Below, piece by piece: positions 1 through 64,000 of a DNA stretch of 64,000 bases. Numbering within the stretch: the first letter of the stretch is position 1; each line of letters opens with the position of its first letter. The position numbers were made by a program, and so were the translations under genes. The DNA lies in contig NZ_JACIEE010000003.1 in the NCBI RefSeq assembly GCF_014196765.1, forward strand, positions 496,001 to 560,000, given 5' to 3'. A model generated the notes under the pieces. It saw nothing but the letters and a program-made list of their open reading frames with translations. It did not search any database and had not been told where the DNA came from. This stretch comes from Mycoplana azooxidifex (GTDB lineage Bacteria; Pseudomonadota; Alphaproteobacteria; Rhizobiales; Rhizobiaceae).

Positions 1-1
1 G

Positions 2-346
2 ACCGACAAGGACCTCTACGGCCGTGACGAATACTGGTCCTATCCGGAGGCGGCCGGAGACTGCGAGGACTTCGTGCTTTTGAAGCGTCGCAAGCTGATG
101 GAGCACGGCTTCGAAGCCGCCGACCTGCTCATCACCGTCGTGCGCAAGCCCGACGGCGAAGGCCATGCGGTCCTGACAGTCCGGTCGACGGAGGGGGACT
201 ACGTTCTCGACAACCTCGACAACGACGTGAAGCTGTGGACCGAGACGCCCTACCGCTACCTGAAGCGCCAGGCATCCTTCAATCCCGGCCGCTGGGTGTC
301 GATCGAAAACGGCGACGCGGTCATGGTGTCGTCGGTCGGCAAGTAA
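2..346 (+). CDS. Bacterial transglutaminase-like cysteine peptidase (BTLCP/DUF920), 5' truncated
   Basis: The C-terminal 114 residues of a gene that begins before the window. The fragment carries the papain-like triad typical of the BTLCP family: Cys in GDCEDF (about fragment residue 21), His in EGHAVL and Asp in YVLDNLD. Family members are usually about 200 residues and are often exported; some proteobacterial members (LapG) cleave surface adhesins. No type I adhesin or LapD partner is visible on this side, so a LapG-like role is only a possibility. The reading frame is open from base 2, and an internal ATG at 74 is too late to be the true start because it would drop the catalytic Cys. A terminator hairpin follows the stop. 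Confidence 0.85.
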   Translation, partial: TDKDLYGRDEYWSYPEAAGDCEDFVLLKRRKLMEHGFEAADLLITVVRKPDGEGHAVLTVRSTEGDYVLDNLDNDVKLWTETPYRYLKRQASFNPGRWVSIENGDAVMVSSVGK

Positions 347-373
347 CGAGCAGGTTTACAAGACATTCTGCTG

Positions 374-406
374 CGGCGGCCGGCATTCCGGCCGCCGTTT
401 TCGTTT
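374..406 (+). terminator. Rho-independent terminator after the BTLCP gene
   Basis: Ten-base-pair GC stem (CGGCGGCCGG / CCGGCCGCCG) with a CATT loop, followed on the plus strand by TTTTCGTTT. It lies between the convergent BTLCP and mbfA genes. The T-rich tail is on the plus strand, so it serves the BTLCP gene best. Confidence 0.8.
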
Positions 407-410
407 GACC

Positions 411-1394
411 TCAGGCGTTGCCGATCAGCACTCCGCAGGCGAACACCAGCCCGCCGCCGAGGACGACCTGGAAGGCGGCACGCAGGAACGGCGTTTCCAT
501 GAAGCGGTTCTGGATGAAGGCGATCGCCCAGAGTTCGACGAAGACGACGGCGACGGCAATCGTGGTGGCGAGCGCGAAGTTCGGGATCAGGTAGGGCAGC
601 GCATGCCCGAGGCCGCCGATGGCGGTCATGATGCCGGAGGCAAGGCCGCGCCTGACCGGCGAGCCGCGCCCGGATATCTTGCCGTCATCATGGGCGGCTT
701 CCGTGAACCCCATGGAAATGCCGGCGCCGATGGAGGCGGAAAGTCCGACCAGGAAGGTCTGCCAGGTATCCTGGGTGGCGAAGGCGGCCGCGAAGATCGG
801 GGCAAGGGTGGAGACGGATCCGTCCATCAGCCCGGCGAGGCCCGGCTGCACGTAGGTGAGGATGAATTGCCGGCGTTCGACTTCGTCTTCCTCGGCGATC
901 GCTGCCTTGTTCGTTTCCCCCTCGCCCATGTGGCGGGCCTTGTCCTCATGCGCCTTCTCGGCGATGGCGAGATCGCCCAGGAGCTTGCGCGTCTGCGCAT
1001 CCGTCGTCCGGGCCGCGGCCTGCAGATAGAAGCGGTGCGCCGCCTCTTCCATCGCCCTCGCCTGCGCGCGGGCGGTCTGCACCGGCATGCTGGCGATCAG
1101 CCAATCCGGCTTTCGCTCCGGAAAATCGCGCACGAATTCGCGCCGCACCAGCGGGATCCGGGCGCCGAAGCGGCGAATGTGCATGTCGATCAGCAGGCGA
1201 CGGTGTTCGCTCTCCTCCTTCGCCATCTCCTCGAACATGCCGGCCGTATGCGGCGAGCTTTCACGGAGGGCGTCGGCATAGGCGAGATAGATGCGGCCGT
1301 CGTCCTCTTCGGAGGAGATGGCAAGGGCGAGAATTTCCTGCTCGCTCAACGATTCCAGCGAGCGCTTGGGGTTACGAAAGATGCGGGAGAACAT
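411..1394 (-). CDS. mbfA: MbfA-type membrane-bound ferritin / VIT1-like iron exporter
   Basis: A 327-residue two-domain protein. Residues 1 to about 165 form a ferritin-like helical bundle with carboxylate/His diiron ligands in EESEHRR and EKAHE motifs. Residues about 170-327 form a VIT1/CCC1-type membrane domain with several hydrophobic helices at the C-terminus. This architecture is that of MbfA, shown in Agrobacterium and Bradyrhizobium to export iron from the inner membrane and protect against iron and peroxide stress. The ATG start lies just downstream of a perfect iron-control element, which agrees with the known Irr repression of mbfA under low iron. It is a single-gene unit, separated from the upstream ProC-like gene by 117 bases. 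Confidence 0.92.
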   Translation of the reverse strand: MFSRIFRNPKRSLESLSEQEILALAISSEEDDGRIYLAYADALRESSPHTAGMFEEMAKEESEHRRLLIDMHIRRFGARIPLVRREFVRDFPERKPDWLIASMPVQTARAQARAMEEAAHRFYLQAAARTTDAQTRKLLGDLAIAEKAHEDKARHMGEGETNKAAIAEEDEVERRQFILTYVQPGLAGLMDGSVSTLAPIFAAAFATQDTWQTFLVGLSASIGAGISMGFTEAAHDDGKISGRGSPVRRGLASGIMTAIGGLGHALPYLIPNFALATTIAVAVVFVELWAIAFIQNRFMETPFLRAAFQVVLGGGLVFACGVLIGNA

Positions 1395-1406
1395 GATGAA
1401 ACCTAC

Positions 1407-1427
1407 TTTTTAGAATAATTCTAAAAA
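1407..1427. promoter_or_regulatory. Iron control element (ICE), predicted Irr operator of mbfA
   Basis: The core TTTAGAATAATTCTAAA (1409-1425) matches the published rhizobial ICE consensus TTTAGAA-N3-TTCTAAA in every fixed position, and the palindrome extends two more bases on each side. It begins 12 bases upstream of the mbfA start codon, so bound Irr would block transcription initiation or early elongation. Confidence 0.9.
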
Positions 1428-1511
1428 TAGGATTCAGGACGCGGGACGTCAACCGCCTTCGGTCGCCCATTCGGGAAGGGATTCAGTTCAGGAGGACAGG
1501 AACTGGGGATG

Positions 1512-2300
1512 CTAGAGCAGCCCCTCTTCGGCCTGCTCTCGGGCAGCAGACAGGCCCCGGAAGATCGGGGAGGCGACGTCGGCCTCGATCATTGCCGACA
1601 GGCCGGCGGCGGTTGTTCCCCGGTATTCGAGGAAGATGTCGACGAGGTCGGAGGGCGGCGTCTCGGATTGCGCCATCAGCACGCCCGCGCCGAGAAAAAG
1701 CTGACGCACCGCGGCGTCGGCCGTCTCCGGGTCGAGCCCGGCACCGATCGCGTGGCGGATCATCGCGTCGGCAAAGAGGGCGGGAAAGGCCGGGCCCGAA
1801 CCGGTGAGCGCGGTGAAATAGTCGAGTTGCGCCTCTTCGTTGATGCCGTGCGCCTGGCCCGAGGCCGAAAAGAAGCGGAAAATGAAATCCGCCTCGTCGT
1901 CGGTCACGCCGTCGGTCGCAAACCAGGGCGTGAACGACAGCCGGTATTCGGCACAGGCATTCGGCATGGCGCGAACGATGCGGGTGGCGCCGTATCGTTC
2001 GGCAAGCTCGGCGGCGCTGACGCCGGCGACCACGGAGACAAGCAGCCGGTCCGCCAGGTCGACATCGATCTCGTCCAGGTCGTGCGGGCGCACGCAGAGC
2101 ACGACGATGTCGGCGCGAGCCACCAGCGCCTCGTTGTCGGTCGTGGTGGCGATGTCCGGCCAGTCCTCGAAGCCGGTCACGTCGCCGGAGCGGGAGGACA
2201 GGATCAACTGCTGCGGACGGATGACGCCATCTTCGAGCGCAGGGTGCAGCAATGCCCCTGCAAGCCAACCACCACCGCCGATGACCCCGATCGTCGCCAC
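1512..2300 (-). CDS. Pyrroline-5-carboxylate reductase family protein (ProC-like)
   Basis: 262 residues. The N-terminal Rossmann motif GVIGGGGWLAG binds NAD(P), and the C-terminal helical domain contains the ProC-family hallmark ALTGSGPAFPALF. The sequence is closest to pyrroline-5-carboxylate reductase, which makes proline. However, the dinucleotide motif is GxGGGGWLA rather than GxGxMG, suggesting a divergent member, so the exact imino-acid substrate is uncertain. The start is GTG at 2298-2300. It follows the M29 aminopeptidase gene by 7 bases on the same strand, so the two are probably co-transcribed, linking peptide breakdown with amino-acid recycling. Confidence 0.75.
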   Translation of the reverse strand: MATIGVIGGGGWLAGALLHPALEDGVIRPQQLILSSRSGDVTGFEDWPDIATTTDNEALVARADIVVLCVRPHDLDEIDVDLADRLLVSVVAGVSAAELAERYGATRIVRAMPNACAEYRLSFTPWFATDGVTDDEADFIFRFFSASGQAHGINEEAQLDYFTALTGSGPAFPALFADAMIRHAIGAGLDPETADAAVRQLFLGAGVLMAQSETPPSDLVDIFLEYRGTTAAGLSAMIEADVASPIFRGLSAAREQAEEGLL

Positions 2301-2307
2301 GCCCGCC

Positions 2308-3564
2308 TCAGGCCCATTCGCCCGCGCGCATCACCGGGATGCGGCTGCCGTCGGCCCGGATTCCATCGATGTCGATCTCGCCCGAGCCGATCATCCAGTC
2401 GATGTGGATCAGGCTCGAATTGCCGCCCTGTGCGGCGACCTGCTCCGGGGAAAGACTGGCGCCGTCGAGGAAGCACTTGGAATAGCACTGGCCGAGCGCG
2501 ATGTGGCAGGCGGCGTTCTCGTCGAAGAGGGTGTTGTAGAACAACAGGCCGCTCGCCGAGATCGGCGAGGAATGGGGCACCAACGCAACCTCGCCGAGCC
2601 GGCGCGCGCCTTCGTCCGTATCGAGGACCTTGTTCAGCACGGCCTCGCCTCTCGAGGCATGGGCCTCGACGATGCGGCCTGCCTCGAAGCGGACGCGAAT
2701 GTCGTCGATCAACGTGCCCTGGTGGGACAGCGGCTTGGTGCTCGACGCATGGCCCTCGACGCGAAGGGCATGCGGCGTCGTGAAGACCTCCTCGGTCGGG
2801 ATGTTCGGATTGCAGGTGATGCCGTTCTTCGCCGTCGAGGCGCCGCCGTGCCATTCGTGGCCGTCGGCGAGGCCGACCGTCAGGTCGGTGCCCGGCCCCC
2901 TGAAATGGAGGGCTGTGAAACGCTCGCCGTTCAGCCAGGCGGAGCGGCTGCGCAGGTTGGCATTGTGCGCCTTCCAGGCGCCCACCGGATCGTCGCGGTC
3001 GACGCGCGAGGCCGCAAAGATCGCGTTCGCCAGCTTCTCCACCGCCACGTCCTCGGCATCGTCCGGAAAGACCTGCCTGGCCCAGGAGGGATTCGGATAG
3101 GAGACGATGTTCCAGTTGATGTCGAAATTGGCGATCTTCTCCAGCGCCGGCTTGTAGGCGATCGAGTTCGCCTTGTTGGCGCGAGCGACCTTGGCCGGGT
3201 CCTCGTTGGAAAGAAGCATCGGGTTGTCGCCGGCAATCGCCAGCCTCGCGGCGCCATCGGCATAGGCCTTCGCCATGCCCTGGTAGAGCCAGTCCGTGGC
3301 GCGGTCGAAGCTCTCGTCGGGGGCGTGGCGATAGCGGGCCAGCGTCGCCTCCTCGTCGGCATAGAAAGTGCTGACGAGGCCGGCGCCCGCGATGTAGGCA
3401 TGCTTGGTGATCAGGCGGACCAGCGGAAGTGCCGCGACCGGCGCCGTCATCACCAGATCCTGGCCCCTCTGCAACTGGAGGCCGACCTTGACGGCCACCT
3501 CGGCGAGCCTCTCGAGCTTGACGGGATCGACGGGCGTGGCTGCTGTACGAAGCGGTGCGTTCAT
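2308..3564 (-). CDS. M29 family aminopeptidase
   Basis: 418 residues, the usual length for M29 (AmpS/PepS/aminopeptidase T) metallopeptidases, which remove N-terminal residues from peptides in the cytosol. Family landmarks are present in order: the start-proximal KVGLQLQRGQDLVM segment, NIPTEEVFTTPH with a metal-binding Glu, the ASRGE Glu, LLFYNTLFDENAACHIALG with His and Tyr ligands, and the C-terminal LIHIDWMIGS with His and Asp. ATG start at 3564. First gene of a two-gene operon with the ProC-like reductase. Confidence 0.9.
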   Translation of the reverse strand: MNAPLRTAATPVDPVKLERLAEVAVKVGLQLQRGQDLVMTAPVAALPLVRLITKHAYIAGAGLVSTFYADEEATLARYRHAPDESFDRATDWLYQGMAKAYADGAARLAIAGDNPMLLSNEDPAKVARANKANSIAYKPALEKIANFDINWNIVSYPNPSWARQVFPDDAEDVAVEKLANAIFAASRVDRDDPVGAWKAHNANLRSRSAWLNGERFTALHFRGPGTDLTVGLADGHEWHGGASTAKNGITCNPNIPTEEVFTTPHALRVEGHASSTKPLSHQGTLIDDIRVRFEAGRIVEAHASRGEAVLNKVLDTDEGARRLGEVALVPHSSPISASGLLFYNTLFDENAACHIALGQCYSKCFLDGASLSPEQVAAQGGNSSLIHIDWMIGSGEIDIDGIRADGSRIPVMRAGEWA

Positions 3565-3657
3565 CGCTCTTACCTGCTGTCTTCGATTGCGTTGCCTTCT
3601 ACTTAGGACGGAATGGCGAAAAACAGAAGATCGGCGACGACAGGCAGTGCAGATAAG

Positions 3658-4131
3658 TCAGGCGACGACCGGGACGGCCACCGCATTCAGGGCCTTGCGT
3701 GCGTCTTCCGGCGCAAGACGGACCTGCAGGCCCCGCTGCCCGCCATTGATGTAGACGCGCTCATGGGCGAGCGCCGCCGCCTCGATCGCCGTCGGCACGG
3801 CCTTGCGCTGCCCGAACGGGCTGATGCCGCCCACATGGTAGCCCGTCAGCCGCTCGGCGTCGGCCGGTTTCATCATGCTCGCCGACCTGCCCCCGAAGGC
3901 TGCGGCGAGCTTCTTCATGCTGACCTCGCAGTTGGACGGCACGACGACGCAGACGGGCCTGCCGTCTACCTCCGCCATCAGCGTCTTCAGCACCCTGTCC
4001 GGCACCTCCCCGATCGCCTCGGCAGCCTGCAGGCCGACCTTCTCGGCGGAGGGGTCGTATTCGTAGGTATGAACCGTAAAGGCGACGCCCGCCCGTTGCA
4101 GGGCCTGGGTGGCGCGAGTGGTCTTGGACAT
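3658..4131 (-). CDS. ybaK: YbaK/EbsC-type Cys-tRNA(Pro) deacylase
   Basis: 157 residues from the ATG at 4131. An upstream in-frame ATG at 4152 would add MHSDGHA, which the family lacks. The protein has the YbaK fold signature: a KTTRATQALQRAGV N-terminus, HTYEYDP, EAIGEVPDRVLKTLM with the conserved lysine, and GGISPFGQRK near the C-terminus. YbaK hydrolyses Cys-tRNA(Pro) mischarged by prolyl-tRNA synthetase. It stands alone in the cytosolic housekeeping block, convergent with nothing and divergent from the glycosyltransferase gene at 4298. Confidence 0.9.
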   Translation of the reverse strand: MSKTTRATQALQRAGVAFTVHTYEYDPSAEKVGLQAAEAIGEVPDRVLKTLMAEVDGRPVCVVVPSNCEVSMKKLAAAFGGRSASMMKPADAERLTGYHVGGISPFGQRKAVPTAIEAAALAHERVYINGGQRGLQVRLAPEDARKALNAVAVPVVA

Positions 4132-4297
4132 GGCGTGACCGTCAGAATGCAACGCTTGATGATGGAGACCGGTGCCGCATCCTCGCGACCCTTGTCAACA
4201 GGGATGCAACCGAACCCGCAGTGCGAAAATGTGAAATGTCAGGAAGAAGCGCTTTCCTGCGGGATCAGGGCGAAGCGACAGCGCCAGTGACCTTGCC

Positions 4298-5737
4298 ATG
4301 CCACAAAGTATTGGTTACTGCCAGATTCCTTCGATCGGCCGACACCCGCACTGGTTGTTTCCCCTCGGGTGGCTTTCGGCAAGCGGGTGGATCGTGCTGC
4401 AGTTCCGTCGACTTCAATTTCACTATCTCCTATCGACCAACCGGTTTGCGGAGGCGCTCGCACTTTCGGAGGCGGATCCCGAGGTGACCCGTACGGGCCG
4501 CGCCTGGGCCTTCTATCGCCTTGGCTGCTACAGGTCGGCGAGCGCCCTTCTGCGCCAGCCACGCTCCGGGCGGGAGGCGTTGGCGCTCGGGATTTCGCTC
4601 GTCGCCTCGGGCGAGAACGAGGCGGGGATCGCATTGCTGCGCAAGGCGCACGAGGGCGGGCAGCTCAACGGAAGGCAGCTCGCGGCGGCGACAGAAGCCG
4701 TCGCTCCCTACAGCCTCGACACGGCAACCCACTTCTGTCGCGCCGGCGCTCCGATCAGCACCGGCTTGCGTATCGCACTGCTGCTGGCGGAAGGCCGGCA
4801 GGAGGAAGCGCTGCGGGAGGCAAGGGCCGCGATCGGGCGCGGCGAGGGCGAACGCGAGCCGGGCCTGCACCTGCTGCTCGCCAACGCCACAGGCGACGAG
4901 AGCGCCGCGCTGCCGTTCGCCAACGCGTTTCTCTCGGCGCATGGGCTGTCGCCGGTTGCCCTGCTCGATCCGCAACGGCCGATCTCGGCCTCGAACCTGG
5001 CAAGCCGCGTCGCTGCCGGCAGCGTCCGCGGACCGCTGGTAACGATCACGATGCCGGCCTACAACACCGCCGAACGGATCGGCCGCTCGATCGAATCGCT
5101 GCTGGCCCAGACCTACCGGGACATCGAGGTGCTCGTCGCCGACGATGCGAGCACCGACGACACCGTCGCGGTCGTCACCGCACTTGCCGCACGCGACGAC
5201 CGCGTCCGGCTGATCCGGCGCGACCAGAACGGCGGTCCCTATGCCGCGCGCAATCTGGCCCTTGCCCATGCAAGGGGCGACTTCGTGACGTGCCAGGATT
5301 CCGACGACTGGGCGCACCCGGAGAAGATCGCACGGCAGGTCAGGCCGCTCCTGAAGGACAAGGGGCTGTTCTTCACCCTGTCCAACTGGGTCCGCGTCGA
5401 CGACCACGGCCAGTTCTACGCCCGGCAGATCTATCCCCTGACGCGCCTCAATCCTGCCTCCCCGCTGTTCCGGCGCGAGGATGCCCTTGGCCGCGCCGGT
5501 TATTATGAGGACGTCCGCACGGGTGCGGACAGCGAGTATATCGCGCGGCTGAAGCTCGTCTTCGGATGGCGGGGATGGCGGCGGTTGCGCCAACCGCTGT
5601 CCTTCGGCGCGCATCGGCCGGGATCGCTGATGACGGATGTCGGCACCGGGATCGCGCGCGGCAAGGTCAACCTCGAGCGGCTCGACTACTGGGAGGAATG
5701 GACCGCCCGGCACATCGGGCGGTTTGCGCGGAAATAA
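4298..5737 (+). CDS. Family 2 glycosyltransferase with N-terminal helical extension
   Basis: 479 residues. From about residue 246 there is a GT-A fold of family GT2: VTITMPAYNTAERIGRSIES, VLVADDASTDDT and the metal/nucleotide-sugar motif CQDSDDWAHPEKIA near residue 335. The first 240 residues are Ala/Leu-rich and helical, with degenerate TPR-like character (RFAEALALSEADPE; GREALALGISLVASGENEAG), and are not part of the catalytic fold. The start ATG has only a weak upstream Shine-Dalgarno, so the true start could lie slightly downstream. The acceptor is unknown. Its proximity to a surface-polysaccharide locus suggests that it modifies a surface glycan. Confidence 0.85.
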   Translation: MPQSIGYCQIPSIGRHPHWLFPLGWLSASGWIVLQFRRLQFHYLLSTNRFAEALALSEADPEVTRTGRAWAFYRLGCYRSASALLRQPRSGREALALGISLVASGENEAGIALLRKAHEGGQLNGRQLAAATEAVAPYSLDTATHFCRAGAPISTGLRIALLLAEGRQEEALREARAAIGRGEGEREPGLHLLLANATGDESAALPFANAFLSAHGLSPVALLDPQRPISASNLASRVAAGSVRGPLVTITMPAYNTAERIGRSIESLLAQTYRDIEVLVADDASTDDTVAVVTALAARDDRVRLIRRDQNGGPYAARNLALAHARGDFVTCQDSDDWAHPEKIARQVRPLLKDKGLFFTLSNWVRVDDHGQFYARQIYPLTRLNPASPLFRREDALGRAGYYEDVRTGADSEYIARLKLVFGWRGWRRLRQPLSFGAHRPGSLMTDVGTGIARGKVNLERLDYWEEWTARHIGRFARK

Positions 5738-5761
5738 CGCCGGTGCGATCGCGAGCGCGGG

Positions 5762-6820
5762 TCAGAATTCGCGCTCGATCCGGATCACGCCGCCCCAGTT
5801 TTCCGCTTCCGGCCCGGCCTTCTCGTCCATGTTGTTGACGTAGTTCAGCTCGGGCGTGATGCTCAGCCCCGGAACGATCGCATAGACCACATTCAGGGCC
5901 GCCTCGATGTCGTCGCCTTCGTCGAAGTTGATCGAGGCGTTGATCTGGGCCTTCTCGGTGATGTCGGCCGTGGCGCCGAGCCAGACCGCCCAGTCGCCCT
6001 CCCACAGGGCATAGTTGTTGATCCGGTCGCCGTCCGTGCTCCAGCCCCCCATGGCGAAGAGCGAGACGATGCCGACCTTGCCGTCGACGCGGAGCTTGAT
6101 CGCGCCCTCCTCCATCGATTCGTCATAGCCGCCGGCGGCGCGGATCATGAAGTCGCCCGCGGTATAGCCGGCCGCGGCCACGAGGTCTGGCATGTAGCTG
6201 TCCACCGCGATGTCATAGTCGTAGACACGATCGCTGGTCGGATCGTTGTCCTCGATGGCAAAACCGAAGCTGAAACCGGAACCGGTGTCGTAGGTGTAGC
6301 GGAGCTGGTTGCGGGCGAAGTCGCCGTAGTCGACATAGTAGTAGTCGTTGATGCCGTTTCCGGCATAGCCCGTGAATTCGGTATAGAGCGTGTCGCTGTA
6401 GCCGACGCGGAAACCGCTGAGCTCGACGTAGCCGGCCTTGAACGTCTCGTAGGCGTTGTTGTTGTCGTCGCGGTTGATCTCGACCTCGAAATAGGTGCCG
6501 AGCACGCCGTAGTCCGTGTCCGAGGACGTGCTCATCTGCAGGTTGAGGCGGGAGCGCGTGAACAGGGAATCGCCGCCGCCGCCGGGATAGGTGTCCTGCC
6601 CGTTCGGATCGCCGAACGCGACTTCGCCGCGCACATAGCCGCCGATCTTCAGGCAGGTTTCCGTGCCGGGTATGTAGAAATAGCCCTCCCCGTAGGCGTC
6701 GCAGACCCGGACATATTCCATCGGCTCAGGTTCGGCCGATACGATTGCATCGGCCGCGCCGGCCGCCGAGACGCAGGCAAGGCTGGCCGCCGTGCCAAGA
6801 AGACAGGTTCTGATGTCCAA
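5762..6820 (-). CDS. Outer-membrane porin, alphaproteobacterial Porin_2 family (TTG start)
   Basis: 352 residues when started at the TTG at 6818-6820, preceded by a strong GGGGGGAG ribosome site. Extending upstream to 7018 adds 66 residues with no porin character. The N-terminus DIRTCLLGTAASLACVSAAGAA is a signal peptide. The mature start, PMEYVRVCDAYGEGYFYIPG followed by TCLKIGGYVRGEV, is the signature of Brucella Omp2/Rhizobium RopA porins, including the paired cysteines. Alternating aromatic beta-strands run to the C-terminal phenylalanine (IRIEREF), the usual outer-membrane insertion signal. Role: a general diffusion channel. Confidence 0.93.
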   Translation of the reverse strand: MDIRTCLLGTAASLACVSAAGAADAIVSAEPEPMEYVRVCDAYGEGYFYIPGTETCLKIGGYVRGEVAFGDPNGQDTYPGGGGDSLFTRSRLNLQMSTSSDTDYGVLGTYFEVEINRDDNNNAYETFKAGYVELSGFRVGYSDTLYTEFTGYAGNGINDYYYVDYGDFARNQLRYTYDTGSGFSFGFAIEDNDPTSDRVYDYDIAVDSYMPDLVAAAGYTAGDFMIRAAGGYDESMEEGAIKLRVDGKVGIVSLFAMGGWSTDGDRINNYALWEGDWAVWLGATADITEKAQINASINFDEGDDIEAALNVVYAIVPGLSITPELNYVNNMDEKAGPEAENWGGVIRIEREF

Positions 6821-7033
6821 GATGCTCCCCCCGGTGCATTGTGCTCCCGCGGCGATCCGGGCCGGCGAATCAGCGCGGCCGCCGCAATTCTGCGAAGGAT
6901 TGCAGGGCGCCCTCCGGTTGGCAAGCAGCCGGGTCGCAGGGTCACTCATACGGTGACCGGACGTTTTAGGTACGGTGATCGGACGTTTTCGGGCAATGGA
7001 GATCGTTCGCGACATCAACGGTCGCGCGCCGGC

Positions 7034-7795
7034 TCAGTCGAAGAGGACATTGCCGTTTCTGGCATTGCGGAAGCGAGCGGCAGCCTCCGTCCTGTTGTGC
7101 ACGCCGAGCTTGCGGATGATATTGTGCAGATGGATCTTGACCGTATGCTCGGAAAGACCGAGACCGGCTGCGATCAGCTTGTTCTGGAGCCCGCGGGAGA
7201 CCATCTCCAGGATCTGCAATTCCCTGGCCGTCAGTTCTGCGACGCTGCTCTCCGCCTTGCGTGGACCGGAAGAGACGCCGTTGTGCGCCGGCATCGACGG
7301 CCCGGGCTCGCCTGCGCGCGCGCCGACCACCGACCCCGGCGGCAGGTATTCGCCACCGCACAGCATCAGCCTGATGATCGAGAGCCAGATATCGAGCCGC
7401 ATATCCATCGGCAGGACGCTGCGGAACAGGGCGGAATCGGCGACGGCCGAGAAGGACGTCGCCTGCATCTTGTCATAGGGTTCGATGACGGCGGCAAGGG
7501 CCTGCGGATGAACGCGCGCAAGCATTGCGGCGGCGGCCTCGGCCTCCTGCACCAGGGCGACATCGACGAGGATCAGCGCGACCGGATGGGCAAACGCCCT
7601 GCAGCCGGCGGAGACACTCTCCACCTGCTCGACGAGAACCCAGGGGAACTCGCGCTCGACCGCATCGATCAGCCGCTTCGATACGCTCCCCGTGCTCGTA
7701 ACTATCAGCATCACGCGTTGTGGTTCAGGTCCACCCCTGATACCCGCCGCGCCCGGCCCCGCTTCCGCGTATTCGTTCCCGTCCAAAAGCACCAT
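7034..7795 (-). CDS. LuxR/NarL-type transcriptional regulator with atypical receiver
   Basis: 253 residues. The C-terminus holds a LuxR helix-turn-helix (about 187-245; ELTARELQILEMVSRGLQNK and SEHTVKIHLHNIIRKL). The first 150 residues look like a response-regulator receiver. The beta-1 acidic pair is missing (MLIVTSTGS), and Asp78 in ILVDVAL is the only phospho-acceptor candidate. No sensor kinase is nearby. It is transcribed away from the ExoF-like/rhamnose operon across a 491-base gap, so it is a likely regulator of that operon. The ATG at 7795 is chosen; an alternative at 7711 lacks a ribosome site. Confidence 0.85.
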   Translation of the reverse strand: MVLLDGNEYAEAGPGAAGIRGGPEPQRVMLIVTSTGSVSKRLIDAVEREFPWVLVEQVESVSAGCRAFAHPVALILVDVALVQEAEAAAAMLARVHPQALAAVIEPYDKMQATSFSAVADSALFRSVLPMDMRLDIWLSIIRLMLCGGEYLPPGSVVGARAGEPGPSMPAHNGVSSGPRKAESSVAELTARELQILEMVSRGLQNKLIAAGLGLSEHTVKIHLHNIIRKLGVHNRTEAAARFRNARNGNVLFD

Positions 7796-8286
7796 ATCCC
7801 TTCACCCGCCCTGCCCGATCCCGGTTTTCGTCGCCGGCAATCGTCACTGCCGGCGAACGCACGAAATCGTGCACCATCGACAAGACCTTAGCGCACGCCA
7901 CGAACGACGGCGACGGCGCAAATGGGCTGAGAAAAGGATCGAAGGGCAATGCACGTGGAGGCACCGGGCAAGGCACGTTCATCCAAACGAACTAACCTAA
8001 GGTGAAGCCCACCCACCAACTTGGGCATCAGGCGCAATTCTCCTGCTACCTCACCCGCCCGGACACCGCCCATAGATCGCACCTGCCCCGGCCGGGGCTA
8101 CGGAACGGCGATGGGGGTAGGCCCTGCCTATGCACTTTCACCAATATTGATGAAGTCGGAGCAAGATCCTGCCCCTTCTCAATATTTCAGGAATTTGCAC
8201 ACTGGGACACGCTGTCTGGAAGGGCAGCGCCGAGCATTGGTCGAGCGTGCATCTGCACCTCTCCCTGTGACGGGTTGGAGAAATAC
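7796..8286. promoter_or_regulatory. Divergent intergenic control region with an 18-bp palindrome
   Basis: A 491-base gap between the LuxR-type regulator and the export-protein gene. The near-perfect palindrome TTCACCAATATTGATGAA lies at 8137-8154, one mismatched pair around a perfect CAATATTG core, 133 bases before the export gene start. I see no convincing small gene. A GGAG ribosome site at about 8277 sets the downstream start at 8287. Confidence 0.45.
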
Positions 8287-9597
8287 ATGCCAGTCGCCAT
8301 TCTGCATCGCTGCAGATCCCTCAAGGCCGGGATCATCCTCTCTGCGCTCATCGTGGCCGGCGCGCTGGCGCCTGCCCCCGCCATTGCATCGAAGCTTGCG
8401 CCCCAGACGCGCATCCGGCTCTCGGTGGTCCAGTGGATGCCGACGCGGGGAACCTATGAACGCTGGGATGCGCTGGGCGGCGAGTTCGTCGTTTCCGATG
8501 AGGGCACCCTTTCGCTTCCCGTTCTCGGCAATGTTCCCGTCGGCGACCTCGACGAGGCCCAACTGGCGGCCAGGATCGCCGAGCAATTGAAGACCCGGAT
8601 CGGGCTGGTCGAGAAGCCCGACGCCTCGATCGCCGTCATCGACTATCCGCCCGTCTACGTGGTCGGCGACGTCGCCTCGCCCGGCGAATACCGCTTCCGC
8701 CCCGGCCTGACCGTGTTGCAGACACTTGCCACGGCCGGCGGCGAGTTCAGGCTGGAGGGTCTCACCGGTGCGCGCGGGGTAGAGTATGCGGGCGAACTGC
8801 GGGAACTGAACGATTCCATCCTGCGCGGCAGCATCCGCGTGGCGCGGCTCGAAGCGGAAATGGCGGGCGCGAAGGGCTTCGATTTCGACCTGAAGCCGCA
8901 TCGCGACAACCCGCTGGCCGCGACCATCCTTCAGCAGGAGCAGCAGATCTTTACCGCACGCGCCGCCGTGGTCGAGCGCCAGTCGCGATCCTTCACGGAG
9001 CTTCGCGAACTGATGGGCCAGGAGATCGGCACGCTGGAGAAGAAGATCGACAGCAACGACGAGGACATCGAATCCGTCCGCAAGGAGCTTGCGACCGTCA
9101 AGCCGATGGTGGAGCGCGGCGTGATCCTGCCGACGCGGCAGATCGACCTGGAGCGGTCGCTGCGCGGATACCAGTCGACGCGGCTCGACATGGTCACCGC
9201 GATCATGCGCGCTCGCCAGAACATTTCCGAGGCCACGCGCAATCTCGAAGGGCTGACCGACAACCGGCAGGTGGACGTCACGGCGCAGTTGCAGGCGGAA
9301 AAAGGCGCGCTGAAGCAGCTGCAACTGCGGCGCGATACCCGCAGCAACGTGCTGAACGGCGCCTTGGGGGCCGATGCGGACGGCGACAACGCGGCCAGTA
9401 CCTCGCTCACCAGCTACAGCATCTCGCGACGCGCCGACGGCAAGGTCGACGTGATCGAGGCAAACGAAACGACGACGGTGCAGCCGGGCGATGTCGTCCG
9501 CGTGGTGCGGACGCGGTTGCCGGTCGCCGGCACCCTGCCGGACGAGGCCGCGGGCGTGCCGGCTGCGGAAAATCCAACGGAGCAGGCGAGCCAATGA
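8287..9597 (+). CDS. Polysaccharide export protein, Wza/ExoF-like
   Basis: 436 residues starting at the ATG at 8287, which has a GGAG site 9 bases upstream; a longer frame to 8002 runs through non-coding sequence. The signal peptide is [16 protein letters not shown]. Residues about 60-130 form the Poly_export (PES) domain ([24 protein letters not shown]), followed by a SLBB-like segment ([25 protein letters not shown]) and a long coiled-coil region (about 170-360), as in ExoF. There is no lipobox Cys, so this is the ExoF/periplasmic type rather than lipoprotein Wza. It likely forms the periplasmic or outer part of the exopolysaccharide exporter and is the first gene of the rhamnose operon. 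Confidence 0.88.
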
Positions 9598-9664
9598 CGA
9601 GACGGGACGTGACGAGACGGGGCAAGGGACCGACCGGTCCGGGGCGCAACGAAGGGCGGACGCG

Positions 9665-10543
9665 ATGAAAGGCATAATCCTGGCGGGCGGCAGCGGCACG
9701 AGGCTCTATCCGCTGACGATCGCGGTGTCGAAGCAGATCCTGCCGATCTACGACAAGCCGATGATCTACTATCCGCTGAGCGTGCTGATGCTCACCGGGA
9801 TCCGCGAGATCCTCATCATTTCGACGCCGCGCGACCTGCCGTGCTTCCGGGCCCTGCTCGGCGACGGATCGGACTTCGGCCTCGACATTTCCTATGCCGA
9901 GCAGCCGCAGCCGAACGGGCTTGCCGAGGCCTTCATCATCGGCCGAAACTTCATCGGCTGGGACAATGTCGCAATGATCCTCGGCGACAACATCTTCTTC
10001 GGCCACGGACTGCCAGCGGTCTGCCGGGAAGCGGCGGCGCGCAAGAAGGGCGCCTCGGTGTTCGCCTATCACGTCGACGATCCGGAGCGATACGGCGTCG
10101 TCACCTTCGACAGGAAGACCGGCACGGCGCTGACGATCGAGGAGAAGCCGCTCGAGCCGCAGTCGAACTGGGCGGTGACGGGTCTCTACTTCTACGACAA
10201 CGACGTCGTCGACATCGCCCAGTCGATTCAGCCGTCCGCCCGCGGCGAGCTGGAGATCACCACCGTCAACAACATCTACCTGGAGCGCGGCGACCTGCAT
10301 GTCTGCCAGCTCGGCCGCGGCTATGCCTGGCTCGATACCGGCACCTATGACAGCCTGCAGGACGCATCCTCTTTCGTGCGCACGGTGGAACGGCGCCAGG
10401 GCGTGCAGATCGCCTGCCCCGAAGAGATCGCCCTGGAGATGGGCTGGCTCGGGCCGGAAGAGGTGAGCCGGCGCGCCAGCCTGCTCGGCAAGACGGCCTA
10501 TGCCGCCTATCTGAACCGCCTCGTCGAGGAACGCGCCGGATGA
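9665..10543 (+). CDS. rfbA: Glucose-1-phosphate thymidylyltransferase
   Basis: 292 residues. It makes dTDP-glucose from dTTP and glucose 1-phosphate, the first step of dTDP-L-rhamnose synthesis. The nucleotidyltransferase signature is at the very N-terminus ([17 protein letters not shown]), followed by [28 protein letters not shown] with the metal-binding Asp, and the [20 protein letters not shown] sugar-binding segment. The start at 9665 is fixed by this conserved N-terminus. It overlaps rfbC by 4 bases. The 67-base gap before it contains a 12-base direct repeat (TGACGAGACGGG at 9596 and 9611). Confidence 0.97.
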
Positions 10544-11118
10544 CGCTGGAAATCAGGCGGCTGGAGATCGAGGACGTGTTGGAGATACGGCCGCGCAAGT
10601 TCGGCGACGAGCGCGGTTTCTTTTCAGAGACCTGGAGTGCCGCGGCCTTTGCCGAGGCAGGCATCGCGCTCGATTTCGTGCAGGACAACCACTCCTATTC
10701 CGCTGCACGCGGCGTCCTTCGCGGGCTCCACTACCAGCTTCCGCCGTTTGCGCAGGACAAGCTCGTGCGGGTGACGCGCGGGGCGATCTTCGACGTCGCC
10801 GTCGACATCCGGCAGGGATCGCCGACCTTTGCCCGGTGGTGTGCGGCACGGCTTTCGGCGGCCGACTGGAACCAGTTGCTCGTACCCAAGGGGTTTGCGC
10901 ACGGCTTCGTGACGCTCGAGCCGGATACCGAGGTGATCTACAAGGTTACGAACCCCTATTCGCCGACGCACGACCGGTCGATCCGCTTCGACGACCCGCA
11001 GATCGGCATCATCTGGCCGATCGCCGCCTCGCAGTTCCAGCTTTCGGACAAGGATCGCAATGCGTCGCGCCTGGCACAGGCGGACGTCTTCGAGCCAACA
11101 GGGGGGACCTGGCCATGA
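10540..11118 (+). CDS. rfbC: dTDP-4-dehydrorhamnose 3,5-epimerase
   Basis: 192 residues, normal for RmlC. It epimerises C3 and C5 of dTDP-4-keto-6-deoxyglucose. Landmarks: [27 protein letters not shown] with the catalytic His, [18 protein letters not shown], and [27 protein letters not shown] overlaps with rfbA and rfbB show translational coupling. Confidence 0.97.
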
Positions 11119-12179
11119 ACATACTCGTCACCGGCGGTGCCGGTTTCATCGGCTCGGCGCTCTGCCGTCATCTCGCCGCCGATCCGGCCAATCGTGTCGT
11201 CAATGTCGACAAGCTCAGCTATGCCGGCAACCTCGCCTCACTGTCCTCGATCTCGGGCCTGCCCAACTACCGTTTCGTCCGCGCCGACATCGGCGACGAG
11301 GCGACGATCGGCGAGGTGTTGCGGGCGGAGGCGATCGACCGCGTCATCCACCTTGCCGCCGAAACCCATGTCGACCGCTCGATCGACGGGCCGGGGTCCT
11401 TCATCGAGACCAACATCGTCGGCACGTACCGGCTGCTGCAAGCGGTGCTGAAATATTGGCGCAGCCTGCCGGCGCCGGCTGCGGAACGGTTTCGCTTCCA
11501 CCATGTCTCGACCGACGAGGTCTTCGGCGACCTTCCCTTCGACGACAGCACCTTCAACGAGGGCACGCCCTATGCGCCGTCCTCGCCCTATTCGGCCTCG
11601 AAGGCCGCTTCGGACCATCTCGTGCGCGCCTGGCACCATACGTTCGGGGTGCCGGTCGTCGTCACCAACTGCTCCAACAACTACGGGCCCTTCCACTTCC
11701 CGGAAAAGCTCATCCCGCTGGTGATCCTGAACGCGCTCGACGAAAAGCCGCTGCCGATCTACGGCACCGGGGCGAACGTCCGCGACTGGCTCTATGTCGA
11801 GGACCACGCCCGGGCGCTGGCGCTCGTGGCCGAACGCGGCGGGATCGGAGAGAGCTACAATATCGGCGGCGCCGCCGAGCTTACCAACCTCGCGGTCGTG
11901 GAAGCCATCTGCGACGCGCTGGACAAGCGGCGGCCGCGCCGGAACGGCGAGAGCCATCGCGCGCTGATCGCCTTCGTCGCCGACCGCCCGGGCCACGACC
12001 GGCGCTATGCGATGGACACCTCCAAGATCGAGCGCGAGCTCGGCTGGGCGCCGCGGGAGACCTTTGCGACCGGACTGGAACGGACCGTCGACTGGTATCT
12101 CGTCAACGACTGGTGGTGGCGGCCGATCCGCGAAGGGACCTATGCCGGCGACCGCCTCGGCAGACTGGCTGCAGGGTAA
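11115..12179 (+). CDS. rfbB: dTDP-glucose 4,6-dehydratase
   Basis: 354 residues from the ATG at 11115, which overlaps the rfbC stop. It is an extended short-chain dehydrogenase that converts dTDP-glucose to the 4-keto-6-deoxy sugar. The NAD-binding GGAGFIGS is at residues 7-14; then [15 protein letters not shown], the [12 protein letters not shown] segment with the catalytic Thr-Asp-Glu, and [15 protein letters not shown] with the active-site Tyr and Lys. The C-terminus NDWWWRPI is typical of RmlB. Confidence 0.97.
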
Positions 12180-13054
12180 TGAAGATCCTGGTGACGGGCA
12201 CGCATGGACAGCTGGCGACAAGCCTCGTCGAGGCCGCAGCGGGCATGCCCGGCATCGAGCTGGTGACGGCCGGGCGACCGACACTCGACCTTTCGAACCC
12301 CGCCTCCATCCAGCGGGAGATCCTTGCGGCGCGGCCCAACATCGTGGTCTCGGCTGCTGCCTACACAGCGGTCGACCGGGCGGAGGACGAGCAGGACCTC
12401 GCCTATGCGGTGAACGTCATCGGCGCGGCCGCGGTCGCGGAGGCGGCGGCAGCCCTGCGGGTCCCGGTGATCCACATCTCGACCGACTACGTCTTTTCCG
12501 GAGACGCGGAGCGACCCTATTCGGAAGACGACGAGACGGAGCCGAAGACGGTCTATGGCTATACGAAGCTGCGCGGCGAACATGCGGTAGCAGGCGCCAA
12601 TCCGCGCCACATCATCCTGAGGACGAGTTGGGTCTACAGCCCCTTCGGCACGAACTTCGTCAAGACCATGCTGCGGCTTGCGGGCGAGCGCCCGTCGATA
12701 TCCGTCGTCGCCGACCAGTGGGGCAGTCCGACCAGCGCGCTGGACCTCGCCGATGCGATCCTGCTGGTCGCGACGCATCCCGCAAGGGAACGGCCGGGCA
12801 TCTATCACGTGGCCGGCACCGGCGATACCAACTGGGCCGGTCTTGCCCGGTCGGTGTTCGAGGTGAGCAAGGCCAACGACGGCCCCAGCGCGGACATCCG
12901 TGACATCGCAACGGCGGACTACCCGACCAGGGCGCGGCGGCCGCTGAACTCGCGCCTGTGCTGCGCCAAGTTCGAACAGACGTTCGGCTGGCGCGCGCCG
13001 CCGTGGCAGGAGAGCACCGCCGCGGTCGTCCGCCGCGTGCTGCAACAGGATTGA
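12179..13054 (+). CDS. rfbD: dTDP-4-dehydrorhamnose reductase
   Basis: 291 residues. It catalyses the NAD(P)H-dependent last step to dTDP-L-rhamnose. The N-terminal motif is [16 protein letters not shown], followed by SAAAYTAVDRAEDE, HISTDYVFSGD and YGYTKLRGEHAV with the catalytic Tyr/Lys pair. The start overlaps the rfbB stop by one base (TAATG). The order rfbA-C-B-D with overlaps gives a complete rhamnose module, so the locus almost certainly makes a rhamnose-containing glycan. Confidence 0.97.
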   Translation: MKILVTGTHGQLATSLVEAAAGMPGIELVTAGRPTLDLSNPASIQREILAARPNIVVSAAAYTAVDRAEDEQDLAYAVNVIGAAAVAEAAAALRVPVIHISTDYVFSGDAERPYSEDDETEPKTVYGYTKLRGEHAVAGANPRHIILRTSWVYSPFGTNFVKTMLRLAGERPSISVVADQWGSPTSALDLADAILLVATHPARERPGIYHVAGTGDTNWAGLARSVFEVSKANDGPSADIRDIATADYPTRARRPLNSRLCCAKFEQTFGWRAPPWQESTAAVVRRVLQQD

Positions 13055-13100
13055 TGAAAAACCCAGGGGACGGGCGCCGCTGCGGCGCCCGCACGGATCG

Positions 13101-14612
13101 ATGGCAATGACCACGCCGCACACCGAGAGACAACAGTCCTATTTCCATATCCTCAAGTCGATGGCGATGATCGGGGGGTCGTCGGTCATCAACGTGCTGT
13201 TCTCGATCGTGAAGAACAAGGCGCTGGCCATCCTGCTCGGCCCGGCGGGCGTCGGGCAGATGAGCCTCTACCTGTCGATCGTCGACCTGGCCCAGGCGCT
13301 GGCCGGCTTCGGGGTCCAGTCCAGCGGCGTGCGCCAGATCGCCGAATCCGCGGGCACCGGCGACACCGACCGCATCGCACGCACTGCAACGGCCCTGCGC
13401 AGGACCTCGATCGTGCTCGGCCTGATCGGCGCCGTCCTGCTCGCCGCCCTGGCCAGCCCGATCGCCAACCTCACATTCGGCGACGACCAGCATACGTTGG
13501 GCGTCGCCCTGCTGTCGCTGGCGATCCTCCTGCAACTGGTGGCCGGCGGCCAGATCGCGCTGACGCAGGGCATGCGCGACATCGCAAGCCTCGCCCGCAT
13601 CCAGATCCTGTCGGGGCTTGCGACAAGCTGCATCACCGTCGCGCTGGTCTTCTTCTTCGGCCCCGCCGCCCTGGCGCCGTCGATCGTCATGAGCGCGGCA
13701 GCCCTGCTGTTGATCTGCTGGTGGTCCGGCCGGAAGCTCCGCATCAGCCGGCAGGCCATGTCGACCGGCGAACTGGTGGAGGAAGTGGCGCCGCTCCTGA
13801 AACTCGGCTTCGCCTTCATGCTGAGCGGCATCCTTGGTTTCGGCGCCGCCTATGTCATCCGCATGCTCGTCACGTGGGACGGGGGAATCGCCGCCGCCGG
13901 ACAGTACCAGGCGGCCTGGGCGCTCGGCGGCCTCTATGCCGGCTTCATCCTGCAGGCGATGGGGGCGGATTTCTATCCGCGACTGACCGCGGCTGCGAGC
14001 GACCACGCGGCCGCCAACCGGCTGGTGAACGAGCAGACGCAGATCAGCCTGCTGCTGGGAGGGCCGGGCGTGCTGGCCACGCTGACCTTTGCGCCTGTGG
14101 CGATGTGGCTGTTCTATTCGCCGGAATTCTACCCGGCAGCCGAGATCCTGCGCTGGATCTGCCTGGGCGTGCTGCTCAGAATCGTGTCCTGGCCGCTCGG
14201 ATTCGTGATCATCGCCAAGGGCCGACAAATGATCTTCTTCTTCTCCGAGATCGTCTCGCACAGCCTGCATGTGGTCCTGGCCGTCCTGCTCGTGCCACGC
14301 CTCGGGCCGACTGGTGCGGCGGTCGCCTTTCTCGGGCTCTATGTCTGGCAGGGGTTCATGGTCTATGCCATCGCCCGCCACCTGACGCAGTTTAGGTGGT
14401 CTGGCGCCAATCTCAGGACCGGCATGCTCTTCATCGTCGCCTCGGGCCTCGTCTTCTGCGCGACGCAGTATCTGCCGCCCTGGCAGGCCATGGCGGCGGG
14501 CTTGCTGGTGACCCTCGTCCTCGGGCTCCATGCGCTTCGCAGCCTGATCAACCTGCTGCCTCCGGAATCCCTGCCGATGCCGGTGCGGGCCCTGTTGTCC
14601 AAATCAGCCTGA
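13101..14612 (+). CDS. Wzx-type polysaccharide flippase
   Basis: 503 residues with 12-14 predicted membrane segments. The N-terminus (KSMAMIGGSSVINVLFSIVKNKALAILLGPAGVGQ) is characteristic of O-antigen translocases of the WzxE/RfbX type in the MOP superfamily. It would move the lipid-linked repeat unit across the inner membrane. It follows rfbD by 46 bases and ends the plus-strand operon, with a strong terminator directly after. It implies a Wzx/Wzy-dependent pathway, in line with the ligase/polymerase gene at 58409. Confidence 0.92.
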   Translation: MAMTTPHTERQQSYFHILKSMAMIGGSSVINVLFSIVKNKALAILLGPAGVGQMSLYLSIVDLAQALAGFGVQSSGVRQIAESAGTGDTDRIARTATALRRTSIVLGLIGAVLLAALASPIANLTFGDDQHTLGVALLSLAILLQLVAGGQIALTQGMRDIASLARIQILSGLATSCITVALVFFFGPAALAPSIVMSAAALLLICWWSGRKLRISRQAMSTGELVEEVAPLLKLGFAFMLSGILGFGAAYVIRMLVTWDGGIAAAGQYQAAWALGGLYAGFILQAMGADFYPRLTAAASDHAAANRLVNEQTQISLLLGGPGVLATLTFAPVAMWLFYSPEFYPAAEILRWICLGVLLRIVSWPLGFVIIAKGRQMIFFFSEIVSHSLHVVLAVLLVPRLGPTGAAVAFLGLYVWQGFMVYAIARHLTQFRWSGANLRTGMLFIVASGLVFCATQYLPPWQAMAAGLLVTLVLGLHALRSLINLLPPESLPMPVRALLSKSA

Positions 14613-14635
14613 GATCTGGCGCTGTAAAAAGCGAA

Positions 14636-14662
14636 CCCCGGGGAGCGTTGTGCTCCCCGGGG
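14636..14662 (+). terminator. Terminator hairpin after the rhamnose/flippase operon
   Basis: Perfect 11-bp stem CCCCGGGGAGC / GCTCCCCGGGG with a 5-base loop, followed by CTTTCG. It sits between convergent operons and may act on both strands, since the minus strand reads into GTTCGCTTTTT. Confidence 0.8.
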
Positions 14663-14745
14663 CTTTCGATCTGTAGCGGACTTGAACCTTGCCTGCCCGC
14701 CCGGCCGCGGAAACAGCGACCTTTTGGTCCGTGAATGCGGACGCC

Positions 14746-15933
14746 CTACTCGGCGGCCGCGACCGGGCGCTCGCGCGTCGGCAGCCTGCAGGCCTGGCGG
14801 AGTTCGTCCAGCACCGTCGCCACGTCGGCTTCCGTCATCTGAGCAAACAGCGGAAGGACGATGCACCGCTCCTGCGCCGCGACGCTGTTTTCCAGGCTTC
14901 CCGAAACCCTGTGCGTCGACGGATCGGCATAGGCCGGCTCGCGATGGCTGTTCATGATGCCGCGGCGGGTGGAGACGCCGCGATCGAGCAGCGTCTGCAT
15001 GACCTGGAGCTGGTCCAGCCCTTCTGCAAGGCGCACGCAATAGCTCTGCCAGTTGGTACGCGCCCAGGGCGGTTCACCCGGCGCCTCGACGCCCGGGATT
15101 TCCGCCAGGCCCTTGCGATAGAGTTCCGCCATCCGGCGGCGGGCTTCGATCAAATCCGGCAACCGCGCGAGCTGGACGCGGCCGATCGCCGCCTGCATGT
15201 CGGTCATGCGGTAGTTGTAGCCGAGTTCGGGATAGCTCTCGAAGATCACCTGCTTGGAGCCGTGACGCACCGCGTCGGTGACGCTCATGCCATGCTGCCG
15301 CCAGAGGCGGAACTTGGCGTCATAGTCGGCATTGGCCGTCGTCAGCATGCCGCCGTCGCCGGTGGTGAGCAGCTTGCGCGGATGGAAGGAGAAGCAGGCG
15401 ACGTCGCCATGCGGCTTGCCGATCTTCTCCCAGTTCCCCTGCCAGAGGATCTCGCTGCCCGACGCGCAGGCCGCATCCTCGACGACCGGGATAGAATGTT
15501 TTTGGCCGATGGCGACGATCTTCTCGAGGTCGCAGGGCATGCCGAACTGGTGGACGCAGAGGATTGCCTTCGTCTTCGGCGTGATGGCGGCCTCGATCCT
15601 GTCCGGATCGATGTTGAACCCGTTCTCCTCGATGTCGACGAAGACGGGAACGGCGCCGCAATAGCGCACCGCATTGGCGGTGGCGATGAAAGAATGGCTG
15701 ACGGTGACGACCTCGTCGCCCGGCCCGACGCCGACGACCTTCAAGGCCAGGTGCAGCGCCGTGGTGCAGTTGGATACAGCACAGGCGTGATCCGCGCCGA
15801 CGAAGGTGGCGAACTCGTTTTCGAAGGTCGCGACTTCGGGGCCTTGCGTGACCCAGCCGGACAGGACGACCCGCCTGACGGCCTCGACCTCGCGCTCGTC
15901 CAGCATCGGTTTTGCAATGGGGATCATGGCCAT
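14746..15933 (-). CDS. DegT/DnrJ/EryC1 sugar aminotransferase
   Basis: 395 residues from the ATG at 15933 (N-terminus MAMIPIAKPMLDE); a longer frame to 15975 runs into the upstream epimerase. It is a fold-type I PLP enzyme that aminates a keto nucleotide sugar. The PLP-binding lysine is in FSFHPRKLLTTGDGG, and the family landmarks SGWVTQGPEV, NCTTALHLAL, HQFGMPCDLEK and EDAACASGS are present. The start overlaps the stop of the epimerase gene (TGATG), and it is the last gene of the six-gene tailoring operon. The product sugar is unknown; the adjacent epimerase may supply its keto substrate. Confidence 0.9.
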   Translation of the reverse strand: MAMIPIAKPMLDEREVEAVRRVVLSGWVTQGPEVATFENEFATFVGADHACAVSNCTTALHLALKVVGVGPGDEVVTVSHSFIATANAVRYCGAVPVFVDIEENGFNIDPDRIEAAITPKTKAILCVHQFGMPCDLEKIVAIGQKHSIPVVEDAACASGSEILWQGNWEKIGKPHGDVACFSFHPRKLLTTGDGGMLTTANADYDAKFRLWRQHGMSVTDAVRHGSKQVIFESYPELGYNYRMTDMQAAIGRVQLARLPDLIEARRRMAELYRKGLAEIPGVEAPGEPPWARTNWQSYCVRLAEGLDQLQVMQTLLDRGVSTRRGIMNSHREPAYADPSTHRVSGSLENSVAAQERCIVLPLFAQMTEADVATVLDELRQACRLPTRERPVAAAE

Positions 15934-16907
15934 CACGCAGCCTCGCCCTTTGCCCGGTCCACTTCGCTGCGCCACCAGGCGACCAGTTCGCGCAGTCCGT
16001 CCTCGAGCGAGATCTCCGTGCGAAATCCGAGAAGCCGCTCCGCCTTGCTCGTATCGGCGAGCCGGCGGGTGACCGCGTTGACCTTGCGCGCCGGCTGGAA
16101 CTGCGGCTCGACGGAGGAATCCATGATCCGCACCAGCATCTGCGCCAGCTCGAGCAGGCTCGTCTCCGTGCCGCTGGCGACGTTAAAGATCTCGTCGGTC
16201 ACGTCCGACTTCGCGGCCAGCATGTTGGCCCGGGCGATGTCGCGCGCGTTGACGAAATCCATTGTCTGCAGGCCGTCGCCGAAGATGACCGGCGGCAGGC
16301 CCGCCGCAATCCGTTCCATCCAGCGGATCATCACCTCGGTATAGACGCCGTAGGCATCCATGCGCGGGCCGTAGACGTTGAAATAGCGGAGCGCGACGTA
16401 GTTCAGGCCGTACATGTCGGTGAAGCTGCGCAGCAGCGCCTCGTTGAACACTTTCGCCGCCCCGTAGATCGTGCGGTTGTTGTAGGGGTGGTGATCCTCG
16501 GTGGTCGGGAAGCTCTCGGCGAGCCCCAGCACCGAGGCGGACGACGCCGCCACGACCTTCGACACGCCGGCATTCACCGAGGCCTCGAGCACGTCGAACG
16601 TTCCGCCGGCCAGCACCTCGAAAGCCAGCCGCGGTTCCTCGGCACACTGGGTGATGCGGATCGCCGCCTGATGGAACACGACGTCGACGCCCTGAAGCAT
16701 CTCGGCCAGGAGTGTGCGGTCACGAATGTCGCCCTCGACGATCGTGACCGGGGCAGCGGCGATCGCGGCCTCCAGGTTCTCGCGCCGTCCGCGGACGAAA
16801 TTGTCGAGGACGAGGATTTCGCGCGGCTCTTCCAAGGCGACCAGGTCGGCAATGTGCGACCCGATCAGACCAGCGCCGCCGGTGATCAATATCCGTTTGT
16901 TCTTCAT
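15933..16907 (-). CDS. NAD-dependent nucleotide-sugar epimerase/dehydratase
   Basis: 324 residues from the ATG at 16907 (MKNKRILITGGAGLIGS). It is an extended short-chain dehydrogenase with the dinucleotide motif GGAGLIG, SSASVLG in place of the more common SSS-V-G catalytic segment, and the YGAAK Tyr/Lys pair, followed by RYFNVYGPRMD. It resembles UDP-glucose 4-epimerase-like enzymes of O-antigen loci. The downstream aminotransferase overlaps by one base, suggesting sequential steps on the same nucleotide sugar. Confidence 0.88.
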   Translation of the reverse strand: MKNKRILITGGAGLIGSHIADLVALEEPREILVLDNFVRGRRENLEAAIAAAPVTIVEGDIRDRTLLAEMLQGVDVVFHQAAIRITQCAEEPRLAFEVLAGGTFDVLEASVNAGVSKVVAASSASVLGLAESFPTTEDHHPYNNRTIYGAAKVFNEALLRSFTDMYGLNYVALRYFNVYGPRMDAYGVYTEVMIRWMERIAAGLPPVIFGDGLQTMDFVNARDIARANMLAAKSDVTDEIFNVASGTETSLLELAQMLVRIMDSSVEPQFQPARKVNAVTRRLADTSKAERLLGFRTEISLEDGLRELVAWWRSEVDRAKGEAA

Positions 16908-16920
16908 GACTATCCACCAT

Positions 16921-17616
16921 TCACGAGGATTCCGGCAGCGGATCCTGCCGCCACCGGATGAATTTCGCCGGCACGCCGGCAACGACCGAGAAGGGCTCGA
17001 CGTCGGACGTGACCACCGCGCCGGCGCCTATGATGGCGCCCTTGCCGATCGTCACGCCGGGCAGGATCGTGGCGTTCGTGCCGATATCGGCCCAGGCGCC
17101 CACCCTGACCGGCTTGATCTCGAGGTCGGTGCGGATGATCGGCACGTCGACGGGAATCGCGGTATGACTCGATCCCAGCACCTTGGCGCCCGGCCCCCAG
17201 CCGACATGATCCTCCAGGATCAGGTTGCGCGCGTCGAAATAGGCCTGCGGGCCGATCCAGACATTGTCGCCGATCCGGCACGTCCCGTCATAGCGGCCCT
17301 GGATATAGGCCTGGGCGCCGACGAAGACGCCGCTGCCGATCTCGAAGGTCTCCGCATGCTTGAAGCCGACGCCGCTTCCGACCTGAAGCCCGGAACCGGA
17401 ACTGCGGGCAATCGCCTTCACGATCAGCTTGCGCATCATCGCGTCGAAGAACCCGTCGCCCATCGCGAAGCGCCCGTAGAACTCGACGAGACCGGCTGTG
17501 GTATAGGCCCGCTTCAGCTCCTCGACGAGTTCGCGCTGGTAGTCCGGATCGGCCGGCGCCTCGCGGCGGCCGTGGACCGAGGGGACGATGCGGGCGGCGA
17601 GGGGTTCAGCCGACAT
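16921..17616 (-). CDS. Left-handed beta-helix acyltransferase (hexapeptide repeat)
   Basis: 231 residues. After about 85 helical residues there is a run of hexapeptide turns ([29 protein letters not shown]) and a serine/maltose-acetyltransferase-like C-terminus ([29 protein letters not shown], then [10 protein letters not shown]). The His in [11 protein letters not shown] is the likely catalytic base. It probably O- or N-acetylates a sugar of the repeat unit. It overlaps the upstream aminotransferase gene by 11 bases. Confidence 0.85.
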
Positions 17617-18712
17617 AGGCTTCCTGCTCCATCGCGGCCGCCACCTGCTCGACCTGGCGCGCCGTCATCTCCGGATAGATCGGCAGCGACAGGACGTTGC
17701 GCGCGGCCGCCTCCGAGACCGGGAAATCGCCGGGCTTATAGCCGAGGTCCGCATGCGCCTTCTGCAGATGCACGGGAATGGGATAGTGCAGCCCGGTCTG
17801 GATGCCTTCGGCCTGCAAATGACGCTGAAGCGCGTCGCGGTCGCGGCAGCGGACGGCATAGACGTGGTAGACGTGCCGGCGGCCCTCGAGTTCGACGGGG
17901 ACCTTCACCTCGGGAGATCCCTTCAACAGGCTGGAATAGCGCTTCGCATGGGCGCGGCGCGCCTCGGTCCAGTCTTCGAGGTGCCGGAGCTTCACCCGCA
18001 GGATCGCGCCCTGGATGCCGTCCATGCGATAGTTGAAGCCCTTGAGCGCATGGTGATAGCGCTGCTCCTGGCCCCAATCGCGCAGCATGCGGATGGTCTT
18101 GGCGTGGTCGTCGTCATTGGTGACGACGATGCCGCCCTCGCCGCAGGCCCCGAGGTTCTTGCCGGGGTAGAAGCTGAAGCAGCCCGAGACGCCGATGCTG
18201 CCGGCGCGCCGTCCCTTGTCTTCCGCGCCGTGCGCCTGGCAGGCATCCTCGATGACGGGAATGCCGTGCCGGTCGGCGATGGCCATGATCGCGTCGAGAT
18301 CGGCCATCTGCCCGTAGAGGTGCACGGGGAGGATCGCCTTGGTGCGGGGCGTGATCGCCGCCTCCAGCTTTTGCGGATCCATCGTCAGCGTCACCGGCTC
18401 GACATCGACGAAGACCGGGGTCGCTCCCGAATAGCAGATCGCGGACGCCGTGGCGACGAAGGTGAAGGGCACGGTGACGACCTCGTCGCCGGGGCCGACG
18501 CCGGCGGCGAGCAACGCCAGATGCAGCGCACTGGTGCCGGTGTTGACGGCAATCGCGTGCTTCGTCCCGCAATAGGCGGCGAACTCCCGCTCGAACTGGG
18601 CGACTTCCTCGCCCAGCACGTACTGTGCCGAAGCCAGCACACCGAGAACCGCCGCATCGATCTCGCTCTTCAGCGAGGCGTACTGGGCCTTCAGATCGAG
18701 AAACGGGATCAT
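17606..18712 (-). CDS. DegT-family aminotransferase, WbpE/WlbC-like
   Basis: 368 residues from the ATG at 18712 ([19 protein letters not shown]). The conserved PLP lysine is in [16 protein letters not shown], with [32 protein letters not shown] and [10 protein letters not shown] as family landmarks. The N-terminal motif and the immediate Gfo/Idh/MocA and hexapeptide neighbours match the WbpB-WbpE-WbpD order of UDP-2,3-diacetamido-2,3-dideoxyglucuronate synthesis in Pseudomonas and Bordetella. It would aminate the 3-keto sugar made by WbpB. The start overlaps the stop of the dehydrogenase gene (ATGA). Confidence 0.9.
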
Positions 18713-19749
18713 GCAATGCGCCTCTGCTGCTCGAGTTCGATGACGCGGCCGCGCTGGGCGAGCGACTGAGTTGCGGCTTCCAGGATGCGCACGACGCGCA
18801 GGCCGGCCTGGCCGTCCGCGATCGGCTGGCCGTTGGTGTCGATGCACTCGACGAATTGCCGCAATTCGCGGCCGAGCGCCTCGGTCATGTCCAGTTGCGG
18901 TGCGTACATGTCGCCGGTGCGATAGCCGACCAGCATCTGGTAGACTTTCTCGCCGTTCTTCTGCGGATTGCCGTTGAGTGTGATGCCCTTGTCGTAGACC
19001 TTGATCTTCTCGCTGGCCTCGAGATCGTCATAGACGATCATCTTGCCACTGCCGCCCACCAGGGTGCGCCGCACCTTGACCGGTGCCAGCCAGTTGACGT
19101 GAATATGCGCGATCAGCTTGCTCTCGAAGAAGAGCGTGAGATAGGCGATGTTCTCGGGCTCGCCGGCAACATGGCTCATGCCCGTCGCGGAGACAGCGAC
19201 CGGCTTTTCCGGCAGCACGTAGTCCATGATCGACAGGTCGTGCACGGCCAGGTCCCAGATGACGCTGACATCGTGCTGGAAGAGCCCGAGGTTCACCCGG
19301 ACGCTGTCGTAGTAGTAGATCTCGCCCAGCCCGTTCTCGACGATCTCGCGCATCTTGCGGACGGCGCCGGTGTGGACGAAAGTGTGGTCGACGGCCAGCA
19401 CCAGCTTGCGCCGCGCCGCCTCCTCGACCATCCGCCGCGCTTCCTCGGCGGTCGATGCCATGGGCTTTTCGACGAAGACGTGCTTGCCCGCCATCATCGC
19501 CTTCATGGCGAGCGGGAAGTGGGTCGAGACGGGCGTGGCGATCGCCACCGCGTCGACCCGCGGATCGCGCAGGATTTCCTCGAAGTCGTCGGTGATCTCG
19601 ATCGCGGGATAGCGAAGCTTGACGTTCGCCAGCCGCTCCTTTGCGAGATCGCAGACATAGACAACCCTTGCATCGGGAATCTCGGCGATGTTCCGAACCA
19701 GGTTCGGCCCCCAGTATCCATATCCGACTACAGCAATGCCGATCATCAT
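18709..19749 (-). CDS. Gfo/Idh/MocA oxidoreductase, WbpB/WlbA-like
   Basis: 346 residues. The N-terminal Rossmann fold has GYGYWGPNLVRN and the EKP motif (HVFVEKPMAST) with the catalytic lysine. The central HDLSIMDYVL His and the C-terminal beta-sheet complete the Gfo/Idh/MocA family. In WbpB/WlbA, the NAD-dependent enzyme oxidises C3 of UDP-GlcNAcA. The assignment rests on this similarity plus the downstream WbpE-like aminotransferase. WbpA (UDP-GlcNAc 6-dehydrogenase), needed for the substrate, is not in the window. Double ATG start at 19747-19749 and 19744-19746, with GGGAGAAA upstream. Confidence 0.88.
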   Translation of the reverse strand: MMIGIAVVGYGYWGPNLVRNIAEIPDARVVYVCDLAKERLANVKLRYPAIEITDDFEEILRDPRVDAVAIATPVSTHFPLAMKAMMAGKHVFVEKPMASTAEEARRMVEEAARRKLVLAVDHTFVHTGAVRKMREIVENGLGEIYYYDSVRVNLGLFQHDVSVIWDLAVHDLSIMDYVLPEKPVAVSATGMSHVAGEPENIAYLTLFFESKLIAHIHVNWLAPVKVRRTLVGGSGKMIVYDDLEASEKIKVYDKGITLNGNPQKNGEKVYQMLVGYRTGDMYAPQLDMTEALGRELRQFVECIDTNGQPIADGQAGLRVVRILEAATQSLAQRGRVIELEQQRRIA

Positions 19750-20249
19750 TTTCTCCCGGAAGAGCGGATCTCGTAAGGCGCGTCCGCGACGCGGCCGATG
19801 ACGCGCGCCGGCACGCCGGCGACGATTGCGTGACTGGGCACATCCCTGGTCACCACCGCGCCGGCCCCCACCTGCGCACCCTCTCCGATCGTCAGGCCGG
19901 GCAGGATGGTGGCATTGCTGCCGATCGACACCCGCCGTCCGACACGGGTGGGAAGCAGTTCCCAGTCGCTGTCGGTCTGCAGGCTGCCGTCCGGATTGAC
20001 GGCGCGCGGATGCATGTCATTGGTGAACATCACGCCGTGACCGACAAAGACGCCATCCTCGATGGTGACGCCCTCGCAGATGAACGTGTGGCTGGAAATC
20101 TTGCAATCGCGGCCGATGGCGGCGTTCTTCTGGATTTCGACAAATGTCCCGATACGGCTGCCGGCCCCGATCGTACAGCCATAGAGATTGACCAGATCGG
20201 GATGATGAATGACGACCCCCTCGCCGAGGGTCACTGAAGGTGCGATCAT
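19746..20249 (-). CDS. Hexapeptide N-acetyltransferase, WbpD/WlbB-like
   Basis: 167 residues from the ATG at 20249; a longer frame to 20327 needs a TTG and adds non-family sequence. Parallel beta-helix turns (IGAGSRIGTFVEIQKNAAIG, CKISSHTFICEGVTIEDG) are followed by VMFTNDMHPRAVN and IGSNATILPGLTIGEGAQVGAGAVVT, as in WbpD/WlbB, which acetylates the 3-amino group of UDP-GlcNAc(3NH2)A. It is the first gene of the tailoring operon and overlaps the next gene by 4 bases (ATGA). Confidence 0.85.
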   Translation of the reverse strand: MIAPSVTLGEGVVIHHPDLVNLYGCTIGAGSRIGTFVEIQKNAAIGRDCKISSHTFICEGVTIEDGVFVGHGVMFTNDMHPRAVNPDGSLQTDSDWELLPTRVGRRVSIGSNATILPGLTIGEGAQVGAGAVVTRDVPSHAIVAGVPARVIGRVADAPYEIRSSGRK

Positions 20250-20645
20250 TCCGGATGAGCCCCCGTTCCCGCCAAAACCCAAGAAGATCTGCGAGCCTGA
20301 ACCAGTGCACGGCACGGTCGACGGCAAAGTTCTTCCGAGGTTCAGCAGAGTTCTTTTCAGGCTGGGAGTAAAGGAAACAAAACGCGGTAGTCGTTTCGTC
20401 TAAAGGTGTATCCGGACAGGGGTAGATGCTCAGTATTCGCGGCTGCGATTAGCCGCCTCGCTCGAATGTGTAACCCTGCGGCAGGTCCTGCGTCCACCTC
20501 GCACCGAGCGGTGGGTAGGCTGTCGACGGCCGCTGTCGTCTTCGCGGACACACCGAATATGAAAAGCGCGCCGGGGTTTCCCCGGCGCGCTCCAAGTCCC
20601 GTCATCTGCCGTCTGCGTTTATCCAGACGGCAAGCATGGTCGCCG
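20250..20645. promoter_or_regulatory. Intergenic region: promoter of the tailoring operon and terminator of the upstream RTX gene
   Basis: A 396-base gap on the minus-strand side. Nearest the RTX gene stop is the terminator hairpin at 20566-20590. The rest should contain the promoter for the tailoring operon, but I see no clear -35/-10 pair or coding potential. Confidence 0.4.
20566..20590 (-). terminator. Rho-independent terminator of the beta-helix/RTX gene
   Basis: Perfect 11-bp GC stem GCGCGCCGGGG / CCCCGGCGCGC with a three-base loop. On the minus strand it is followed by TTTTC, 56 bases after the RTX stop codon. Confidence 0.85.
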
Positions 20646-22865
20646 TCAGAACAGCCAGATGTCGTCAGCCGACAGCACGTAGCCGTTGTCCAGGACGGCG
20701 ACCTTGATCTGTGCGGCGGATCCGCTGCCGTCCTTGTCGTAGTAGAGCGTGTCGCTCTTCTTGTCGAAGATGAAGCGATCGTTGCTGTCGGCGGCGTGCG
20801 TGCCGAGCCGGAACGCGCTGTCGGCCAGGGCGCCGGTGGGGCCGGAGGTGACGTCGAAACGGATCAGGTCGTTCGAAGAGAAGTCGGTGATATGGTCCGG
20901 CTGATCCGACTTCAAGCTCGCCTGACGAAATACGAACCCGTCTGCGCCGCCGCCGCCGGTGAGCTTGTCAAAACCGGCATCGCCGCGGATGGTGTCGTTT
21001 CCGGTACCACCGTTGATCACGTCGTTGCCAGCACCGCCGTACAGCCTGTTGTCGCCGGCATTTCCGATGATCTCGTTCGCCTTGCCGTTGCCCGTACCCG
21101 TCAGGTTGCGCTCTCCTGTCAGATGCAGTTCCTCGATGTTCGCGCCAAGTTTGTAGCTGGCGCTCGCGTTGACGAGATCGTGTCCGTTGCCGGGATTCTC
21201 TGTCACCTTGTCCCGCGAGTCGTTGACGCCATAAGTGTCGTTGCCGCCGCCGCCGATCATCTTGTCGACGCCGAGGCCGCCCTTGATGACATTGTTGCCG
21301 CTGTTGCCCGTCAGCGTGTCGCTGTGGCTGGAGCCGGTCAGGTTCTCGATGCCGGAAAGCTTGTCGCCCTGGGCGTGGCCGCCCGTGCCGGTGCCCGTCC
21401 CGAGGCTGACGTTGACCGCCTTGTTGGAACCGGAATAGGTTGCCGTGTCGCGTCCGCTGCCGCCGTTGAGAGTGTCGGCACCGGCGCCCCCCTTGAGGAC
21501 GTCGTTGCCGGTTCCCCCGTTGAGCGTGTCGTTGCCGGCCCCGCCGTTGAGGGTGTCGTTTCCGGCCTTGCCATTGATGGTATCCTTGCCGGAACTGCCG
21601 ACGAGGTTGTCGTTTCCGCTCGTGCCGTCGATCACCTTGTTGCCCGGGGTCGGCGTGGGCGTCGGATCCGGAGAGACGGTCCCGTCACCCGGCTCGGGTG
21701 CGCCGTTGCGCGGATATTCGACATTGCCGGAGAGAACCGGCTTGGAGTTCTCGATGTTGTAGTAGCCGTAGTAGCCCTTCTCGATATGGTTGTTGCTGAT
21801 CGTCACGCCGGTGATCGGTCCGCCATTGGCGCGGCCGTCGACATAGACCGGATAGCCACTGTCGCCGAGCAGCAGGTTGCCGGTCACCTTGACGTTGGCG
21901 ATCGGGCCGAAGTCGTTCTTGATGAAGACGTCGGAGGTATCACGGCCAATGACGGTGTTGCCTTCGATCAGCACGCCGTTCTGACCGCCCTGCACCGAGA
22001 TGCCGTCATAGTGCGGGTCGGAGCCGGCCGCCTCGAGGTCGTGGATGTAGTTGCCCTTCACCGTGCTGGCGCCGCCCTGCAGGACGATGCCGTTCTCCGA
22101 CTTGGAGATGTCGTTGCCGCTGAAGTTGCCGCTGCCGAGGATGGCGGCATTGGCGGTGCCGGAATAGCCCGGACCGGTGATGTCGTTGTTCTGGATGGTG
22201 ACGTTCTTGGCGCCTTCGGCGTCGATGCCCCAGGTGCCGCTGTACTTGATGACGCTGTTCTTGATCACGACGTTGTCGGCGGTGATGCGCAGCGAGCCGT
22301 TGATGATCGCGTTCTCGATCACCGTGCCGGCCTTGGTGATGGTCATCGGGCCGGTATAGGTCTTGAGCGCGGTTCCGGCCGGAACGCCGCTCGTCGAGGC
22401 ATCCGGGAAGCCGGACGAGGCTGCGGCGGCGGCGGCCGGAGCGGCAGCTGCGGCTTCGACACTGCGGACAGCCGTTGTGTCGCGGACAGCCGTGGTGTCG
22501 GCAGGAGCCGAAGCCGACTGTGTTTCAGCGACGGCGTCGGTGACGCCGGCGGTCTTGACGGAGGACAGCTCGGTCGACGACTGGAGGTCTGCCTTTGTGG
22601 CGGTCGTGCCCGACTTGTCAGCGAACGAGAAGTCACCCCAGCCACCCTTGTGGTCGGCTGCCTTCTTGCCGAAATCGTCGATCATCTTGCTGACGCGCTC
22701 GTTGTAGGCATCGGCACCCAGATCATCGGTGCTGCTCGACAGAAGATCGAGCAACTTATCAAGCGACAGAGCTACAGCCTGGCCATTTTCGTTGATGGTG
22801 CTACCGACGTGCGTCGTCTCAGCCCGGACTCCGGACTTGATTGCATCGCGAATTGTGCTTGTCAC
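20646..22865 (-). CDS. Secreted parallel beta-helix protein with RTX repeats (copy 1)
   Basis: 739 residues from the GTG at 22863-22865, which has GGGGAGAAAGG upstream and matches the start of its paralogue at 47220. Residues 1-150 form a helical, then Ala-rich, N-terminus ([20 protein letters not shown]). About 155-390 is a right-handed beta-helix (PbH1 repeats; [12 protein letters not shown]). Next come a short Pro/Thr linker and two blocks of calcium-binding RTX nonapeptides ([35 protein letters not shown]). There is no N-terminal signal peptide, and the C-terminus ends ADDIWLF, so it is a predicted type I secretion substrate. Beta-helix/RTX proteins are often polysaccharide lyases or epimerases, which fits the glycan locus, but no catalytic set is proven. 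Confidence 0.88.
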
Positions 22866-23288
22866 TGCAACTTTGCCTTTCTCCCCACCCTGAACCCTTT
22901 GGAGATGAGTGGTTACTATCTGTGTGTTAAGCCGGTTAATATTTTTGTTAATCCGACGGCACGGCGGAACTAATAGTGCAGCTCTCCAGGGGGTGCAACG
23001 CCTCGTAACCAGTAGACGTCCGACTATAGTGGCCATATTGCTGCCACATTATCTGAACCGGCTTCGATTTATTTTTTGAATTATTTGCCAGAATCGGAAT
23101 TGACCAAATTAAGGCAACTACTGGCTAACCATTCCACGGAAAAGTTGAATCTCGCACGCTCACTCGCGGCAACGGCGCTGAAAACATTAGTAAATTCTTA
23201 ACGATCCGCGCGTGAACGCTGCGAAACCGCGCGCAGTGGGCGAAATTCGAAAATTTTTGTGAATATCGCAATTTTGCAATCTATGAGC
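21478..23288 (-). repeat. Inverted long repeat, copy 1 (beta-helix gene plus upstream region)
   Basis: This segment matches 46794-48674 in the opposite orientation. Homology runs from the shared CTCATAGATTGCAAAATTG at the upstream edge (near 23288), through the promoter region and N-terminal coding part, into the first RTX repeats. In the protein, 205 residues from GVPAGTALK to NNHIEKG differ at one position, whereas the upstream non-coding part is clearly diverged. Edges are estimated by eye. Confidence 0.85.
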
Positions 23289-23447
23289 GGACGAACCGAT
23301 GGATTCAATCAGCGATTCGTGTTCGCTACCGCTCACAAGCGGGGCGCAGAGGGGCGAATCAGGACGGTGATTTTCATAGCCCGGCAGCCTGTTTCCGGCG
23401 GAATTCCGACAGGACGGGCCGATCGGCCCACGCCACCACGCTCGCCT
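22866..23447. promoter_or_regulatory. AT-rich upstream region of the beta-helix/RTX gene
   Basis: A 582-base gap, clearly lower in GC than its surroundings. It holds the part of the inverted repeat that is conserved upstream of both beta-helix genes. The most conserved block is at 23024-23062 and contains the inverted repeat GTGGC-N9-GCCAC at 23029-23047. From 23290 to 23447 I see only the 3' flank of the deacetylase gene. Confidence 0.5.
23029..23047. promoter_or_regulatory. Conserved inverted repeat GTGGC-N9-GCCAC, candidate operator
   Basis: The same 19-base element with an almost identical flank occurs upstream of the paralogue at 47035-47053, in a stretch where the rest of the non-coding sequence has drifted. 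It lies about 165 bases before the GTG start. Confidence 0.5.
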
Positions 23448-24128
23448 TCAGATCCAGGCCCGCGCGGTCATGCCGGCGAAGCGGCGCAACCGCTTCCAGG
23501 GGGCCATGGTCCCGGACAGCACGGCTTCGAAAATGCTGTCGGTCGTGTCCTGTCGAAGCGACGTTCTCGGATGGAGGAATGCCGCCGAGGTGGAGCTTCC
23601 CCTGTCGCTCGAGTAGGCGACGGCGTATCCCGCGCTTCTCAGGGCCTGCAATACCGCGGCGTTGTAGCGTCCGAACGGTATCGCGGCCGACTGGACGGGG
23701 ATCCCGCAGATCTCCTCGAGGACTGCTTTCGATGTGACGAGCTCACGCTGCAACGCATGCGCCGAAAGGCTCGACCAGTCGCTATGGGCCACGCCGTGGC
23801 TGCCGATGCGCATGCCCATTTGCATCAGCGCCCGGATCTGGCCTGCATCCAGCGAGCCGGCCTCGCCGATGCGGCCGGACAGGACGAAGAACTCCGCCTC
23901 AAGGCCGCGCTTTTGCAGTTCCGGGGCGGCAATCAGCAGGTCGGAGGCGTTGCCGTCGTCGAAAGTGATCGACAAGCGATCGCGATCCGGATGATCAGCG
24001 ATGCGATCCAGCGCCGCACAGAACCGGTCTACACCGAGCCAATACGGGGCTTCGCCGCGCTCCAGCGCCCGGCCGGGCTCGCCCACGCCATGGAAGTTGA
24101 GGATTCGCTGTTGCCCCGCCACTGCCAT
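23448..24128 (-). CDS. Polysaccharide deacetylase (NodB homology domain)
   Basis: 226 residues from the ATG at 24128, three bases after the upstream glycosyltransferase stop; the longer open frame to 24524 lies inside that gene. The metal-dependent CE4 motifs are present: SITFDDG (Asp57-Asp58) and SHGVAHSDW (His111, His115), then IPFGRYN. It lacks a signal peptide, so it may act on a cytosolic lipid-linked or nucleotide-linked sugar, removing an N-acetyl group. Last gene of the ACP/ligase/decarboxylase operon. Confidence 0.88.
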   Translation of the reverse strand: MAVAGQQRILNFHGVGEPGRALERGEAPYWLGVDRFCAALDRIADHPDRDRLSITFDDGNASDLLIAAPELQKRGLEAEFFVLSGRIGEAGSLDAGQIRALMQMGMRIGSHGVAHSDWSSLSAHALQRELVTSKAVLEEICGIPVQSAAIPFGRYNAAVLQALRSAGYAVAYSSDRGSSTSAAFLHPRTSLRQDTTDSIFEAVLSGTMAPWKRLRRFAGMTARAWI

Positions 24129-24130
24129 TG

Positions 24131-25105
24131 CTAGTTCCGTGTGTTGGCCTGGAACTCGGACACGGGCCTCAGCGGCATCAGGGCGCTGTAGAGCGCTGCC
24201 CGATGCGGCGATCCCCGCCAGAACCTGATGGCCTGCCCTGCAGCAACCCCCAGCCGGAACATCGATGTCCGGAAAAATCCGTGATGGCGCCCATAGTAGC
24301 GGATCCGGTTGGAGGTCAGCAGCGCGTACAGGCGCGGGCTCGCGCCGCTGCCGCCCGAGGCATGCATCACCTTCGACCGGGGCTCGTAGACGATCTCGAA
24401 TCCTGCCTCGCGTACCCTTCGCTGATAGTCCACCTCCTCGCTGTAGAGGAAGAAGGATTCGTCCCAGTCCCCGACGATGCGCCGGGCCCTTGCGGATACG
24501 AGGAGTGCCGATCCGGTCGCCCACTCGATCGGCCCGCTTCGGTCGTAGCGGGCCGGTTCGCCCACGACTTCGCCCCAGCCGATCCGCGCCGCCAACGTCC
24601 CGCCAAGGATCGCGTCGGCCCAGGCGGTGAGCATGGACGGCTCCCGCCGCAGGGTCGGATCGACCGTGCCGCCTTCCGTGTAGTTCAGCGGAACGACGAC
24701 GCCGACGGACCGCGCCTCGAGATGATCGAGCAGCGGCCTGACGGCGTCCGGATAGAGCCGAAGGTCGGGATTGAGGACGAGGAGATGGGAATTCGGATGC
24801 ACCGACGCGGCGGCTGCATTGATGGCCGCGGCATAGCCTGCGTTCCGTCCCATGCGGATGACGTTCGGGCGGATCGGATGGGCTTCCGCCAGTTCCGCCG
24901 ACCCATCCCTGGACTCGTTGTCGACAATGACGACCTCGAAGCGATCAACCCCGTTCAGGCCTGCCGGCAGGGAATCGAGCAAAGCCGGCAGGGCGGAGGC
25001 GCTGTTGTAGGTGACGATGACGACGGACACGGTGGTCGTCGTATCCACCCCCGCCTCCTTAGCCGTGTCGACCACCGGCGAGCTGTCCTGAAATCTATCT
25101 GCCAA
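24131..25105 (-). CDS. Family 2 glycosyltransferase, rhamnosyltransferase-like (TTG start)
   Basis: 324 residues. GT2 motifs: VSVVIVTYNSASALPALLDS, VVIVDNESRDGSAEL, RMGRNAGYAAAIN, VLNPDLRLYPDAV (metal-binding region near residue 115), and the C-terminal ESFFLYSEEVDYQRRVREAG segment typical of WcaA/rhamnosyltransferase-type enzymes. The start codon is TTG at 25103-25105, supported by GGGAG eight bases upstream and no internal Met. The substrate could be dTDP-rhamnose from the rfb module (inference). It is three bases from the deacetylase gene. Confidence 0.88.
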   Translation of the reverse strand: MADRFQDSSPVVDTAKEAGVDTTTTVSVVIVTYNSASALPALLDSLPAGLNGVDRFEVVIVDNESRDGSAELAEAHPIRPNVIRMGRNAGYAAAINAAAASVHPNSHLLVLNPDLRLYPDAVRPLLDHLEARSVGVVVPLNYTEGGTVDPTLRREPSMLTAWADAILGGTLAARIGWGEVVGEPARYDRSGPIEWATGSALLVSARARRIVGDWDESFFLYSEEVDYQRRVREAGFEIVYEPRSKVMHASGGSGASPRLYALLTSNRIRYYGRHHGFFRTSMFRLGVAAGQAIRFWRGSPHRAALYSALMPLRPVSEFQANTRN

Positions 25106-25156
25106 TTCCGGTCTCCCACGCTGTTGCAGCCACGCCGCGGCCCGGCGCGGCCCGGC

Positions 25157-25414
25157 CTAGTGGCTCAGGTTGCTATCCACGAACCGGGCCAACGACCCGA
25201 CGGTCTCGAAGACCTCGCCGGTAAAGTCGCTGTCGTCGATGGTGAAGCGGAATCGCTGCTCCAGCGCTGCTGCCAGGCTGAGGACAGCGAAGGAATCGAG
25301 TTCCGGAATATTCCCGAACAGGGGTGTCGAGGCCGCCTCGATCCTGCCCCGGTCTTCTATACCGAGCGTCTCTATGATGACGTCCTTCACGGCTTCGAGC
25401 GTTGACGTATTCAT
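25157..25414 (-). CDS. Acyl carrier protein
   Basis: 85 residues, a single PP-binding domain. The phosphopantetheine site is Ser41 in PELDSFAVLSLAAALE; the usual DSL is DSF here. The strongly acidic four-helix pattern is typical. It lies between the PLP decarboxylase and glycosyltransferase genes in one operon with an AMP ligase, so it probably carries an acyl or aminoacyl group activated by that ligase rather than serving fatty-acid synthesis. Confidence 0.9.
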   Translation of the reverse strand: MNTSTLEAVKDVIIETLGIEDRGRIEAASTPLFGNIPELDSFAVLSLAAALEQRFRFTIDDSDFTGEVFETVGSLARFVDSNLSH

Positions 25415-25467
25415 GCTGCCCTCTCAGTGTCTGAAACCAAATTTTCAATCACGCGCCCAAGACGGTC

Positions 25468-26694
25468 CTAGACCAGAACCTCCGCCGGCATCGGGTGGCC
25501 GAGAAACGCGGTCGGGCTGGCGGTCAGGCCGTAGGCGCCCGCCTGGAAGATCACGACGAGATCGCCGACGTCGGCATGCGGAAGCATGACGTTGTCGCCC
25601 AGGAGATCGAGCGGCGTGCACAGGCATCCCACCACCGAAACGCTCTCCAGCTCGGTGTCACGCATCCGGTTTCCGATGACGATCGGATAGTTGCGGCGGA
25701 TGACCTGCCCGAAATTGCCGGAAGCGGCGAGCTGGTGATGAAGGCCCCCGTCGACCACGAGATAGGTGCGCCCGCGCGATACCTTGCGATCGACGACGCG
25801 CGTGACGTAGACGCCGGCTTCGCCGACCAGGTATCGGCCGAGCTCGATCACGACACGGGCGTCGGGGAGCTGCGGGCGGATCGACCCCTCGACGAGCTCG
25901 CCGAGCGCCTTTCCGACCGACGAGAGGTCGAGCGGGCGATCCTGCTCGAAATAGGGGATGCCGAACCCGCCGCCGAGGTTGAGATAGCGCACCGGCCAGG
26001 GGCAATCGCCGGCGAGCCGCAACAACAGCGCGACATTCTTTGCCAGGGCCTCGCAGAGGATCTCGGCATGCAGGTTCTGCGAGCCGGCAAAGACGTGGAA
26101 CCCGAGAAAGTCGAGGTCGGTCGCGGTAAGCGAGCGCAGCAGCGCAGGGACCTCCTCGACATCGACGCCGAACTGCTGCGGGCCGCCGCCCATGCGCATA
26201 CCGGATCCCTTGACCTGGAAGTCCGGATTGACCCTAAGCGCGACGCGCGGACGAATCCCCAGCCTGTTGCCGATCTCTACCAGGCGGCTCGCCTCGTTGG
26301 GCGATTCCATTTCGATCGTCACGCCGGCAGCCACCGCCTGTGTCAGCTCCGCCGTGGTCTTGCCCGGACCTGCAAAACTGACATGCGAGGGCAGCACCGG
26401 CGTGTCGAGCGCGACCTTCATCTCCATCGACGAAGCCACGTCGAGCGCGTCGACCAGGCCAGACAAATGCTGGACGACCGCCGGCATCGGATTGGCCTTC
26501 ACCGCATAGCTCAGCTTGACGGCCGACGGCAGCACCGACCGGAGGTATCCGACCCGCGACGTGATGAGTTGGCGATCATAGGCGAAGAACGGCGTTGCGC
26601 CGACACGCTCGGCCAGACGATCGAGCGAGACGCCGCCGACGGCGAGGCAATCTCCGGCGACCTGAAATTCAGCGATGGACGGGTGTGCGCTCAC
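25468..26694 (-). CDS. PLP-dependent decarboxylase (LysA/ODC fold, exosortase-cluster type)
   Basis: 408 residues, fold-type III. The PLP lysine is in LSYAVKANPMPAVV near residue 67. Other landmarks are FHVFAGSQ, the phosphate-binding NLGGGFGIPYF, ELGRYLVGEAGVYVTRV, and the active-site cysteine loop GCLCTPLDLLGDN. It resembles diaminopimelate decarboxylase, but the divergence and neighbourhood match the exosortase-A-associated decarboxylase family, whose substrate is unknown. It starts with GTG and overlaps the stop of the ligase gene (GTGA). It is not the biosynthetic lysA by context. Confidence 0.88.
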   Translation of the reverse strand: MSAHPSIAEFQVAGDCLAVGGVSLDRLAERVGATPFFAYDRQLITSRVGYLRSVLPSAVKLSYAVKANPMPAVVQHLSGLVDALDVASSMEMKVALDTPVLPSHVSFAGPGKTTAELTQAVAAGVTIEMESPNEASRLVEIGNRLGIRPRVALRVNPDFQVKGSGMRMGGGPQQFGVDVEEVPALLRSLTATDLDFLGFHVFAGSQNLHAEILCEALAKNVALLLRLAGDCPWPVRYLNLGGGFGIPYFEQDRPLDLSSVGKALGELVEGSIRPQLPDARVVIELGRYLVGEAGVYVTRVVDRKVSRGRTYLVVDGGLHHQLAASGNFGQVIRRNYPIVIGNRMRDTELESVSVVGCLCTPLDLLGDNVMLPHADVGDLVVIFQAGAYGLTASPTAFLGHPMPAEVLV

Positions 26695-28280
26695 GAGCTT
26701 GCTCGCTCCCTCAGCAGGACCCGGTCGAACTTGCCGTTCGGGTTGGTTGGAATGACGTCCATTTCGATGACCTCCGAAGGCACCATGTACTGCGGCAACC
26801 GCTTCCTGAAGGCCGCCAGCAGGGCGGCCGCGTCGAGCGTGTCGGCGACGGGGCTTGCGACGAGGACGATGCGCTGCCCCAGCGCTGCGTCTTCCAGCCC
26901 GAGCGCGACGGCATCACGGACCAGGCCCGTGGCGTAGGCGACTTCCTCGATTTCGGTGGGGCTGACCCGGTAGCCGGACGTCTTGATCATCTCGTCCTTC
27001 CGGCCGACGAAGAACAGGAATCCTTCCTCGTCGGCGACAACCGTATCGCCGGAGAAGACTGCGATCTCGGGTGCCCGCCAGCTCGTGTCTGTGCCCGGGA
27101 GCGGGCGGAACCGTTCGGCGGTGCGCACCGGGTCGTTCCAGTAGCCCATGGCCACGAGCGGGCCGCGGTGTACGAGCTCGCCGTGTTCGCCGGGCGCGCA
27201 GCGCGACCCATCCGGTCTCACGACGAGGATCTCGGCGTTCGGAATGGCCTTGCCGATCGAGTCCGGCCGACGGTCTATCTCGGACGGATCGAGATAGGTC
27301 GAGCGAAAGGCCTCCGTCAGCCCGTACATCAGATAGGGCAGCGCCTGCGGGAACTGCGCGCGCAGCCGGTCGAGCGTCGCCTTCGGCATGCGTCCGCCGG
27401 TATTGGCGAAATAGCGCAGCCGAGCCGCCACTTCGGGCGGCCAGTTAAGCTCGGCGATCTGGATCCAGAATGGGGGCACGCCGGTAATCCCGGTCACGCC
27501 ATGCTTTTCGCACAGCCTTATGACGTCGCCGGCCAGGAGGAAATTCATCAGGACGACATGGGCGCCCGAATTGAAGGCCGTCGTCAGCTGGCTCAGCCCG
27601 GCATCGAAGCTGAGCGGGAGCGCGGACAGGATCGTGTCGGCGGGACTATTTCCGAGATAATGGCTGACGCTCTCGGCGCCGACGATCATGTTGCGATGGG
27701 TGAGGACGACCCCCTTCGGCTTGCCGGTGCTGCCCGAGGTGTAGAGGATCGCCGCCATGTCGCAGTCGACCGTCGTCATCTCGGGTTCCGGCGCGACCGC
27801 GGCCGAGAGCAGCTCGGCCCAGCCATGCGTCTCGCGGCCCCCCGCCTGCGTCTGGCGGTCGTCAGCATAGGCGTCGTCCACGAGGATGACGTTGCGCAGC
27901 TTTTCGTTGTCGGCGATGAATTCCTGGAGCTGGGCGAGACGGTCGGGCGAGGTGACCAGGACGCGCACATCGCAGTTGCCGAGGATGTAGGCGACCTGCT
28001 GCGGCCTGAGCAGAGGGTTGACGGGCACGGTGACGCAGCCCGCCGCCGTCGTGCCGAAGATCGTCACGACCGTCTCGATGCGCTTTTCGAGGAACACCGC
28101 GACGCGATCGTCGCGACGCATCCCGATCGTGCCAAGCGCTGCGGCGAACCTGCCAACCTGCTGCCAGAGCTCGGCATAGGTGCAGGTCACATTCTTGTAG
28201 GTCACCGCGGGAGATGCCGCGTGGACACCGGCAGCCTGCTGCAGGAGATGGGCCAGGTTGGTCTTGATTGCCGGTCGCAT
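26691..28280 (-). CDS. AMP-forming acyl-CoA/ACP ligase (exosortase-cluster type)
   Basis: 529 residues from the ATG at 28280 (MRPAIKTNLAHLL), with GGAG about ten bases upstream; a GTG at 28292 is too close to that site. ANL superfamily motifs: ILYTSGSTGKPKGVVLTH (ATP loop), YGLTEAFRSTY, GDTVVADEEGFLFFVGRKDE, KTSGYRVSPTEIEE, and the C-terminal catalytic lysine in NPNGKFDR. It adenylates a carboxylate and probably loads it onto the ACP encoded 1.3 kb downstream. It resembles the exosortase-A-associated acyl-CoA ligase family. Confidence 0.9.
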   Translation of the reverse strand: MRPAIKTNLAHLLQQAAGVHAASPAVTYKNVTCTYAELWQQVGRFAAALGTIGMRRDDRVAVFLEKRIETVVTIFGTTAAGCVTVPVNPLLRPQQVAYILGNCDVRVLVTSPDRLAQLQEFIADNEKLRNVILVDDAYADDRQTQAGGRETHGWAELLSAAVAPEPEMTTVDCDMAAILYTSGSTGKPKGVVLTHRNMIVGAESVSHYLGNSPADTILSALPLSFDAGLSQLTTAFNSGAHVVLMNFLLAGDVIRLCEKHGVTGITGVPPFWIQIAELNWPPEVAARLRYFANTGGRMPKATLDRLRAQFPQALPYLMYGLTEAFRSTYLDPSEIDRRPDSIGKAIPNAEILVVRPDGSRCAPGEHGELVHRGPLVAMGYWNDPVRTAERFRPLPGTDTSWRAPEIAVFSGDTVVADEEGFLFFVGRKDEMIKTSGYRVSPTEIEEVAYATGLVRDAVALGLEDAALGQRIVLVASPVADTLDAAALLAAFRKRLPQYMVPSEVIEMDVIPTNPNGKFDRVLLRERASS

Positions 28281-28298
28281 GTATCGCCTCACTCCTTC

Positions 28299-29186
28299 CT
28301 ACCAAGGCACGCAGGTAAGTTCGCTATAGAGGTAATCGACTTGGCTGGACGACACCCTGCTGCTGCGAAACATCTTGGGTCGTGGCGAGGCCAGCAGGAT
28401 GGAATATCGCGGCCTGGAGCAAACGACGCGCGTTTCGGCAAGCGTCACCAGAATGCCGTGATGAGTCAGCAGATGGCTGTAGACATGGCGGGCGACCCGC
28501 TGAAACAGATCCGGATTGCCGACATGAAGGATCGAGGCGAACAGGCGGAGCCTTTTCCGGCTGTCCCTGCGAAACATCACATAGCAGCACTCGCCGTCCT
28601 CTATCACGGCGAGATGATAGGCTGCCGGGGCGCCGGCATGGTCCCGGTAGATCTGGAGATCGCGTCCCTTCAGGCTCTTTTCGATCGTCGCCGGATCGGA
28701 GACGATGCGCAGGCGCTTTCCAAGCCGCGGCCATGGCCAATTGGGGACGAGCGCTGTTGCCGTATCCAGATGCTGGAAATTCAGCCGCGCGTTCAGCGGA
28801 ACGACGTTGCCGCTCGGCGACAGGTCGGTAAAGGTGTAGCCCTCCTGGGCAAGCATGGCCCTGAGCAGCCTGAGACCGTGCGAGCGGTATGGTTCCAGCA
28901 CGCACCAGGCGGAGAGATTGCAGAAATTCTCCATCCGGTCGTCGACGCGACGCTGGGAATAGAACGCCACATAGGCGCCGAGCACGCGCTCGCCGTCCAC
29001 CAGCATGAACCCATGATTGGGCGATGCCGATTGCCACGTCGGGCGGATGGCCGCCGCCCATGCCGACGGCGATAGCCGGCTGTTCAGTTCGGCGTGAAGA
29101 AATTCGGCAACGCGCTCCACATCACCGGGTGTGATCGGGCATATCTCGATGTTTTCGGCAGTCGATCTGAACTCAGAGTGTGACAC
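28299..29186 (-). CDS. GNAT-like acyltransferase, first gene of the ACP/ligase operon
   Basis: 295 residues starting with GTG, with AAGGA 11 bases upstream. The N-terminal 130 residues resemble a GNAT fold (ICPITPGDVERVAEFLHAELN, GFMLVDGERVLGAYVAFYSQ, LSAWCVLEPYRSHGLRLLRAML), with the acetyl-CoA loop partly degenerate (YRSHGLRLL in place of RxxGxG/A). The C-terminal half is a second GNAT-like or FemAB-like module of unknown specificity. As first gene of the operon (18-base gap to the ligase), it is the best candidate for transferring the ACP- or CoA-bound acyl group to a sugar. That role is inference. Confidence 0.7.
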   Translation of the reverse strand: MSHSEFRSTAENIEICPITPGDVERVAEFLHAELNSRLSPSAWAAAIRPTWQSASPNHGFMLVDGERVLGAYVAFYSQRRVDDRMENFCNLSAWCVLEPYRSHGLRLLRAMLAQEGYTFTDLSPSGNVVPLNARLNFQHLDTATALVPNWPWPRLGKRLRIVSDPATIEKSLKGRDLQIYRDHAGAPAAYHLAVIEDGECCYVMFRRDSRKRLRLFASILHVGNPDLFQRVARHVYSHLLTHHGILVTLAETRVVCSRPRYSILLASPRPKMFRSSRVSSSQVDYLYSELTCVPW

Positions 29187-29480
29187 TGTCCGTCAATTCC
29201 TTCGCAATCTTCCCCAACCGGTCGCCTGAGCTTAGTTCAGGTATTTATAGCCACCTGCCGGGCCGAAGGTAGTTCGACAAAAGGTCAGGTCCCTATCCCC
29301 ATTGCCGACTGGAGCGTTACGGTTTGCTGGTCGTATGGTCGACCTCGCCGTCTTTGCGGATGCGAACGGGAGGCTACGATTTCCATGAGGCATCACATCC
29401 TGATCCTGGTCGAAGACCCGCATGTCCGGCCTGCCGATACTTTGGTGCCTGTAATGCCCTGTTCCGCCGGAGCTTGATCA

Positions 29481-30383
29481 ATGATCAGCGTCATTGTCCC
29501 GCATCTCGACCAGGCGGAGGCCCTGCGGTCGTGCCTCGCCTCGCTGCGCGCCCAGACCGGGCTCGGCCAAGAGGTCGAAATCATCGTCGTCGACAACGGC
29601 TCCAGGGTGCCCCCTGTCGAGATCTGCTCCGCCTTCCCCAGCGTCACCCTGCTGTCGCAGCCGGTGCCGGGGCCGGGGCCGGCGCGCAACCTCGGCGTCG
29701 CGAGCGCGAAGGGCGACATCCTCGCCTTCATCGACGCCGATTGCATCGCCGGCGGCGGCTGGCTTGCCGAGATCGAGCGCTGCTTCTCGACGCATCCGGA
29801 TTTTGCGATCCTGGGCGGCGACGTGCGGATCGCCTGTGTGGATCCGAACAGGCTGACGCTTCTGGAAGCCTATGAGAGCGTGTTCGCCTACCGCATGAAG
29901 GAGTATATCGCCAAGCAGGGATTTACCGGCACCGGCAACCTGGCGGTGCGGGCGGAGGTCTTTGCAGCCGTCGGCCCGTTCGGCGGCATCGAGATCGCCG
30001 AGGACCGCGACTGGGGGCAGCGGGCCCTGCGGCTCGGCTACCGGACCCACTATCTCCCGGACATGATCGTCTATCATCCTGCGCGCAAGACACTTGCCGA
30101 GCTTGCCAAGAAATGGGAGCGGCATACGGCGCACGATTTCGTGCGGATCCAATCGAAGCGCGGGTGGCGGCTGCGCTGGATCCTGCGCAGCCTGGCCGTC
30201 GCAATCTCTCCCGCCGCCGAACTCCTGCGGATCGGCCGGACCGACCGGCTGAAAGGCTGGCGTTCGCGCGCCCTTGCCTTCCTCGGCGTCGTGTTCGTCC
30301 GCTGCTACAGGTTCTGGATCATGCTCGCGCTTGCGTTCGGCGCCAGCGCCCCGGCATGGAGCGCCCGCTGGAACCGGGCATAA
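29481..30383 (+). CDS. Family 2 glycosyltransferase with C-terminal membrane helix
   Basis: 300 residues. GT2 core: ISVIVPHLDQAEALRSCL, IIVVDNGSRVPP, GPGPARNLGVASAKGDILAFIDADC (DxD at about residue 84) and EDRDWGQRALRLGY. The C-terminal 60 residues are hydrophobic (SRALAFLGVVFVRCYRFWIMLALAF), suggesting membrane anchoring, as in ExoU-like EPS glycosyltransferases. It is transcribed divergently from the GNAT-like gene across a 294-base gap and stands alone on the plus strand. Confidence 0.88.
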   Translation: MISVIVPHLDQAEALRSCLASLRAQTGLGQEVEIIVVDNGSRVPPVEICSAFPSVTLLSQPVPGPGPARNLGVASAKGDILAFIDADCIAGGGWLAEIERCFSTHPDFAILGGDVRIACVDPNRLTLLEAYESVFAYRMKEYIAKQGFTGTGNLAVRAEVFAAVGPFGGIEIAEDRDWGQRALRLGYRTHYLPDMIVYHPARKTLAELAKKWERHTAHDFVRIQSKRGWRLRWILRSLAVAISPAAELLRIGRTDRLKGWRSRALAFLGVVFVRCYRFWIMLALAFGASAPAWSARWNRA

Positions 30384-30536
30384 AGCCAAAGTCGGTCACG
30401 CTTCTGCCAGAACACTGCGGCGATATTTCATGATCGCCTCGTGCTCCGAAAGCGCGAGGCGAACTGTTCCCGTGACCTTCACCGGATGCCTTGAAGCCTG
30501 CCGCGCGCAATCCGACTGCGGGTTGCCCCAGCTGCG

Positions 30537-32240
30537 TCAGCCGAGCGCTGCCGCCACGCGGGCAGCAATCATCGACAGGGAGACGGCGCCTGCATCGGGA
30601 TGGCCGATGCTCCTTTCGGCGAGGGGGCGGGCACGTCCGAGCTTCGGCGTCAGCTCTGCCGTTGCATCGGCAGCAGCCTTCGATGCCGCCGCGGCGTCGG
30701 CCCAAGCTGTCGGCAGGGGCTTGCCGGCGGCGACGCGGGCTTCAAGTGTCTCCACGAAGGGTACGAGCGCATCGACCAGCGTCTTGTCGCCGACCCTGGC
30801 GCCGCCGAGGCTCGAGACGCTGTCCAGCGCCAGGCGTGCGCCCCTGACGACGGCCGCATCCTCGATCGGCGCGTTGTCGTCGAGCGCGCTGCTCCAGGAC
30901 CGCAGGAGCAGGCCCCAGATCGCGCCGGAGGTTCCGCCCGCGCGATCGGCCCAGGCGTCGCCTGCGGCGGCGAGCACGCTTGCCGTTCCGGCACCGGCAG
31001 CGCTGGCCGCTCTTGCGGCTTCGAGGGCGGCGGTCGCACCGCGGGCCATGCCCTGTCCATGATCGCCGTCGCCGGCGCGCGCGTCGATACGGCCGAGTTC
31101 TTCCTCGGCATCGTGCAGCGTGGCTGAGATCTCGCCGAAGATGCGGGCGATGCAGGCACCCCCGCGCTTGCCCTCTTCGGTGGCGACCGGATAGCTCGCC
31201 GGGCCGTCCTCGTCGACGAGGATGTCGGTGGCGGGCACGGTGGGAATCGCCGCGCCGCGGCGCAGGACCGGGGTATCGCACGGCGCCGTCCAGTAGGTTT
31301 CCAACTCGTCGTCGAGCCACAGCAGCGTCAGCGAGCAGCCCTGCATATCGAGGCTGGTGACGTATTCGCCGGCCTCCGGCGCCACGACCTCGAGCCCCGC
31401 CTCCTTGAGCAGTGCTGCGACCGCCGTCCAGAGCACGAACAGTTCCTCATACTTCGTGGAGCCGAGGCCGTTCAGGACAGCGCCGACCCTGCCCGTGCCT
31501 GCGGGGCGCTCGGCCAGCAGCTTGTCGGCCAGAAGCTTGGCAAGATCGCTCGCCGGGACGATCGCCTCCTCGCGAATGCCCGGTTCGCCATGGATGCCGA
31601 GGCCCAGGGCCATCTGGCCCTCCGGCACGGTGAACAGCGGATGGCCGGCGCCGGGCAGGGTGCAGCCGGCGAAGGCGACGCCGAACGAGACGGTGCGCTC
31701 GTTGGCATGGCGCGTGACGCGCTCGACCTCGTCCAGCGAGAGCCCCGCTTCCGCCGCGGCACCGGCAATCTTGAAGACGACGAGGTCGCCCGCGATACCG
31801 CGGCGCTTGGCCGGCGTCTCGGCCGATGCGCTGGCGACGTCGTCCGTCACCGGAACGATGCGGACATCGATGCCTTCGGCGCGCAGGCGCTCAGCCGCGA
31901 CGCCAAAGTTCAGCACGTCACCGGCATAGTTGCCGAAGCCGAGCAGGATGCCGCCGCCGCGATGGGCCTGTCGGCAGACGCGGGCGACCGCCGCAGTCGA
32001 TGGCGAGGCGAAGACGTCGCCGGCGACCGCTGCATCGGCGAGGCCCGGACCGACATAGCCGGCAAAGGCCGGATAGTGGCCGGAGCCGCCGCCGATGACG
32101 ACGGCGACCTTGCCCTCCGGCACGCCCGTCGAACGCACCACCCCGCCCTTCACCGGGCGAACGAAGCGGCTGTAGAGTGCAGCGAAACCGGCGAGCGCCG
32201 TCGTTGCAAACTCTTCCGGGGCGTCGAAAATCGTCGTCAT
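30537..32240 (-). CDS. Fused DhaK-DhaL dihydroxyacetone-type kinase
   Basis: 567 residues, the length of ATP-dependent fused Dak kinases. The DhaK part (1-335) has GGGSGH (50-55) and His217 in GLGIHGEPG, which binds the keto substrate covalently. The DhaL part (about 360-567) has the Mg-binding DARAGDGDHG (Asp386, Asp391, Asp393) and GGTSGAIWG. Members of this family phosphorylate dihydroxyacetone or four-carbon ketoses such as erythrulose. The operon partners (PdxA2-like dehydrogenase, carboxylate transporter) argue for a sugar-acid-derived substrate rather than dihydroxyacetone. It is the last gene of the catabolic operon. Confidence 0.9.
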   Translation of the reverse strand: MTTIFDAPEEFATTALAGFAALYSRFVRPVKGGVVRSTGVPEGKVAVVIGGGSGHYPAFAGYVGPGLADAAVAGDVFASPSTAAVARVCRQAHRGGGILLGFGNYAGDVLNFGVAAERLRAEGIDVRIVPVTDDVASASAETPAKRRGIAGDLVVFKIAGAAAEAGLSLDEVERVTRHANERTVSFGVAFAGCTLPGAGHPLFTVPEGQMALGLGIHGEPGIREEAIVPASDLAKLLADKLLAERPAGTGRVGAVLNGLGSTKYEELFVLWTAVAALLKEAGLEVVAPEAGEYVTSLDMQGCSLTLLWLDDELETYWTAPCDTPVLRRGAAIPTVPATDILVDEDGPASYPVATEEGKRGGACIARIFGEISATLHDAEEELGRIDARAGDGDHGQGMARGATAALEAARAASAAGAGTASVLAAAGDAWADRAGGTSGAIWGLLLRSWSSALDDNAPIEDAAVVRGARLALDSVSSLGGARVGDKTLVDALVPFVETLEARVAAGKPLPTAWADAAAASKAAADATAELTPKLGRARPLAERSIGHPDAGAVSLSMIAARVAAALG

Positions 32241-32254
32241 GGGCGAAGTCCTCG

Positions 32255-33190
32255 TCAGCGCGGCAGGATGCGCCGCAGATAATCACGATTGGTGGCGGCG
32301 ACCGATACGCCGTCGCCGCCGTAATGCTCGCACAGGAAGGGGCTCGAGAAACCGTGCGCAAGGGCCATGCGGATGGCGGCGCGATAGTTGATGATGCCCG
32401 ATTCCAGCGGCGCGGGGTGGGTCATGATCACGCCGGACGCCGGATCCTCCATGCGGGTATAGTTCTTGACGTGCCAGAACTTCGCATAGGGCGCAACCTT
32501 CGCCATCATCTGCTGCCAGTGTTCGACCGGACGGTGCAGGCGGATAAGATTGCCGAGATCGGCGTTGATGCCGACATTGTCGAGCCCGACGTCGTCTACG
32601 AACCGAACCGAGCTGTCGGCGGTGCCGAGATAGGTATCCTCGTACATCTCGAGCGAAAGCTCGATGCCGAGTTCCTCGGCATGGCGGCCAAGCTCGCGGA
32701 TGCGGGAGACCGCCTTCTGCCAGGTTGCCGGATCGTCCGGGTTCCTCGCACCGTCGACGGTCCAGAACCACAGCACCTGCTTCTGCGCCTCGGTCAGCGG
32801 CTCGAACAGGCCAAAGGAGACGGCGCTGGCGCCGATCGCGCTCGCGGTGTCGATGACGCGATGCCCGTAGGCCAGGTATTCGTCGCCGTGCACCGCGTCG
32901 ATCACGCTGCGCCTGGATGTGGAGATCGCGGGGATCGAAAGCCCGAGCGACCGCGTCAGCGCCAAGAAGCTCTCAAGCCGCGACGGCGTCAGGTCGGCGA
33001 GCCGCAGCCAGCTGTCGGTCGGGTCGAGCTCGGTGAAGCCGGCCTCGACGATGTCGGCCAGCGTTGCGGCCCACTCCTCGGCGGACTGGTCCTGAACCGA
33101 GCGGCCGTCCGGCAACAGGTTCGGATACTGGATCATGGCGGCCGCGATCGGCCAGGTCTCGTTGTTCCACTTTCGTGGCGTCGCGTTCAT
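32255..33190 (-). CDS. Sugar-phosphate isomerase/epimerase, xylose-isomerase-like TIM barrel
   Basis: 311 residues from the ATG at 33190; the long frame continuing upstream overlaps tctA. It is an AP-endonuclease-2-type TIM barrel, with metal-ligand candidates in LSLEMYED (Glu), GINADLGNLIRLH (Asp/His), FWHVKNYTRM (His) and FLCEHYGGDG (Glu). It probably isomerises or epimerises a keto-acid or ketose of the pathway fed by the Tct-type transporter. It is 14 bases from the kinase gene. Confidence 0.85.
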   Translation of the reverse strand: MNATPRKWNNETWPIAAAMIQYPNLLPDGRSVQDQSAEEWAATLADIVEAGFTELDPTDSWLRLADLTPSRLESFLALTRSLGLSIPAISTSRRSVIDAVHGDEYLAYGHRVIDTASAIGASAVSFGLFEPLTEAQKQVLWFWTVDGARNPDDPATWQKAVSRIRELGRHAEELGIELSLEMYEDTYLGTADSSVRFVDDVGLDNVGINADLGNLIRLHRPVEHWQQMMAKVAPYAKFWHVKNYTRMEDPASGVIMTHPAPLESGIINYRAAIRMALAHGFSSPFLCEHYGGDGVSVAATNRDYLRRILPR

Positions 33191-33231
33191 CGCAACCTCC
33201 CTCGTTTCCATTGGATCGGCAAGCTGGCCGA

Positions 33232-34770
33232 TCAGACGGCCGGCTTGCCGTCGTGATCGATTTCGGCGGGATCGTCCCGGCGACCGCGCACCAGGCCGAC
33301 CAGCCAGAAGGCGAGCGGCGACAGCAGCAGCGCCAGGCTGACGAGCATCAGGACGGTCACGAGGCCGTTCGACCAGAAGATGGACAGGCTGCCGTTGGAC
33401 ATCAGCATGGATTGGCGGAAGGCATCCTCGGCCTTGTCTCCCAACACCATCGCAAGGACGAGCGGCGCCAGCGGATAGTCGAGCTTCTTGAAGACGTAGC
33501 CCAGCATGCCGAAGGCGAGCACCAGCCACATGTCGGAGATCGAGTTGCCGACCTGGTAGGCGCCGGAGAGGATGACGGCAACGATCACCGGGCCGATGAT
33601 CGAGAACGGGATCCGCAGGATCGAGGCGTAGAGCGGCACGGTGGCGATGACCAGAATCACGGCGACGATGTTGCCGAGATACATGGAGGCGATCAGGCCC
33701 CAGACGAAGTCCGGCCGGTCGGTGAAGAGGGTCGGACCGGGCGTCAGGCCCCAGATCATCAGCCCGCCCATCATCACCGCCGCTGTCGCCGAGCCCGGAA
33801 CGCCCAGCGCCAGCATCGGCAGCAGGGCAGAGGTGCCGGCGGAGTGGTCGGCCGTCTCCGGTGCCACGATGCCGCGCGGATCGCCCTTGCCGAATTGCGA
33901 CTTGTCGCGTGCCGAACGGCGGGCGACGCCGTAGCTCATGAAGGAGGCCGCCGTCGGACCGGCAGGCGTGATGCCCATCCAGATGCCGATCAGCGTGGAG
34001 CGCACGATGGTGAACCAGTAGCGTGGCATCTCCATCAGCGTGCGGCCGATCTCGACGAGGCGGACGCGCGCCTTGATGCCCTCGAAGCGCAGGCCCTCCT
34101 CGGTGGTCAGGAGCAGCTCGCCGATGCCGAACAGGCCCATGACAGCGATCAGGAACGAGACGCCCTTGATCAGCTCGGGAATGTCGAAGGTCAGGCGCAG
34201 GTTGCCGGAAATCGTGTCCATGCCGACCGAGGCGAGCGCGAAACCCATCATCATCGACACCAATGTCTTGAAAGGCGACTGGGCGCCCATCGAGATGAAG
34301 CTGGCGAAGGCGAGGAAATAGACGGCGAAGTATTCCGGTGAGGAGAAGCGCAGCGCGAAATTCGCCACCCAGCCGGACAGAAGCGTGATCATGACGACGC
34401 CGGCAAGGGCGCCGAGGCCGGCGGAGACGAAGGCAAGCGTCAGCGCGCGGCTCGCCTCGCCCTTCTTGGCCATGGGATAGCCGTCGAAGGTGGTGGCCAC
34501 GGAGGAGGGCTCGCCGGGGATATTGAAGATGATCGACGTGGTGGAGCCGCCGAAGAGCGCCCCCCAGTACATGCAGGACAGCAGGATGATCGCCGAGATC
34601 GGATCCATCGAGAACGTGAGCGGGAGGAGTAGCGACACGCCGTTGGGCGCACCCAGGCCGGGCAGCACGCCCACCAGGATGCCGAGCGTGACGCCCAGCA
34701 TCATCAGGAGAATGTGGTTCCAGCTCAGGACGTGGGCGAACCCGTCCATCAGAAGTCCGATGTTTTCCAT
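33232..34770 (-). CDS. tctA: Tripartite tricarboxylate transporter, large membrane subunit TctA
   Basis: 512 residues with about 12 membrane segments. The diagnostic TctA motifs are present: GVLPGLGAPNGVSLLLPLTF, MYWGALFGGSTTSIIFNIPGEP and, in the second half, MGITPAGPTAASFMSYG and LALGVPGSATAAVMMGGL. TctA forms the translocation unit of a secondary transporter fed by a periplasmic binding protein. The substrate is a carboxylate and, by context, probably a sugar acid. Confidence 0.95.
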   Translation of the reverse strand: MENIGLLMDGFAHVLSWNHILLMMLGVTLGILVGVLPGLGAPNGVSLLLPLTFSMDPISAIILLSCMYWGALFGGSTTSIIFNIPGEPSSVATTFDGYPMAKKGEASRALTLAFVSAGLGALAGVVMITLLSGWVANFALRFSSPEYFAVYFLAFASFISMGAQSPFKTLVSMMMGFALASVGMDTISGNLRLTFDIPELIKGVSFLIAVMGLFGIGELLLTTEEGLRFEGIKARVRLVEIGRTLMEMPRYWFTIVRSTLIGIWMGITPAGPTAASFMSYGVARRSARDKSQFGKGDPRGIVAPETADHSAGTSALLPMLALGVPGSATAAVMMGGLMIWGLTPGPTLFTDRPDFVWGLIASMYLGNIVAVILVIATVPLYASILRIPFSIIGPVIVAVILSGAYQVGNSISDMWLVLAFGMLGYVFKKLDYPLAPLVLAMVLGDKAEDAFRQSMLMSNGSLSIFWSNGLVTVLMLVSLALLLSPLAFWLVGLVRGRRDDPAEIDHDGKPAV

Positions 34771-34801
34771 GTCTTTCCTCCAAAGACAGCCGGCGCGGGG
34801 G

Positions 34802-35302
34802 TCAGTAGATCCCGAACCACGCCTCGACCGGCCCCTTCAGCAGAGGAACCTTGAAGCCGATTTCGAAAATGACGAAGAAGAAGAGCGAGACGGCGATACC
34901 CACCGGCAGGCCGACCCACCATTTGTAGCGGCCCTGGAAGATCATCGTGCCGGCGATATAGAGCGCCGTGCCGACGTAGAGACCGAGGAAGGTCGAGACG
35001 GCCGCGAAGGCGACCAGCGGCAGGAAGAAGCCGAGAACCGCCTGGAAGCGCGCCGCGTCGACGAAGATCTCGCCGCTGCCGCGATGCTTGACGAGCGCCT
35101 GCACCAGGTTGACCAGGCTTCCGAAGACGATCAGCAGGCCGATATAGAAGGGGAAGTAGCCTGCATCCGGGCCCATGTCGGTCCAGCCGGCACCGGCCTC
35201 GATGGAGCCGTAGCACACGGCAACGCCGAAGGCGCCGGTCAAGAGGGCGACGCCTGCCTCCATGACGAAGCGCGGCAGTCCCTTTTCACCATGTTCTTGC
35301 AT
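34802..35302 (-). CDS. tctB: Tripartite tricarboxylate transporter, small membrane subunit TctB
   Basis: 166 residues with four hydrophobic segments and the TctB-typical DMGPDAGYFPFYIGLLIVFGSLVNL near the first third. It is the partner of TctA, encoded 31 bases downstream of it in transcriptional terms, and starts with ATG at 35302. Confidence 0.92.
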   Translation of the reverse strand: MQEHGEKGLPRFVMEAGVALLTGAFGVAVCYGSIEAGAGWTDMGPDAGYFPFYIGLLIVFGSLVNLVQALVKHRGSGEIFVDAARFQAVLGFFLPLVAFAAVSTFLGLYVGTALYIAGTMIFQGRYKWWVGLPVGIAVSLFFFVIFEIGFKVPLLKGPVEAWFGIY

Positions 35303-35363
35303 CGATTGAGCCTTTCGAACGGGTTGCGGACGCCCGGAGGCGTCCGCACTGACCTTGGGAGGA

Positions 35364-36353
35364 TCAGTTGGCCAGCCAGCCTTCGCGCTTGAGCACTTCG
35401 CTGACGGAGGTCTCGTCGCCCTTGATGAAGGTCGTCAGTTGTTCTCCGCTCATATAGGCCGGAGACTGCGAGGTGTCTGCGAGATACTTGGCCCATTCCG
35501 GCGTTTCGGACACCTTCTTCAGGACCTCGGAATAGAACTCAACGACGTCCGGCTCGACCCCGGCCGGCAGCCAGACGGTGCGCGGCATGGAGTAGTTGTC
35601 GATGGCGATGCCGCTTTCCTTGCAGGTCGGGATATCGGACCAGCCCTTGTCGCCGGCGACCTTGGCATCGTTCTTCAGTTTCTCGGCCTTGAAGACGCAG
35701 AGCGGCTTGACCATGCCCGCCTGCCACTGGCCGAGGTTCTCGCTCGGATTGTTGACGTTGGCGGCGATATGGTCGCCGGCAAGCTGGACGGCTGCCTCGC
35801 CGCCGCTCTTGAACGGGATGTAGCCGAGCTGGCTGCCGGTGGCATCGTTGATCATCGAGGTCAGGATCTGGTCGACATCCTTAGACTGGCTGCCGCCGAC
35901 CTTCATGTCCGCCGATTCCTTCGCTTTGGCGACGAAGTCGGCGGCGGTGTTGAATTCCGAGTTGCCGTTGACCCAGAGAATGAACTCATCGGCTGCGAGC
36001 GCCGAAACGGGAACGAGATCCTCCGACTTGTAGGGAACCTTGGCGCGGATGGGCAGGAGGTAGGCATTGTTGGTGCCGAAGGCGAGCTTGTGGGCATCGC
36101 CCTTGTAACCCGCGGTATAGACGAAGCCTTCCGCGCCGCCGGCGCTGCCCTTGTTGGTGACGACGACCGGGGCCTTCATCAGCTCATATTTGGCGATGAT
36201 CGCCTGGATCGTGCGGGCAAAGATATCGGTGCCGCCGCCAGGGCCGGCGGTCACGACGAACTCGACCGGGCGGTTGGGCTCGAAGGCATGTGCCGGGGCG
36301 ACAACCCCGATGGCAGCCGCGACGACGCATGCAAGGGACAGGCTTCTTTTCAT
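35364..36353 (-). CDS. tctC: Tripartite tricarboxylate transporter substrate-binding protein TctC (Bug family)
   Basis: 329 residues from the ATG at 36353. The signal peptide is KRSLSLACVVAAAIGVVAPAHA. The mature protein starts with the Bug-family pattern RPVEFVVTAGPGGGTDIFART and contains VVVTNKGSAGGAEGFVYTA. Bug proteins bind carboxylates in the periplasm and deliver them to TctAB. First of the three transporter genes. Confidence 0.94.
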   Translation of the reverse strand: MKRSLSLACVVAAAIGVVAPAHAFEPNRPVEFVVTAGPGGGTDIFARTIQAIIAKYELMKAPVVVTNKGSAGGAEGFVYTAGYKGDAHKLAFGTNNAYLLPIRAKVPYKSEDLVPVSALAADEFILWVNGNSEFNTAADFVAKAKESADMKVGGSQSKDVDQILTSMINDATGSQLGYIPFKSGGEAAVQLAGDHIAANVNNPSENLGQWQAGMVKPLCVFKAEKLKNDAKVAGDKGWSDIPTCKESGIAIDNYSMPRTVWLPAGVEPDVVEFYSEVLKKVSETPEWAKYLADTSQSPAYMSGEQLTTFIKGDETSVSEVLKREGWLAN

Positions 36354-36422
36354 AGTCAACTCCTCCGTTTGACGACGGCACGAGACCTCCTCCATGCCGC
36401 TATTGATGAAAACCGATGTAAA

Positions 36423-37457
36423 TCAGGCAGCGGCGGAAATTGCCGATGCGCGCTTTGCCATTCGGGCGGCGAGCAGGATCGCCTCGCGGCTGGCGCCGAC
36501 GTCGGCGATCCCCTTGCCCGCAATGTCATAGGCGGTGCCATGGGCCGGGGTGCACAGCGGGAACGGCAGGCCGCCCATCATCGTCACGCCCTTGTCGAAG
36601 CCCATGAGCTTCATCGCGATCTGGCCCTGGTCGTGATACATGGTCAGCACCGCGTGGAAGCCCTCCTTGAGGGCACGCAGGAACACGGTGTCGGCCGGGA
36701 ACGGTCCATCGACATCGTAGCCGCGGGCCTTCGCCTCGGCGACGGCCGGCTCGATGATGTCGATCTCTTCCATGCCGAAGCTGCCGCCGTCACCCGCATG
36801 CGGGTTGATGCCGGCAACGGCGATCTTCGGGTTTTCGTAACCGGCATTCTTCAGGCAGGCCTGCGCCAGCTCGAGTTCGCCGAGGATACCTTCCACGGAA
36901 ATCGCCGACGCCACCTCCGAAAGCGGGATGTGCGAGGTGACGCGCGCGTTCCACACCTTCTCCAGAACGTTGAACTCGCGAACCTTGCCCTCGAACCCGA
37001 GCACATCGGCGACGAAGCGGATTTCGTCGTCATAGCCCGGATAGGCAAAGCGCATGGCCTTCTTGTTGAAGGGGGTGAAGCAGACGGCCTGGGCGCCGCC
37101 GCGATGGGCAAGCTTCAGCGCCTCGCGGAAATTGTGGGTGGCAAACGTTCCCCCGGCAAGGGTCGCCTCTCCGCGCGTCACGTCCGCCGGATCGAGGTTC
37201 TTCAGGTCGACGAAGACGTGCCGGTCGGTTCCGGCCCTGTCGGCACCTTCCAGCGTGGCGCTTTCGAGGGCGAGCGTTAGGCCCGCGGCCTTCGCACCTT
37301 CGTCGAGAATGCGGCGATCACCGATGGCAATGATGTGCGCGGCGGCGCGAACTTCGTCCAGCGCGAGGATGCGCGCGGTCAACTCCGGGCTGATTCCGGC
37401 CGGGTCGCCCATGGCGAGCGCGATAACGGGACGCGCATTTGCGCCGTTCGTTGTCAT
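36423..37457 (-). CDS. PdxA-like 4-phospho-sugar-acid dehydrogenase (PdxA2 type)
   Basis: 344 residues from the ATG at 37457. PdxA landmarks: ALAMGDPAGISPE, VTSHIPLSEV, GINPHAGDGG and TMYHDQGQIAMK, which supply the three metal-binding His residues; then GLPFPLCTPAHGTAYDIAGKG. Paralogues of PdxA in catabolic operons (PdxA2) oxidise 4-phospho-D-erythronate or -threonate and release dihydroxyacetone phosphate. The location beside a Tct transporter, a kinase and a GntR regulator supports this catabolic role over vitamin B6 synthesis. First gene of the operon. Confidence 0.9.
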   Translation of the reverse strand: MTTNGANARPVIALAMGDPAGISPELTARILALDEVRAAAHIIAIGDRRILDEGAKAAGLTLALESATLEGADRAGTDRHVFVDLKNLDPADVTRGEATLAGGTFATHNFREALKLAHRGGAQAVCFTPFNKKAMRFAYPGYDDEIRFVADVLGFEGKVREFNVLEKVWNARVTSHIPLSEVASAISVEGILGELELAQACLKNAGYENPKIAVAGINPHAGDGGSFGMEEIDIIEPAVAEAKARGYDVDGPFPADTVFLRALKEGFHAVLTMYHDQGQIAMKLMGFDKGVTMMGGLPFPLCTPAHGTAYDIAGKGIADVGASREAILLAARMAKRASAISAAA

Positions 37458-37533
37458 GATGATGTTCCTCCTCGTCATGCCTTGTGACGGCAGACATACG
37501 GCATTCAAAACGCTGCATCAAGTCTTTTGTATT

Positions 37534-37543
37534 CTGCATGCAG
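37534..37543. promoter_or_regulatory. Palindrome CTGCATGCAG, candidate GntR operator
   Basis: A perfect 10-base palindrome within a longer imperfect dyad, in the 194-base divergent gap between the pdxA2-like gene and the GntR regulator. A related GCTGCATC lies at 37512. The position suits a FCD-type GntR repressor controlling both directions, but the spacing and sequence are only suggestive. Confidence 0.4.
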
Positions 37544-37651
37544 CATTTTCCGTTGACGCGGGTCTATGGTGTTGCCATGGTCATAATGGTCGTGTTGGAG
37601 AATCGCTGACGCGCGTCGGATCGCGGAGCAGACACGGTGGAAAGACAAAAG

Positions 37652-38338
37652 ATGGACGAAATCAGCACCTTGGACCGACCGACCTCGGGCGGTCCCGGAC
37701 CGATCCGCCGCACCGCCCTGCACGACACGCTCGTCAACCACCTGCGCGACATGATCATCGAGGGCAACCTCGAGCCTGGTACGCGCCTGCATGAGGGTCA
37801 ACTCGGCGAGCAGCTTGGCGTATCGCGCACGCCGCTTCGCGAAGCGATCAAGTATCTGGCGAGCGAGGGCCTGGTCGAGCTGGTGCCCAGCCGCGGGGCG
37901 ATCGTGAAGCGGTTCAGCGGCAAGGACGTGCAGGACATGCTGACGGTCCTGCGCAACCTCGAGGAACTGGCCGGCAAGCTCGCCTGCCAGCTCGCAAGCG
38001 AAGCCGAGATCGCCCATGTCCGCGCCCTGCACGACGAGATGATCCGGTGCTACCGGGCGGCCGATCGCCTGCAGTACTACAAGCTGAACCAGGACATCCA
38101 CACCGCGATCGTCCGGCTGGCACAGAACGCCACGCTTGCCGACATACACCAGATGCTCCAGACCCGGCTGAAGCGCATTCGCTTCATCGGCCACGAGGGG
38201 CCGGAGAAATGGGCCGCCGCCGTCGCCGAGCATGAAGAGATGATCTCGGCGCTGGAGGCCCGCGACCAGGCGCGGCTGTCGGACGTGCTGGGCCGCCATC
38301 TGGCGAACGCCTGGGAACGGGTCCGCAGCGCCCTTTAA
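37652..38338 (+). CDS. GntR family regulator, FCD subfamily
   Basis: 228 residues from the ATG at 37652, with GGAAAG upstream; an in-frame GTG at 37637 is the alternative. The winged-helix DNA-binding domain is at about 20-85 (LVNHLRDMIIEGNLEPGTRL and EQLGVSRTPLREAIKYLASEGLVEL), followed by an all-helical FCD ligand domain with metal-type residues in the helix bundle. Such regulators sense sugar acids or organic acids. It is divergent from the catabolic operon, its most likely target. Confidence 0.9.
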   Translation: MDEISTLDRPTSGGPGPIRRTALHDTLVNHLRDMIIEGNLEPGTRLHEGQLGEQLGVSRTPLREAIKYLASEGLVELVPSRGAIVKRFSGKDVQDMLTVLRNLEELAGKLACQLASEAEIAHVRALHDEMIRCYRAADRLQYYKLNQDIHTAIVRLAQNATLADIHQMLQTRLKRIRFIGHEGPEKWAAAVAEHEEMISALEARDQARLSDVLGRHLANAWERVRSAL

Positions 38339-38361
38339 GGGTCGGGATTCAGGCCACTTCT

Positions 38362-38401
38362 AAAGCGCGTCGCGATCCTTCGGATTCGCTTTTGGCGCTT
38401 T
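38362..38401. repeat. Inverted repeat AAAGCGC...GCGCTTT, part of a rhizobial intergenic element
   Basis: Seven-base arms around a 26-base loop, directly before the longer palindrome at 38418-38462. Together they form a compound intergenic element of the kind dispersed in Rhizobiaceae genomes. It follows the GntR stop by 23 bases. Confidence 0.6.
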
Positions 38402-38417
38402 AGGTCTTTGTTTTAAC

Positions 38418-38462
38418 GCATGTCTTTATCCCGAAACCGGTTCCCACTTTCGGGAGACATGC
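38418..38462. repeat. Rhizobial palindromic intergenic repeat, copy 1
   Basis: Outer arms GCATGTC / GACATGC and inner arms CCCGAAA / TTTCGGG. The same layout occurs at 42381-42425. I recognise this pattern as a frequent intergenic palindrome of Rhizobium/Agrobacterium relatives (RIME-like). The rest of the 338-base gap (38339-38675) holds only a hairpin at 38606-38629. Confidence 0.7.
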
Positions 38463-38605
38463 TCTCATCGCCCTGACCATGATCCCGCGCTGCCGGAGGC
38501 TGCCTCAAACCGGCACCGGCTCCGACGTCAAGCACTTGCCGGGAGGCAGGCGAGAAAGGCGTCCGGAAAAGCCCGACAGGCCCTGGCAAACGGCATCAAC
38601 GCGAA

Positions 38606-38629
38606 GGGGCGGCCCGGTTGGACCGCCCC
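38606..38629 (-). terminator. GC-rich hairpin downstream of the Bax-inhibitor-like gene
   Basis: Stem GGGGCGG / CCGCCCC with a 10-base loop, 47 bases beyond the stop of the minus-strand gene. There is no good T-run, so termination strength is uncertain. Confidence 0.5.
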
Positions 38630-38675
38630 TCGAAGACATCATCTTTTCAGCTCGCGCCGAATACGAACGATCCTG

Positions 38676-39392
38676 TCAGCCTTCGCGTTCGCCGGTGAAG
38701 TTCAGCAGCAGTTGGAAGATGTTGACGAAGTTCAGGTAGAGGGAAAACGCGCCGAAGACGGCCAGCTTCTGCCGCGACTCCTGGTCGAAGTTTTCGGCAT
38801 ACTGCTCCTTGATGTTCTGGGTATCCCAAGCGGTCAGGCCGACGAAGACGACGATGCCGATCACCGAAATGGCGAACTGCAGGGCGCTCGATCCCAGGAA
38901 GATGTTGACGATCGAGGCTATGACGACACCGATCAGGCCCATGATCAGGAACGATCCGAACTTGGACAGGTCACGCTTGGTCACGTAGCCATAGAGGCTG
39001 GTGGTGCCGAACATGGTCGCGGCGATGAAGAACGTCCGCGCGATGCTGGCGCCGGTGAAGACGAGGAACACCGAGGCGAGCGACAGGCCCATCACGGCGC
39101 AGAAGGCCCAGAACGTCATCTGAGCGGTAGACGCCGACATGGTCTGGATGCGGAACGAGAAGAAGAAGACGAAGGCCAGCGGCGCCAGCATCACCACCCA
39201 TTTCAGCGGCGACGAGAAGATCGGCACATAGAGCGCCGGCGTCGTGCCGACGATAAAGGCGACAAGGCCCGTGACCACGAGCCCTAGGCCCATGTAGTTG
39301 TAGACGCGCAGCATGTGCTGTCTGAGGCCCTCATCGAAGGCGGCGGCGGAAGTCTGGCTATAGCCGCCGAAGCGGCCCTGGTTCGGATACAT
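38676..39392 (-). CDS. Bax inhibitor-1/YccA family membrane protein
   Basis: 238 residues with seven predicted membrane helices and the family-typical soluble N-terminus (MYPNQGRFGGYSQTSAAAFDEGLRQHMLRVYNYMGLG, positions 1-37). Conserved features are TFWAFCAVMGLSLASVF and the C-terminal FVGLTAWDTQNIKE with the acidic Asp pair that forms the pH sensor in BsYetJ. It probably acts as an inner-membrane calcium leak or stress protein. It is 18 bases from the anti-sigma factor gene, so it may be in the same transcript. Confidence 0.93.
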   Translation of the reverse strand: MYPNQGRFGGYSQTSAAAFDEGLRQHMLRVYNYMGLGLVVTGLVAFIVGTTPALYVPIFSSPLKWVVMLAPLAFVFFFSFRIQTMSASTAQMTFWAFCAVMGLSLASVFLVFTGASIARTFFIAATMFGTTSLYGYVTKRDLSKFGSFLIMGLIGVVIASIVNIFLGSSALQFAISVIGIVVFVGLTAWDTQNIKEQYAENFDQESRQKLAVFGAFSLYLNFVNIFQLLLNFTGEREG

Positions 39393-39410
39393 GTGGGTCT
39401 CCTTTGATGA

Positions 39411-40181
39411 TCAGTAGAGGGAATTCTTGAGAAGTTCGGCCTCGTCGGAGAGACCGGTACCGGGGGTGCTGGACACGACGGCATAGGCGACGTCGCCGAT
39501 CTGCCACCAGGCAGCCTCCGCATCCTTGAGGTTGATGTCCGTCACGTTCTCGACGGCAAAATGGCCCGGCCGGACGGCGAACAACGAGATCCGGGTCCCG
39601 TCGCCGGTGCCGATGCTCATCTCGACGCTCGGCCCGTAGCCGGACGGGAAGATCTGCACGTCGGTGACCGTCCACCCGTCCGGCAGCTCGGGCATGACGA
39701 TCGCGGTTGCCGCCCGGATGTCGTCGCGGTCGTAGATTTTCGCCTCCGTTTGCGACGGCATGTTCTTCCTGACGAGCGCTGTCTGGTGCGCGCGCACCGC
39801 CTGTTCGACGAAGGCGGGCGGAGGAACCGACGCATTCACCTCGCGCGCGCCGAGCGGACCCATCGCAGAATGGGCGAACCAGCCGGCGGAAACGAGCAGG
39901 CCGACGGCCGCCACCCGCCGGATGGCCATCCACATGCGCCGGCCCGCGAGACCCGAGGACAGATGGCGGGCGGCTTCGCGGGTTTCCGGCCGGCCGGTCA
40001 CGACGTCCGCCGCCACGGCAAGCCGCAGGGTGGTCCGCATGCCGAGATCGGCCATGACACGGGCGGCGACGTCCGGATGGCGCGCCAGATAGGTCTCGAC
40101 CCTGAGGCGGCCGTCCGCATCGAGCTGGTTGTCCACGTAGGCGTCGAGATCGGTATCGAGAATGGTAGCGGTGTCAGTCAT
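39411..40181 (-). CDS. Membrane-bound anti-sigma factor
   Basis: 256 residues. The first 90 residues form the sigma-binding domain (DTDLDAYVDNQLDADGRLRVETYLARHPDVAARV), the typical anti-sigma start without a zinc HxxxCxxC motif. A single membrane helix at about 90-107 (VAAVGLLVSAGWFAHSA) is followed by a periplasmic domain of about 150 residues of unknown ligand. It overlaps the sigma gene by 8 bases, the standard arrangement for a cognate pair. Confidence 0.88.
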   Translation of the reverse strand: MTDTATILDTDLDAYVDNQLDADGRLRVETYLARHPDVAARVMADLGMRTTLRLAVAADVVTGRPETREAARHLSSGLAGRRMWMAIRRVAAVGLLVSAGWFAHSAMGPLGAREVNASVPPPAFVEQAVRAHQTALVRKNMPSQTEAKIYDRDDIRAATAIVMPELPDGWTVTDVQIFPSGYGPSVEMSIGTGDGTRISLFAVRPGHFAVENVTDINLKDAEAAWWQIGDVAYAVVSSTPGTGLSDEAELLKNSLY

Positions 40182-40704
40182 CGCCGTCTCCCACGAGCCT
40201 CAGATGATGGGGTTGTCCCGGACCGTCCTCGAACGAGCGCAGCCGCGCCCGCGCCCGCGAAACGCGCGACATCAGCGTTCCCACAGGCACGCCGAGCACA
40301 TCGGCTGCCTCCTGGTAGGACAGATCCTCCACGGCAACGAGATGCAGAGCCTCGCGCTGTTCTTCTGGCAGCTCAAGGAAGGCCTCTCGAACCTGGCGCA
40401 GCCGGACGGCATGCTCCTGCGTAGCCGGATAGGCCTGTTCCGCCTCGATCGCTGCCGCATCCTGCCGGCGCCGACTGGCCAGCGTGGAGCGCAGCCGATC
40501 CACATGGGTATTGTGGACGATCGAAAGCAGCCAGTTGCGAAGGTTTGCGCCGCTCCGAAAGGTCGAGCGCCGCTCATAGGCTCTCACCAGAGCGTCATGG
40601 ACAAGATCTTCGGCATCCGACGAATTGCGGACGAGCGAGCGCGCGTAGCGCCGCAGCGTGCCGAGCTGCTCGATGACGTCGAAGGGTCGTCCATTCCGAT
40701 CCAT
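40174..40704 (-). CDS. ECF-type RNA polymerase sigma factor
   Basis: 176 residues with sigma region 2 (LRRYARSLVRNSSDAEDLVHDALVRAYE and NLRNWLLSIVHNTHVDRLRS) and region 4 (LPEEQREALHLVAVEDLSYQEAADVLGVPVGTLMSRVSRAR, spanning about 112-152). The anti-sigma gene overlaps its 3' end. Region 4 is of the general RpoE-like group. The signal may involve the periplasmic domain of the anti-sigma factor, but the regulon is unknown. Confidence 0.93.
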   Translation of the reverse strand: MDRNGRPFDVIEQLGTLRRYARSLVRNSSDAEDLVHDALVRAYERRSTFRSGANLRNWLLSIVHNTHVDRLRSTLASRRRQDAAAIEAEQAYPATQEHAVRLRQVREAFLELPEEQREALHLVAVEDLSYQEAADVLGVPVGTLMSRVSRARARLRSFEDGPGQPHHLRLVGDGDD

Positions 40705-41428
40705 ACCCGCATATACGGAACTGGGACGGGATATCTTCCATCGCGCGGCGATTTATTTCGACGGTGCCGTCCGCCGACGTCGCTTGCCGCCGGCTCGGAC
40801 GCCTCGCGACAAGCCGGCGAGGGCACGGCACGCTGTGACGCCCGTCGCGCGAGAATCCGCCTTTCGGCTGCACTTTTCGGTGAATAACTACGCCTTCCGG
40901 GCTCATTCTCCGGGCGTCGGAGTTGACAGCTAACAGAATTATGACAAGCATCGACGTATTATTCGATCAATATACGTTACCGACGTAATTTTCGGTGAGT
41001 ATTGCCGGGCAGAGGCCTGCATTCATCCTTTGGGTGATGGGAATCTGGTTATGTTACTATAGGCTTAGCCGGCTCAAACGCCCGCTTGACCGGTAACGGA
41101 GCACGGCCCGGGAACCTCCGGCCCCCGCCTCTCCCCCTCAAAAGGCGTAGTGTCCTACCCCATCCGAAGGCACCCCCCTAACTCAATGCGGTAGCTGTCT
41201 TGCCGGCACCAGGCAGGCGAATGCGACTGCCGCAGCGAATACCCCGCTATGCAAGATCGTTATTATCGGGTAAATAAGCTATACCTCATACATAATATTC
41301 AAGTTTAATAACCGTGAGTGAATGCGCAGTTCGGGGCCTATAAGTATAGTTGGGGCTAGCACGTATCATCCACTGCACCTCTGTGACACAGAGGAGGATG
41401 GACGTGCGTTGTAGGGAGTAAAATAGCT
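40705..41428. promoter_or_regulatory. Long AT-rich intergenic region upstream of the second LuxR regulator
   Basis: 724 bases between divergent genes. The stretch from about 40870 is much richer in A and T than the flanks. I find no convincing ORF. It holds a perfect palindrome at 41378-41394. A CCTACCCCATCC element at 41154 resembles CCTACCCCCATC on the minus strand at 8111-8122, upstream of the export gene. The minus-strand end should hold the sigma-factor promoter. Confidence 0.45.
41378..41394. promoter_or_regulatory. Perfect palindrome CCTCTGTGACACAGAGG
   Basis: Eight-base arms around a single central base, 34 bases before the start codon of the LuxR-type gene. It could be an operator for autoregulation or a 5' leader hairpin. 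The GGAGG of its right edge is not at ribosome-site distance; the actual site is GGGAG at about 41415. Confidence 0.5.
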
Positions 41429-42229
41429 ATGAATTCAGCAATGATGTCCACCGGCAAGGAAATAGCAGGCAGTCTCATTCATCCCATCGCACTTGATCCT
41501 TCCAATTCGTCTCATGCAAAGGTGTTCGAGGGGGTTCACGTTGCGAGAGAGAGGTCTCTCCTGATCATCGACAATAGAGCACTGGACCGGCAATGCCTTG
41601 CCCAGTGTATTTCCGCGCACAAGATTGACATGGATGTCGTCGCTTTCGGCTCCATGGAGGAGTGGAAGCGCAAGCGCCAGGACTATCCGCCGCTTGCTGC
41701 CATCCTGCTCAACGTAGGCGGTCGCAAGATTGCCGAGCCTTCTGTCTCCGAAGAGATCAAGAAGCTCGCAGCCGAGTTCGAGGCACCGATCATCGTATTG
41801 GCGGATACGGACGATCTTGCCCAGATCATGAGAGCCCTGGAGTGCGGAGCCAAGGGTTACATCCCGTCTTCGGTCAGCATCGATGTCTGCATCGAGGCGA
41901 TCGCCTTGTCGCTTGCGGGAGGCATCTTCGTTCCGGCGAGCAGCGTCTTCGCAATGCGCCAGGTCCTCGAAACCGGCAGTCCGGTTGCCCGTCCCCTGGC
42001 CGGCATGTTTACCGCCCGCCAGGCCGAAGTGGTCGAAGCCCTTCGTCGTGGCAAGGCCAACAAGATCATTGCGTATGAGCTGAACCTGCGCGAGAGCACG
42101 GTGAAGGTTCACATTCGCAATATCATGAAGAAGGTGAAGGCCACCAACAGGACCGAAGTCGCCTACAAGATCAACGATCTCTTCCCGACCGACTTCTCCG
42201 CCGACACTGCAAGCCGGCTGGAACACTGA
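41429..42229 (+). CDS. LuxR-type regulator with degenerate receiver domain
   Basis: 266 residues. The C-terminal LuxR helix-turn-helix (about 195-255) has FTARQAEVVEALRRGKANK and RESTVKVHIRNIMKKVKATN. The receiver-like part (43-160) retains the fold (SLLIIDNRALDRQ, IIVLADTDD, GAKGYIPSSVS), but the phospho-acceptor position is Asn95 (AAILLNVGG), so classical phosphorylation is unlikely. No kinase is nearby. It precedes the priming transferase and chain-length genes and is a second candidate regulator of the glycan locus. It is only distantly related to the regulator at 7034. Confidence 0.87.
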   Translation: MNSAMMSTGKEIAGSLIHPIALDPSNSSHAKVFEGVHVARERSLLIIDNRALDRQCLAQCISAHKIDMDVVAFGSMEEWKRKRQDYPPLAAILLNVGGRKIAEPSVSEEIKKLAAEFEAPIIVLADTDDLAQIMRALECGAKGYIPSSVSIDVCIEAIALSLAGGIFVPASSVFAMRQVLETGSPVARPLAGMFTARQAEVVEALRRGKANKIIAYELNLRESTVKVHIRNIMKKVKATNRTEVAYKINDLFPTDFSADTASRLEH

Positions 42230-42296
42230 AGGCTTTTACCGGCCCGCGGCTTGTGAGCCGTGATCTTTTGCCATTCTTTCTCCGCTGTACCAGTTT

Positions 42297-42319
42297 CCGG
42301 GCTCCCTCGCGGAGCCCGG
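42297..42319 (+). terminator. Terminator-like hairpin after the second LuxR gene
   Basis: Nine-base-pair stem CCGGGCTCC / GGAGCCCGG with a 5-base loop, 68 bases past the stop. There is no strong T-run, so activity is uncertain. Confidence 0.6.
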
Positions 42320-42380
42320 ATGCATTTCAGCTTGTCCGCTCTTGTCTTCGGTCCGCCACCCCTCAAGTCCTTGTCTTGAT

Positions 42381-42425
42381 GCATGCCGTTTTCCCGAAAC
42401 CGCCGCACATTTTCGGGCGACATGC
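42381..42425. repeat. Rhizobial palindromic intergenic repeat, copy 2
   Basis: GCATGCC...GACATGC outer arms and CCCGAAA / TTTCGGG inner arms, the same layout and spacing as the element at 38418-38462. The rest of the 435-base gap (42230-42664) between the LuxR gene and the sugar transferase contains a hairpin and no gene that I can support. Confidence 0.7.
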
Positions 42426-42664
42426 ATTAGGGGCCTGCTGCGTTTCATAGGTCAGAGGGCCGTCCGCACAAACCGCTCCCGATCCTCTCTCTTCACCTTG
42501 CCTGTTCCCCGCAGGGACCGCGGCCCGATGAAGTCCGATGGGCCGCTTCAGACTTGGCCGGGCCGGACAAGCAGAGCCCAATACGACCTTTCGAATGCAT
42601 GTGTCCGTACCGAACCCGCTCACCAGTGGCAGGACGCCCTCGCACGGGGGCCGCCCTTCCCCCT

Positions 42665-43345
42665 TTAGAGACCGGTACCCCGGATCACCACCATCGGCGT
42701 CCTGGACAAGATCCAGAGATCCGTGGCGAAGGACATCATGCCGAAGTAGCGCGTATCGTGGATCGCCCGCTCTGCGAAGCTGCAGCCGTTGCGCACGCTG
42801 ATCTGCCACAGCCCTGTCAGGCCCGGGCGCATGTGGAAGTAGGAAGTGCCTGGATATTGCGAACGCTGTTCGGGCAGCATCGGCCGCGGCCCGACCAGGC
42901 TCATGTCGCCGCGGAAGACGTTCCATAGCTGCGGCAACTCATCGAGCGAGTACTTGCGCAGATAGCGGCCCACCCGGGTAATGCGCGGGTCGTCCTTCAG
43001 CTTCTGCGTCAGTTCCCACTCGATGCGGGCCGCGGTGTTTTCGGCAAGATAGCCCTGAAGCCGCTGGTCCGCTTTCGGCACCATCGTGCGCAGCTTCCAG
43101 AGCTTGAATATCCGACCATCCTTGCCGATGCGCGGCTGGCAGAAGAACGCCGCCTGCCCATCCAACCTGACGAGCAGGGCCAGCATGCCGACCACGATCA
43201 GCACGAGAGGCGCGATCGCGAGGGTGAAAAGGATATCGAACAGTCTCTTCGATGACAGATAGACAGATCGCGAGCCCGATGCCTGGGCTTGTGACGCCGG
43301 TTGGGTCGCAAGCCCGAGCGAATAGGGCAGGTGGTCTTTCGACAT
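42665..43345 (-). CDS. Undecaprenyl-phosphate sugar transferase (ExoY/PssA-like priming enzyme)
   Basis: 226 residues from the ATG at 43345 (MSKDHLPYSLGLA). One N-terminal membrane helix (about 43-65) is followed by the bacterial sugar transferase domain: FFCQPRIGKDGRIFKLWKLR, SLDELPQLWNVFRGDMSLVG, PRPMLPEQ and PGLTGLWQISVRNG. This monotopic phosphoglycosyl transferase puts the first sugar phosphate on undecaprenyl phosphate. It probably starts the repeat unit that Wzx flips. The short length is that of ExoY rather than the five-helix WbaP. Confidence 0.94.
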   Translation of the reverse strand: MSKDHLPYSLGLATQPASQAQASGSRSVYLSSKRLFDILFTLAIAPLVLIVVGMLALLVRLDGQAAFFCQPRIGKDGRIFKLWKLRTMVPKADQRLQGYLAENTAARIEWELTQKLKDDPRITRVGRYLRKYSLDELPQLWNVFRGDMSLVGPRPMLPEQRSQYPGTSYFHMRPGLTGLWQISVRNGCSFAERAIHDTRYFGMMSFATDLWILSRTPMVVIRGTGL

Positions 43346-44121
43346 TATAGCCTCCGCGTACGCTGGACACAGCCACAAGCGTCCGGTGCCATCGCGGCAC
43401 ACAAGAAGGCTCGGCGCCGGCAGTTCGTGCCGGTCCGGGTGTCTTCAATTGGGTTCGAAGGCGCTTGAGTAAGACTATATTAACCATATGAAATGGCGTC
43501 TCAAATAAATCCCCGTTAGCCAATTCGATCTAGGTTATCGGGATGATCACCCTGTACGTCGTTCGGTAGTGTTTGGTGAGCGTTTCGGGGTAGGAAACGC
43601 GCCGACGCGGCGATCCTTTGGGCTCCTTCCGGGCGCCTGTACTTAAAGTGAGACCCACATCGGGCGAGGGTTCTGGCATCGACGGTGGAAGCCGGCGCCG
43701 GCGCGACGGACACATGGAGGATAGGCGTCGCGGGGCCTTGCCGGCGCTCGCAGGTGCCCTGTTGCCGACGGAGATCATCGACCTGCCCGGGATGGTGTCC
43801 GGAGTGCGCCAGCGGACGAAAACACGGCCGGCACACCGGTGGCGTTCCATGGCAGAAGGCAAATCCCGCCCCGGCATCTCTCCTTTCATAGGGTCCTGCC
43901 GGATGGCGACGTCGCGGCCACAAGGCGCGAGAGGTCCGCTTCCGGGTTCGCAACGGCCGGCGGCGGTAAGGCATAGGTCGAGCGCGACTACCCAAATGGG
44001 TTACCGCGCGCCGTTCGCGCCACCGCTGCACCCACCATTGACGATCTATCGTGCGATGCGCAGCCGCCTGAGAATGGCTTCCAGGCAATGAGGCCCCTCT
44101 GGCGTTGCACGTGGATTCGTA
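43346..44121. other. 776-base intergenic region without a supported gene
   Basis: This gap separates the divergent priming transferase and chain-length genes. 43450-43520 is AT-rich and should hold promoters. 43540-44090 is GC-rich with overlapping open frames on both strands whose translations are Arg/Pro/Gly-rich and lack any recognisable domain, so I treat it as non-coding or degenerate. Confidence 0.5.
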
Positions 44122-45672
44122 ATGAGCAGCTTGGACTTGCGGTTCTACCTTTCACTGCTGATCAGGCGGTTGCCGCTTGTGCTGGCGATCGCCGTTTCCT
44201 TTGCGGTGCTGATCGCAGGCGCTGCCTATATGCTGCCGACAAAATTCCGGGCCAGTTCGAAGATCCTCGTCGAATCTCCGCAGATTCCATCCGAGCTCGC
44301 CCGGTCCTCGGTGACGATCGGGCCGGCTGAGCAGGTGCAGATCCTGCAGCAGCAGATTACCACCCGCGACGACCTGCTGGCGCTCGCCGACCGATTGAAC
44401 CTCTATGCGAATGCCGAGGAACCGCCGTTGCCGGAAGACATCGTCGAAGACATGCGCTCACGGATCTCCATCGAGGAGATGCTTGTCGATACGCAGGGTC
44501 GCAACATGAGCGCGGTCATCTTCGACGTCTCCTTCACGTCGGGCGATCCGGTGCTTGCCGCGCGGATGGCGAACGAACTGGCGAACATGATCCTGGCCCG
44601 CAACCAGCGCCAGCGAACAGACCGCGCCGGCAGCACGCTCCAGTTCTTCAACCAGGAGGTCGCCCGTTTGGGCACGCAACTGAGCAAGCTGGAGGCCGAT
44701 ATCCTCAAGTTCAAGACCGAGAACAAGGACACTCTGCCGGAAAGCATCGAATTCCGCCGTACCCAGCAAAGCAACCTGCAGGAACGGCTGGTGTCGCTGG
44801 AGCGGGAGGAATCCGACCTGCGCTCGCGGCGCATCAACCTGATCGCAACCTATACCAATACCGGGCGCATCTCCGATGCATCCCCCCTGACACCGGAACA
44901 GCAGATGCTGGCCGACCTCAATCGCGCGCTCGCCGAACAGCTTGCGATCTTTTCCGAAACGAGCCCGAACATCGCGGCGCTGCGGGGCCGCATCGCGGCA
45001 CTGCAGGCGAAGCTGCTGGCACGGGAGCCGAGGGCGCTTGCCGACAGCAAGACCGATCCGCGGCAGCGGGACGACATGACGTTCGGGCTCGACCTCCAGC
45101 TCTCCGACATCGACCAGAGGCTCGAGGCGATCGCGCGCGAACGGGTCTCGATGTCGCAGAGCATCGACGAACTGACCCGGTCGATCACGGCGACGCCTGC
45201 CAGCGAAACCGTTCTGACCGCGCTGGAGCGCAATCGGGCCAACGTCCAGACGCAATATAACGAGGCGATCGCCCGACGCGCCGAAGCCTCGACGGGCGAA
45301 CAGATCGAAATGCGTTCCGACGGCGGTCGTGTCTCCGTGCTGGAGGCGGCCGTGCCGCCGCTCGAGCCGGTCAACAAGAAGCGCATGAAAATCATGGCGC
45401 TCGGGCCGGTCGCAGGTCTCGCGCTCGGCCTCGGCGTGGCGCTCGCCCTGGAGATGTTGAACAGGACCATTCGCCGGCCGGTGGAACTTGCCAGGCTGCT
45501 GCAGACGCAGCCATTGGCGACCATTCCGGAAATCGCACCGGCACGCAGTGGTTCTTCAGCCAAGCGCAAGCGCGGACTCGCAGCGCTCGTCTCCGCCTGC
45601 TTCATGACGCTTCATTGTTTCACGGTCCCGCTCGACCACCTGTTGCTGCGGCTGTTTTCGGGAGTGGCATGA
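44122..45672 (+). CDS. Polysaccharide co-polymerase (Wzz/GumC-like chain-length protein)
   Basis: 516 residues. Membrane helix 1 at about 15-37 is followed by a Wzz domain (FRASSKILVESPQIPSELAR), a long periplasmic coiled coil (about 165-400) and membrane helix 2 at about 433-455 in the proline-containing LGPVAGLALGLGVALALE. The C-terminal tail carries a third hydrophobic segment (AALVSACFMTLHCF). There is no kinase domain; that part is a separate gene downstream. It would control chain length of the exopolysaccharide with Wzy and the export protein. Confidence 0.9.
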   Translation: MSSLDLRFYLSLLIRRLPLVLAIAVSFAVLIAGAAYMLPTKFRASSKILVESPQIPSELARSSVTIGPAEQVQILQQQITTRDDLLALADRLNLYANAEEPPLPEDIVEDMRSRISIEEMLVDTQGRNMSAVIFDVSFTSGDPVLAARMANELANMILARNQRQRTDRAGSTLQFFNQEVARLGTQLSKLEADILKFKTENKDTLPESIEFRRTQQSNLQERLVSLEREESDLRSRRINLIATYTNTGRISDASPLTPEQQMLADLNRALAEQLAIFSETSPNIAALRGRIAALQAKLLAREPRALADSKTDPRQRDDMTFGLDLQLSDIDQRLEAIARERVSMSQSIDELTRSITATPASETVLTALERNRANVQTQYNEAIARRAEASTGEQIEMRSDGGRVSVLEAAVPPLEPVNKKRMKIMALGPVAGLALGLGVALALEMLNRTIRRPVELARLLQTQPLATIPEIAPARSGSSAKRKRGLAALVSACFMTLHCFTVPLDHLLLRLFSGVA

Positions 45673-45731
45673 GAATGCGGTCCAGCCTTGCCATCAATCG
45701 CGACCAGACCTTCGTCATCGGGAAATAGGCC

Positions 45732-46523
45732 ATGGAGCAGATACCCGCCCCCCTTCAGGAAGCCATGCGGTTTCGCAGCACCGACCGATTGGCCGAGCAG
45801 ACCGTGCAGGCCTGCGCCCGCTTCGAGCAGGAGATGGTCTGGGAGAGCCTTCCCGTCCTGACGGTGAACCCGCAGATCGCCGAGCGCAGCCGTATCGTGA
45901 CGTTCGCACGATCGGACCCGGCCCATGTCGCCTTCGACATGCTGCGCACCCGGCTGCTGCAGACATTGCGCCAGAACGGCTGGACCTCCGTCGCGATCAC
46001 CTCGCCGACGCCGTCCTGCGGAAAGTCGCTGGTGGCGCTCAACCTGGCCTTCTGCCTTGCCAATCAGAAGGACTGCAACACGGTGCTGATGGACCTGGAC
46101 CTGAAGCAGCCGCAGATCGGCCAGATGCTGGGGGCAAGGAACAACGCTTCCATGGAAGACCTCCTCGGCGGCCGCTGCGAACTGCGCAGCGTGATGCAGC
46201 GCTACGGGGAAAATCTTGCGATCGGCATGAACAGCCGCCCGGTCAAATACTCGGCCGAGCTACTGCAGAGCATGGATGCCGCCAAGGCGCTCAGGGACAT
46301 GCGAAAGCGGCTGAACCCGCACGTGATCCTGTACGACCTGCCGCCGATGCTCTCGCGCGACGACGTGACCGCATTCCTGCCGAACGTCGATTGCGCCATC
46401 CTCGTGGTCGGGGCAGAGAAGAGCACCATCGAGGAAGTCGATGCCTGCGAACGCGACCTGGCCGAACGATCGAACGTCGCCGGCGTGGTGCTGAACAGGT
46501 GCCGGTACGGCCCGGGCTACTGA
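45732..46523 (+). CDS. CpsD/BY-kinase-like ATPase of polysaccharide export
   Basis: 263 residues. MinD/BY-kinase fold: the P-loop is SPTPSCGKSL (usual form PGEGKS/T), Walker A' is VLMDLDLKQPQIG and Walker B is VILYDLPPM. The gene follows the chain-length protein by 59 bases, so the pair is a split Wzc. The C-terminus has only two tyrosines (RYGPGY) instead of a Tyr cluster, so regulation by multi-site autophosphorylation would be limited. Confidence 0.88.
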   Translation: MEQIPAPLQEAMRFRSTDRLAEQTVQACARFEQEMVWESLPVLTVNPQIAERSRIVTFARSDPAHVAFDMLRTRLLQTLRQNGWTSVAITSPTPSCGKSLVALNLAFCLANQKDCNTVLMDLDLKQPQIGQMLGARNNASMEDLLGGRCELRSVMQRYGENLAIGMNSRPVKYSAELLQSMDAAKALRDMRKRLNPHVILYDLPPMLSRDDVTAFLPNVDCAILVVGAEKSTIEEVDACERDLAERSNVAGVVLNRCRYGPGY

Positions 46524-47219
46524 CCCCCGCAGCGCGCGCGCAGCGGGGCGGACGGCTTTCCCGCGAGGGGCATCTCCAAGGGTGCGGCGCCATCTTTGCC
46601 GCTACCGGGTCAGCGGGCGGAACGTCCTCCTCTGATCAACCGGTTTGTGCCGGAACAGGCCGATTCCGGTCGGCAGAGCGCCGTCCGGAAACCAGCTTGT
46701 GGAGCTTGACAATCGCCGTCCTGATTCGCCTCCCGTCGCTGGTTCCTGAGCCGGAGCCGGCATGAATCAGGGATTGAGGGCGCCGAAACGCCCCCTCATA
46801 GATTGCAAAATTGCGATATTCAGAAAAAATTTCGATTTTCTCCTTTTGGGCGTAATTTTTCGCGCCTCTCGCAATCGTCAATAAGAATTGCCTAATGTTT
46901 TCAGTGTTCGTCCGCGCGTGTTGGGCCGCCAAGTTCAACTTTTGCGGACTACGCTTGGCAAGTGGCTGCCTTAATTTTGGCAGCTCCGATTTTGGCAACT
47001 ATTTCAAGAATAAGTCGCAGCCGGTCCAGATAATGTGGCAGCAATATGGCCACTATAGTCGGCAGTCTTACTGGTTCCGAGGCGTTGCGGCCCCCGGAAA
47101 GCTGCACTATTAGTTCTCCCCGTAACGCCGGATTAACCAAAAATATTAACCGGTATCGCACATAAGTAGTAACCACTCATCTCCAAAGGGTTCAGGGTGG
47201 GGAGAAAGGCAAAGTAGCA
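46524..47219. promoter_or_regulatory. Upstream region of the second beta-helix/RTX gene
   Basis: A 696-base gap. From 46794 to the start codon it is homologous, in inverted orientation, to the region upstream of the first beta-helix gene. It is AT-rich from 46800 to about 46900. The best-conserved block is 47021-47062. I see no gene in 46524-46793. Confidence 0.5.
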
Positions 47220-48674
47220 GTGACAAGCACAATTCGCGATGTAACCAAGGCCGGAGTCCGGGCTGAGACAACTCACGTCGACCTCATCGGCAATCCCATC
47301 AACGAAAATGGCCAGGCTGTAGCTCTGTCGCTTGATAAGTTGCTCGATCTTCTGTCGAGCAGCACCGATGATCTGGGTGCCGATGCCTACAACGAGCGCG
47401 TCAGCAAGATGATCGACGATTTCGGCAAGAAGGCAGCCGACCACAAGGGTGGCTGGGGTGACTTCTCGTTCGCTGACAAGTCGGGCACGACCGCCACAAA
47501 GGCAGACCTCCAGTCATCGACCGAGCTGTCCTCCGTCAAGACCGCCGGCGTCACCGACGCCGTCGCTGAAACACAGTCGACTTCGGCTCCTGCCGACACC
47601 ACGGCTGTCCGCAGTGTCGAAGCCGCAGCTGCCGCTCCGGCCGCTGCCGCCGCAGCCTCGTCCGGCTTCCCGGATGCCTCGACGAGCGGCGTTCCGGCCG
47701 GAACCGCGCTCAAGACCTATACCGGCCCGATGACCATCACCAAGGCCGGCACGGTGATCGAGAACGCGATCATCAACGGCTCGCTGCGCATCACCGCCGA
47801 CAACGTCGTGATCAAGAACAGCGTCATCAAGTACAGCGGCACCTGGGGCATCGACGCCGAAGGCGCCAAGAACGTCACCATCCAGAACAACGACATCACC
47901 GGTCCGGGCTATTCCGGCATCGCCAATGCCGCCATCCTCGGCAGCGGCAACTTCAGCGGCAACGACATCTCCAAGTCGGAGAACGGCATCGTCCTGCAGG
48001 GCGGCGCCAGCACGGTGAAGGGCAACTACATCCACGACCTCGAGGCGGCCGGCTCCGACCCGCACTATGACGGCATCTCGGTGCAGGGCGGTCAGAACGG
48101 CGTGCTGATCGAAGGCAACACTGTCATCGGCCGTGATACCTCCGACGTCTTCATCAAGAACGACTTCGGCCCGATCGCCAACGTCAAGGTGACCGGCAAC
48201 CTGCTGCTCGGCGACAGTGGCTATCCGGTCTATGTCGACGGCCGCGCCAATGGTGGGCCGATCACCGGCGTGACGATCAGCAACAACCACATCGAGAAGG
48301 GCGGCTACGGCTACTACAGCATCGACAACTCCAGCCCGGTTCTCTCCGGCAATGTCGAATATCCGCGCAACGGTGCACCCGAACCGGGTGACGGGACCGT
48401 CTCCCCGACGCCGGAACCGACGCCAACCCCCACCCCGGAGCCGACGCCCGAGCCTACGCCGACCCCCGAGCCCACCCCGACGCCGACGCCCACACCGACC
48501 CCGGGTGACAAGGTGATCGACGGCACGAGCGGAAACGACAACCTCGTCGGCAGTTCCGGCAAGGATACCATCAATGGCAAGGCTGGTAACGACACCCTCG
48601 ACGGCGGTGCCGGTAACGACACGCTCAATGGGGGAGCCGGCAAGGACACCATGAAGGGTGGCGCAGGTGCGGAC
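46794..48674 (+). repeat. Inverted long repeat, copy 2 (beta-helix gene plus upstream region)
   Basis: The partner of 21478-23288. The two face each other's backs across about 23.5 kb. The core coding part is near-identical, including synonymous positions where I compared it, while the promoter region and the linker after the beta-helix differ. Edges are estimated by eye. Confidence 0.85.
47035..47053. promoter_or_regulatory. Conserved inverted repeat GTGGC-N9-GCCAC, copy 2
   Basis: The counterpart of the element at 23029-23047, about 167 bases before the GTG start. Its conservation against a diverged background supports a regulatory role. Confidence 0.5.
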
Positions 48675-49004
48675 GTCTTCACCTTCAAGGCCGCCTCGGA
48701 AACGGGCTCCGGCTCGAACCGCGACGTGATCACCGACTTCCAGAAGGGTCAGGACAAGATCGACCTGTCTGTCATCGACGCAAACGGTTCGGCATCCGGC
48801 AACGGCACGTTCCACTTCATCGCCGCAGACAATGCCGTGTTCGATCGCGCCAAGGGCGCGCTGGCCTGGCACCTCGAAGACAAGTCCGGAACCGCGAGGG
48901 ACGTGACCGTCATCCAGGCCGACACGAACGGCGATGGCGTCCATGACTTCGAACTCCAGCTGCAGGGGCTCGTCAAGCTCGCCGCAAGCGATTTCATCCT
49001 CTAA
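47220..49004 (+). CDS. Secreted parallel beta-helix protein with RTX repeats (copy 2)
   Basis: 594 residues starting with GTG behind GGGGAGAAAGG. The N-terminal region and beta-helix are almost the same as in the protein at 20646-22865. The linker after the beta-helix is expanded to about 35 Pro/Thr/Glu residues (PTPEPTPTP repeats). A single block of RTX nonapeptides follows, then a C-terminus of the serralysin/M10 type (GADVFTFKAASETG, VITDFQKGQDKIDLS) ending SDFIL, a typical type I secretion signal. It likely leaves the cell through a type I exporter, perhaps the one encoded at 54305-58152. A polysaccharide-modifying role is inferred from fold and neighbourhood. Confidence 0.9.
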   Translation: MTSTIRDVTKAGVRAETTHVDLIGNPINENGQAVALSLDKLLDLLSSSTDDLGADAYNERVSKMIDDFGKKAADHKGGWGDFSFADKSGTTATKADLQSSTELSSVKTAGVTDAVAETQSTSAPADTTAVRSVEAAAAAPAAAAAASSGFPDASTSGVPAGTALKTYTGPMTITKAGTVIENAIINGSLRITADNVVIKNSVIKYSGTWGIDAEGAKNVTIQNNDITGPGYSGIANAAILGSGNFSGNDISKSENGIVLQGGASTVKGNYIHDLEAAGSDPHYDGISVQGGQNGVLIEGNTVIGRDTSDVFIKNDFGPIANVKVTGNLLLGDSGYPVYVDGRANGGPITGVTISNNHIEKGGYGYYSIDNSSPVLSGNVEYPRNGAPEPGDGTVSPTPEPTPTPTPEPTPEPTPTPEPTPTPTPTPTPGDKVIDGTSGNDNLVGSSGKDTINGKAGNDTLDGGAGNDTLNGGAGKDTMKGGAGADVFTFKAASETGSGSNRDVITDFQKGQDKIDLSVIDANGSASGNGTFHFIAADNAVFDRAKGALAWHLEDKSGTARDVTVIQADTNGDGVHDFELQLQGLVKLAASDFIL

Positions 49005-49227
49005 GGATGCCCCCGGCTCGCGCCACCGGCGCGACCCGAGGAAAGCATCGACGTCATCAGGTTGCGGCGGCCGTCAGGCCGCCGCAACTGTCTTGTAGCC
49101 GGCTTCGAGCAAGCTGCAGCGAACCCCGTCGTCGTCTCTTGCCTGGGCCGGCCTTCGATCGGCCTTCCGGTGAGAGTCGTGCCGGACCAGCCGTCTTCGG
49201 CCTCGCCACCAGGACGCAGTCGAGCTG

Positions 49228-49710
49228 CTACCTGGGAAAACCGTACTTGTCGGTGATATCCCACAGCGTGCGATTGATGGCGACCAGCGAGGCGATGCAC
49301 TCCCTTATCCGCACGACTTCCTGGTCGTCGAGCGCTTCCACCTTCCCGTATTTGACCTCGTCCTTGCTATCGAAAATGCGCATGAGCTGCGTCAGACCCT
49401 GGCCGCTGTCAGGATCGAAGGAGTAGATGCAATGATTGTACTTGTTGCGCAGCTTCGCCTGCTCGCTGAGCCGCCTCGTCGCCTCGAGCACGTCGTTGCG
49501 GCACTCGGCCGGCGTCTTCTGCATCTTCGTCAGCCGCTCGACGAGATCGACCCGCGCGCGCGTCGTATTCAAGGTGAGAAATATGACGATGGCCGTTTCC
49601 TTGTCCACCTTGGCAAGGCCGGCAATCATGTGGATCAGCAGGCTTTCGGTGTTGGTCCAGGTGTAGTTGAGCTGCCCCACCAGCAGCAGTATGTCCTGCA
49701 ACTTCGGCAT
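49228..49710 (-). CDS. Small all-helical protein with a HEPN-like RNxxxH motif
   Basis: 160 residues from the ATG at 49710 (MPKLQDILLLVGQLNYTW). I do not recognise a named family. It is predicted all-helical, and LRNKYNHCIY (Arg88-Asn89-x3-His93) fits the RNxxxH motif of HEPN-domain RNases. There is no adjacent MNT nucleotidyltransferase or antitoxin gene. It lies between the second beta-helix gene (convergent) and the secretion island (divergent). Similar stand-alone HEPN-like proteins may bind rather than cut RNA. Confidence 0.65.
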   Translation of the reverse strand: MPKLQDILLLVGQLNYTWTNTESLLIHMIAGLAKVDKETAIVIFLTLNTTRARVDLVERLTKMQKTPAECRNDVLEATRRLSEQAKLRNKYNHCIYSFDPDSGQGLTQLMRIFDSKDEVKYGKVEALDDQEVVRIRECIASLVAINRTLWDITDKYGFPR

Positions 49711-50365
49711 GCGATGTCTCCAAACCCCGCGCATTTTTCCGATCGGCCCTCGAAGTCCTTGAATCGACGCTGCCGGATTTCCGTCAATTCCGCAGAAACA
49801 TACTCCTGCCGAATGCTAAACAAGTAAAGAATTCATATGCATCACTCGTCACGACAACGTCGTATAGGTTGCCACATGAAACAACAATATCTACAGGTTG
49901 AGAAATAAGTAATACTAAACTCGCGAACAACTATACATTGATACTACGCGAACTGAGTACGCTTATGTGCGCTGACGTGCACCAAAGGTGGTAACCCTTT
50001 GCCGGCTTAATACACATAGTCGCACAAACACCGGCCTCCTAGCTCGAACGGCCAACTTATTAAGTGCGCAAGTTGGCGCAACAATCACAACCTGGCTTGG
50101 GTCAGGTCGACGAAACGCAACGCGTTCGGCGGGTCTGCAAGCGGAAACGGCCAAGGCCCCTTAAGTGGCCTTCGTCCACCGCACCCTGAGTTCAGAAGGG
50201 AGGCATACAATCCAACAACAGGATTGAAGCAACCGGTGAACGCCGAAACCCGGCGTCCGGGCACAGGCCAGTTGACAGCACTCATGTTCAACCCCCGCTC
50301 GGTCAAGACCCTATGAAGATGAATGGCGGTCAAGCCGTAGCGGCCCAGCAACAGAGGGTATAGCT
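49711..50365. promoter_or_regulatory. 655-base region upstream of the secretion island
   Basis: 49800-50050 is AT-rich, then GC rises. A hairpin AAGGCC-N8-GGCCTT lies at 50153-50172, in what may be a long leader of the low-complexity protein gene. A ribosome site AGAGGG lies at about 50354. I see no supported small ORF. Confidence 0.4.
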
Positions 50366-52087
50366 ATGTCTAGCAAGAGCCGGAACAACAACAACTGGGA
50401 CTACGTCGATCCTTCGCAGGAACAGGAACAACAGCAGCAACAGCAGCAGCAGGAACAACAACAGCAGCAGCAGGAACAGGCCACCACCCAGGACCAGACC
50501 CAGACGAGCGACTCGACCAACGAGAACAGCAACGACAACGGGAATGGCAACGGTAACGGTAACGGCAACCTGAACCTCAATGGCAACGGCAACCTGAACC
50601 TAAACGGCAACGCCAACCTCAACAAGAACATCAACGAAAGCAAGACGACCGTCGACGTGGACGTCAACGTGGATGTCGCAGCGGCATCGGGAAAGAGCCA
50701 TCGGCCTGACGACAACGATTTCGCCGACATCGACATGAAGGGCCACAACTCGATCGACGGGATGTTCAACATCAAGTTCGACGATATGCTGAACGGCGCC
50801 CTGACCGGTGCCGGCAATGACGTTGCGAACGTCTTCAACCAGGTCGCCAATCTCCAGGACAACGACAAACTCGACAACGCCCAGGTCACGAACAACGGCC
50901 CGGTAAACTTCAACCTGACCGCTGAAGGCGGCAAGGCCGAAGCCGAGGAAGGCATCTCTGCCGGCGGCACCGGCGGCGACGGCGGCGACGAAGCCTATGC
51001 GGACGGCGGCGACGGCGGTTACGGCGGCGGTGCCCTGGGTGGCTTCGCTGCGGGCGGCAAAGGCAAGGCCGATGCCACAAGCGGCGACGCTGACGGCGGC
51101 AAGGGCGAAGGCGGCAACGCTGACGGCGGCAAGGGCGACGGCGGCGACGCCACAAGCGGCTACGCTGACGGCGGCAAAGGCGACGGCGGCAAAGGCGGTG
51201 ACGGTGGCGCAGGCCTCGGCCTCGGCCTCGGTCTCGGCCTCGGCCTCGGCGCCGGGCTGGCATTTGCCGGCGACGGTGAAGAAGGCGGCAACAACAAGGC
51301 CGGCGATGGCGACAAAGGCGGCGACGGCGGCGATGCCGACGGCGGCGATGCCGGTGACGGCGGCGAAGGCGCATCCTCGACGGCAGGTGACGGCGGTACC
51401 GCAGTCGGCGTTGCCCTCGGCCTGATCGACCCTGTCTTCGTAGATAGCAACGGCGGCGACGTCGACAACGCCAGCAATGGCGGTGGCGGCGGTGCCGGTG
51501 GTGCAGGCGGCGGTGCCGGAGCAGGCGGCGCAGGCGGTGGCGGCGGGTCCGCGACCGATGCGGGCGACGGCGGCGATGGCGGCGGCGCGCTCGGCGCGGG
51601 CGTCGGCATTGGTTACGGCGCCGGTAACGGTGCGGGTACCGGTGGTGACGGCGCAGCCGGCGGATACGGTGTCGGCGGAGCTGCCGCGAGCGGCGACGCA
51701 ACCGGCGGAGCAGGCACCGGCGGCGGTGCATGGGCCGGAGACGGCACGGGTGGCCACGCACTCAGCGGTGCATGGGCTACGGGCACCGGCGGCGACGGCT
51801 ACGGCGGCTGGGCCTATGGCGGTGCCGGCGGAGCCGGTGGCGCTGGCGGAACGGCAACCAATGGCGATGGCGGCGCCGGTGGCGCCGGCGGCACCTGGGG
51901 CTCCGGCAACGGCGATGACGGCTACGTCACCGGAACGAGTTCGGCCTCGGCCGATGCAGCGATCAGCATCAGCGCCTTCAACCAGGAAATCGTCATGGGT
52001 GCAAACCTGCAGCAGAACGCGGTCGACATGACCGTGGTCGGCGGCAACCTCAGCAACACCGTCATCGGCGAAGACGACGACGCATGA
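50366..52087 (+). CDS. Low-complexity Gln/Asn/Gly-rich protein, putative secreted matrix protein
   Basis: 573 residues, family not recognised. Residues 19-37 are almost pure Gln/Glu. About 55-92 are GN and NLNLNGN repeats, reminiscent of amyloid-prone or beta-roll sequences. About 93-190 are ordinary sequence (DNDFADIDMKGHNSIDGMFN, VFNQVANLQDNDKLDNAQV). About 190-530 are Gly/Ala/Asp-rich, including GLGLGLGLGLGLGAGLAFAG. The last 40 residues return to a structured motif (AFNQEIVMGANLQQNAVDMT, VVGGNLSNTVIGEDDDA) that matches the repeat unit of the protein encoded next. There is no signal peptide. First gene of the type I island, so probably its cargo or matrix partner. Confidence 0.75.
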   Translation: MSSKSRNNNNWDYVDPSQEQEQQQQQQQQEQQQQQQEQATTQDQTQTSDSTNENSNDNGNGNGNGNGNLNLNGNGNLNLNGNANLNKNINESKTTVDVDVNVDVAAASGKSHRPDDNDFADIDMKGHNSIDGMFNIKFDDMLNGALTGAGNDVANVFNQVANLQDNDKLDNAQVTNNGPVNFNLTAEGGKAEAEEGISAGGTGGDGGDEAYADGGDGGYGGGALGGFAAGGKGKADATSGDADGGKGEGGNADGGKGDGGDATSGYADGGKGDGGKGGDGGAGLGLGLGLGLGLGAGLAFAGDGEEGGNNKAGDGDKGGDGGDADGGDAGDGGEGASSTAGDGGTAVGVALGLIDPVFVDSNGGDVDNASNGGGGGAGGAGGGAGAGGAGGGGGSATDAGDGGDGGGALGAGVGIGYGAGNGAGTGGDGAAGGYGVGGAAASGDATGGAGTGGGAWAGDGTGGHALSGAWATGTGGDGYGGWAYGGAGGAGGAGGTATNGDGGAGGAGGTWGSGNGDDGYVTGTSSASADAAISISAFNQEIVMGANLQQNAVDMTVVGGNLSNTVIGEDDDA

Positions 52088-52276
52088 CGTCACGAGGTGG
52101 TGGTTTCGCTCCATCGAGCGAGACCACCCGCGTTCGAACTGCGCAGCCGTCGCTGCGCAGTTCACTTCGGGTAGAGCACTTTCCTGGTCGCACGGTTGGA
52201 GCGCTCCCTAGCCGCTCAACCGGACCGATCTCACAGCATCCAGCAAGTTGCCAGCGTCTGGGGGGAGTATCGCGTC

Positions 52277-54292
52277 ATGATCACCATGGACAAGATCAAC
52301 GAGGAGATCGCCCACTTCATCGGCATGCTTCAGATGAGTGCCGAACAAGCCCTTGTCAGGCACACCTATGAGGAGTTCGACGCGCTCAAGCCGGTCGAGC
52401 CGGATCCCGATGCGCCGGCGCCCGGCAATTTGCCGTTTGCAGCGCCCTACGAGTTCATCGGCTTCGATCCCGGCGTCCCGTACCGCTCTCCCCCTCCGGG
52501 TCCGATGGACGGCGACCCGCACCGCTTCCCCAACATGCTTCCGCCCCCGCCACCGCTCGTGCCCGACTTTCCGGAGTTCTCCGTGACACCGATGGTCAGA
52601 ATACAGGACGCAGTTGCATCGGGCGCCGCTACAGCCGGCCCGCCGGAACTCGAACCGCCGGGCTCCGTCGTCGCCTACATCAACCAGGCGATCGGCCTTT
52701 CCGACAACGATGTCTTCAGTGTCGGCGGGCATGGCCTTTCCTTCACACCCGGGGAAGTGAGCGCCGACGAATTGCTCGATGCGGCCGAAGCGGCCTATTC
52801 CCTGTCGCCGATCGGCGGGCTGGAGCGTCCGGGATCGAGCGTTGAGATGATCGAGACCGTAAATGATATCGCCGCCCGGCTGGACGGGTTCGCCCCCGGC
52901 AACGGCAGCGAATTCCAGGTCTTCGTGCAACAGGGGCAGGGCATCAGCGGCATCTTCGTCAACGGCGAACTGGTGGACGAAGTGCCGAAGCTCACGGACT
53001 ATCACGAATTCGAGAAAGAGGACGAGCCGGACGGGACCGGAGAAGTCGTTTCGACTGGCAATGCAACCTTCGGCGAGGATGGATCGATCCTGGTCGAGGC
53101 TTCCGTGACGCTGACCGCCGGCGACAACACGCTGGTCAACGAGGCCATCCTGAAGAACCTCTGGACCGCCGGCACCGTGACCGCGGTCGTCGGCAACCAC
53201 ATCGAACTCAATGCGATCATCCAGACGAATGCGATCTGGGATGCAGACAAGATCGGAACCGGCGTCTGCGACTGGACGAGCGACGCCGCCGTCAACGAGG
53301 TGCTCAACATCGCCTCTTTTAACCGAACGGACCTTTCTGCGGACGACGACAAGGCAGATGCAACGGAAGGTGAATTTCCCGATTTCTGGGCCGTGACGAA
53401 GATCGAGGGCGACCTGTTGATGGTCAACTGGCTCGAACAGTTTATCTTCAAGACCGACAACGACGTCGGAATCCTGTCGTCGACCGGCGTCACGACGAGC
53501 GTGATCAGCGGCGACAACACGGGCGTCAACCAGACCTCCATCTTCGACCTCGGCTTCTCCTACGACCTCATCGTCGTCGGCGGCTCGATCTATGACGCCA
53601 GCATCATCCAGCAAATCAACGTCCTTTTCGACAACGACCTGCTCGGCGGCGTACAGGGTTTCGAGACGAAGGGGACCGGCTCGGCCTCCACATCGGACAA
53701 CCTGCTGTGGAACGAGGCGGTGATCAACAACATCGGCGGCGCGGACCGCTTCGCGGCCCTGCCCGATGCCTACCGGGAGACCGCGGAAGACCTTGCAGAC
53801 GGCAAGAACACGATTTCCAAGGACGTCCTGAGCGACGAGGCCTTTGCCGGGCTGAAGGGCCTGAACGTGCTCTACATCGAGGGAGACATCATCAACCTGC
53901 AGTACATCAAGCAGACCAGCGTGCTCGGGGATTGCGACCAGGTCGCACTGGCGATGGACCAGCTCAAACCTCATCTCGACACCGACTGGTCCATCTCGAC
54001 CGGCGGCAACGCCCTGATCAACAACGCCGCGATCGTCAACCTGGATTCCTTCGGCAAGACCTATGTCGGCGGAGAGAAATATTCCCAGGAGACACTCATC
54101 CAGGCCGAGTTGATCTCATGCGAACCCGATCGCCTCGGCGCTCAGGATCCGAACATGCTGGTCAGCGAAGCAATCGCATTCCTCGACGACCCGATGGCCG
54201 GGGCCGACCAGCAGCCGGGGCATGGCGTCTACATTCCGTCCGCCAACGACGGACCAACGGACGACGGGCTGCAACACGTACTCGGTCATTGA
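52277..54292 (+). CDS. Repeat protein of the type I secretion island
   Basis: 671 residues from the ATG at 52277, with GGGGGGAG upstream; a TTG at 52196 would add unrelated sequence. No signal peptide. A Pro-rich N-terminal third is followed, from about residue 280, by five or six copies of a two-part unit: a GDNxLxNEAxI half (residues 282, 335, 412, 473, 576, 623) and a V-x-G-G-x-I-x5-I-x-Q-x-N-x-L-x-D-x-D half (near 304, 375, 433, 533, 596). No known domain is recognised. It is 12 bases from the ABC exporter gene and translationally close, so it is likely a substrate or assembly factor. Confidence 0.75.
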   Translation: MITMDKINEEIAHFIGMLQMSAEQALVRHTYEEFDALKPVEPDPDAPAPGNLPFAAPYEFIGFDPGVPYRSPPPGPMDGDPHRFPNMLPPPPPLVPDFPEFSVTPMVRIQDAVASGAATAGPPELEPPGSVVAYINQAIGLSDNDVFSVGGHGLSFTPGEVSADELLDAAEAAYSLSPIGGLERPGSSVEMIETVNDIAARLDGFAPGNGSEFQVFVQQGQGISGIFVNGELVDEVPKLTDYHEFEKEDEPDGTGEVVSTGNATFGEDGSILVEASVTLTAGDNTLVNEAILKNLWTAGTVTAVVGNHIELNAIIQTNAIWDADKIGTGVCDWTSDAAVNEVLNIASFNRTDLSADDDKADATEGEFPDFWAVTKIEGDLLMVNWLEQFIFKTDNDVGILSSTGVTTSVISGDNTGVNQTSIFDLGFSYDLIVVGGSIYDASIIQQINVLFDNDLLGGVQGFETKGTGSASTSDNLLWNEAVINNIGGADRFAALPDAYRETAEDLADGKNTISKDVLSDEAFAGLKGLNVLYIEGDIINLQYIKQTSVLGDCDQVALAMDQLKPHLDTDWSISTGGNALINNAAIVNLDSFGKTYVGGEKYSQETLIQAELISCEPDRLGAQDPNMLVSEAIAFLDDPMAGADQQPGHGVYIPSANDGPTDDGLQHVLGH

Positions 54293-54304
54293 GGGGACGA
54301 GGGG

Positions 54305-56800
54305 ATGTCTGACAACCGCAAACGGGTTGCCGATGGCAATGACGAGCATCGTGTGCCCTCGGAAGGCGTTCAGCCGGCGACGTACGACCAGGCCTATGCT
54401 CGGTTTCAGAATGCCGTGCAGCAGTGCCAGGCGGCTGCGGTCGAGGGGCCGGATTCGGCCGTCGCCATGACGTCTGCGCATCGTGCAAAATTCGGTCCGC
54501 CCAACAGACCGGGTCCCAGAATCGTCTCGGCGGAGAGCGAACAGGCGGCAGGTCCGCCCCGTGTCGCAGCCGCCCTGCCCGCGCCGTCTCAAGACGTGCG
54601 GCGGCAGGATTCGCAATCCGCTGCCAGGCCGGAGAGCCCCGAGCGGACGCCGGGAATGGGCCCGCGGGGCGTGCCGCAGCCGGAGAAGGACGTGCGCCCG
54701 ATCAAGGCGGTAGAGTCCCCCGTTGCCCCCCGTCCCGCCGCCCAGCCTGTTGACATCGACCCGCCGCCAACCGTCGTGGAACCGGAAATCCTGACCGTCG
54801 TTCCCCAGCCGGTCACGCGGATTGCGGCAGAGCCGGTCGTGCAGGAGCAGGAAAAGCCGCAGGCCGCACCGATCAGGGAGCGGACGCGCGCGCTCTTCGG
54901 CGAAGCCAAGCCGGAGACGGCCAAGCGCGAACCGACCATTGCCAAGGGCCCAGAGGGTCTCGTGACGATCGAGGGCGACACCGGCCCGATAAAGGCCGGA
55001 GGGGGGGCCAACGACAAAGCCTTCTCCGGGGGTGGAGGGAAGGGGTCCGGCTCGGGCGGCGGCACCTTCCACAAGCGGCTCGGACCCGTCGACTTCTCCG
55101 CGAGCCTCAAGGCGGGGATCGATGCCGTCAGGCTCAACCTGGCTGCAGTCATGGTGTTCACCCTCGCCACCAATGTGCTGGTGCTGGCGGTGCCCATCTA
55201 TCTGTTCCAGATCTCCGACCGCGTCCTGACCAGTCGCTCGCTCGACACGCTGATCATGCTGACCGTCGTCATCGTCGGCGCGATCGTTCTGCAGGCGGTC
55301 TTCGACGCGATCCGGCGCTTCATCCTGATGCGCACGGCCGTGGAGGTCGCGGTCCAGCTGGGCGCACCCATTCTCAGCGCGGCGGCGACCGCATCGCTCA
55401 ACGGAAACGGCCGGGAATACCAGACACTCGGCGACCTCCAGCAGGTGCGCTCCTTCCTCGTATCCAGAACCCTGCTGTCGTTCCTGGACGCGCCGCTTGC
55501 GCCGCTTTTCGTCCTCGCCGTCTTCCTCGTCCATCCTCATCTCGGATCGATCGTGATCGCCACGGCGCTGCTTCTTCTCATCCTCACGCTCGTCAACCAG
55601 CGCCTGACGGCCGCTCCCTTCGCGGAAGCGAACACCTCGCAGGTGAAGGCCAATCTTCATCTGGAATCGATGTCGCGCAATTCGCAGGTGATCAACGCGC
55701 TCGCCATGATACCCGAGGCGGTGCAGATCTGGGGCAGGGACACGGCGACCTCCCTGAAGGCGCAGGTCATCGCGCAGGATCGCAACATCGCCATCAGCGC
55801 GCTCTCGAAGGGCATCCGCCTGCTGGCGCAGGTGGCCATGCTGGGATGGGGCGCCCATCTGGCGATCAACGGCGAAATGACCGGCGGCATGGTGATTGCA
55901 TCGTCGATCATCGCCGGACGCGCGCTGGCGCCGATCGAAGGCGCCATCGAAGGGTGGAGCCAGTACAGCCAGTCGCGTGCCGCCTATAGCCGGATAACCA
56001 GCCTGCTGAAGGCGTCGCCGCTCAATTTCGAACGCCTGAACCTGCCGCGGCCGGAAGGCCGGCTGGATGTGGAGCGGCTGCTCTACGTGCCGGGGGGGAC
56101 CAAGCGCGTCGTGCTGAACGGCATCTCCTTTGCCTTGCAACCGGGCGATTCCCTTGCCGTCATCGGCAACTCGGGGGCCGGGAAGACGACGCTCGGCAAG
56201 ATGCTGGTCGGCTCGATCCTGCCGACATCGGGCAACGTCCGCCTCGACCTCATGGACATCCGGAACTGGGATCAGCGGCAGTTCGGCCAGAACATCGGCT
56301 ATCTCCCGCAGGACGTGCAACTCTTCCCCGGGACGATCAAGGCGAACATCGCCCGCATGCGCCAGGACGCAACCGACGAGCAGGTCTACAAGGCGGCGAT
56401 GCTTGCCGACGTCCACGAGATGATCGCCACGTTGCCGCACGGATACGAGACCACCGTGGCCGCCGACGGATCACCGCTTTCCGGCGGGCAGAAGCAGCGC
56501 ATCGCGCTCGCCCGCGCCTTCTTCGGCGATCCCCGCATGGTCGTGCTGGACGAGCCGAACTCCAACCTCGACAGTGCCGGCGACGCCGCCCTGATGCGCG
56601 CCCTGCAGCACGCCAAGGAGCACAAGATCACCATGATCACGATCACGCAGCGCCCGGCGCTGCTCAGCAATGTCGACAAGGTGCTGCTTTTGGTCAACGG
56701 CACCGTGGCGCTGTTCGGCCTGCGCCAGGACGTCCTGAAGGCACTGGAGACGCGGGGCATCCAGATCGACAACGGCTCGTTTGGCCATCAGTTGCAGTAG
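54305..56800 (+). CDS. Type I secretion ABC transporter (PrtD-like) with long N-terminal extension
   Basis: 831 residues. About 260 residues of Pro/Ala/Glu-rich, probably disordered sequence come first. The exporter membrane domain follows (about 264-560; VFTLATNVLVLAVPIYLFQISDRVL) and then the ATPase domain: Walker A GNSGAGKTT (about 621), signature LSGGQKQR (about 725), Walker B MVVLDEPNSNLD (about 744). The switch position after MITIT is Gln782 (TQRPALL) where PrtD homologues have His. PrtD-type exporters move RTX and related proteins directly to the outside with HlyD and TolC partners. No TolC gene is in the window. Confidence 0.92.
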   Translation: MSDNRKRVADGNDEHRVPSEGVQPATYDQAYARFQNAVQQCQAAAVEGPDSAVAMTSAHRAKFGPPNRPGPRIVSAESEQAAGPPRVAAALPAPSQDVRRQDSQSAARPESPERTPGMGPRGVPQPEKDVRPIKAVESPVAPRPAAQPVDIDPPPTVVEPEILTVVPQPVTRIAAEPVVQEQEKPQAAPIRERTRALFGEAKPETAKREPTIAKGPEGLVTIEGDTGPIKAGGGANDKAFSGGGGKGSGSGGGTFHKRLGPVDFSASLKAGIDAVRLNLAAVMVFTLATNVLVLAVPIYLFQISDRVLTSRSLDTLIMLTVVIVGAIVLQAVFDAIRRFILMRTAVEVAVQLGAPILSAAATASLNGNGREYQTLGDLQQVRSFLVSRTLLSFLDAPLAPLFVLAVFLVHPHLGSIVIATALLLLILTLVNQRLTAAPFAEANTSQVKANLHLESMSRNSQVINALAMIPEAVQIWGRDTATSLKAQVIAQDRNIAISALSKGIRLLAQVAMLGWGAHLAINGEMTGGMVIASSIIAGRALAPIEGAIEGWSQYSQSRAAYSRITSLLKASPLNFERLNLPRPEGRLDVERLLYVPGGTKRVVLNGISFALQPGDSLAVIGNSGAGKTTLGKMLVGSILPTSGNVRLDLMDIRNWDQRQFGQNIGYLPQDVQLFPGTIKANIARMRQDATDEQVYKAAMLADVHEMIATLPHGYETTVAADGSPLSGGQKQRIALARAFFGDPRMVVLDEPNSNLDSAGDAALMRALQHAKEHKITMITITQRPALLSNVDKVLLLVNGTVALFGLRQDVLKALETRGIQIDNGSFGHQLQ

Positions 56801-56811
56801 GAGCGGCGGTG

Positions 56812-58152
56812 ATGTCCGACATAGCGAAAATCCAAGACATCGAGTGGTATTCGGAGGTGCCCCGGTCGATCCGAAAGCAGATGACCGCCGGGTTGATATT
56901 GCTGGGCGCCACGTTCGGAGGCTTCGGGGCCTGGGCCTTCACCGCTCCGCTCGCCGCAGCCGTCATCGCCCAGGGCAGCTTCGTGGCGACCGGCCGCAAC
57001 AAGGTCGTCCAGCACTACGAGGGCGGTATCATAAAGGAGCTGCTCGTCAACGAGGGCGACGAGGTGGTGGAGGGCCAGCCGCTGGTGAGGCTGGACGAGA
57101 CCGCCGCGCTGGCCAAGGAGCGCGAACTGTTCCTGCGCCGCGTCAGGCTGGAGGCGACCGCCGCGCGCCTGACCTCCCTGTTCGAGGGCGACGAGCAGAT
57201 AGACATTACCGGCATTGCGGAGAACCACCGAAACGACCCGGATGTGTCATCGATCCTGATGAACCAGCAGCTGAACTTTAAGGCTCTGGGCCTGAAGCAG
57301 TCGAACGAACTGTCCTTGCTGCGCCAGAACATCAAGGCCCTGGAGTTCCGTAGCGAAGGATACGCCCGCCAACGCATATCCATCATGCGGCAACTGGAAC
57401 TGCTCGGGGAGGAGCAGGAGAGCAAGAAGAAGCTTCTCGCCAAGGCGTTGATCCGCGAGACCGAACTGAAGGCCATTCAACGCGCGATGGCCGACGCGGA
57501 GGGACAGATCGGCAGGCTGGAATCAGAAGTGGCCGAGACGCAGGCGCAGATCGTCAAGGGGCGGCAGGAAATCAGCAGCACCGAACAGTCCTACCGGGAA
57601 GACGCGCTCGACAGGCTGCAGGCGATCCAGGGCGAACTGGACACAGTAAGGGAACAGTCCCGCCAGGCCGAGAACGTCCTGCGCCGCGTCACGATCAACG
57701 CGCCGGTGACGGGGACCGTCGTGCGGACCCACTACCATACGGCAGGCGGCGTCATCGAAAGCGGCAAGGGCATCATGGAAATACTGCCGGCCGGGGTGCC
57801 GCTGATCATCGAGGCGCAGATACCGCGCAACAATATCGACAGCGTGTCCGTCGGGCAGACGGCAACGGTCCGCCTGGTGGCGCTCAACCAGCGCACCACG
57901 CCGGTTCTCCATGGCAACCTGTTCTATATTTCCGCAGACGCGCTGGAGGACAGCAAGCCGGGCATGCCGGCCCACGACGTCTACCTGGCGCGCGTGAACA
58001 TTCCCGCGGAGGAGCTCGCAAAGGTCAAGGGCTTCCACCCGACGCCCGGAATGCCGGCGGAGGTGATGATCCAGACGGAGAAGCGCACCTTCTTCAGCTA
58101 CATCGTCAAGCCGATCACCGACAGCATGTCCAGGGCGTTCACCGAGCGGTGA
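56812..58152 (+). CDS. HlyD-family type I secretion membrane fusion protein
   Basis: 446 residues from the ATG at 56812, with GGAG 8 bases before; a GTG three bases upstream is less likely. One membrane helix lies at about 27-50 (GLILLGATFGGFGAWAF). Half lipoyl domains (VVQHYEGGIIKELLVNEGDEV and RVTINAPVTGTVVRTHYHT) flank a coiled coil of about 130 residues (150-290), followed by a beta-barrel and C-terminal HlyD segment (GMPAEVMIQTEKRTFFSYI). It links the ABC exporter to an outer-membrane TolC channel. It is co-transcribed with the exporter gene. Confidence 0.94.
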   Translation: MSDIAKIQDIEWYSEVPRSIRKQMTAGLILLGATFGGFGAWAFTAPLAAAVIAQGSFVATGRNKVVQHYEGGIIKELLVNEGDEVVEGQPLVRLDETAALAKERELFLRRVRLEATAARLTSLFEGDEQIDITGIAENHRNDPDVSSILMNQQLNFKALGLKQSNELSLLRQNIKALEFRSEGYARQRISIMRQLELLGEEQESKKKLLAKALIRETELKAIQRAMADAEGQIGRLESEVAETQAQIVKGRQEISSTEQSYREDALDRLQAIQGELDTVREQSRQAENVLRRVTINAPVTGTVVRTHYHTAGGVIESGKGIMEILPAGVPLIIEAQIPRNNIDSVSVGQTATVRLVALNQRTTPVLHGNLFYISADALEDSKPGMPAHDVYLARVNIPAEELAKVKGFHPTPGMPAEVMIQTEKRTFFSYIVKPITDSMSRAFTER

Positions 58153-58408
58153 GACATCGACGCCGCAAGGATTTTCACGTCACACCCGCGGCGTCGCCGC
58201 GTCGGCCATGTCCGATCGATATTCCGGCGCGCAACTTCGCTGGCGCCATGCGGGCGGGGATTTGCCCCTTCTGCGTGGGGACCGTGACTTTTAAGCGAGA
58301 GCTCAGGCTTCGGAACAATTCACGGGGCGCTCCAGCCCCGACGTTCACGCGCATAGGCGCACGGGCCTGCCTGCCGGCTTCGCCAGGGTCGCCGCGCAGC
58401 GGCTGCAG

Positions 58409-59881
58409 CTAACCCCGCACTTCGGCCTCAGGACGCTCCCTTCGGCCCTTCCGCTCGATCGCCGCCGGCGTTCGCGCAGACCTGCGCGCCCGAACGCCCG
58501 GTTGTTCGATCGGGACCCCTTCCCCGGGCTTCGCGTCCAGCATCCAGATGCCGCTTCCCAGCAGGAACAGGAACCATGCATAGTTCGCGGCCCAGATGTG
58601 GACCGTGCAGCCGACGAGCATGAACATCGCCATGCAGATGACATATCCGGAGCGATAGGCGTCGATCTTCTCGTCGACGCTTTTTCTATAGGCAACCCCG
58701 CAGATCGCGACCAGGCAGGCTGCGAAGATCAGGATGACGCCCGGAATGCCGTGTCGCATCGCAATCAGGAGCCAGAAGTTGTCGACGCTGTCTGGCATCC
58801 ACGACGGCCGCGCCCAGTCGCCCATGCCGATGCCGAACAGCGGATGGTTCGCGACCGAGGCGGAGCCGAATTCCCAGATCAGCAGGCGAAACCAGCCGGT
58901 CTGCGGGTCGAAGGTGAAGCGAGATATGTAGAACTGCACAGGGGTCAGGTTGGAGCCGAATTCAACGATCAGATACCCTAGGAAGACGATCCCCCAGAAA
59001 ATCTTCCATCGGTAGCTGAACCGATGCAGCGCCAGATTCCAGCCGATGAACGCCAGTTGCATCACCATACCGGCAATGGGCGCCGACGACATCGACAGAA
59101 AGGCCGTGAAGAAAATGGCGGCCGGCCAGACCCAGCGCGACAGGCCCATTCTTCCGTAACCGAGCACCTGATAGGCCAGCGCGAGAAGGCTCCCGCAGAA
59201 GAGACCGAAGACGATCGAATGTCCGAACGGCCCCTGGACGCGCCAGAATCCCATTCGCGGCTCCATCAGCGTGATCTCGACGGTCGGAAAGACCGTTCCA
59301 AGGACCGTCAACAGCGGCTTCTGGCCGGTCGTCCATTCGTAGAGGGCGAACGGAAGGAGGATCAAGACCAGCCAGCAGGCGAGCCGGACAATATTGCGGA
59401 AGTCTTCTGCCGTCCGGATATAGCAGCGCGCCAGGAAATAGGCCCCCAGGGTCTCGATGTTCAGGATTCCAATCGCCTCGATCCCCGGCCCGATACCGTG
59501 GACGACGGCGAGGCTCAGCGAAGCCCAGAGGCTGAACAGCAGGACGGCGATATCCGCAAAGCGGATTGGCCCTGCCCTGCCGCTGACCCACATGAACAGG
59601 CATGGCAACAAGGTGGCGAGCAGGACGATCCGGTACACCGACAGGTTCATCGGGCCGAGCGGTATGATCCATGGAATGACGAGGCCGACGACGAAGACGA
59701 CAATGGGCCACGGCAGCCGTGCCCTGGTCTTGCGGCTTACCGGGTCTGGCGTGCCTGCGACAGCCCGGGCGGTCGTGGCGCCGGCGACGACGGCAGCCTT
59801 GCCGCGCACACGTCCCCGATACGCGTCAGGCGTGGGCCTGCCGCTGCGGGAAACGTCATCTCTCAACACCGTCGTCAGCAT
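58409..59881 (-). CDS. O-antigen ligase/Wzy-polymerase-like membrane protein
   Basis: 490 residues from the ATG at 59881. About 11 membrane helices after a 50-residue basic N-terminus, with the Wzy_C-type periplasmic loop (FTFDPQTGWFRLLIWEFG, HPLFGIGMGDWARPSW, RHGIPGVILIFAACL). Such proteins polymerise lipid-linked repeat units or ligate them to an acceptor. With Wzx at 13101 and the chain-length protein at 44122, it completes a Wzx/Wzy pathway. The Arg-rich C-terminus is cytosolic. The distinction between ligase and polymerase cannot be made from sequence alone. Confidence 0.88.
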   Translation of the reverse strand: MLTTVLRDDVSRSGRPTPDAYRGRVRGKAAVVAGATTARAVAGTPDPVSRKTRARLPWPIVVFVVGLVIPWIIPLGPMNLSVYRIVLLATLLPCLFMWVSGRAGPIRFADIAVLLFSLWASLSLAVVHGIGPGIEAIGILNIETLGAYFLARCYIRTAEDFRNIVRLACWLVLILLPFALYEWTTGQKPLLTVLGTVFPTVEITLMEPRMGFWRVQGPFGHSIVFGLFCGSLLALAYQVLGYGRMGLSRWVWPAAIFFTAFLSMSSAPIAGMVMQLAFIGWNLALHRFSYRWKIFWGIVFLGYLIVEFGSNLTPVQFYISRFTFDPQTGWFRLLIWEFGSASVANHPLFGIGMGDWARPSWMPDSVDNFWLLIAMRHGIPGVILIFAACLVAICGVAYRKSVDEKIDAYRSGYVICMAMFMLVGCTVHIWAANYAWFLFLLGSGIWMLDAKPGEGVPIEQPGVRARRSARTPAAIERKGRRERPEAEVRG

Positions 59882-59942
59882 GCGTGCTGCCTTTGATGGC
59901 CAGGCCGGTAAGCGGTCCTCGCGATGTCGCGGGGCATGGCGA

Positions 59943-61013
59943 TCATAAGTAGAATCGCGGAACGTGTATGCCGGTGTATCGGGCCCAATGCCAATCGACC
60001 CTGTTGAAGATCTCGCGCTCCGCGAATAGGCGCAATCGCGCGCTTTGGCGGGCAAGGGCGGCCTGCACGGCGCTCCTGTCATGGCGACGCTCGTCGGCCA
60101 CCAGCGCACGGTATCCGGATGTGTCAACGATATCCGGCCACAGCGAAACGGCGAATTCGCGATACTTTGCCGGCGAGACGTCGTTCTCTGCGGGAAAATC
60201 GCAAAGCTTGCGCGCATGTTGGAGCGCCATAATGGCGAGCGAGCGCCTTGCGAGGCCATAGAGCTCGTCCCGGTCCGACAGGTCCGCGCCCTCCTTTTCG
60301 AACGCGGCCTTGAAAGCCTTGTGCCGTCCCTCCAGGTCGAACAATACGCCGGCGTGGATGGTTCGCTGCATGCTGAGCACATGGACGCGGTAGTAGGCCT
60401 GGTCGGCGCCGTGGACGCGGCCGATGTCGGAAATAGCTGCGATTCGCAGCCACATTTCCATGTCGGCGGAATGCGGGAGATCAGCACTGTAGCCGCCGAT
60501 CCGCCTCTGAATATCGGCGCGAACGACCGCCTCCGGGCAGACGACGAAGTTCTTTCCCGATCGACAGATGTGTCGGATCCACTTCCTTCCATTCCAGATC
60601 GAGGTGCTGCTCGACGAGGTGCGCGCCGGCGGAAGGACATCCGTGAAAGAGATCGGTTGCCCGTAGGTCATGCCGACATTCGGATTGGTGTCCATCAGCG
60701 ACGTGGCCCGCGACAGGGCGCCAGGCGTGAGCAGGTCGTCTGCCGAAAGCAGGACGAAGTAGTCGCCACGGATCTGTGCGATGCCCTCGTTGTATGTCGC
60801 GATGTGACCCCTGTTGGTCTCATGGCGAATGACCCGGATGCGCGGGTCACGGCGCATCAGATCGGCGCAGACCCGTGGCGTGTCGTCGGACGAGCAATCG
60901 TCGATGATAAGGACGTCGACGTCGACGCCTTCCTGATCGAGAACGCTCTGGACGCATTGCTCCAGATATCGAGCGTAGTTATAGCAGGGAACGAGGACCT
61001 GAACCGTCGCCAT
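59943..61013 (-). CDS. Family 2 glycosyltransferase
   Basis: 356 residues. GT2 core: VQVLVPCYNYARYLEQCVQS, DVLIIDDCSSDDTPRV, RGHIATYNEGIAQIRGDYFV and LLSADDLLTPGAL (metal-binding Asp pair near residue 90), then PHSADMEMWLRIA. The C-terminal 150 residues are helical. It sits 61 bases upstream of the polymerase-like gene on the same strand, so the two form an operon. Donor and acceptor are unknown. Confidence 0.92.
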   Translation of the reverse strand: MATVQVLVPCYNYARYLEQCVQSVLDQEGVDVDVLIIDDCSSDDTPRVCADLMRRDPRIRVIRHETNRGHIATYNEGIAQIRGDYFVLLSADDLLTPGALSRATSLMDTNPNVGMTYGQPISFTDVLPPARTSSSSTSIWNGRKWIRHICRSGKNFVVCPEAVVRADIQRRIGGYSADLPHSADMEMWLRIAAISDIGRVHGADQAYYRVHVLSMQRTIHAGVLFDLEGRHKAFKAAFEKEGADLSDRDELYGLARRSLAIMALQHARKLCDFPAENDVSPAKYREFAVSLWPDIVDTSGYRALVADERRHDRSAVQAALARQSARLRLFAEREIFNRVDWHWARYTGIHVPRFYL

Positions 61014-61432
61014 GTGTTTCTCGATGTTTCCTCACCTGGCCGGGATTCTAGATGATCACCGACCCGAGGCAAGAATTACGGTCGTCACCCTTTTGCGGTA
61101 GAACCGCGAGGAGAGCGCGTCGCGAGTGCGGTCTGACCGGTGCCCCGCCGTCCATTGGGATAGGCTTTGTCCCTACCCGCCTCCGCCGGATGCCCGGCAA
61201 CGCGAGCGCTGCCCTCGGTCTCGGGCCGTTCGATCGGGCAACGGCCCTCCAGGGCCCGACGGATCGCTTCGTCGGCCATGCTCCCGCGAGCGCTGATCGA
61301 CCTGAAGCCGCGCCGCATGGAATGCCGAATTGAGTGCCGATGGCAGGGCTACGCCTGCGGCGTTCCGCTACTGGCCGCCGGCCACGGGGTCGACAGAGCA
61401 CCGGGCCGCGGCCGGCGGCGCGAGGCTGGCCG
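61014..61432. other. 419-base intergenic region between the glycan locus and the monooxygenase gene
   Basis: GC-rich with overlapping open frames on both strands that show no recognisable protein character. A long-loop inverted repeat (GCCGCCGGCC at 61374, GGCCGGCGGC at 61410) could terminate the monooxygenase gene. I see nothing else. Confidence 0.4.
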
Positions 61433-62848
61433 TCAGGCGCCGACCGATCTCAAGGCCTGCACGCCCTCGGCCTCGCGGCGCTTTACCGACTCGATGTCGC
61501 GATAGCCGTCGGCCGGATGCGTCTTCGGCAGGTACGGGCCTTCGCCGAAGAGTTTTTCGCGCAGGGTGCCCGGCCTGTAGGCGATAGGATAGGCGCCGCG
61601 CTTCTGCAGCTCCGGCACGATATGGGCGACGACATCCTCGAAACTGTCGGGCGTCACCGCATAGGCGATGTTGAAGCCGTCGACGTCGGTGTCGGCAACC
61701 CATTCCTGCAGAATATCGGCGATGCGCTCCGGCGAGCCGACGAAGACCGGCCCCATGCCGCCGATGCCGCCGAACCGGGCGAGTTCGTCGATCGTCCAGG
61801 ACTTGTCGCCACCGGCAACGTGCTCGACGAAGGAATGGATGGCGTTGGTCTCGATCCTTTCCACTACATCCGTCGGCGCGTATTGGCCGAAGTCGATGCC
61901 GCTCCAGCCCGACATGAAGGTGAGCGAGCCGTCATAGGAGACGTAGCTCTTGTAGTCCTCGAACTTCTTCTGCGCTTTCTCTTCCGTCTCGTCGGTGATG
62001 ATGGTGATGAGCGTGTAGATGAAGACCTTCTTCGGATCGCGGCCGGTGGCGGCGATGCGCTGGCGTATGTCGGCGACGTAGGCCTTCAGCACGGACTTCG
62101 TCGGCGCGGCGACGAAAATGCATTCGGCATGGGCGGCGGCGAACGCCTTGCCGGGACCGGAGGCGCCGGCCTGGTAGAGCACCGGCGTGCGCTGCGGCGA
62201 GGGTTCCGTCAGGCCATAGCCGGGAACCTCGAAGAATTTGCCCTTGTGGGCGATCTCGTGGACCTTTTCGGGATGGGTGAAGATGCGTTTTTCGCCGTCG
62301 CGCACCACGGCACCCTCTTCCCACGAGCCTTCGAGCAGCTTGTAGAGCACTTCGACATATTCGGCGGCTACCTCGTAGCGGTTGTCATGCCGGCGAAGGC
62401 CGCCCTGACCGACATTCTTTGCGCCGCTTTCCAGATAGGAGGTGACGATGTTCCAGCCGACGCGACCCTTCGTGTGATGGTCGGCCGTCGCGATGCGCCG
62501 GGCAAAGGTGTAGGGATGCTCGAAGGACGTCGAGGCGGTAATCCCGATGCCGAGGTGCTCCGTGGCAAGCGCGATGGGGGCGGCGAGTTGCAGCGGGTCG
62601 TTCACCGGGAGCTGCGCCGCCTGGTGGATGGCATGGTAGTTCGAGCCCTTGTAGACGTCGTAGTAGCCGATAACGTCGGCGATGAAGATGCCGTCGAAGA
62701 CGCCGCGCTCCAGCGTGCGGGCCAGATCCTGCCAATAGTCCAGGTCCTTGTATTTCCACGACTTGTCGCGCGGATGCGCCCAAAGGCCCGGCGACTGGTG
62801 ACCCACGCAGTTCATGTCGAAGGCGTTGAAGCGGATAGGGCGGGCCAT
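61433..62848 (-). CDS. Flavin-dependent monooxygenase, NtaA/SnaA/DszA family
   Basis: 471 residues from the ATG at 62848, with GGAG seven bases upstream; earlier ATGs at 62884 and 62863 are weaker. A bacterial luciferase-like (LLM) FMNH2-dependent enzyme: FNAFDMNCVGHQSPGLWAHP, GVFDGIFIADVIGYYDVYKG, STSFEHPYTFARRIATADH, GRVGWNIVTSYLES, and PVLYQAGASGPGKAFAAAHAE. Such two-component monooxygenases use reduced FMN from a separate reductase. Substrates range from nitrilotriacetate to dibenzothiophene sulfone. The divergent DszC/SfnB-like gene suggests an organosulfur substrate. Confidence 0.9.
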   Translation of the reverse strand: MARPIRFNAFDMNCVGHQSPGLWAHPRDKSWKYKDLDYWQDLARTLERGVFDGIFIADVIGYYDVYKGSNYHAIHQAAQLPVNDPLQLAAPIALATEHLGIGITASTSFEHPYTFARRIATADHHTKGRVGWNIVTSYLESGAKNVGQGGLRRHDNRYEVAAEYVEVLYKLLEGSWEEGAVVRDGEKRIFTHPEKVHEIAHKGKFFEVPGYGLTEPSPQRTPVLYQAGASGPGKAFAAAHAECIFVAAPTKSVLKAYVADIRQRIAATGRDPKKVFIYTLITIITDETEEKAQKKFEDYKSYVSYDGSLTFMSGWSGIDFGQYAPTDVVERIETNAIHSFVEHVAGGDKSWTIDELARFGGIGGMGPVFVGSPERIADILQEWVADTDVDGFNIAYAVTPDSFEDVVAHIVPELQKRGAYPIAYRPGTLREKLFGEGPYLPKTHPADGYRDIESVKRREAEGVQALRSVGA

Positions 62849-63039
62849 GGCGATCTCCAGCATCTTTTGGATGCCGAACGGCATCGAAGTTTGCGGAGAA
62901 TAGAGCCTTCGTTGCGAAAATACAGAAATTCTATCTTTTAGATATATTAATTTCGGAAATGGCTTTGCTGGCCCGAAGATTGCGCCTCGGGGAAGATGTG
63001 GGGCGAATTGCCGAAAGGCTGTAGAACAGGAGACCAGCC

Positions 63040-64000
63040 ATGACCGCCCTGCACCTTCTCAAGGACCCCAATCTTCACGACGACCGGGCAAAGCTCTTCG
63101 CCAAGGCGGAGGCGATTTCCGCCGACCTCGCCCGCCGCGGCGCGGCGCTGGATGCTGAAGGCAAACCGCCGAAAGCGGAAATCGAACAGCTGAAGAAGGA
63201 AGGGCTGCTTTCGGCCCTCCATCCGGTTGAAATCGGCGGCGGCGGGCTGGACTGGGTCGATGGCCTCCGTCTGGTGCGTATCCTGGCGCGCGGCGAAAGC
63301 TCGATCGGCCAGCTTCTCGGCTATCATTTCGTCAACAGCCAGTACATCTATTGGGCGGCGGAAGATCCGGACAAGGCCTGGGACCTCGGCGTCGAGACTG
63401 TCGCGAAGACGCTCTATTGGGGCGCTGCGGTCAATCCGCGCGACCCGGGCCTGACGCTCAGGAAGGAGGGCGAGCACTATCTGCTCAACGGCCGCAAGAC
63501 GTTTTCGACCGGCGCCCGCGTTTCCGATCGCATCAATGCCAATGCCGCCTTCGGTGACCAGGTCGCCAATTTCGTGCTGCCGACCGATCGCCCCGGCTAC
63601 ATCGCCAATGACGACTGGGACAATATCGGCCAGCGGCTCTCCGACAGCGGCAGCGTCGAGTTCCGCGATTCTCCGGTCTACGAAAGCGACTTCATCCTGC
63701 CGTTCGCCGACAAGGATGCGCCCCCTGCCGTGCAGGCGACCTTCAATACGCCGCTGATCCAGCTCGTGTTCGTCAATTTCTACCTCGGCACGGCGGAAGG
63801 CGCGCTGGACGCGGCCATTGACTACGTGCGCACGACGACGCGCCCCTGGCTCACGTCCGGCGTCGAAAAGGCAAGCGAGGATCCGTATATCCTGGAACGC
63901 ATCGGTGAATTCCGTGCGGCCCTGAAAGCCTCCGTGGCGCTGGCCGACGCAGCCGCAACCGCCGTTCAGTCGGCGCTTGCGCGCGGCCGCGGCGTCACCG
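63040..64000 (+). CDS. Acyl-CoA-dehydrogenase-like monooxygenase, DszC/SfnB type (3' truncated)
   Basis: The first 320 residues of a gene that runs off the window, starting at the ATG at 63040 with AGGAGA upstream. Acyl-CoA dehydrogenase fold: LSALHPVEIGGGGLDWVDGL, GESSIGQLLGYHFVNSQY, LYWGAAVNPRDPGL and LLNGRKTFSTGARVSDRI, resembling flavin-dependent DszC/SfnB sulfur-acquisition oxygenases rather than fatty-acid enzymes (QLLGYHFVN in place of the usual acyl-CoA loop). It is divergent from the LLM monooxygenase across a 191-base gap that is AT-rich at 62920-62955, where a shared promoter/operator is likely. Confidence 0.88.
   Translation, partial: MTALHLLKDPNLHDDRAKLFAKAEAISADLARRGAALDAEGKPPKAEIEQLKKEGLLSALHPVEIGGGGLDWVDGLRLVRILARGESSIGQLLGYHFVNSQYIYWAAEDPDKAWDLGVETVAKTLYWGAAVNPRDPGLTLRKEGEHYLLNGRKTFSTGARVSDRINANAAFGDQVANFVLPTDRPGYIANDDWDNIGQRLSDSGSVEFRDSPVYESDFILPFADKDAPPAVQATFNTPLIQLVFVNFYLGTAEGALDAAIDYVRTTTRPWLTSGVEKASEDPYILERIGEFRAALKASVALADAAATAVQSALARGRGVT

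Follow-up and report, generated by a model that had tools for sequence, protein, structure and literature searches.

The question raised by this locus is what a type I secretion system might export, and what its products might build, when its exporter is preceded by two proteins that belong to no recognised family. The initial annotation of the window—that is, the whole stretch of 64,000 nucleotides from Mycoplana azooxidifex that we analysed—described four co-directional genes, which arrangement and position the open reading frames bear out. ORF1 (50366–52087, plus strand) encodes an acidic protein of 573 amino acids, rich in Gln, Asn, Gly, and Asp and devoid of Cys, in which low-complexity stretches separate two conserved half-repeats: an internal half-repeat A (QVANLQDNDK; 50840–50869, plus strand) and a half-repeat B (GANLQQNA; 51998–52021, plus strand) lying within a conserved C-terminal module. 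ORF2 (52277–54292, plus strand), whose start was picked by alignment, a longer TTG start being possible at 52196, specifies a repeat protein of 671 amino acids with A and B half-repeats. There follow a PrtD-type ABC exporter of type I secretion, extended at its N-terminus by a long and variable segment (54305–56800, plus strand), and a HlyD-family periplasmic adaptor, for which an earlier GTG start is possible at 56809 (56812–58152, plus strand). That gene list nevertheless overlooked a fifth conserved gene, p160 (49228–49734, minus strand), whose product of 168 amino acids bears a HEPN-like RNxxxH motif; the island is thus a conserved one of five genes and larger than earlier described.

The assignment of the transport genes proved correct, the exporter scoring 708 bits against TIGR01842 (E = 7.5e-213; cut-off, 510) and the adaptor 378 bits against TIGR01843 (E = 6.4e-113; cut-off, 209), so that both are clear members of the type I systems described by those models. 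What differs from such systems is the cargo, with neither RTX repeats nor a Pfam or NCBIfam match, and the exporter itself, with its long extension and a clade of its own: in a quick tree—from which 2 of the 85 transporter rows were removed as too short, and in which three cassette rows were labelled 'OTH' through an adjacency rule—51 cassette rows formed one fork (SH-aLRT 100), apart from 29 other transporter rows. The two cargo candidates had been placed outside known families, and indeed neither gave a Pfam or NCBIfam match at E ≤ 0.1, nor was there a convincing Pfam match for the ORF1, ORF2, or p160 families. Tandem RTX nonapeptides (GGxGxDxUx), likewise said to be absent, were found by pattern search in none of 54 ORF1 and none of 50 ORF2 relatives, and neither protein matched PF00353; isolated single RTX-type strings occurred in 15 of the former and 2 of the latter. 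Both sets of relatives are poor in Cys and acidic, with a median pI of about 4.

The order ORF1, ORF2, PrtD-type exporter, HlyD adaptor recurs in the Hyphomicrobiales and the Rhodobacterales. We located 58 cassette loci through ORF2, not counting the window itself, and tallied the locus rows by hand after excluding L113 (a copy of L038), L088 (the companion contig of L087), and the distant loci L107, L108, and L110; the set includes two non-independent pairs, a single strain supplying L078 and its copy L082, and a single genome both L104 and L105. The exporter was present at all 58 loci, the adaptor at 57, and p160 at 56, while ORF1 stood directly upstream of ORF2 at 53; among the other five, one has a divergent ORF1 recognised by eye, one lies at a contig end, and in three the frames are interrupted. 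Since 20 of the 58 loci supplied the sequences for the ORF1, ORF2, and p160 models (with five plasmid loci added for p160), those 20 match by construction; upon their removal, ORF1 was directly upstream of ORF2 in 33 of 38. The initial annotation had asked whether both proteins always accompany this exporter, and these counts answer largely in the affirmative; homologues lying mainly away from the exporter, the outcome named there as contrary, were not seen among the 58 cassette loci.

In an order-wide sample of 397 genomes, ORF2 was found in 35, p160 in 36, and both in 32. Four genomes had p160 without ORF2: in one (G365) p160 adjoins a possible ORF1 remnant, in another (G420) it lies 1.4 kb from a contig end, and the remaining two (G408 and G005) contain weak outer relatives of p160 and no cassette. 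The three with ORF2-like matches and no p160 (G179, G360, and G338) hold distant cassettes. In wider samples ORF2 was scarce, being present in only 2 of 385 genomes class-wide and in 9 of 378 phylum-wide, the M. azooxidifex genome being counted in both instances and one of the nine being a weak partial match. The carriers are rhizobial and Rhodobacterales genomes, including plasmid records of Sulfitobacter, Paracoccus, Shinella, and Ensifer. Database annotation designates the cassette proteins as hypothetical or misnames them, ORF2 appearing, for example, as a 'type I secretion protein ATPase' and ORF1 as a 'fibrinogen-binding protein', and we recognised no description of the cassette among the open-licence PMC papers retrieved, most of these judged by title and the start of the abstract. 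An identity with Sinorhizobium SMc04206–04208 was rejected, that region being described as iron/FecI-linked. In Rhodobacter sp. CZR27 (L186), ORF1 and ORF2 seemed to be fused into one gene, which reading was also discarded: the C-terminal module of ORF1 lies in another frame, and the annotated protein of 1517 amino acids therefore looks like a frameshift product.

What might join the two cargo candidates is a repeat. The resemblance originally drawn between the C-terminal 40 residues of ORF1 and the ORF2 repeat did not survive in the window pair, where 795 of 2000 shuffled ORF2s aligned as well or better, and we rejected that pairwise alignment as evidence of kinship; at the family level the resemblance did emerge, though in a different register. 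The C-terminus of ORF1 (GANLQQNAVDMTVVGGN) matched one half of the ORF2 repeat, 'G.N...N.A.I', with a best hhalign P of 7.5e-5 (as against 0.46 and 0.54 for reversed controls) and second to fourth matches at P 0.02–0.046, whereas the initial annotation had set it against the other half, 'Q.N.L.DND'. That second half was matched instead by an internal ORF1 stretch (NQVANLQDNDKL), with a best P of 0.0024 (reversed controls, 0.05 and 0.07) and further matches at P 0.016 and 0.059, which core match is not strong alone because the ORF2 alignment reached P 8.5e-4 against its own reverse.

Complete ORF1s range from 183 to 1610 amino acids, and in two giants the C-terminal module was matched 13 times (once weakly) over 1610 amino acids and 11 times over 1567. 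A model derived from only 21 repeats of these two giant proteins detected 25 among 57 targets, which comprised ORF2-type and distant-cassette proteins, at a domain E < 1 versus none of 1197 reversed or shuffled controls, and that of the other half-repeat detected 23 of 57 versus 3 of 1197, the single repeat matches being mostly weak and the shuffles non-independent samples, on which account Fisher values were set aside; among 609 other ORFs, the sole matches at E < 1 were the ORF2-like proteins of the distant cassettes L107, L108, and L110. Models from ordinary ORF1s detected 4 of 52 ORF2 proteins with the C-termini (0 of 1092 controls) and 10 of 52 with the core (3 of 1092). Taken at the level of families, and not from the window pair alone, these comparisons support a two-part repeat common to ORF1 and ORF2. 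Alternatively, the locus might be a type I adhesin operon of the ordinary kind, whose low-complexity cargo evolves fast, the repeat being convergent composition and p160 a hitch-hiker, as would agree with the chance-level similarity of the single sequences, with that one reversed control as low as P 8.5e-4, and with the presence in Paracoccus of BapA, a type I-dependent biofilm adhesin from a different locus (PMC5588039); yet composition-matched shuffles were nearly free of profile matches and p160 tracks ORF2 over the 397 genomes, and we regard this explanation as very improbable.

From the conserved cassette of p160 and ORF1–ORF2–ABC–HlyD, its own exporter clade, and the repeat common to both families, we infer export, assembly, and a role for p160. 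The reading that we prefer, and hold with about as much confidence as doubt, is that a dedicated type I island exports two partner proteins that would form a protein matrix at the cell surface or outside the cell. The PrtD/HlyD pair, with a TolC-type outer-membrane channel encoded elsewhere, would carry both ORF1 and ORF2 out of the cell in a single step, guided by signals at their C-termini; within the cassette we noticed no gene for such a channel. Type I substrates leave the cell via such a signal, and C-terminal tail patterns, which we consider candidate signals on the basis of sequence, were present in 43 of 54 ORF1 and 36 of 50 ORF2 relatives. After export, half-repeats A and B of both proteins might fold as stacking beta-type modules, which fold is suggested by the repeat pattern only, and dock mutually. 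ORF2, rich in repeats, would connect or anchor, and ORF1, long, acidic, and of low complexity, would serve as a spacer or matrix protein, in a matrix located within or beside the exopolysaccharide. Control of the system would fall to p160 and a LuxR-type regulator, whose genes often stand in tandem and point away from ORF1. As to the original proposal that a shared module points to a co-assembling extracellular matrix or fibre, the module stands on the family-level statistics and the co-assembly is what we infer from it. Such a matrix, if built, would constitute a surface system, not described before, in which plant-associated and marine bacteria export two proteins by the type I route. Counting against it are the chance-level similarity of the window proteins and the conservation of p160, which a pure matrix model leaves unexplained.

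ORF2 could instead remain inside the cell as a dedicated escort, binding ORF1 via the shared repeat, keeping it unfolded, and docking it on the exporter, so that ORF1 alone would leave. The location of ORF2 between ORF1 and the exporter (the 53 loci above) would suit an escort, the common repeats would permit binding, an N-terminal segment of ORF2 (TE.IAHFIG) is conserved, and the length of ORF2, 628–728 amino acids in 50 proteins, is far steadier than that of ORF1. Nevertheless, ORF2 is long, acidic, Cys-poor, and repeat-built, and its extreme C-terminus, which follows a variable linker, is conserved—an Asp near that terminus being invariant in 20 of 20 aligned proteins—as would be expected of an exported substrate; and at three distant loci an ORF2-like repeat protein likewise adjoins ABC and HlyD genes. 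We judge the escort rather unlikely.

The surroundings of the island have a bearing on the placing of the preferred matrix beside exopolysaccharide. Genes for a Wzz/G-rich chain-length protein and a ParA/CbiA-type ATPase (44122–46523, plus strand) lie on one side, and on the other are those for a Wzy/O-antigen-ligase-like protein—at 30.9 bits just below the Pfam cut-off of 31.7—and a GT2 glycosyltransferase (58409–61013, minus strand). Exopolysaccharide genes also flank 6 of 12 annotated plasmid loci, two of the six being copies in one strain, which count of 12 leaves out the plasmid loci L081 and L152, where no features are annotated; the other six, one of them sparsely annotated, have no polysaccharide genes, a finding that weighs against the matrix as well. 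ExpE1/WgeA of Sinorhizobium is a type I-exported protein required for polysaccharide release, and the island might similarly export factors acting on exopolysaccharide and form no matrix of its own; given those six loci and the fact that neither RTX repeats nor a sugar-acting domain was recognised in ORF1 or ORF2, we think it unlikely, despite the genes around the window island and the first six loci. Beside the island, and outside the conserved cassette, is a gene for an RTX and right-handed beta-helix protein (47220–49004, plus strand), which is possibly a further type I substrate; among 20 relatives it occurred only in L046 and, partly, in L028.

The fifth gene is well conserved, p160 relatives being 29–96% identical to the window copy. 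Within the RNxxxH motif the Asn and His are present in 25 of 25 members and the Arg in 24, with a Lys in the other; two weak outer relatives read RADLAHG and RNALAHG there. The HEPN superfamily is defined by Rx4–6H with a polar residue after the Arg and, in many though not all families, by Ex3[KR] (PMC3710099): p160, with R-N-x3-H, contains the former and lacks the latter, E30 being invariant (25/25) and the window copy having no Lys or Arg at +4. No HEPN family figured among the Pfam matches of the 25 members, and PADLOC, run on three, returned one weak Csx1 match (E = 0.016). A pattern search of viral contigs gave 35 matches and zero true relatives. We propose that p160 is probably a HEPN-type RNase, or an RNA- or protein-binding regulator, acting on costly matrix genes, which assignment, if true, would link a protein bearing a HEPN motif with a secretion system instead of with defence or toxin–antitoxin modules, an association that is, to our knowledge, unusual. 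A LuxR-type regulator lies near 32 of the 58 cassette loci, and at 25 of these 32 it forms a tandem with p160; because the LuxR-type gene of the window (41429–42229) is only 18–27% identical to the 16 cassette regulators aligned, we do not claim it as the regulator of this cassette.

Curli, with its paired repeat proteins (csgBA), Q/N-bearing repeats, and a divergently transcribed LuxR-family regulator (csgD), resembles the cassette in organisation only: Pfam scans of the cassette proteins gave no match to the curlin-repeat family, and the export predicted here is type I, not Sec/CsgG. We may tentatively imagine, though we doubt it, a type I-secreted curli counterpart in the Alphaproteobacteria, in which the two proteins would polymerise via a Q/N-laddered beta-type repeat into an extracellular fibre served by a dedicated exporter clade, under the control of a LuxR regulator and a HEPN-type RNase encoded in tandem.

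The Cdz system of Caulobacter (cdzABCD/cdzI), whose CdzC makes insoluble surface aggregates, likewise pairs a type I exporter with two Gly-rich proteins and with a small gene in divergent orientation, as described in PMC5380434. A contact-dependent antibacterial system of that kind, with p160 as immunity protein, is nonetheless extremely unlikely here: the same source gives CdzC and CdzD as glycine-zipper proteins of 86 and 84 amino acids and CdzI as a small inner-membrane protein, whereas complete ORF1s and ORF2s are far from that size of about 85 residues, short ORF1s such as those of L040 and L041 have no Gly-rich part, and p160 is well conserved with a catalytic-type motif.

Finally, BapA of Paracoccus denitrificans is, like ORF1, an alphaproteobacterial, very acidic, low-complexity protein; it is a surface protein required for biofilm, and its dependence on type I secretion parallels the export predicted for the cassette. 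Its locus is another one, BapA/BapBCD corresponding to Pden_2411–2413 and a neighbour, with an outer-membrane gene of its own and 891 Asp-Ala repeats, and no ORF2 or p160 partner is mentioned in the passages of PMC5588039 consulted; we rejected an identity of the two loci. A P. denitrificans strain (L152) also carries the present cassette.

The island comprises four genes read in one direction (50366-58152), namely ORF1, the Gln/Asn/Gly-rich protein, of 573 aa; ORF2, the repeat protein, of 671 aa when begun at the start that alignment favours; a PrtD-type ABC exporter of 831 aa; and, in fourth place, an HlyD adaptor. Neither ORF1 nor ORF2 matched Pfam or NCBIfam at E ≤ 0.1, and a Pfam scan of the aligned sets (20 ORF2 and 22 ORF1 proteins, counting the window copies) returned only scattered matches, each in at most three members. 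The genome is Rhizobiaceae-like, of 5.88 Mb, and the ORF2 search gave Rhizobium sp. GN54 as the nearest named relative. An RTX protein with a right-handed beta-helix and a Pro/Thr linker adjoins the island (47220-49004, plus strand); among 20 relatives it recurred only at L046 and partly at L028, and possibly it is exported by the same or by the second PrtD-type exporter of the genome.

ORF2 relatives were present in 21 of the 121 genomes searched, this one counted, and the ORF1-ORF2-ABC-HlyD order was kept in all 20 others, one locus bearing a tandem duplicate of ORF1 and three of the ORF1s having been initially recognised by eye. With this genome again counted, an order-wide sample of 397 genomes contained 35 with ORF2, a class-wide one of 385 contained 2, and a phylum-wide one of 378 contained 9 (one of the nine weak and partial); a search of 72,556 plasmid records gave 32 with ORF2, from genera that included Ensifer, Sinorhizobium, Shinella, Paracoccus and Sulfitobacter. 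Within the genus, ORF2 was present in four of six other genomes and is thus accessory. Across 58 cassette loci—where ORF2 was not scored as a test because ORF2 searches had picked them—the ABC exporter was found in 58, HlyD in 57, the fifth gene, p160, in 56, and an ORF1 directly upstream of ORF2 in 53, which last figure includes 33 of the 38 loci from which no ORF1 model had been drawn (the models came from the other 20). The five loci failing the automatic ORF1 test held a divergent ORF1 recognised by eye (L079), a contig end (L087) or interrupted frames (L109, L184, L186); the two loci lacking p160, L085 and L087, each have the gene elsewhere in the genome, on a different contig.

A quick tree drawn from 83 transporters placed 51 cassette exporters in one fork (SH-aLRT 100), outside of which fell 29 other transporters and three exporters of distant cassettes, the latter being the nearest; the second PrtD-type exporter of the genome is only 37% identical. 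As judged from sequence, the cassette exporter is a dedicated one. The window copy carries a variable N-terminal extension of approximately 270 aa ahead of the PrtD core (54305-55120), which extension is apparently longer in L045, where the start codons are the first possible.

Complete ORF1 relatives range from 183 aa (S. meliloti Ak57) to 1610 aa, most keeping one module inside the protein, around 'QVANL.DND', and another at the C-terminus, around 'FNQ.IVMGANLQQNAVDMTVVGGN', to which latter two giant ORF1s gave 13 (one weak) and 11 matches. In profile comparisons, the C-terminal module met the ORF2 alignment at four places (best P 7.5e-5, the others 0.02-0.046) versus 0.46 and 0.54 for its reversed controls, and the internal module at three (best P 0.0024, then 0.016 and 0.059) versus 0.05 and 0.07. 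Because the ORF2 alignment reached P 8.5e-4 when compared with itself reversed, only the C-terminal link is clear on its own. Of two half-repeat models built from the giant ORF1s alone, the C-terminal one detected 25 of 57 targets (52 ORF2 relatives plus five distant-cassette proteins) at domain E<1 versus none of 1197 reversed or shuffled controls, and the other 23 versus 3. Ordinary-ORF1 models pointed in the same direction more weakly, and single repeat matches were mostly weak. In the window pair the similarity is at chance level. The shared module proposed in the initial annotation is thus supported at the family level, although unlike half-repeats had been paired there. In the giants, of approximately 1600 aa (L101:2691-7523, L104:2703-7406), 11-13 tandem repeats replace low-complexity sequence, spaced by roughly 134 aa in L101. 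Three distant cassettes encode ORF2-like repeat proteins with a related ABC exporter and HlyD (L107:7241-14043, L108:7821-9904, L110:5178-6788), L107 and L108 having an additional repeat protein upstream; p160 was absent from all three. By these comparisons the repeat superfamily reaches beyond the island.

Type I substrates are expected to be acidic, low in Cys and recurrent in tail pattern. Both families have a median pI of about 4 and are Cys-poor (38 of 54 ORF1 and 24 of 50 ORF2 are Cys-free), and recurring tail patterns were found in 43 of 54 ORF1 and 36 of 50 ORF2; as to ORF2, one main rival reading makes it an escort. Wzz-, Wzy- and glycosyltransferase-type genes surround the window island, and of the 12 annotated plasmid loci inspected, 6 likewise have polysaccharide genes, the other main rival being a polysaccharide-handling role for the island. 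Since these family traits are combined with such a setting, we favour export and matrix formation, and give about even chances to the whole chain, in which ORF1 and ORF2 would both be exported and, by way of the repeat they share, build a matrix at the surface or outside the cell. No publication describing the cassette was recognised in the open-licence PMC literature, judged mostly by title and abstract start. BapA of Paracoccus denitrificans is an acidic, type I-dependent biofilm adhesin whose locus differs from the present cassette (PMC5588039), and the proteins of the Caulobacter Cdz system are of another size (PMC5380434). The present cassette also occurs in a P. denitrificans strain (L152); for the strain used in the BapA study, a single predicted type I system is reported (PMC5588039).

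Clustering of neighbouring ORFs revealed p160, of approximately 160 aa, in 28 of 28 first-set loci, the window included (49228-49734, minus strand); of the 56 loci having it, 46 carry it on the other strand from ORF2, and a separate search of the same order-wide sample found it in 36 of 397 genomes, 32 of which also had ORF2. It has no Pfam family. Among its most constant features is R-N-x3-H (R in 24, N and H each in 25 of 25 aligned proteins), which fits the HEPN motif Rx4-6H, in which a polar residue follows the R (PMC3710099); 'HEPN-like' is only a working label, because no other HEPN feature was clearly recognised. Two weak outer relatives lacking the cassette (L191:9314-10039, L192:8688-9686), with the motifs RADLAHG and RNALAHG, would point to a wider family under that label. 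A LuxR-type protein with a GerE domain is found near the cassette at 32 of the 58 loci, and at 25 of those 32 it stands in tandem with p160 (overlapping or within approximately 100 bases); a receiver domain was recognised in neither of the two cassette copies scanned, and the window has no such regulator beside its cassette. In Rhizobium sp. RCAM05350 (L184:8046-9296, minus strand), regulator and p160 form one open frame of 416 aa, which may be an assembly effect, several frames at that locus being broken.
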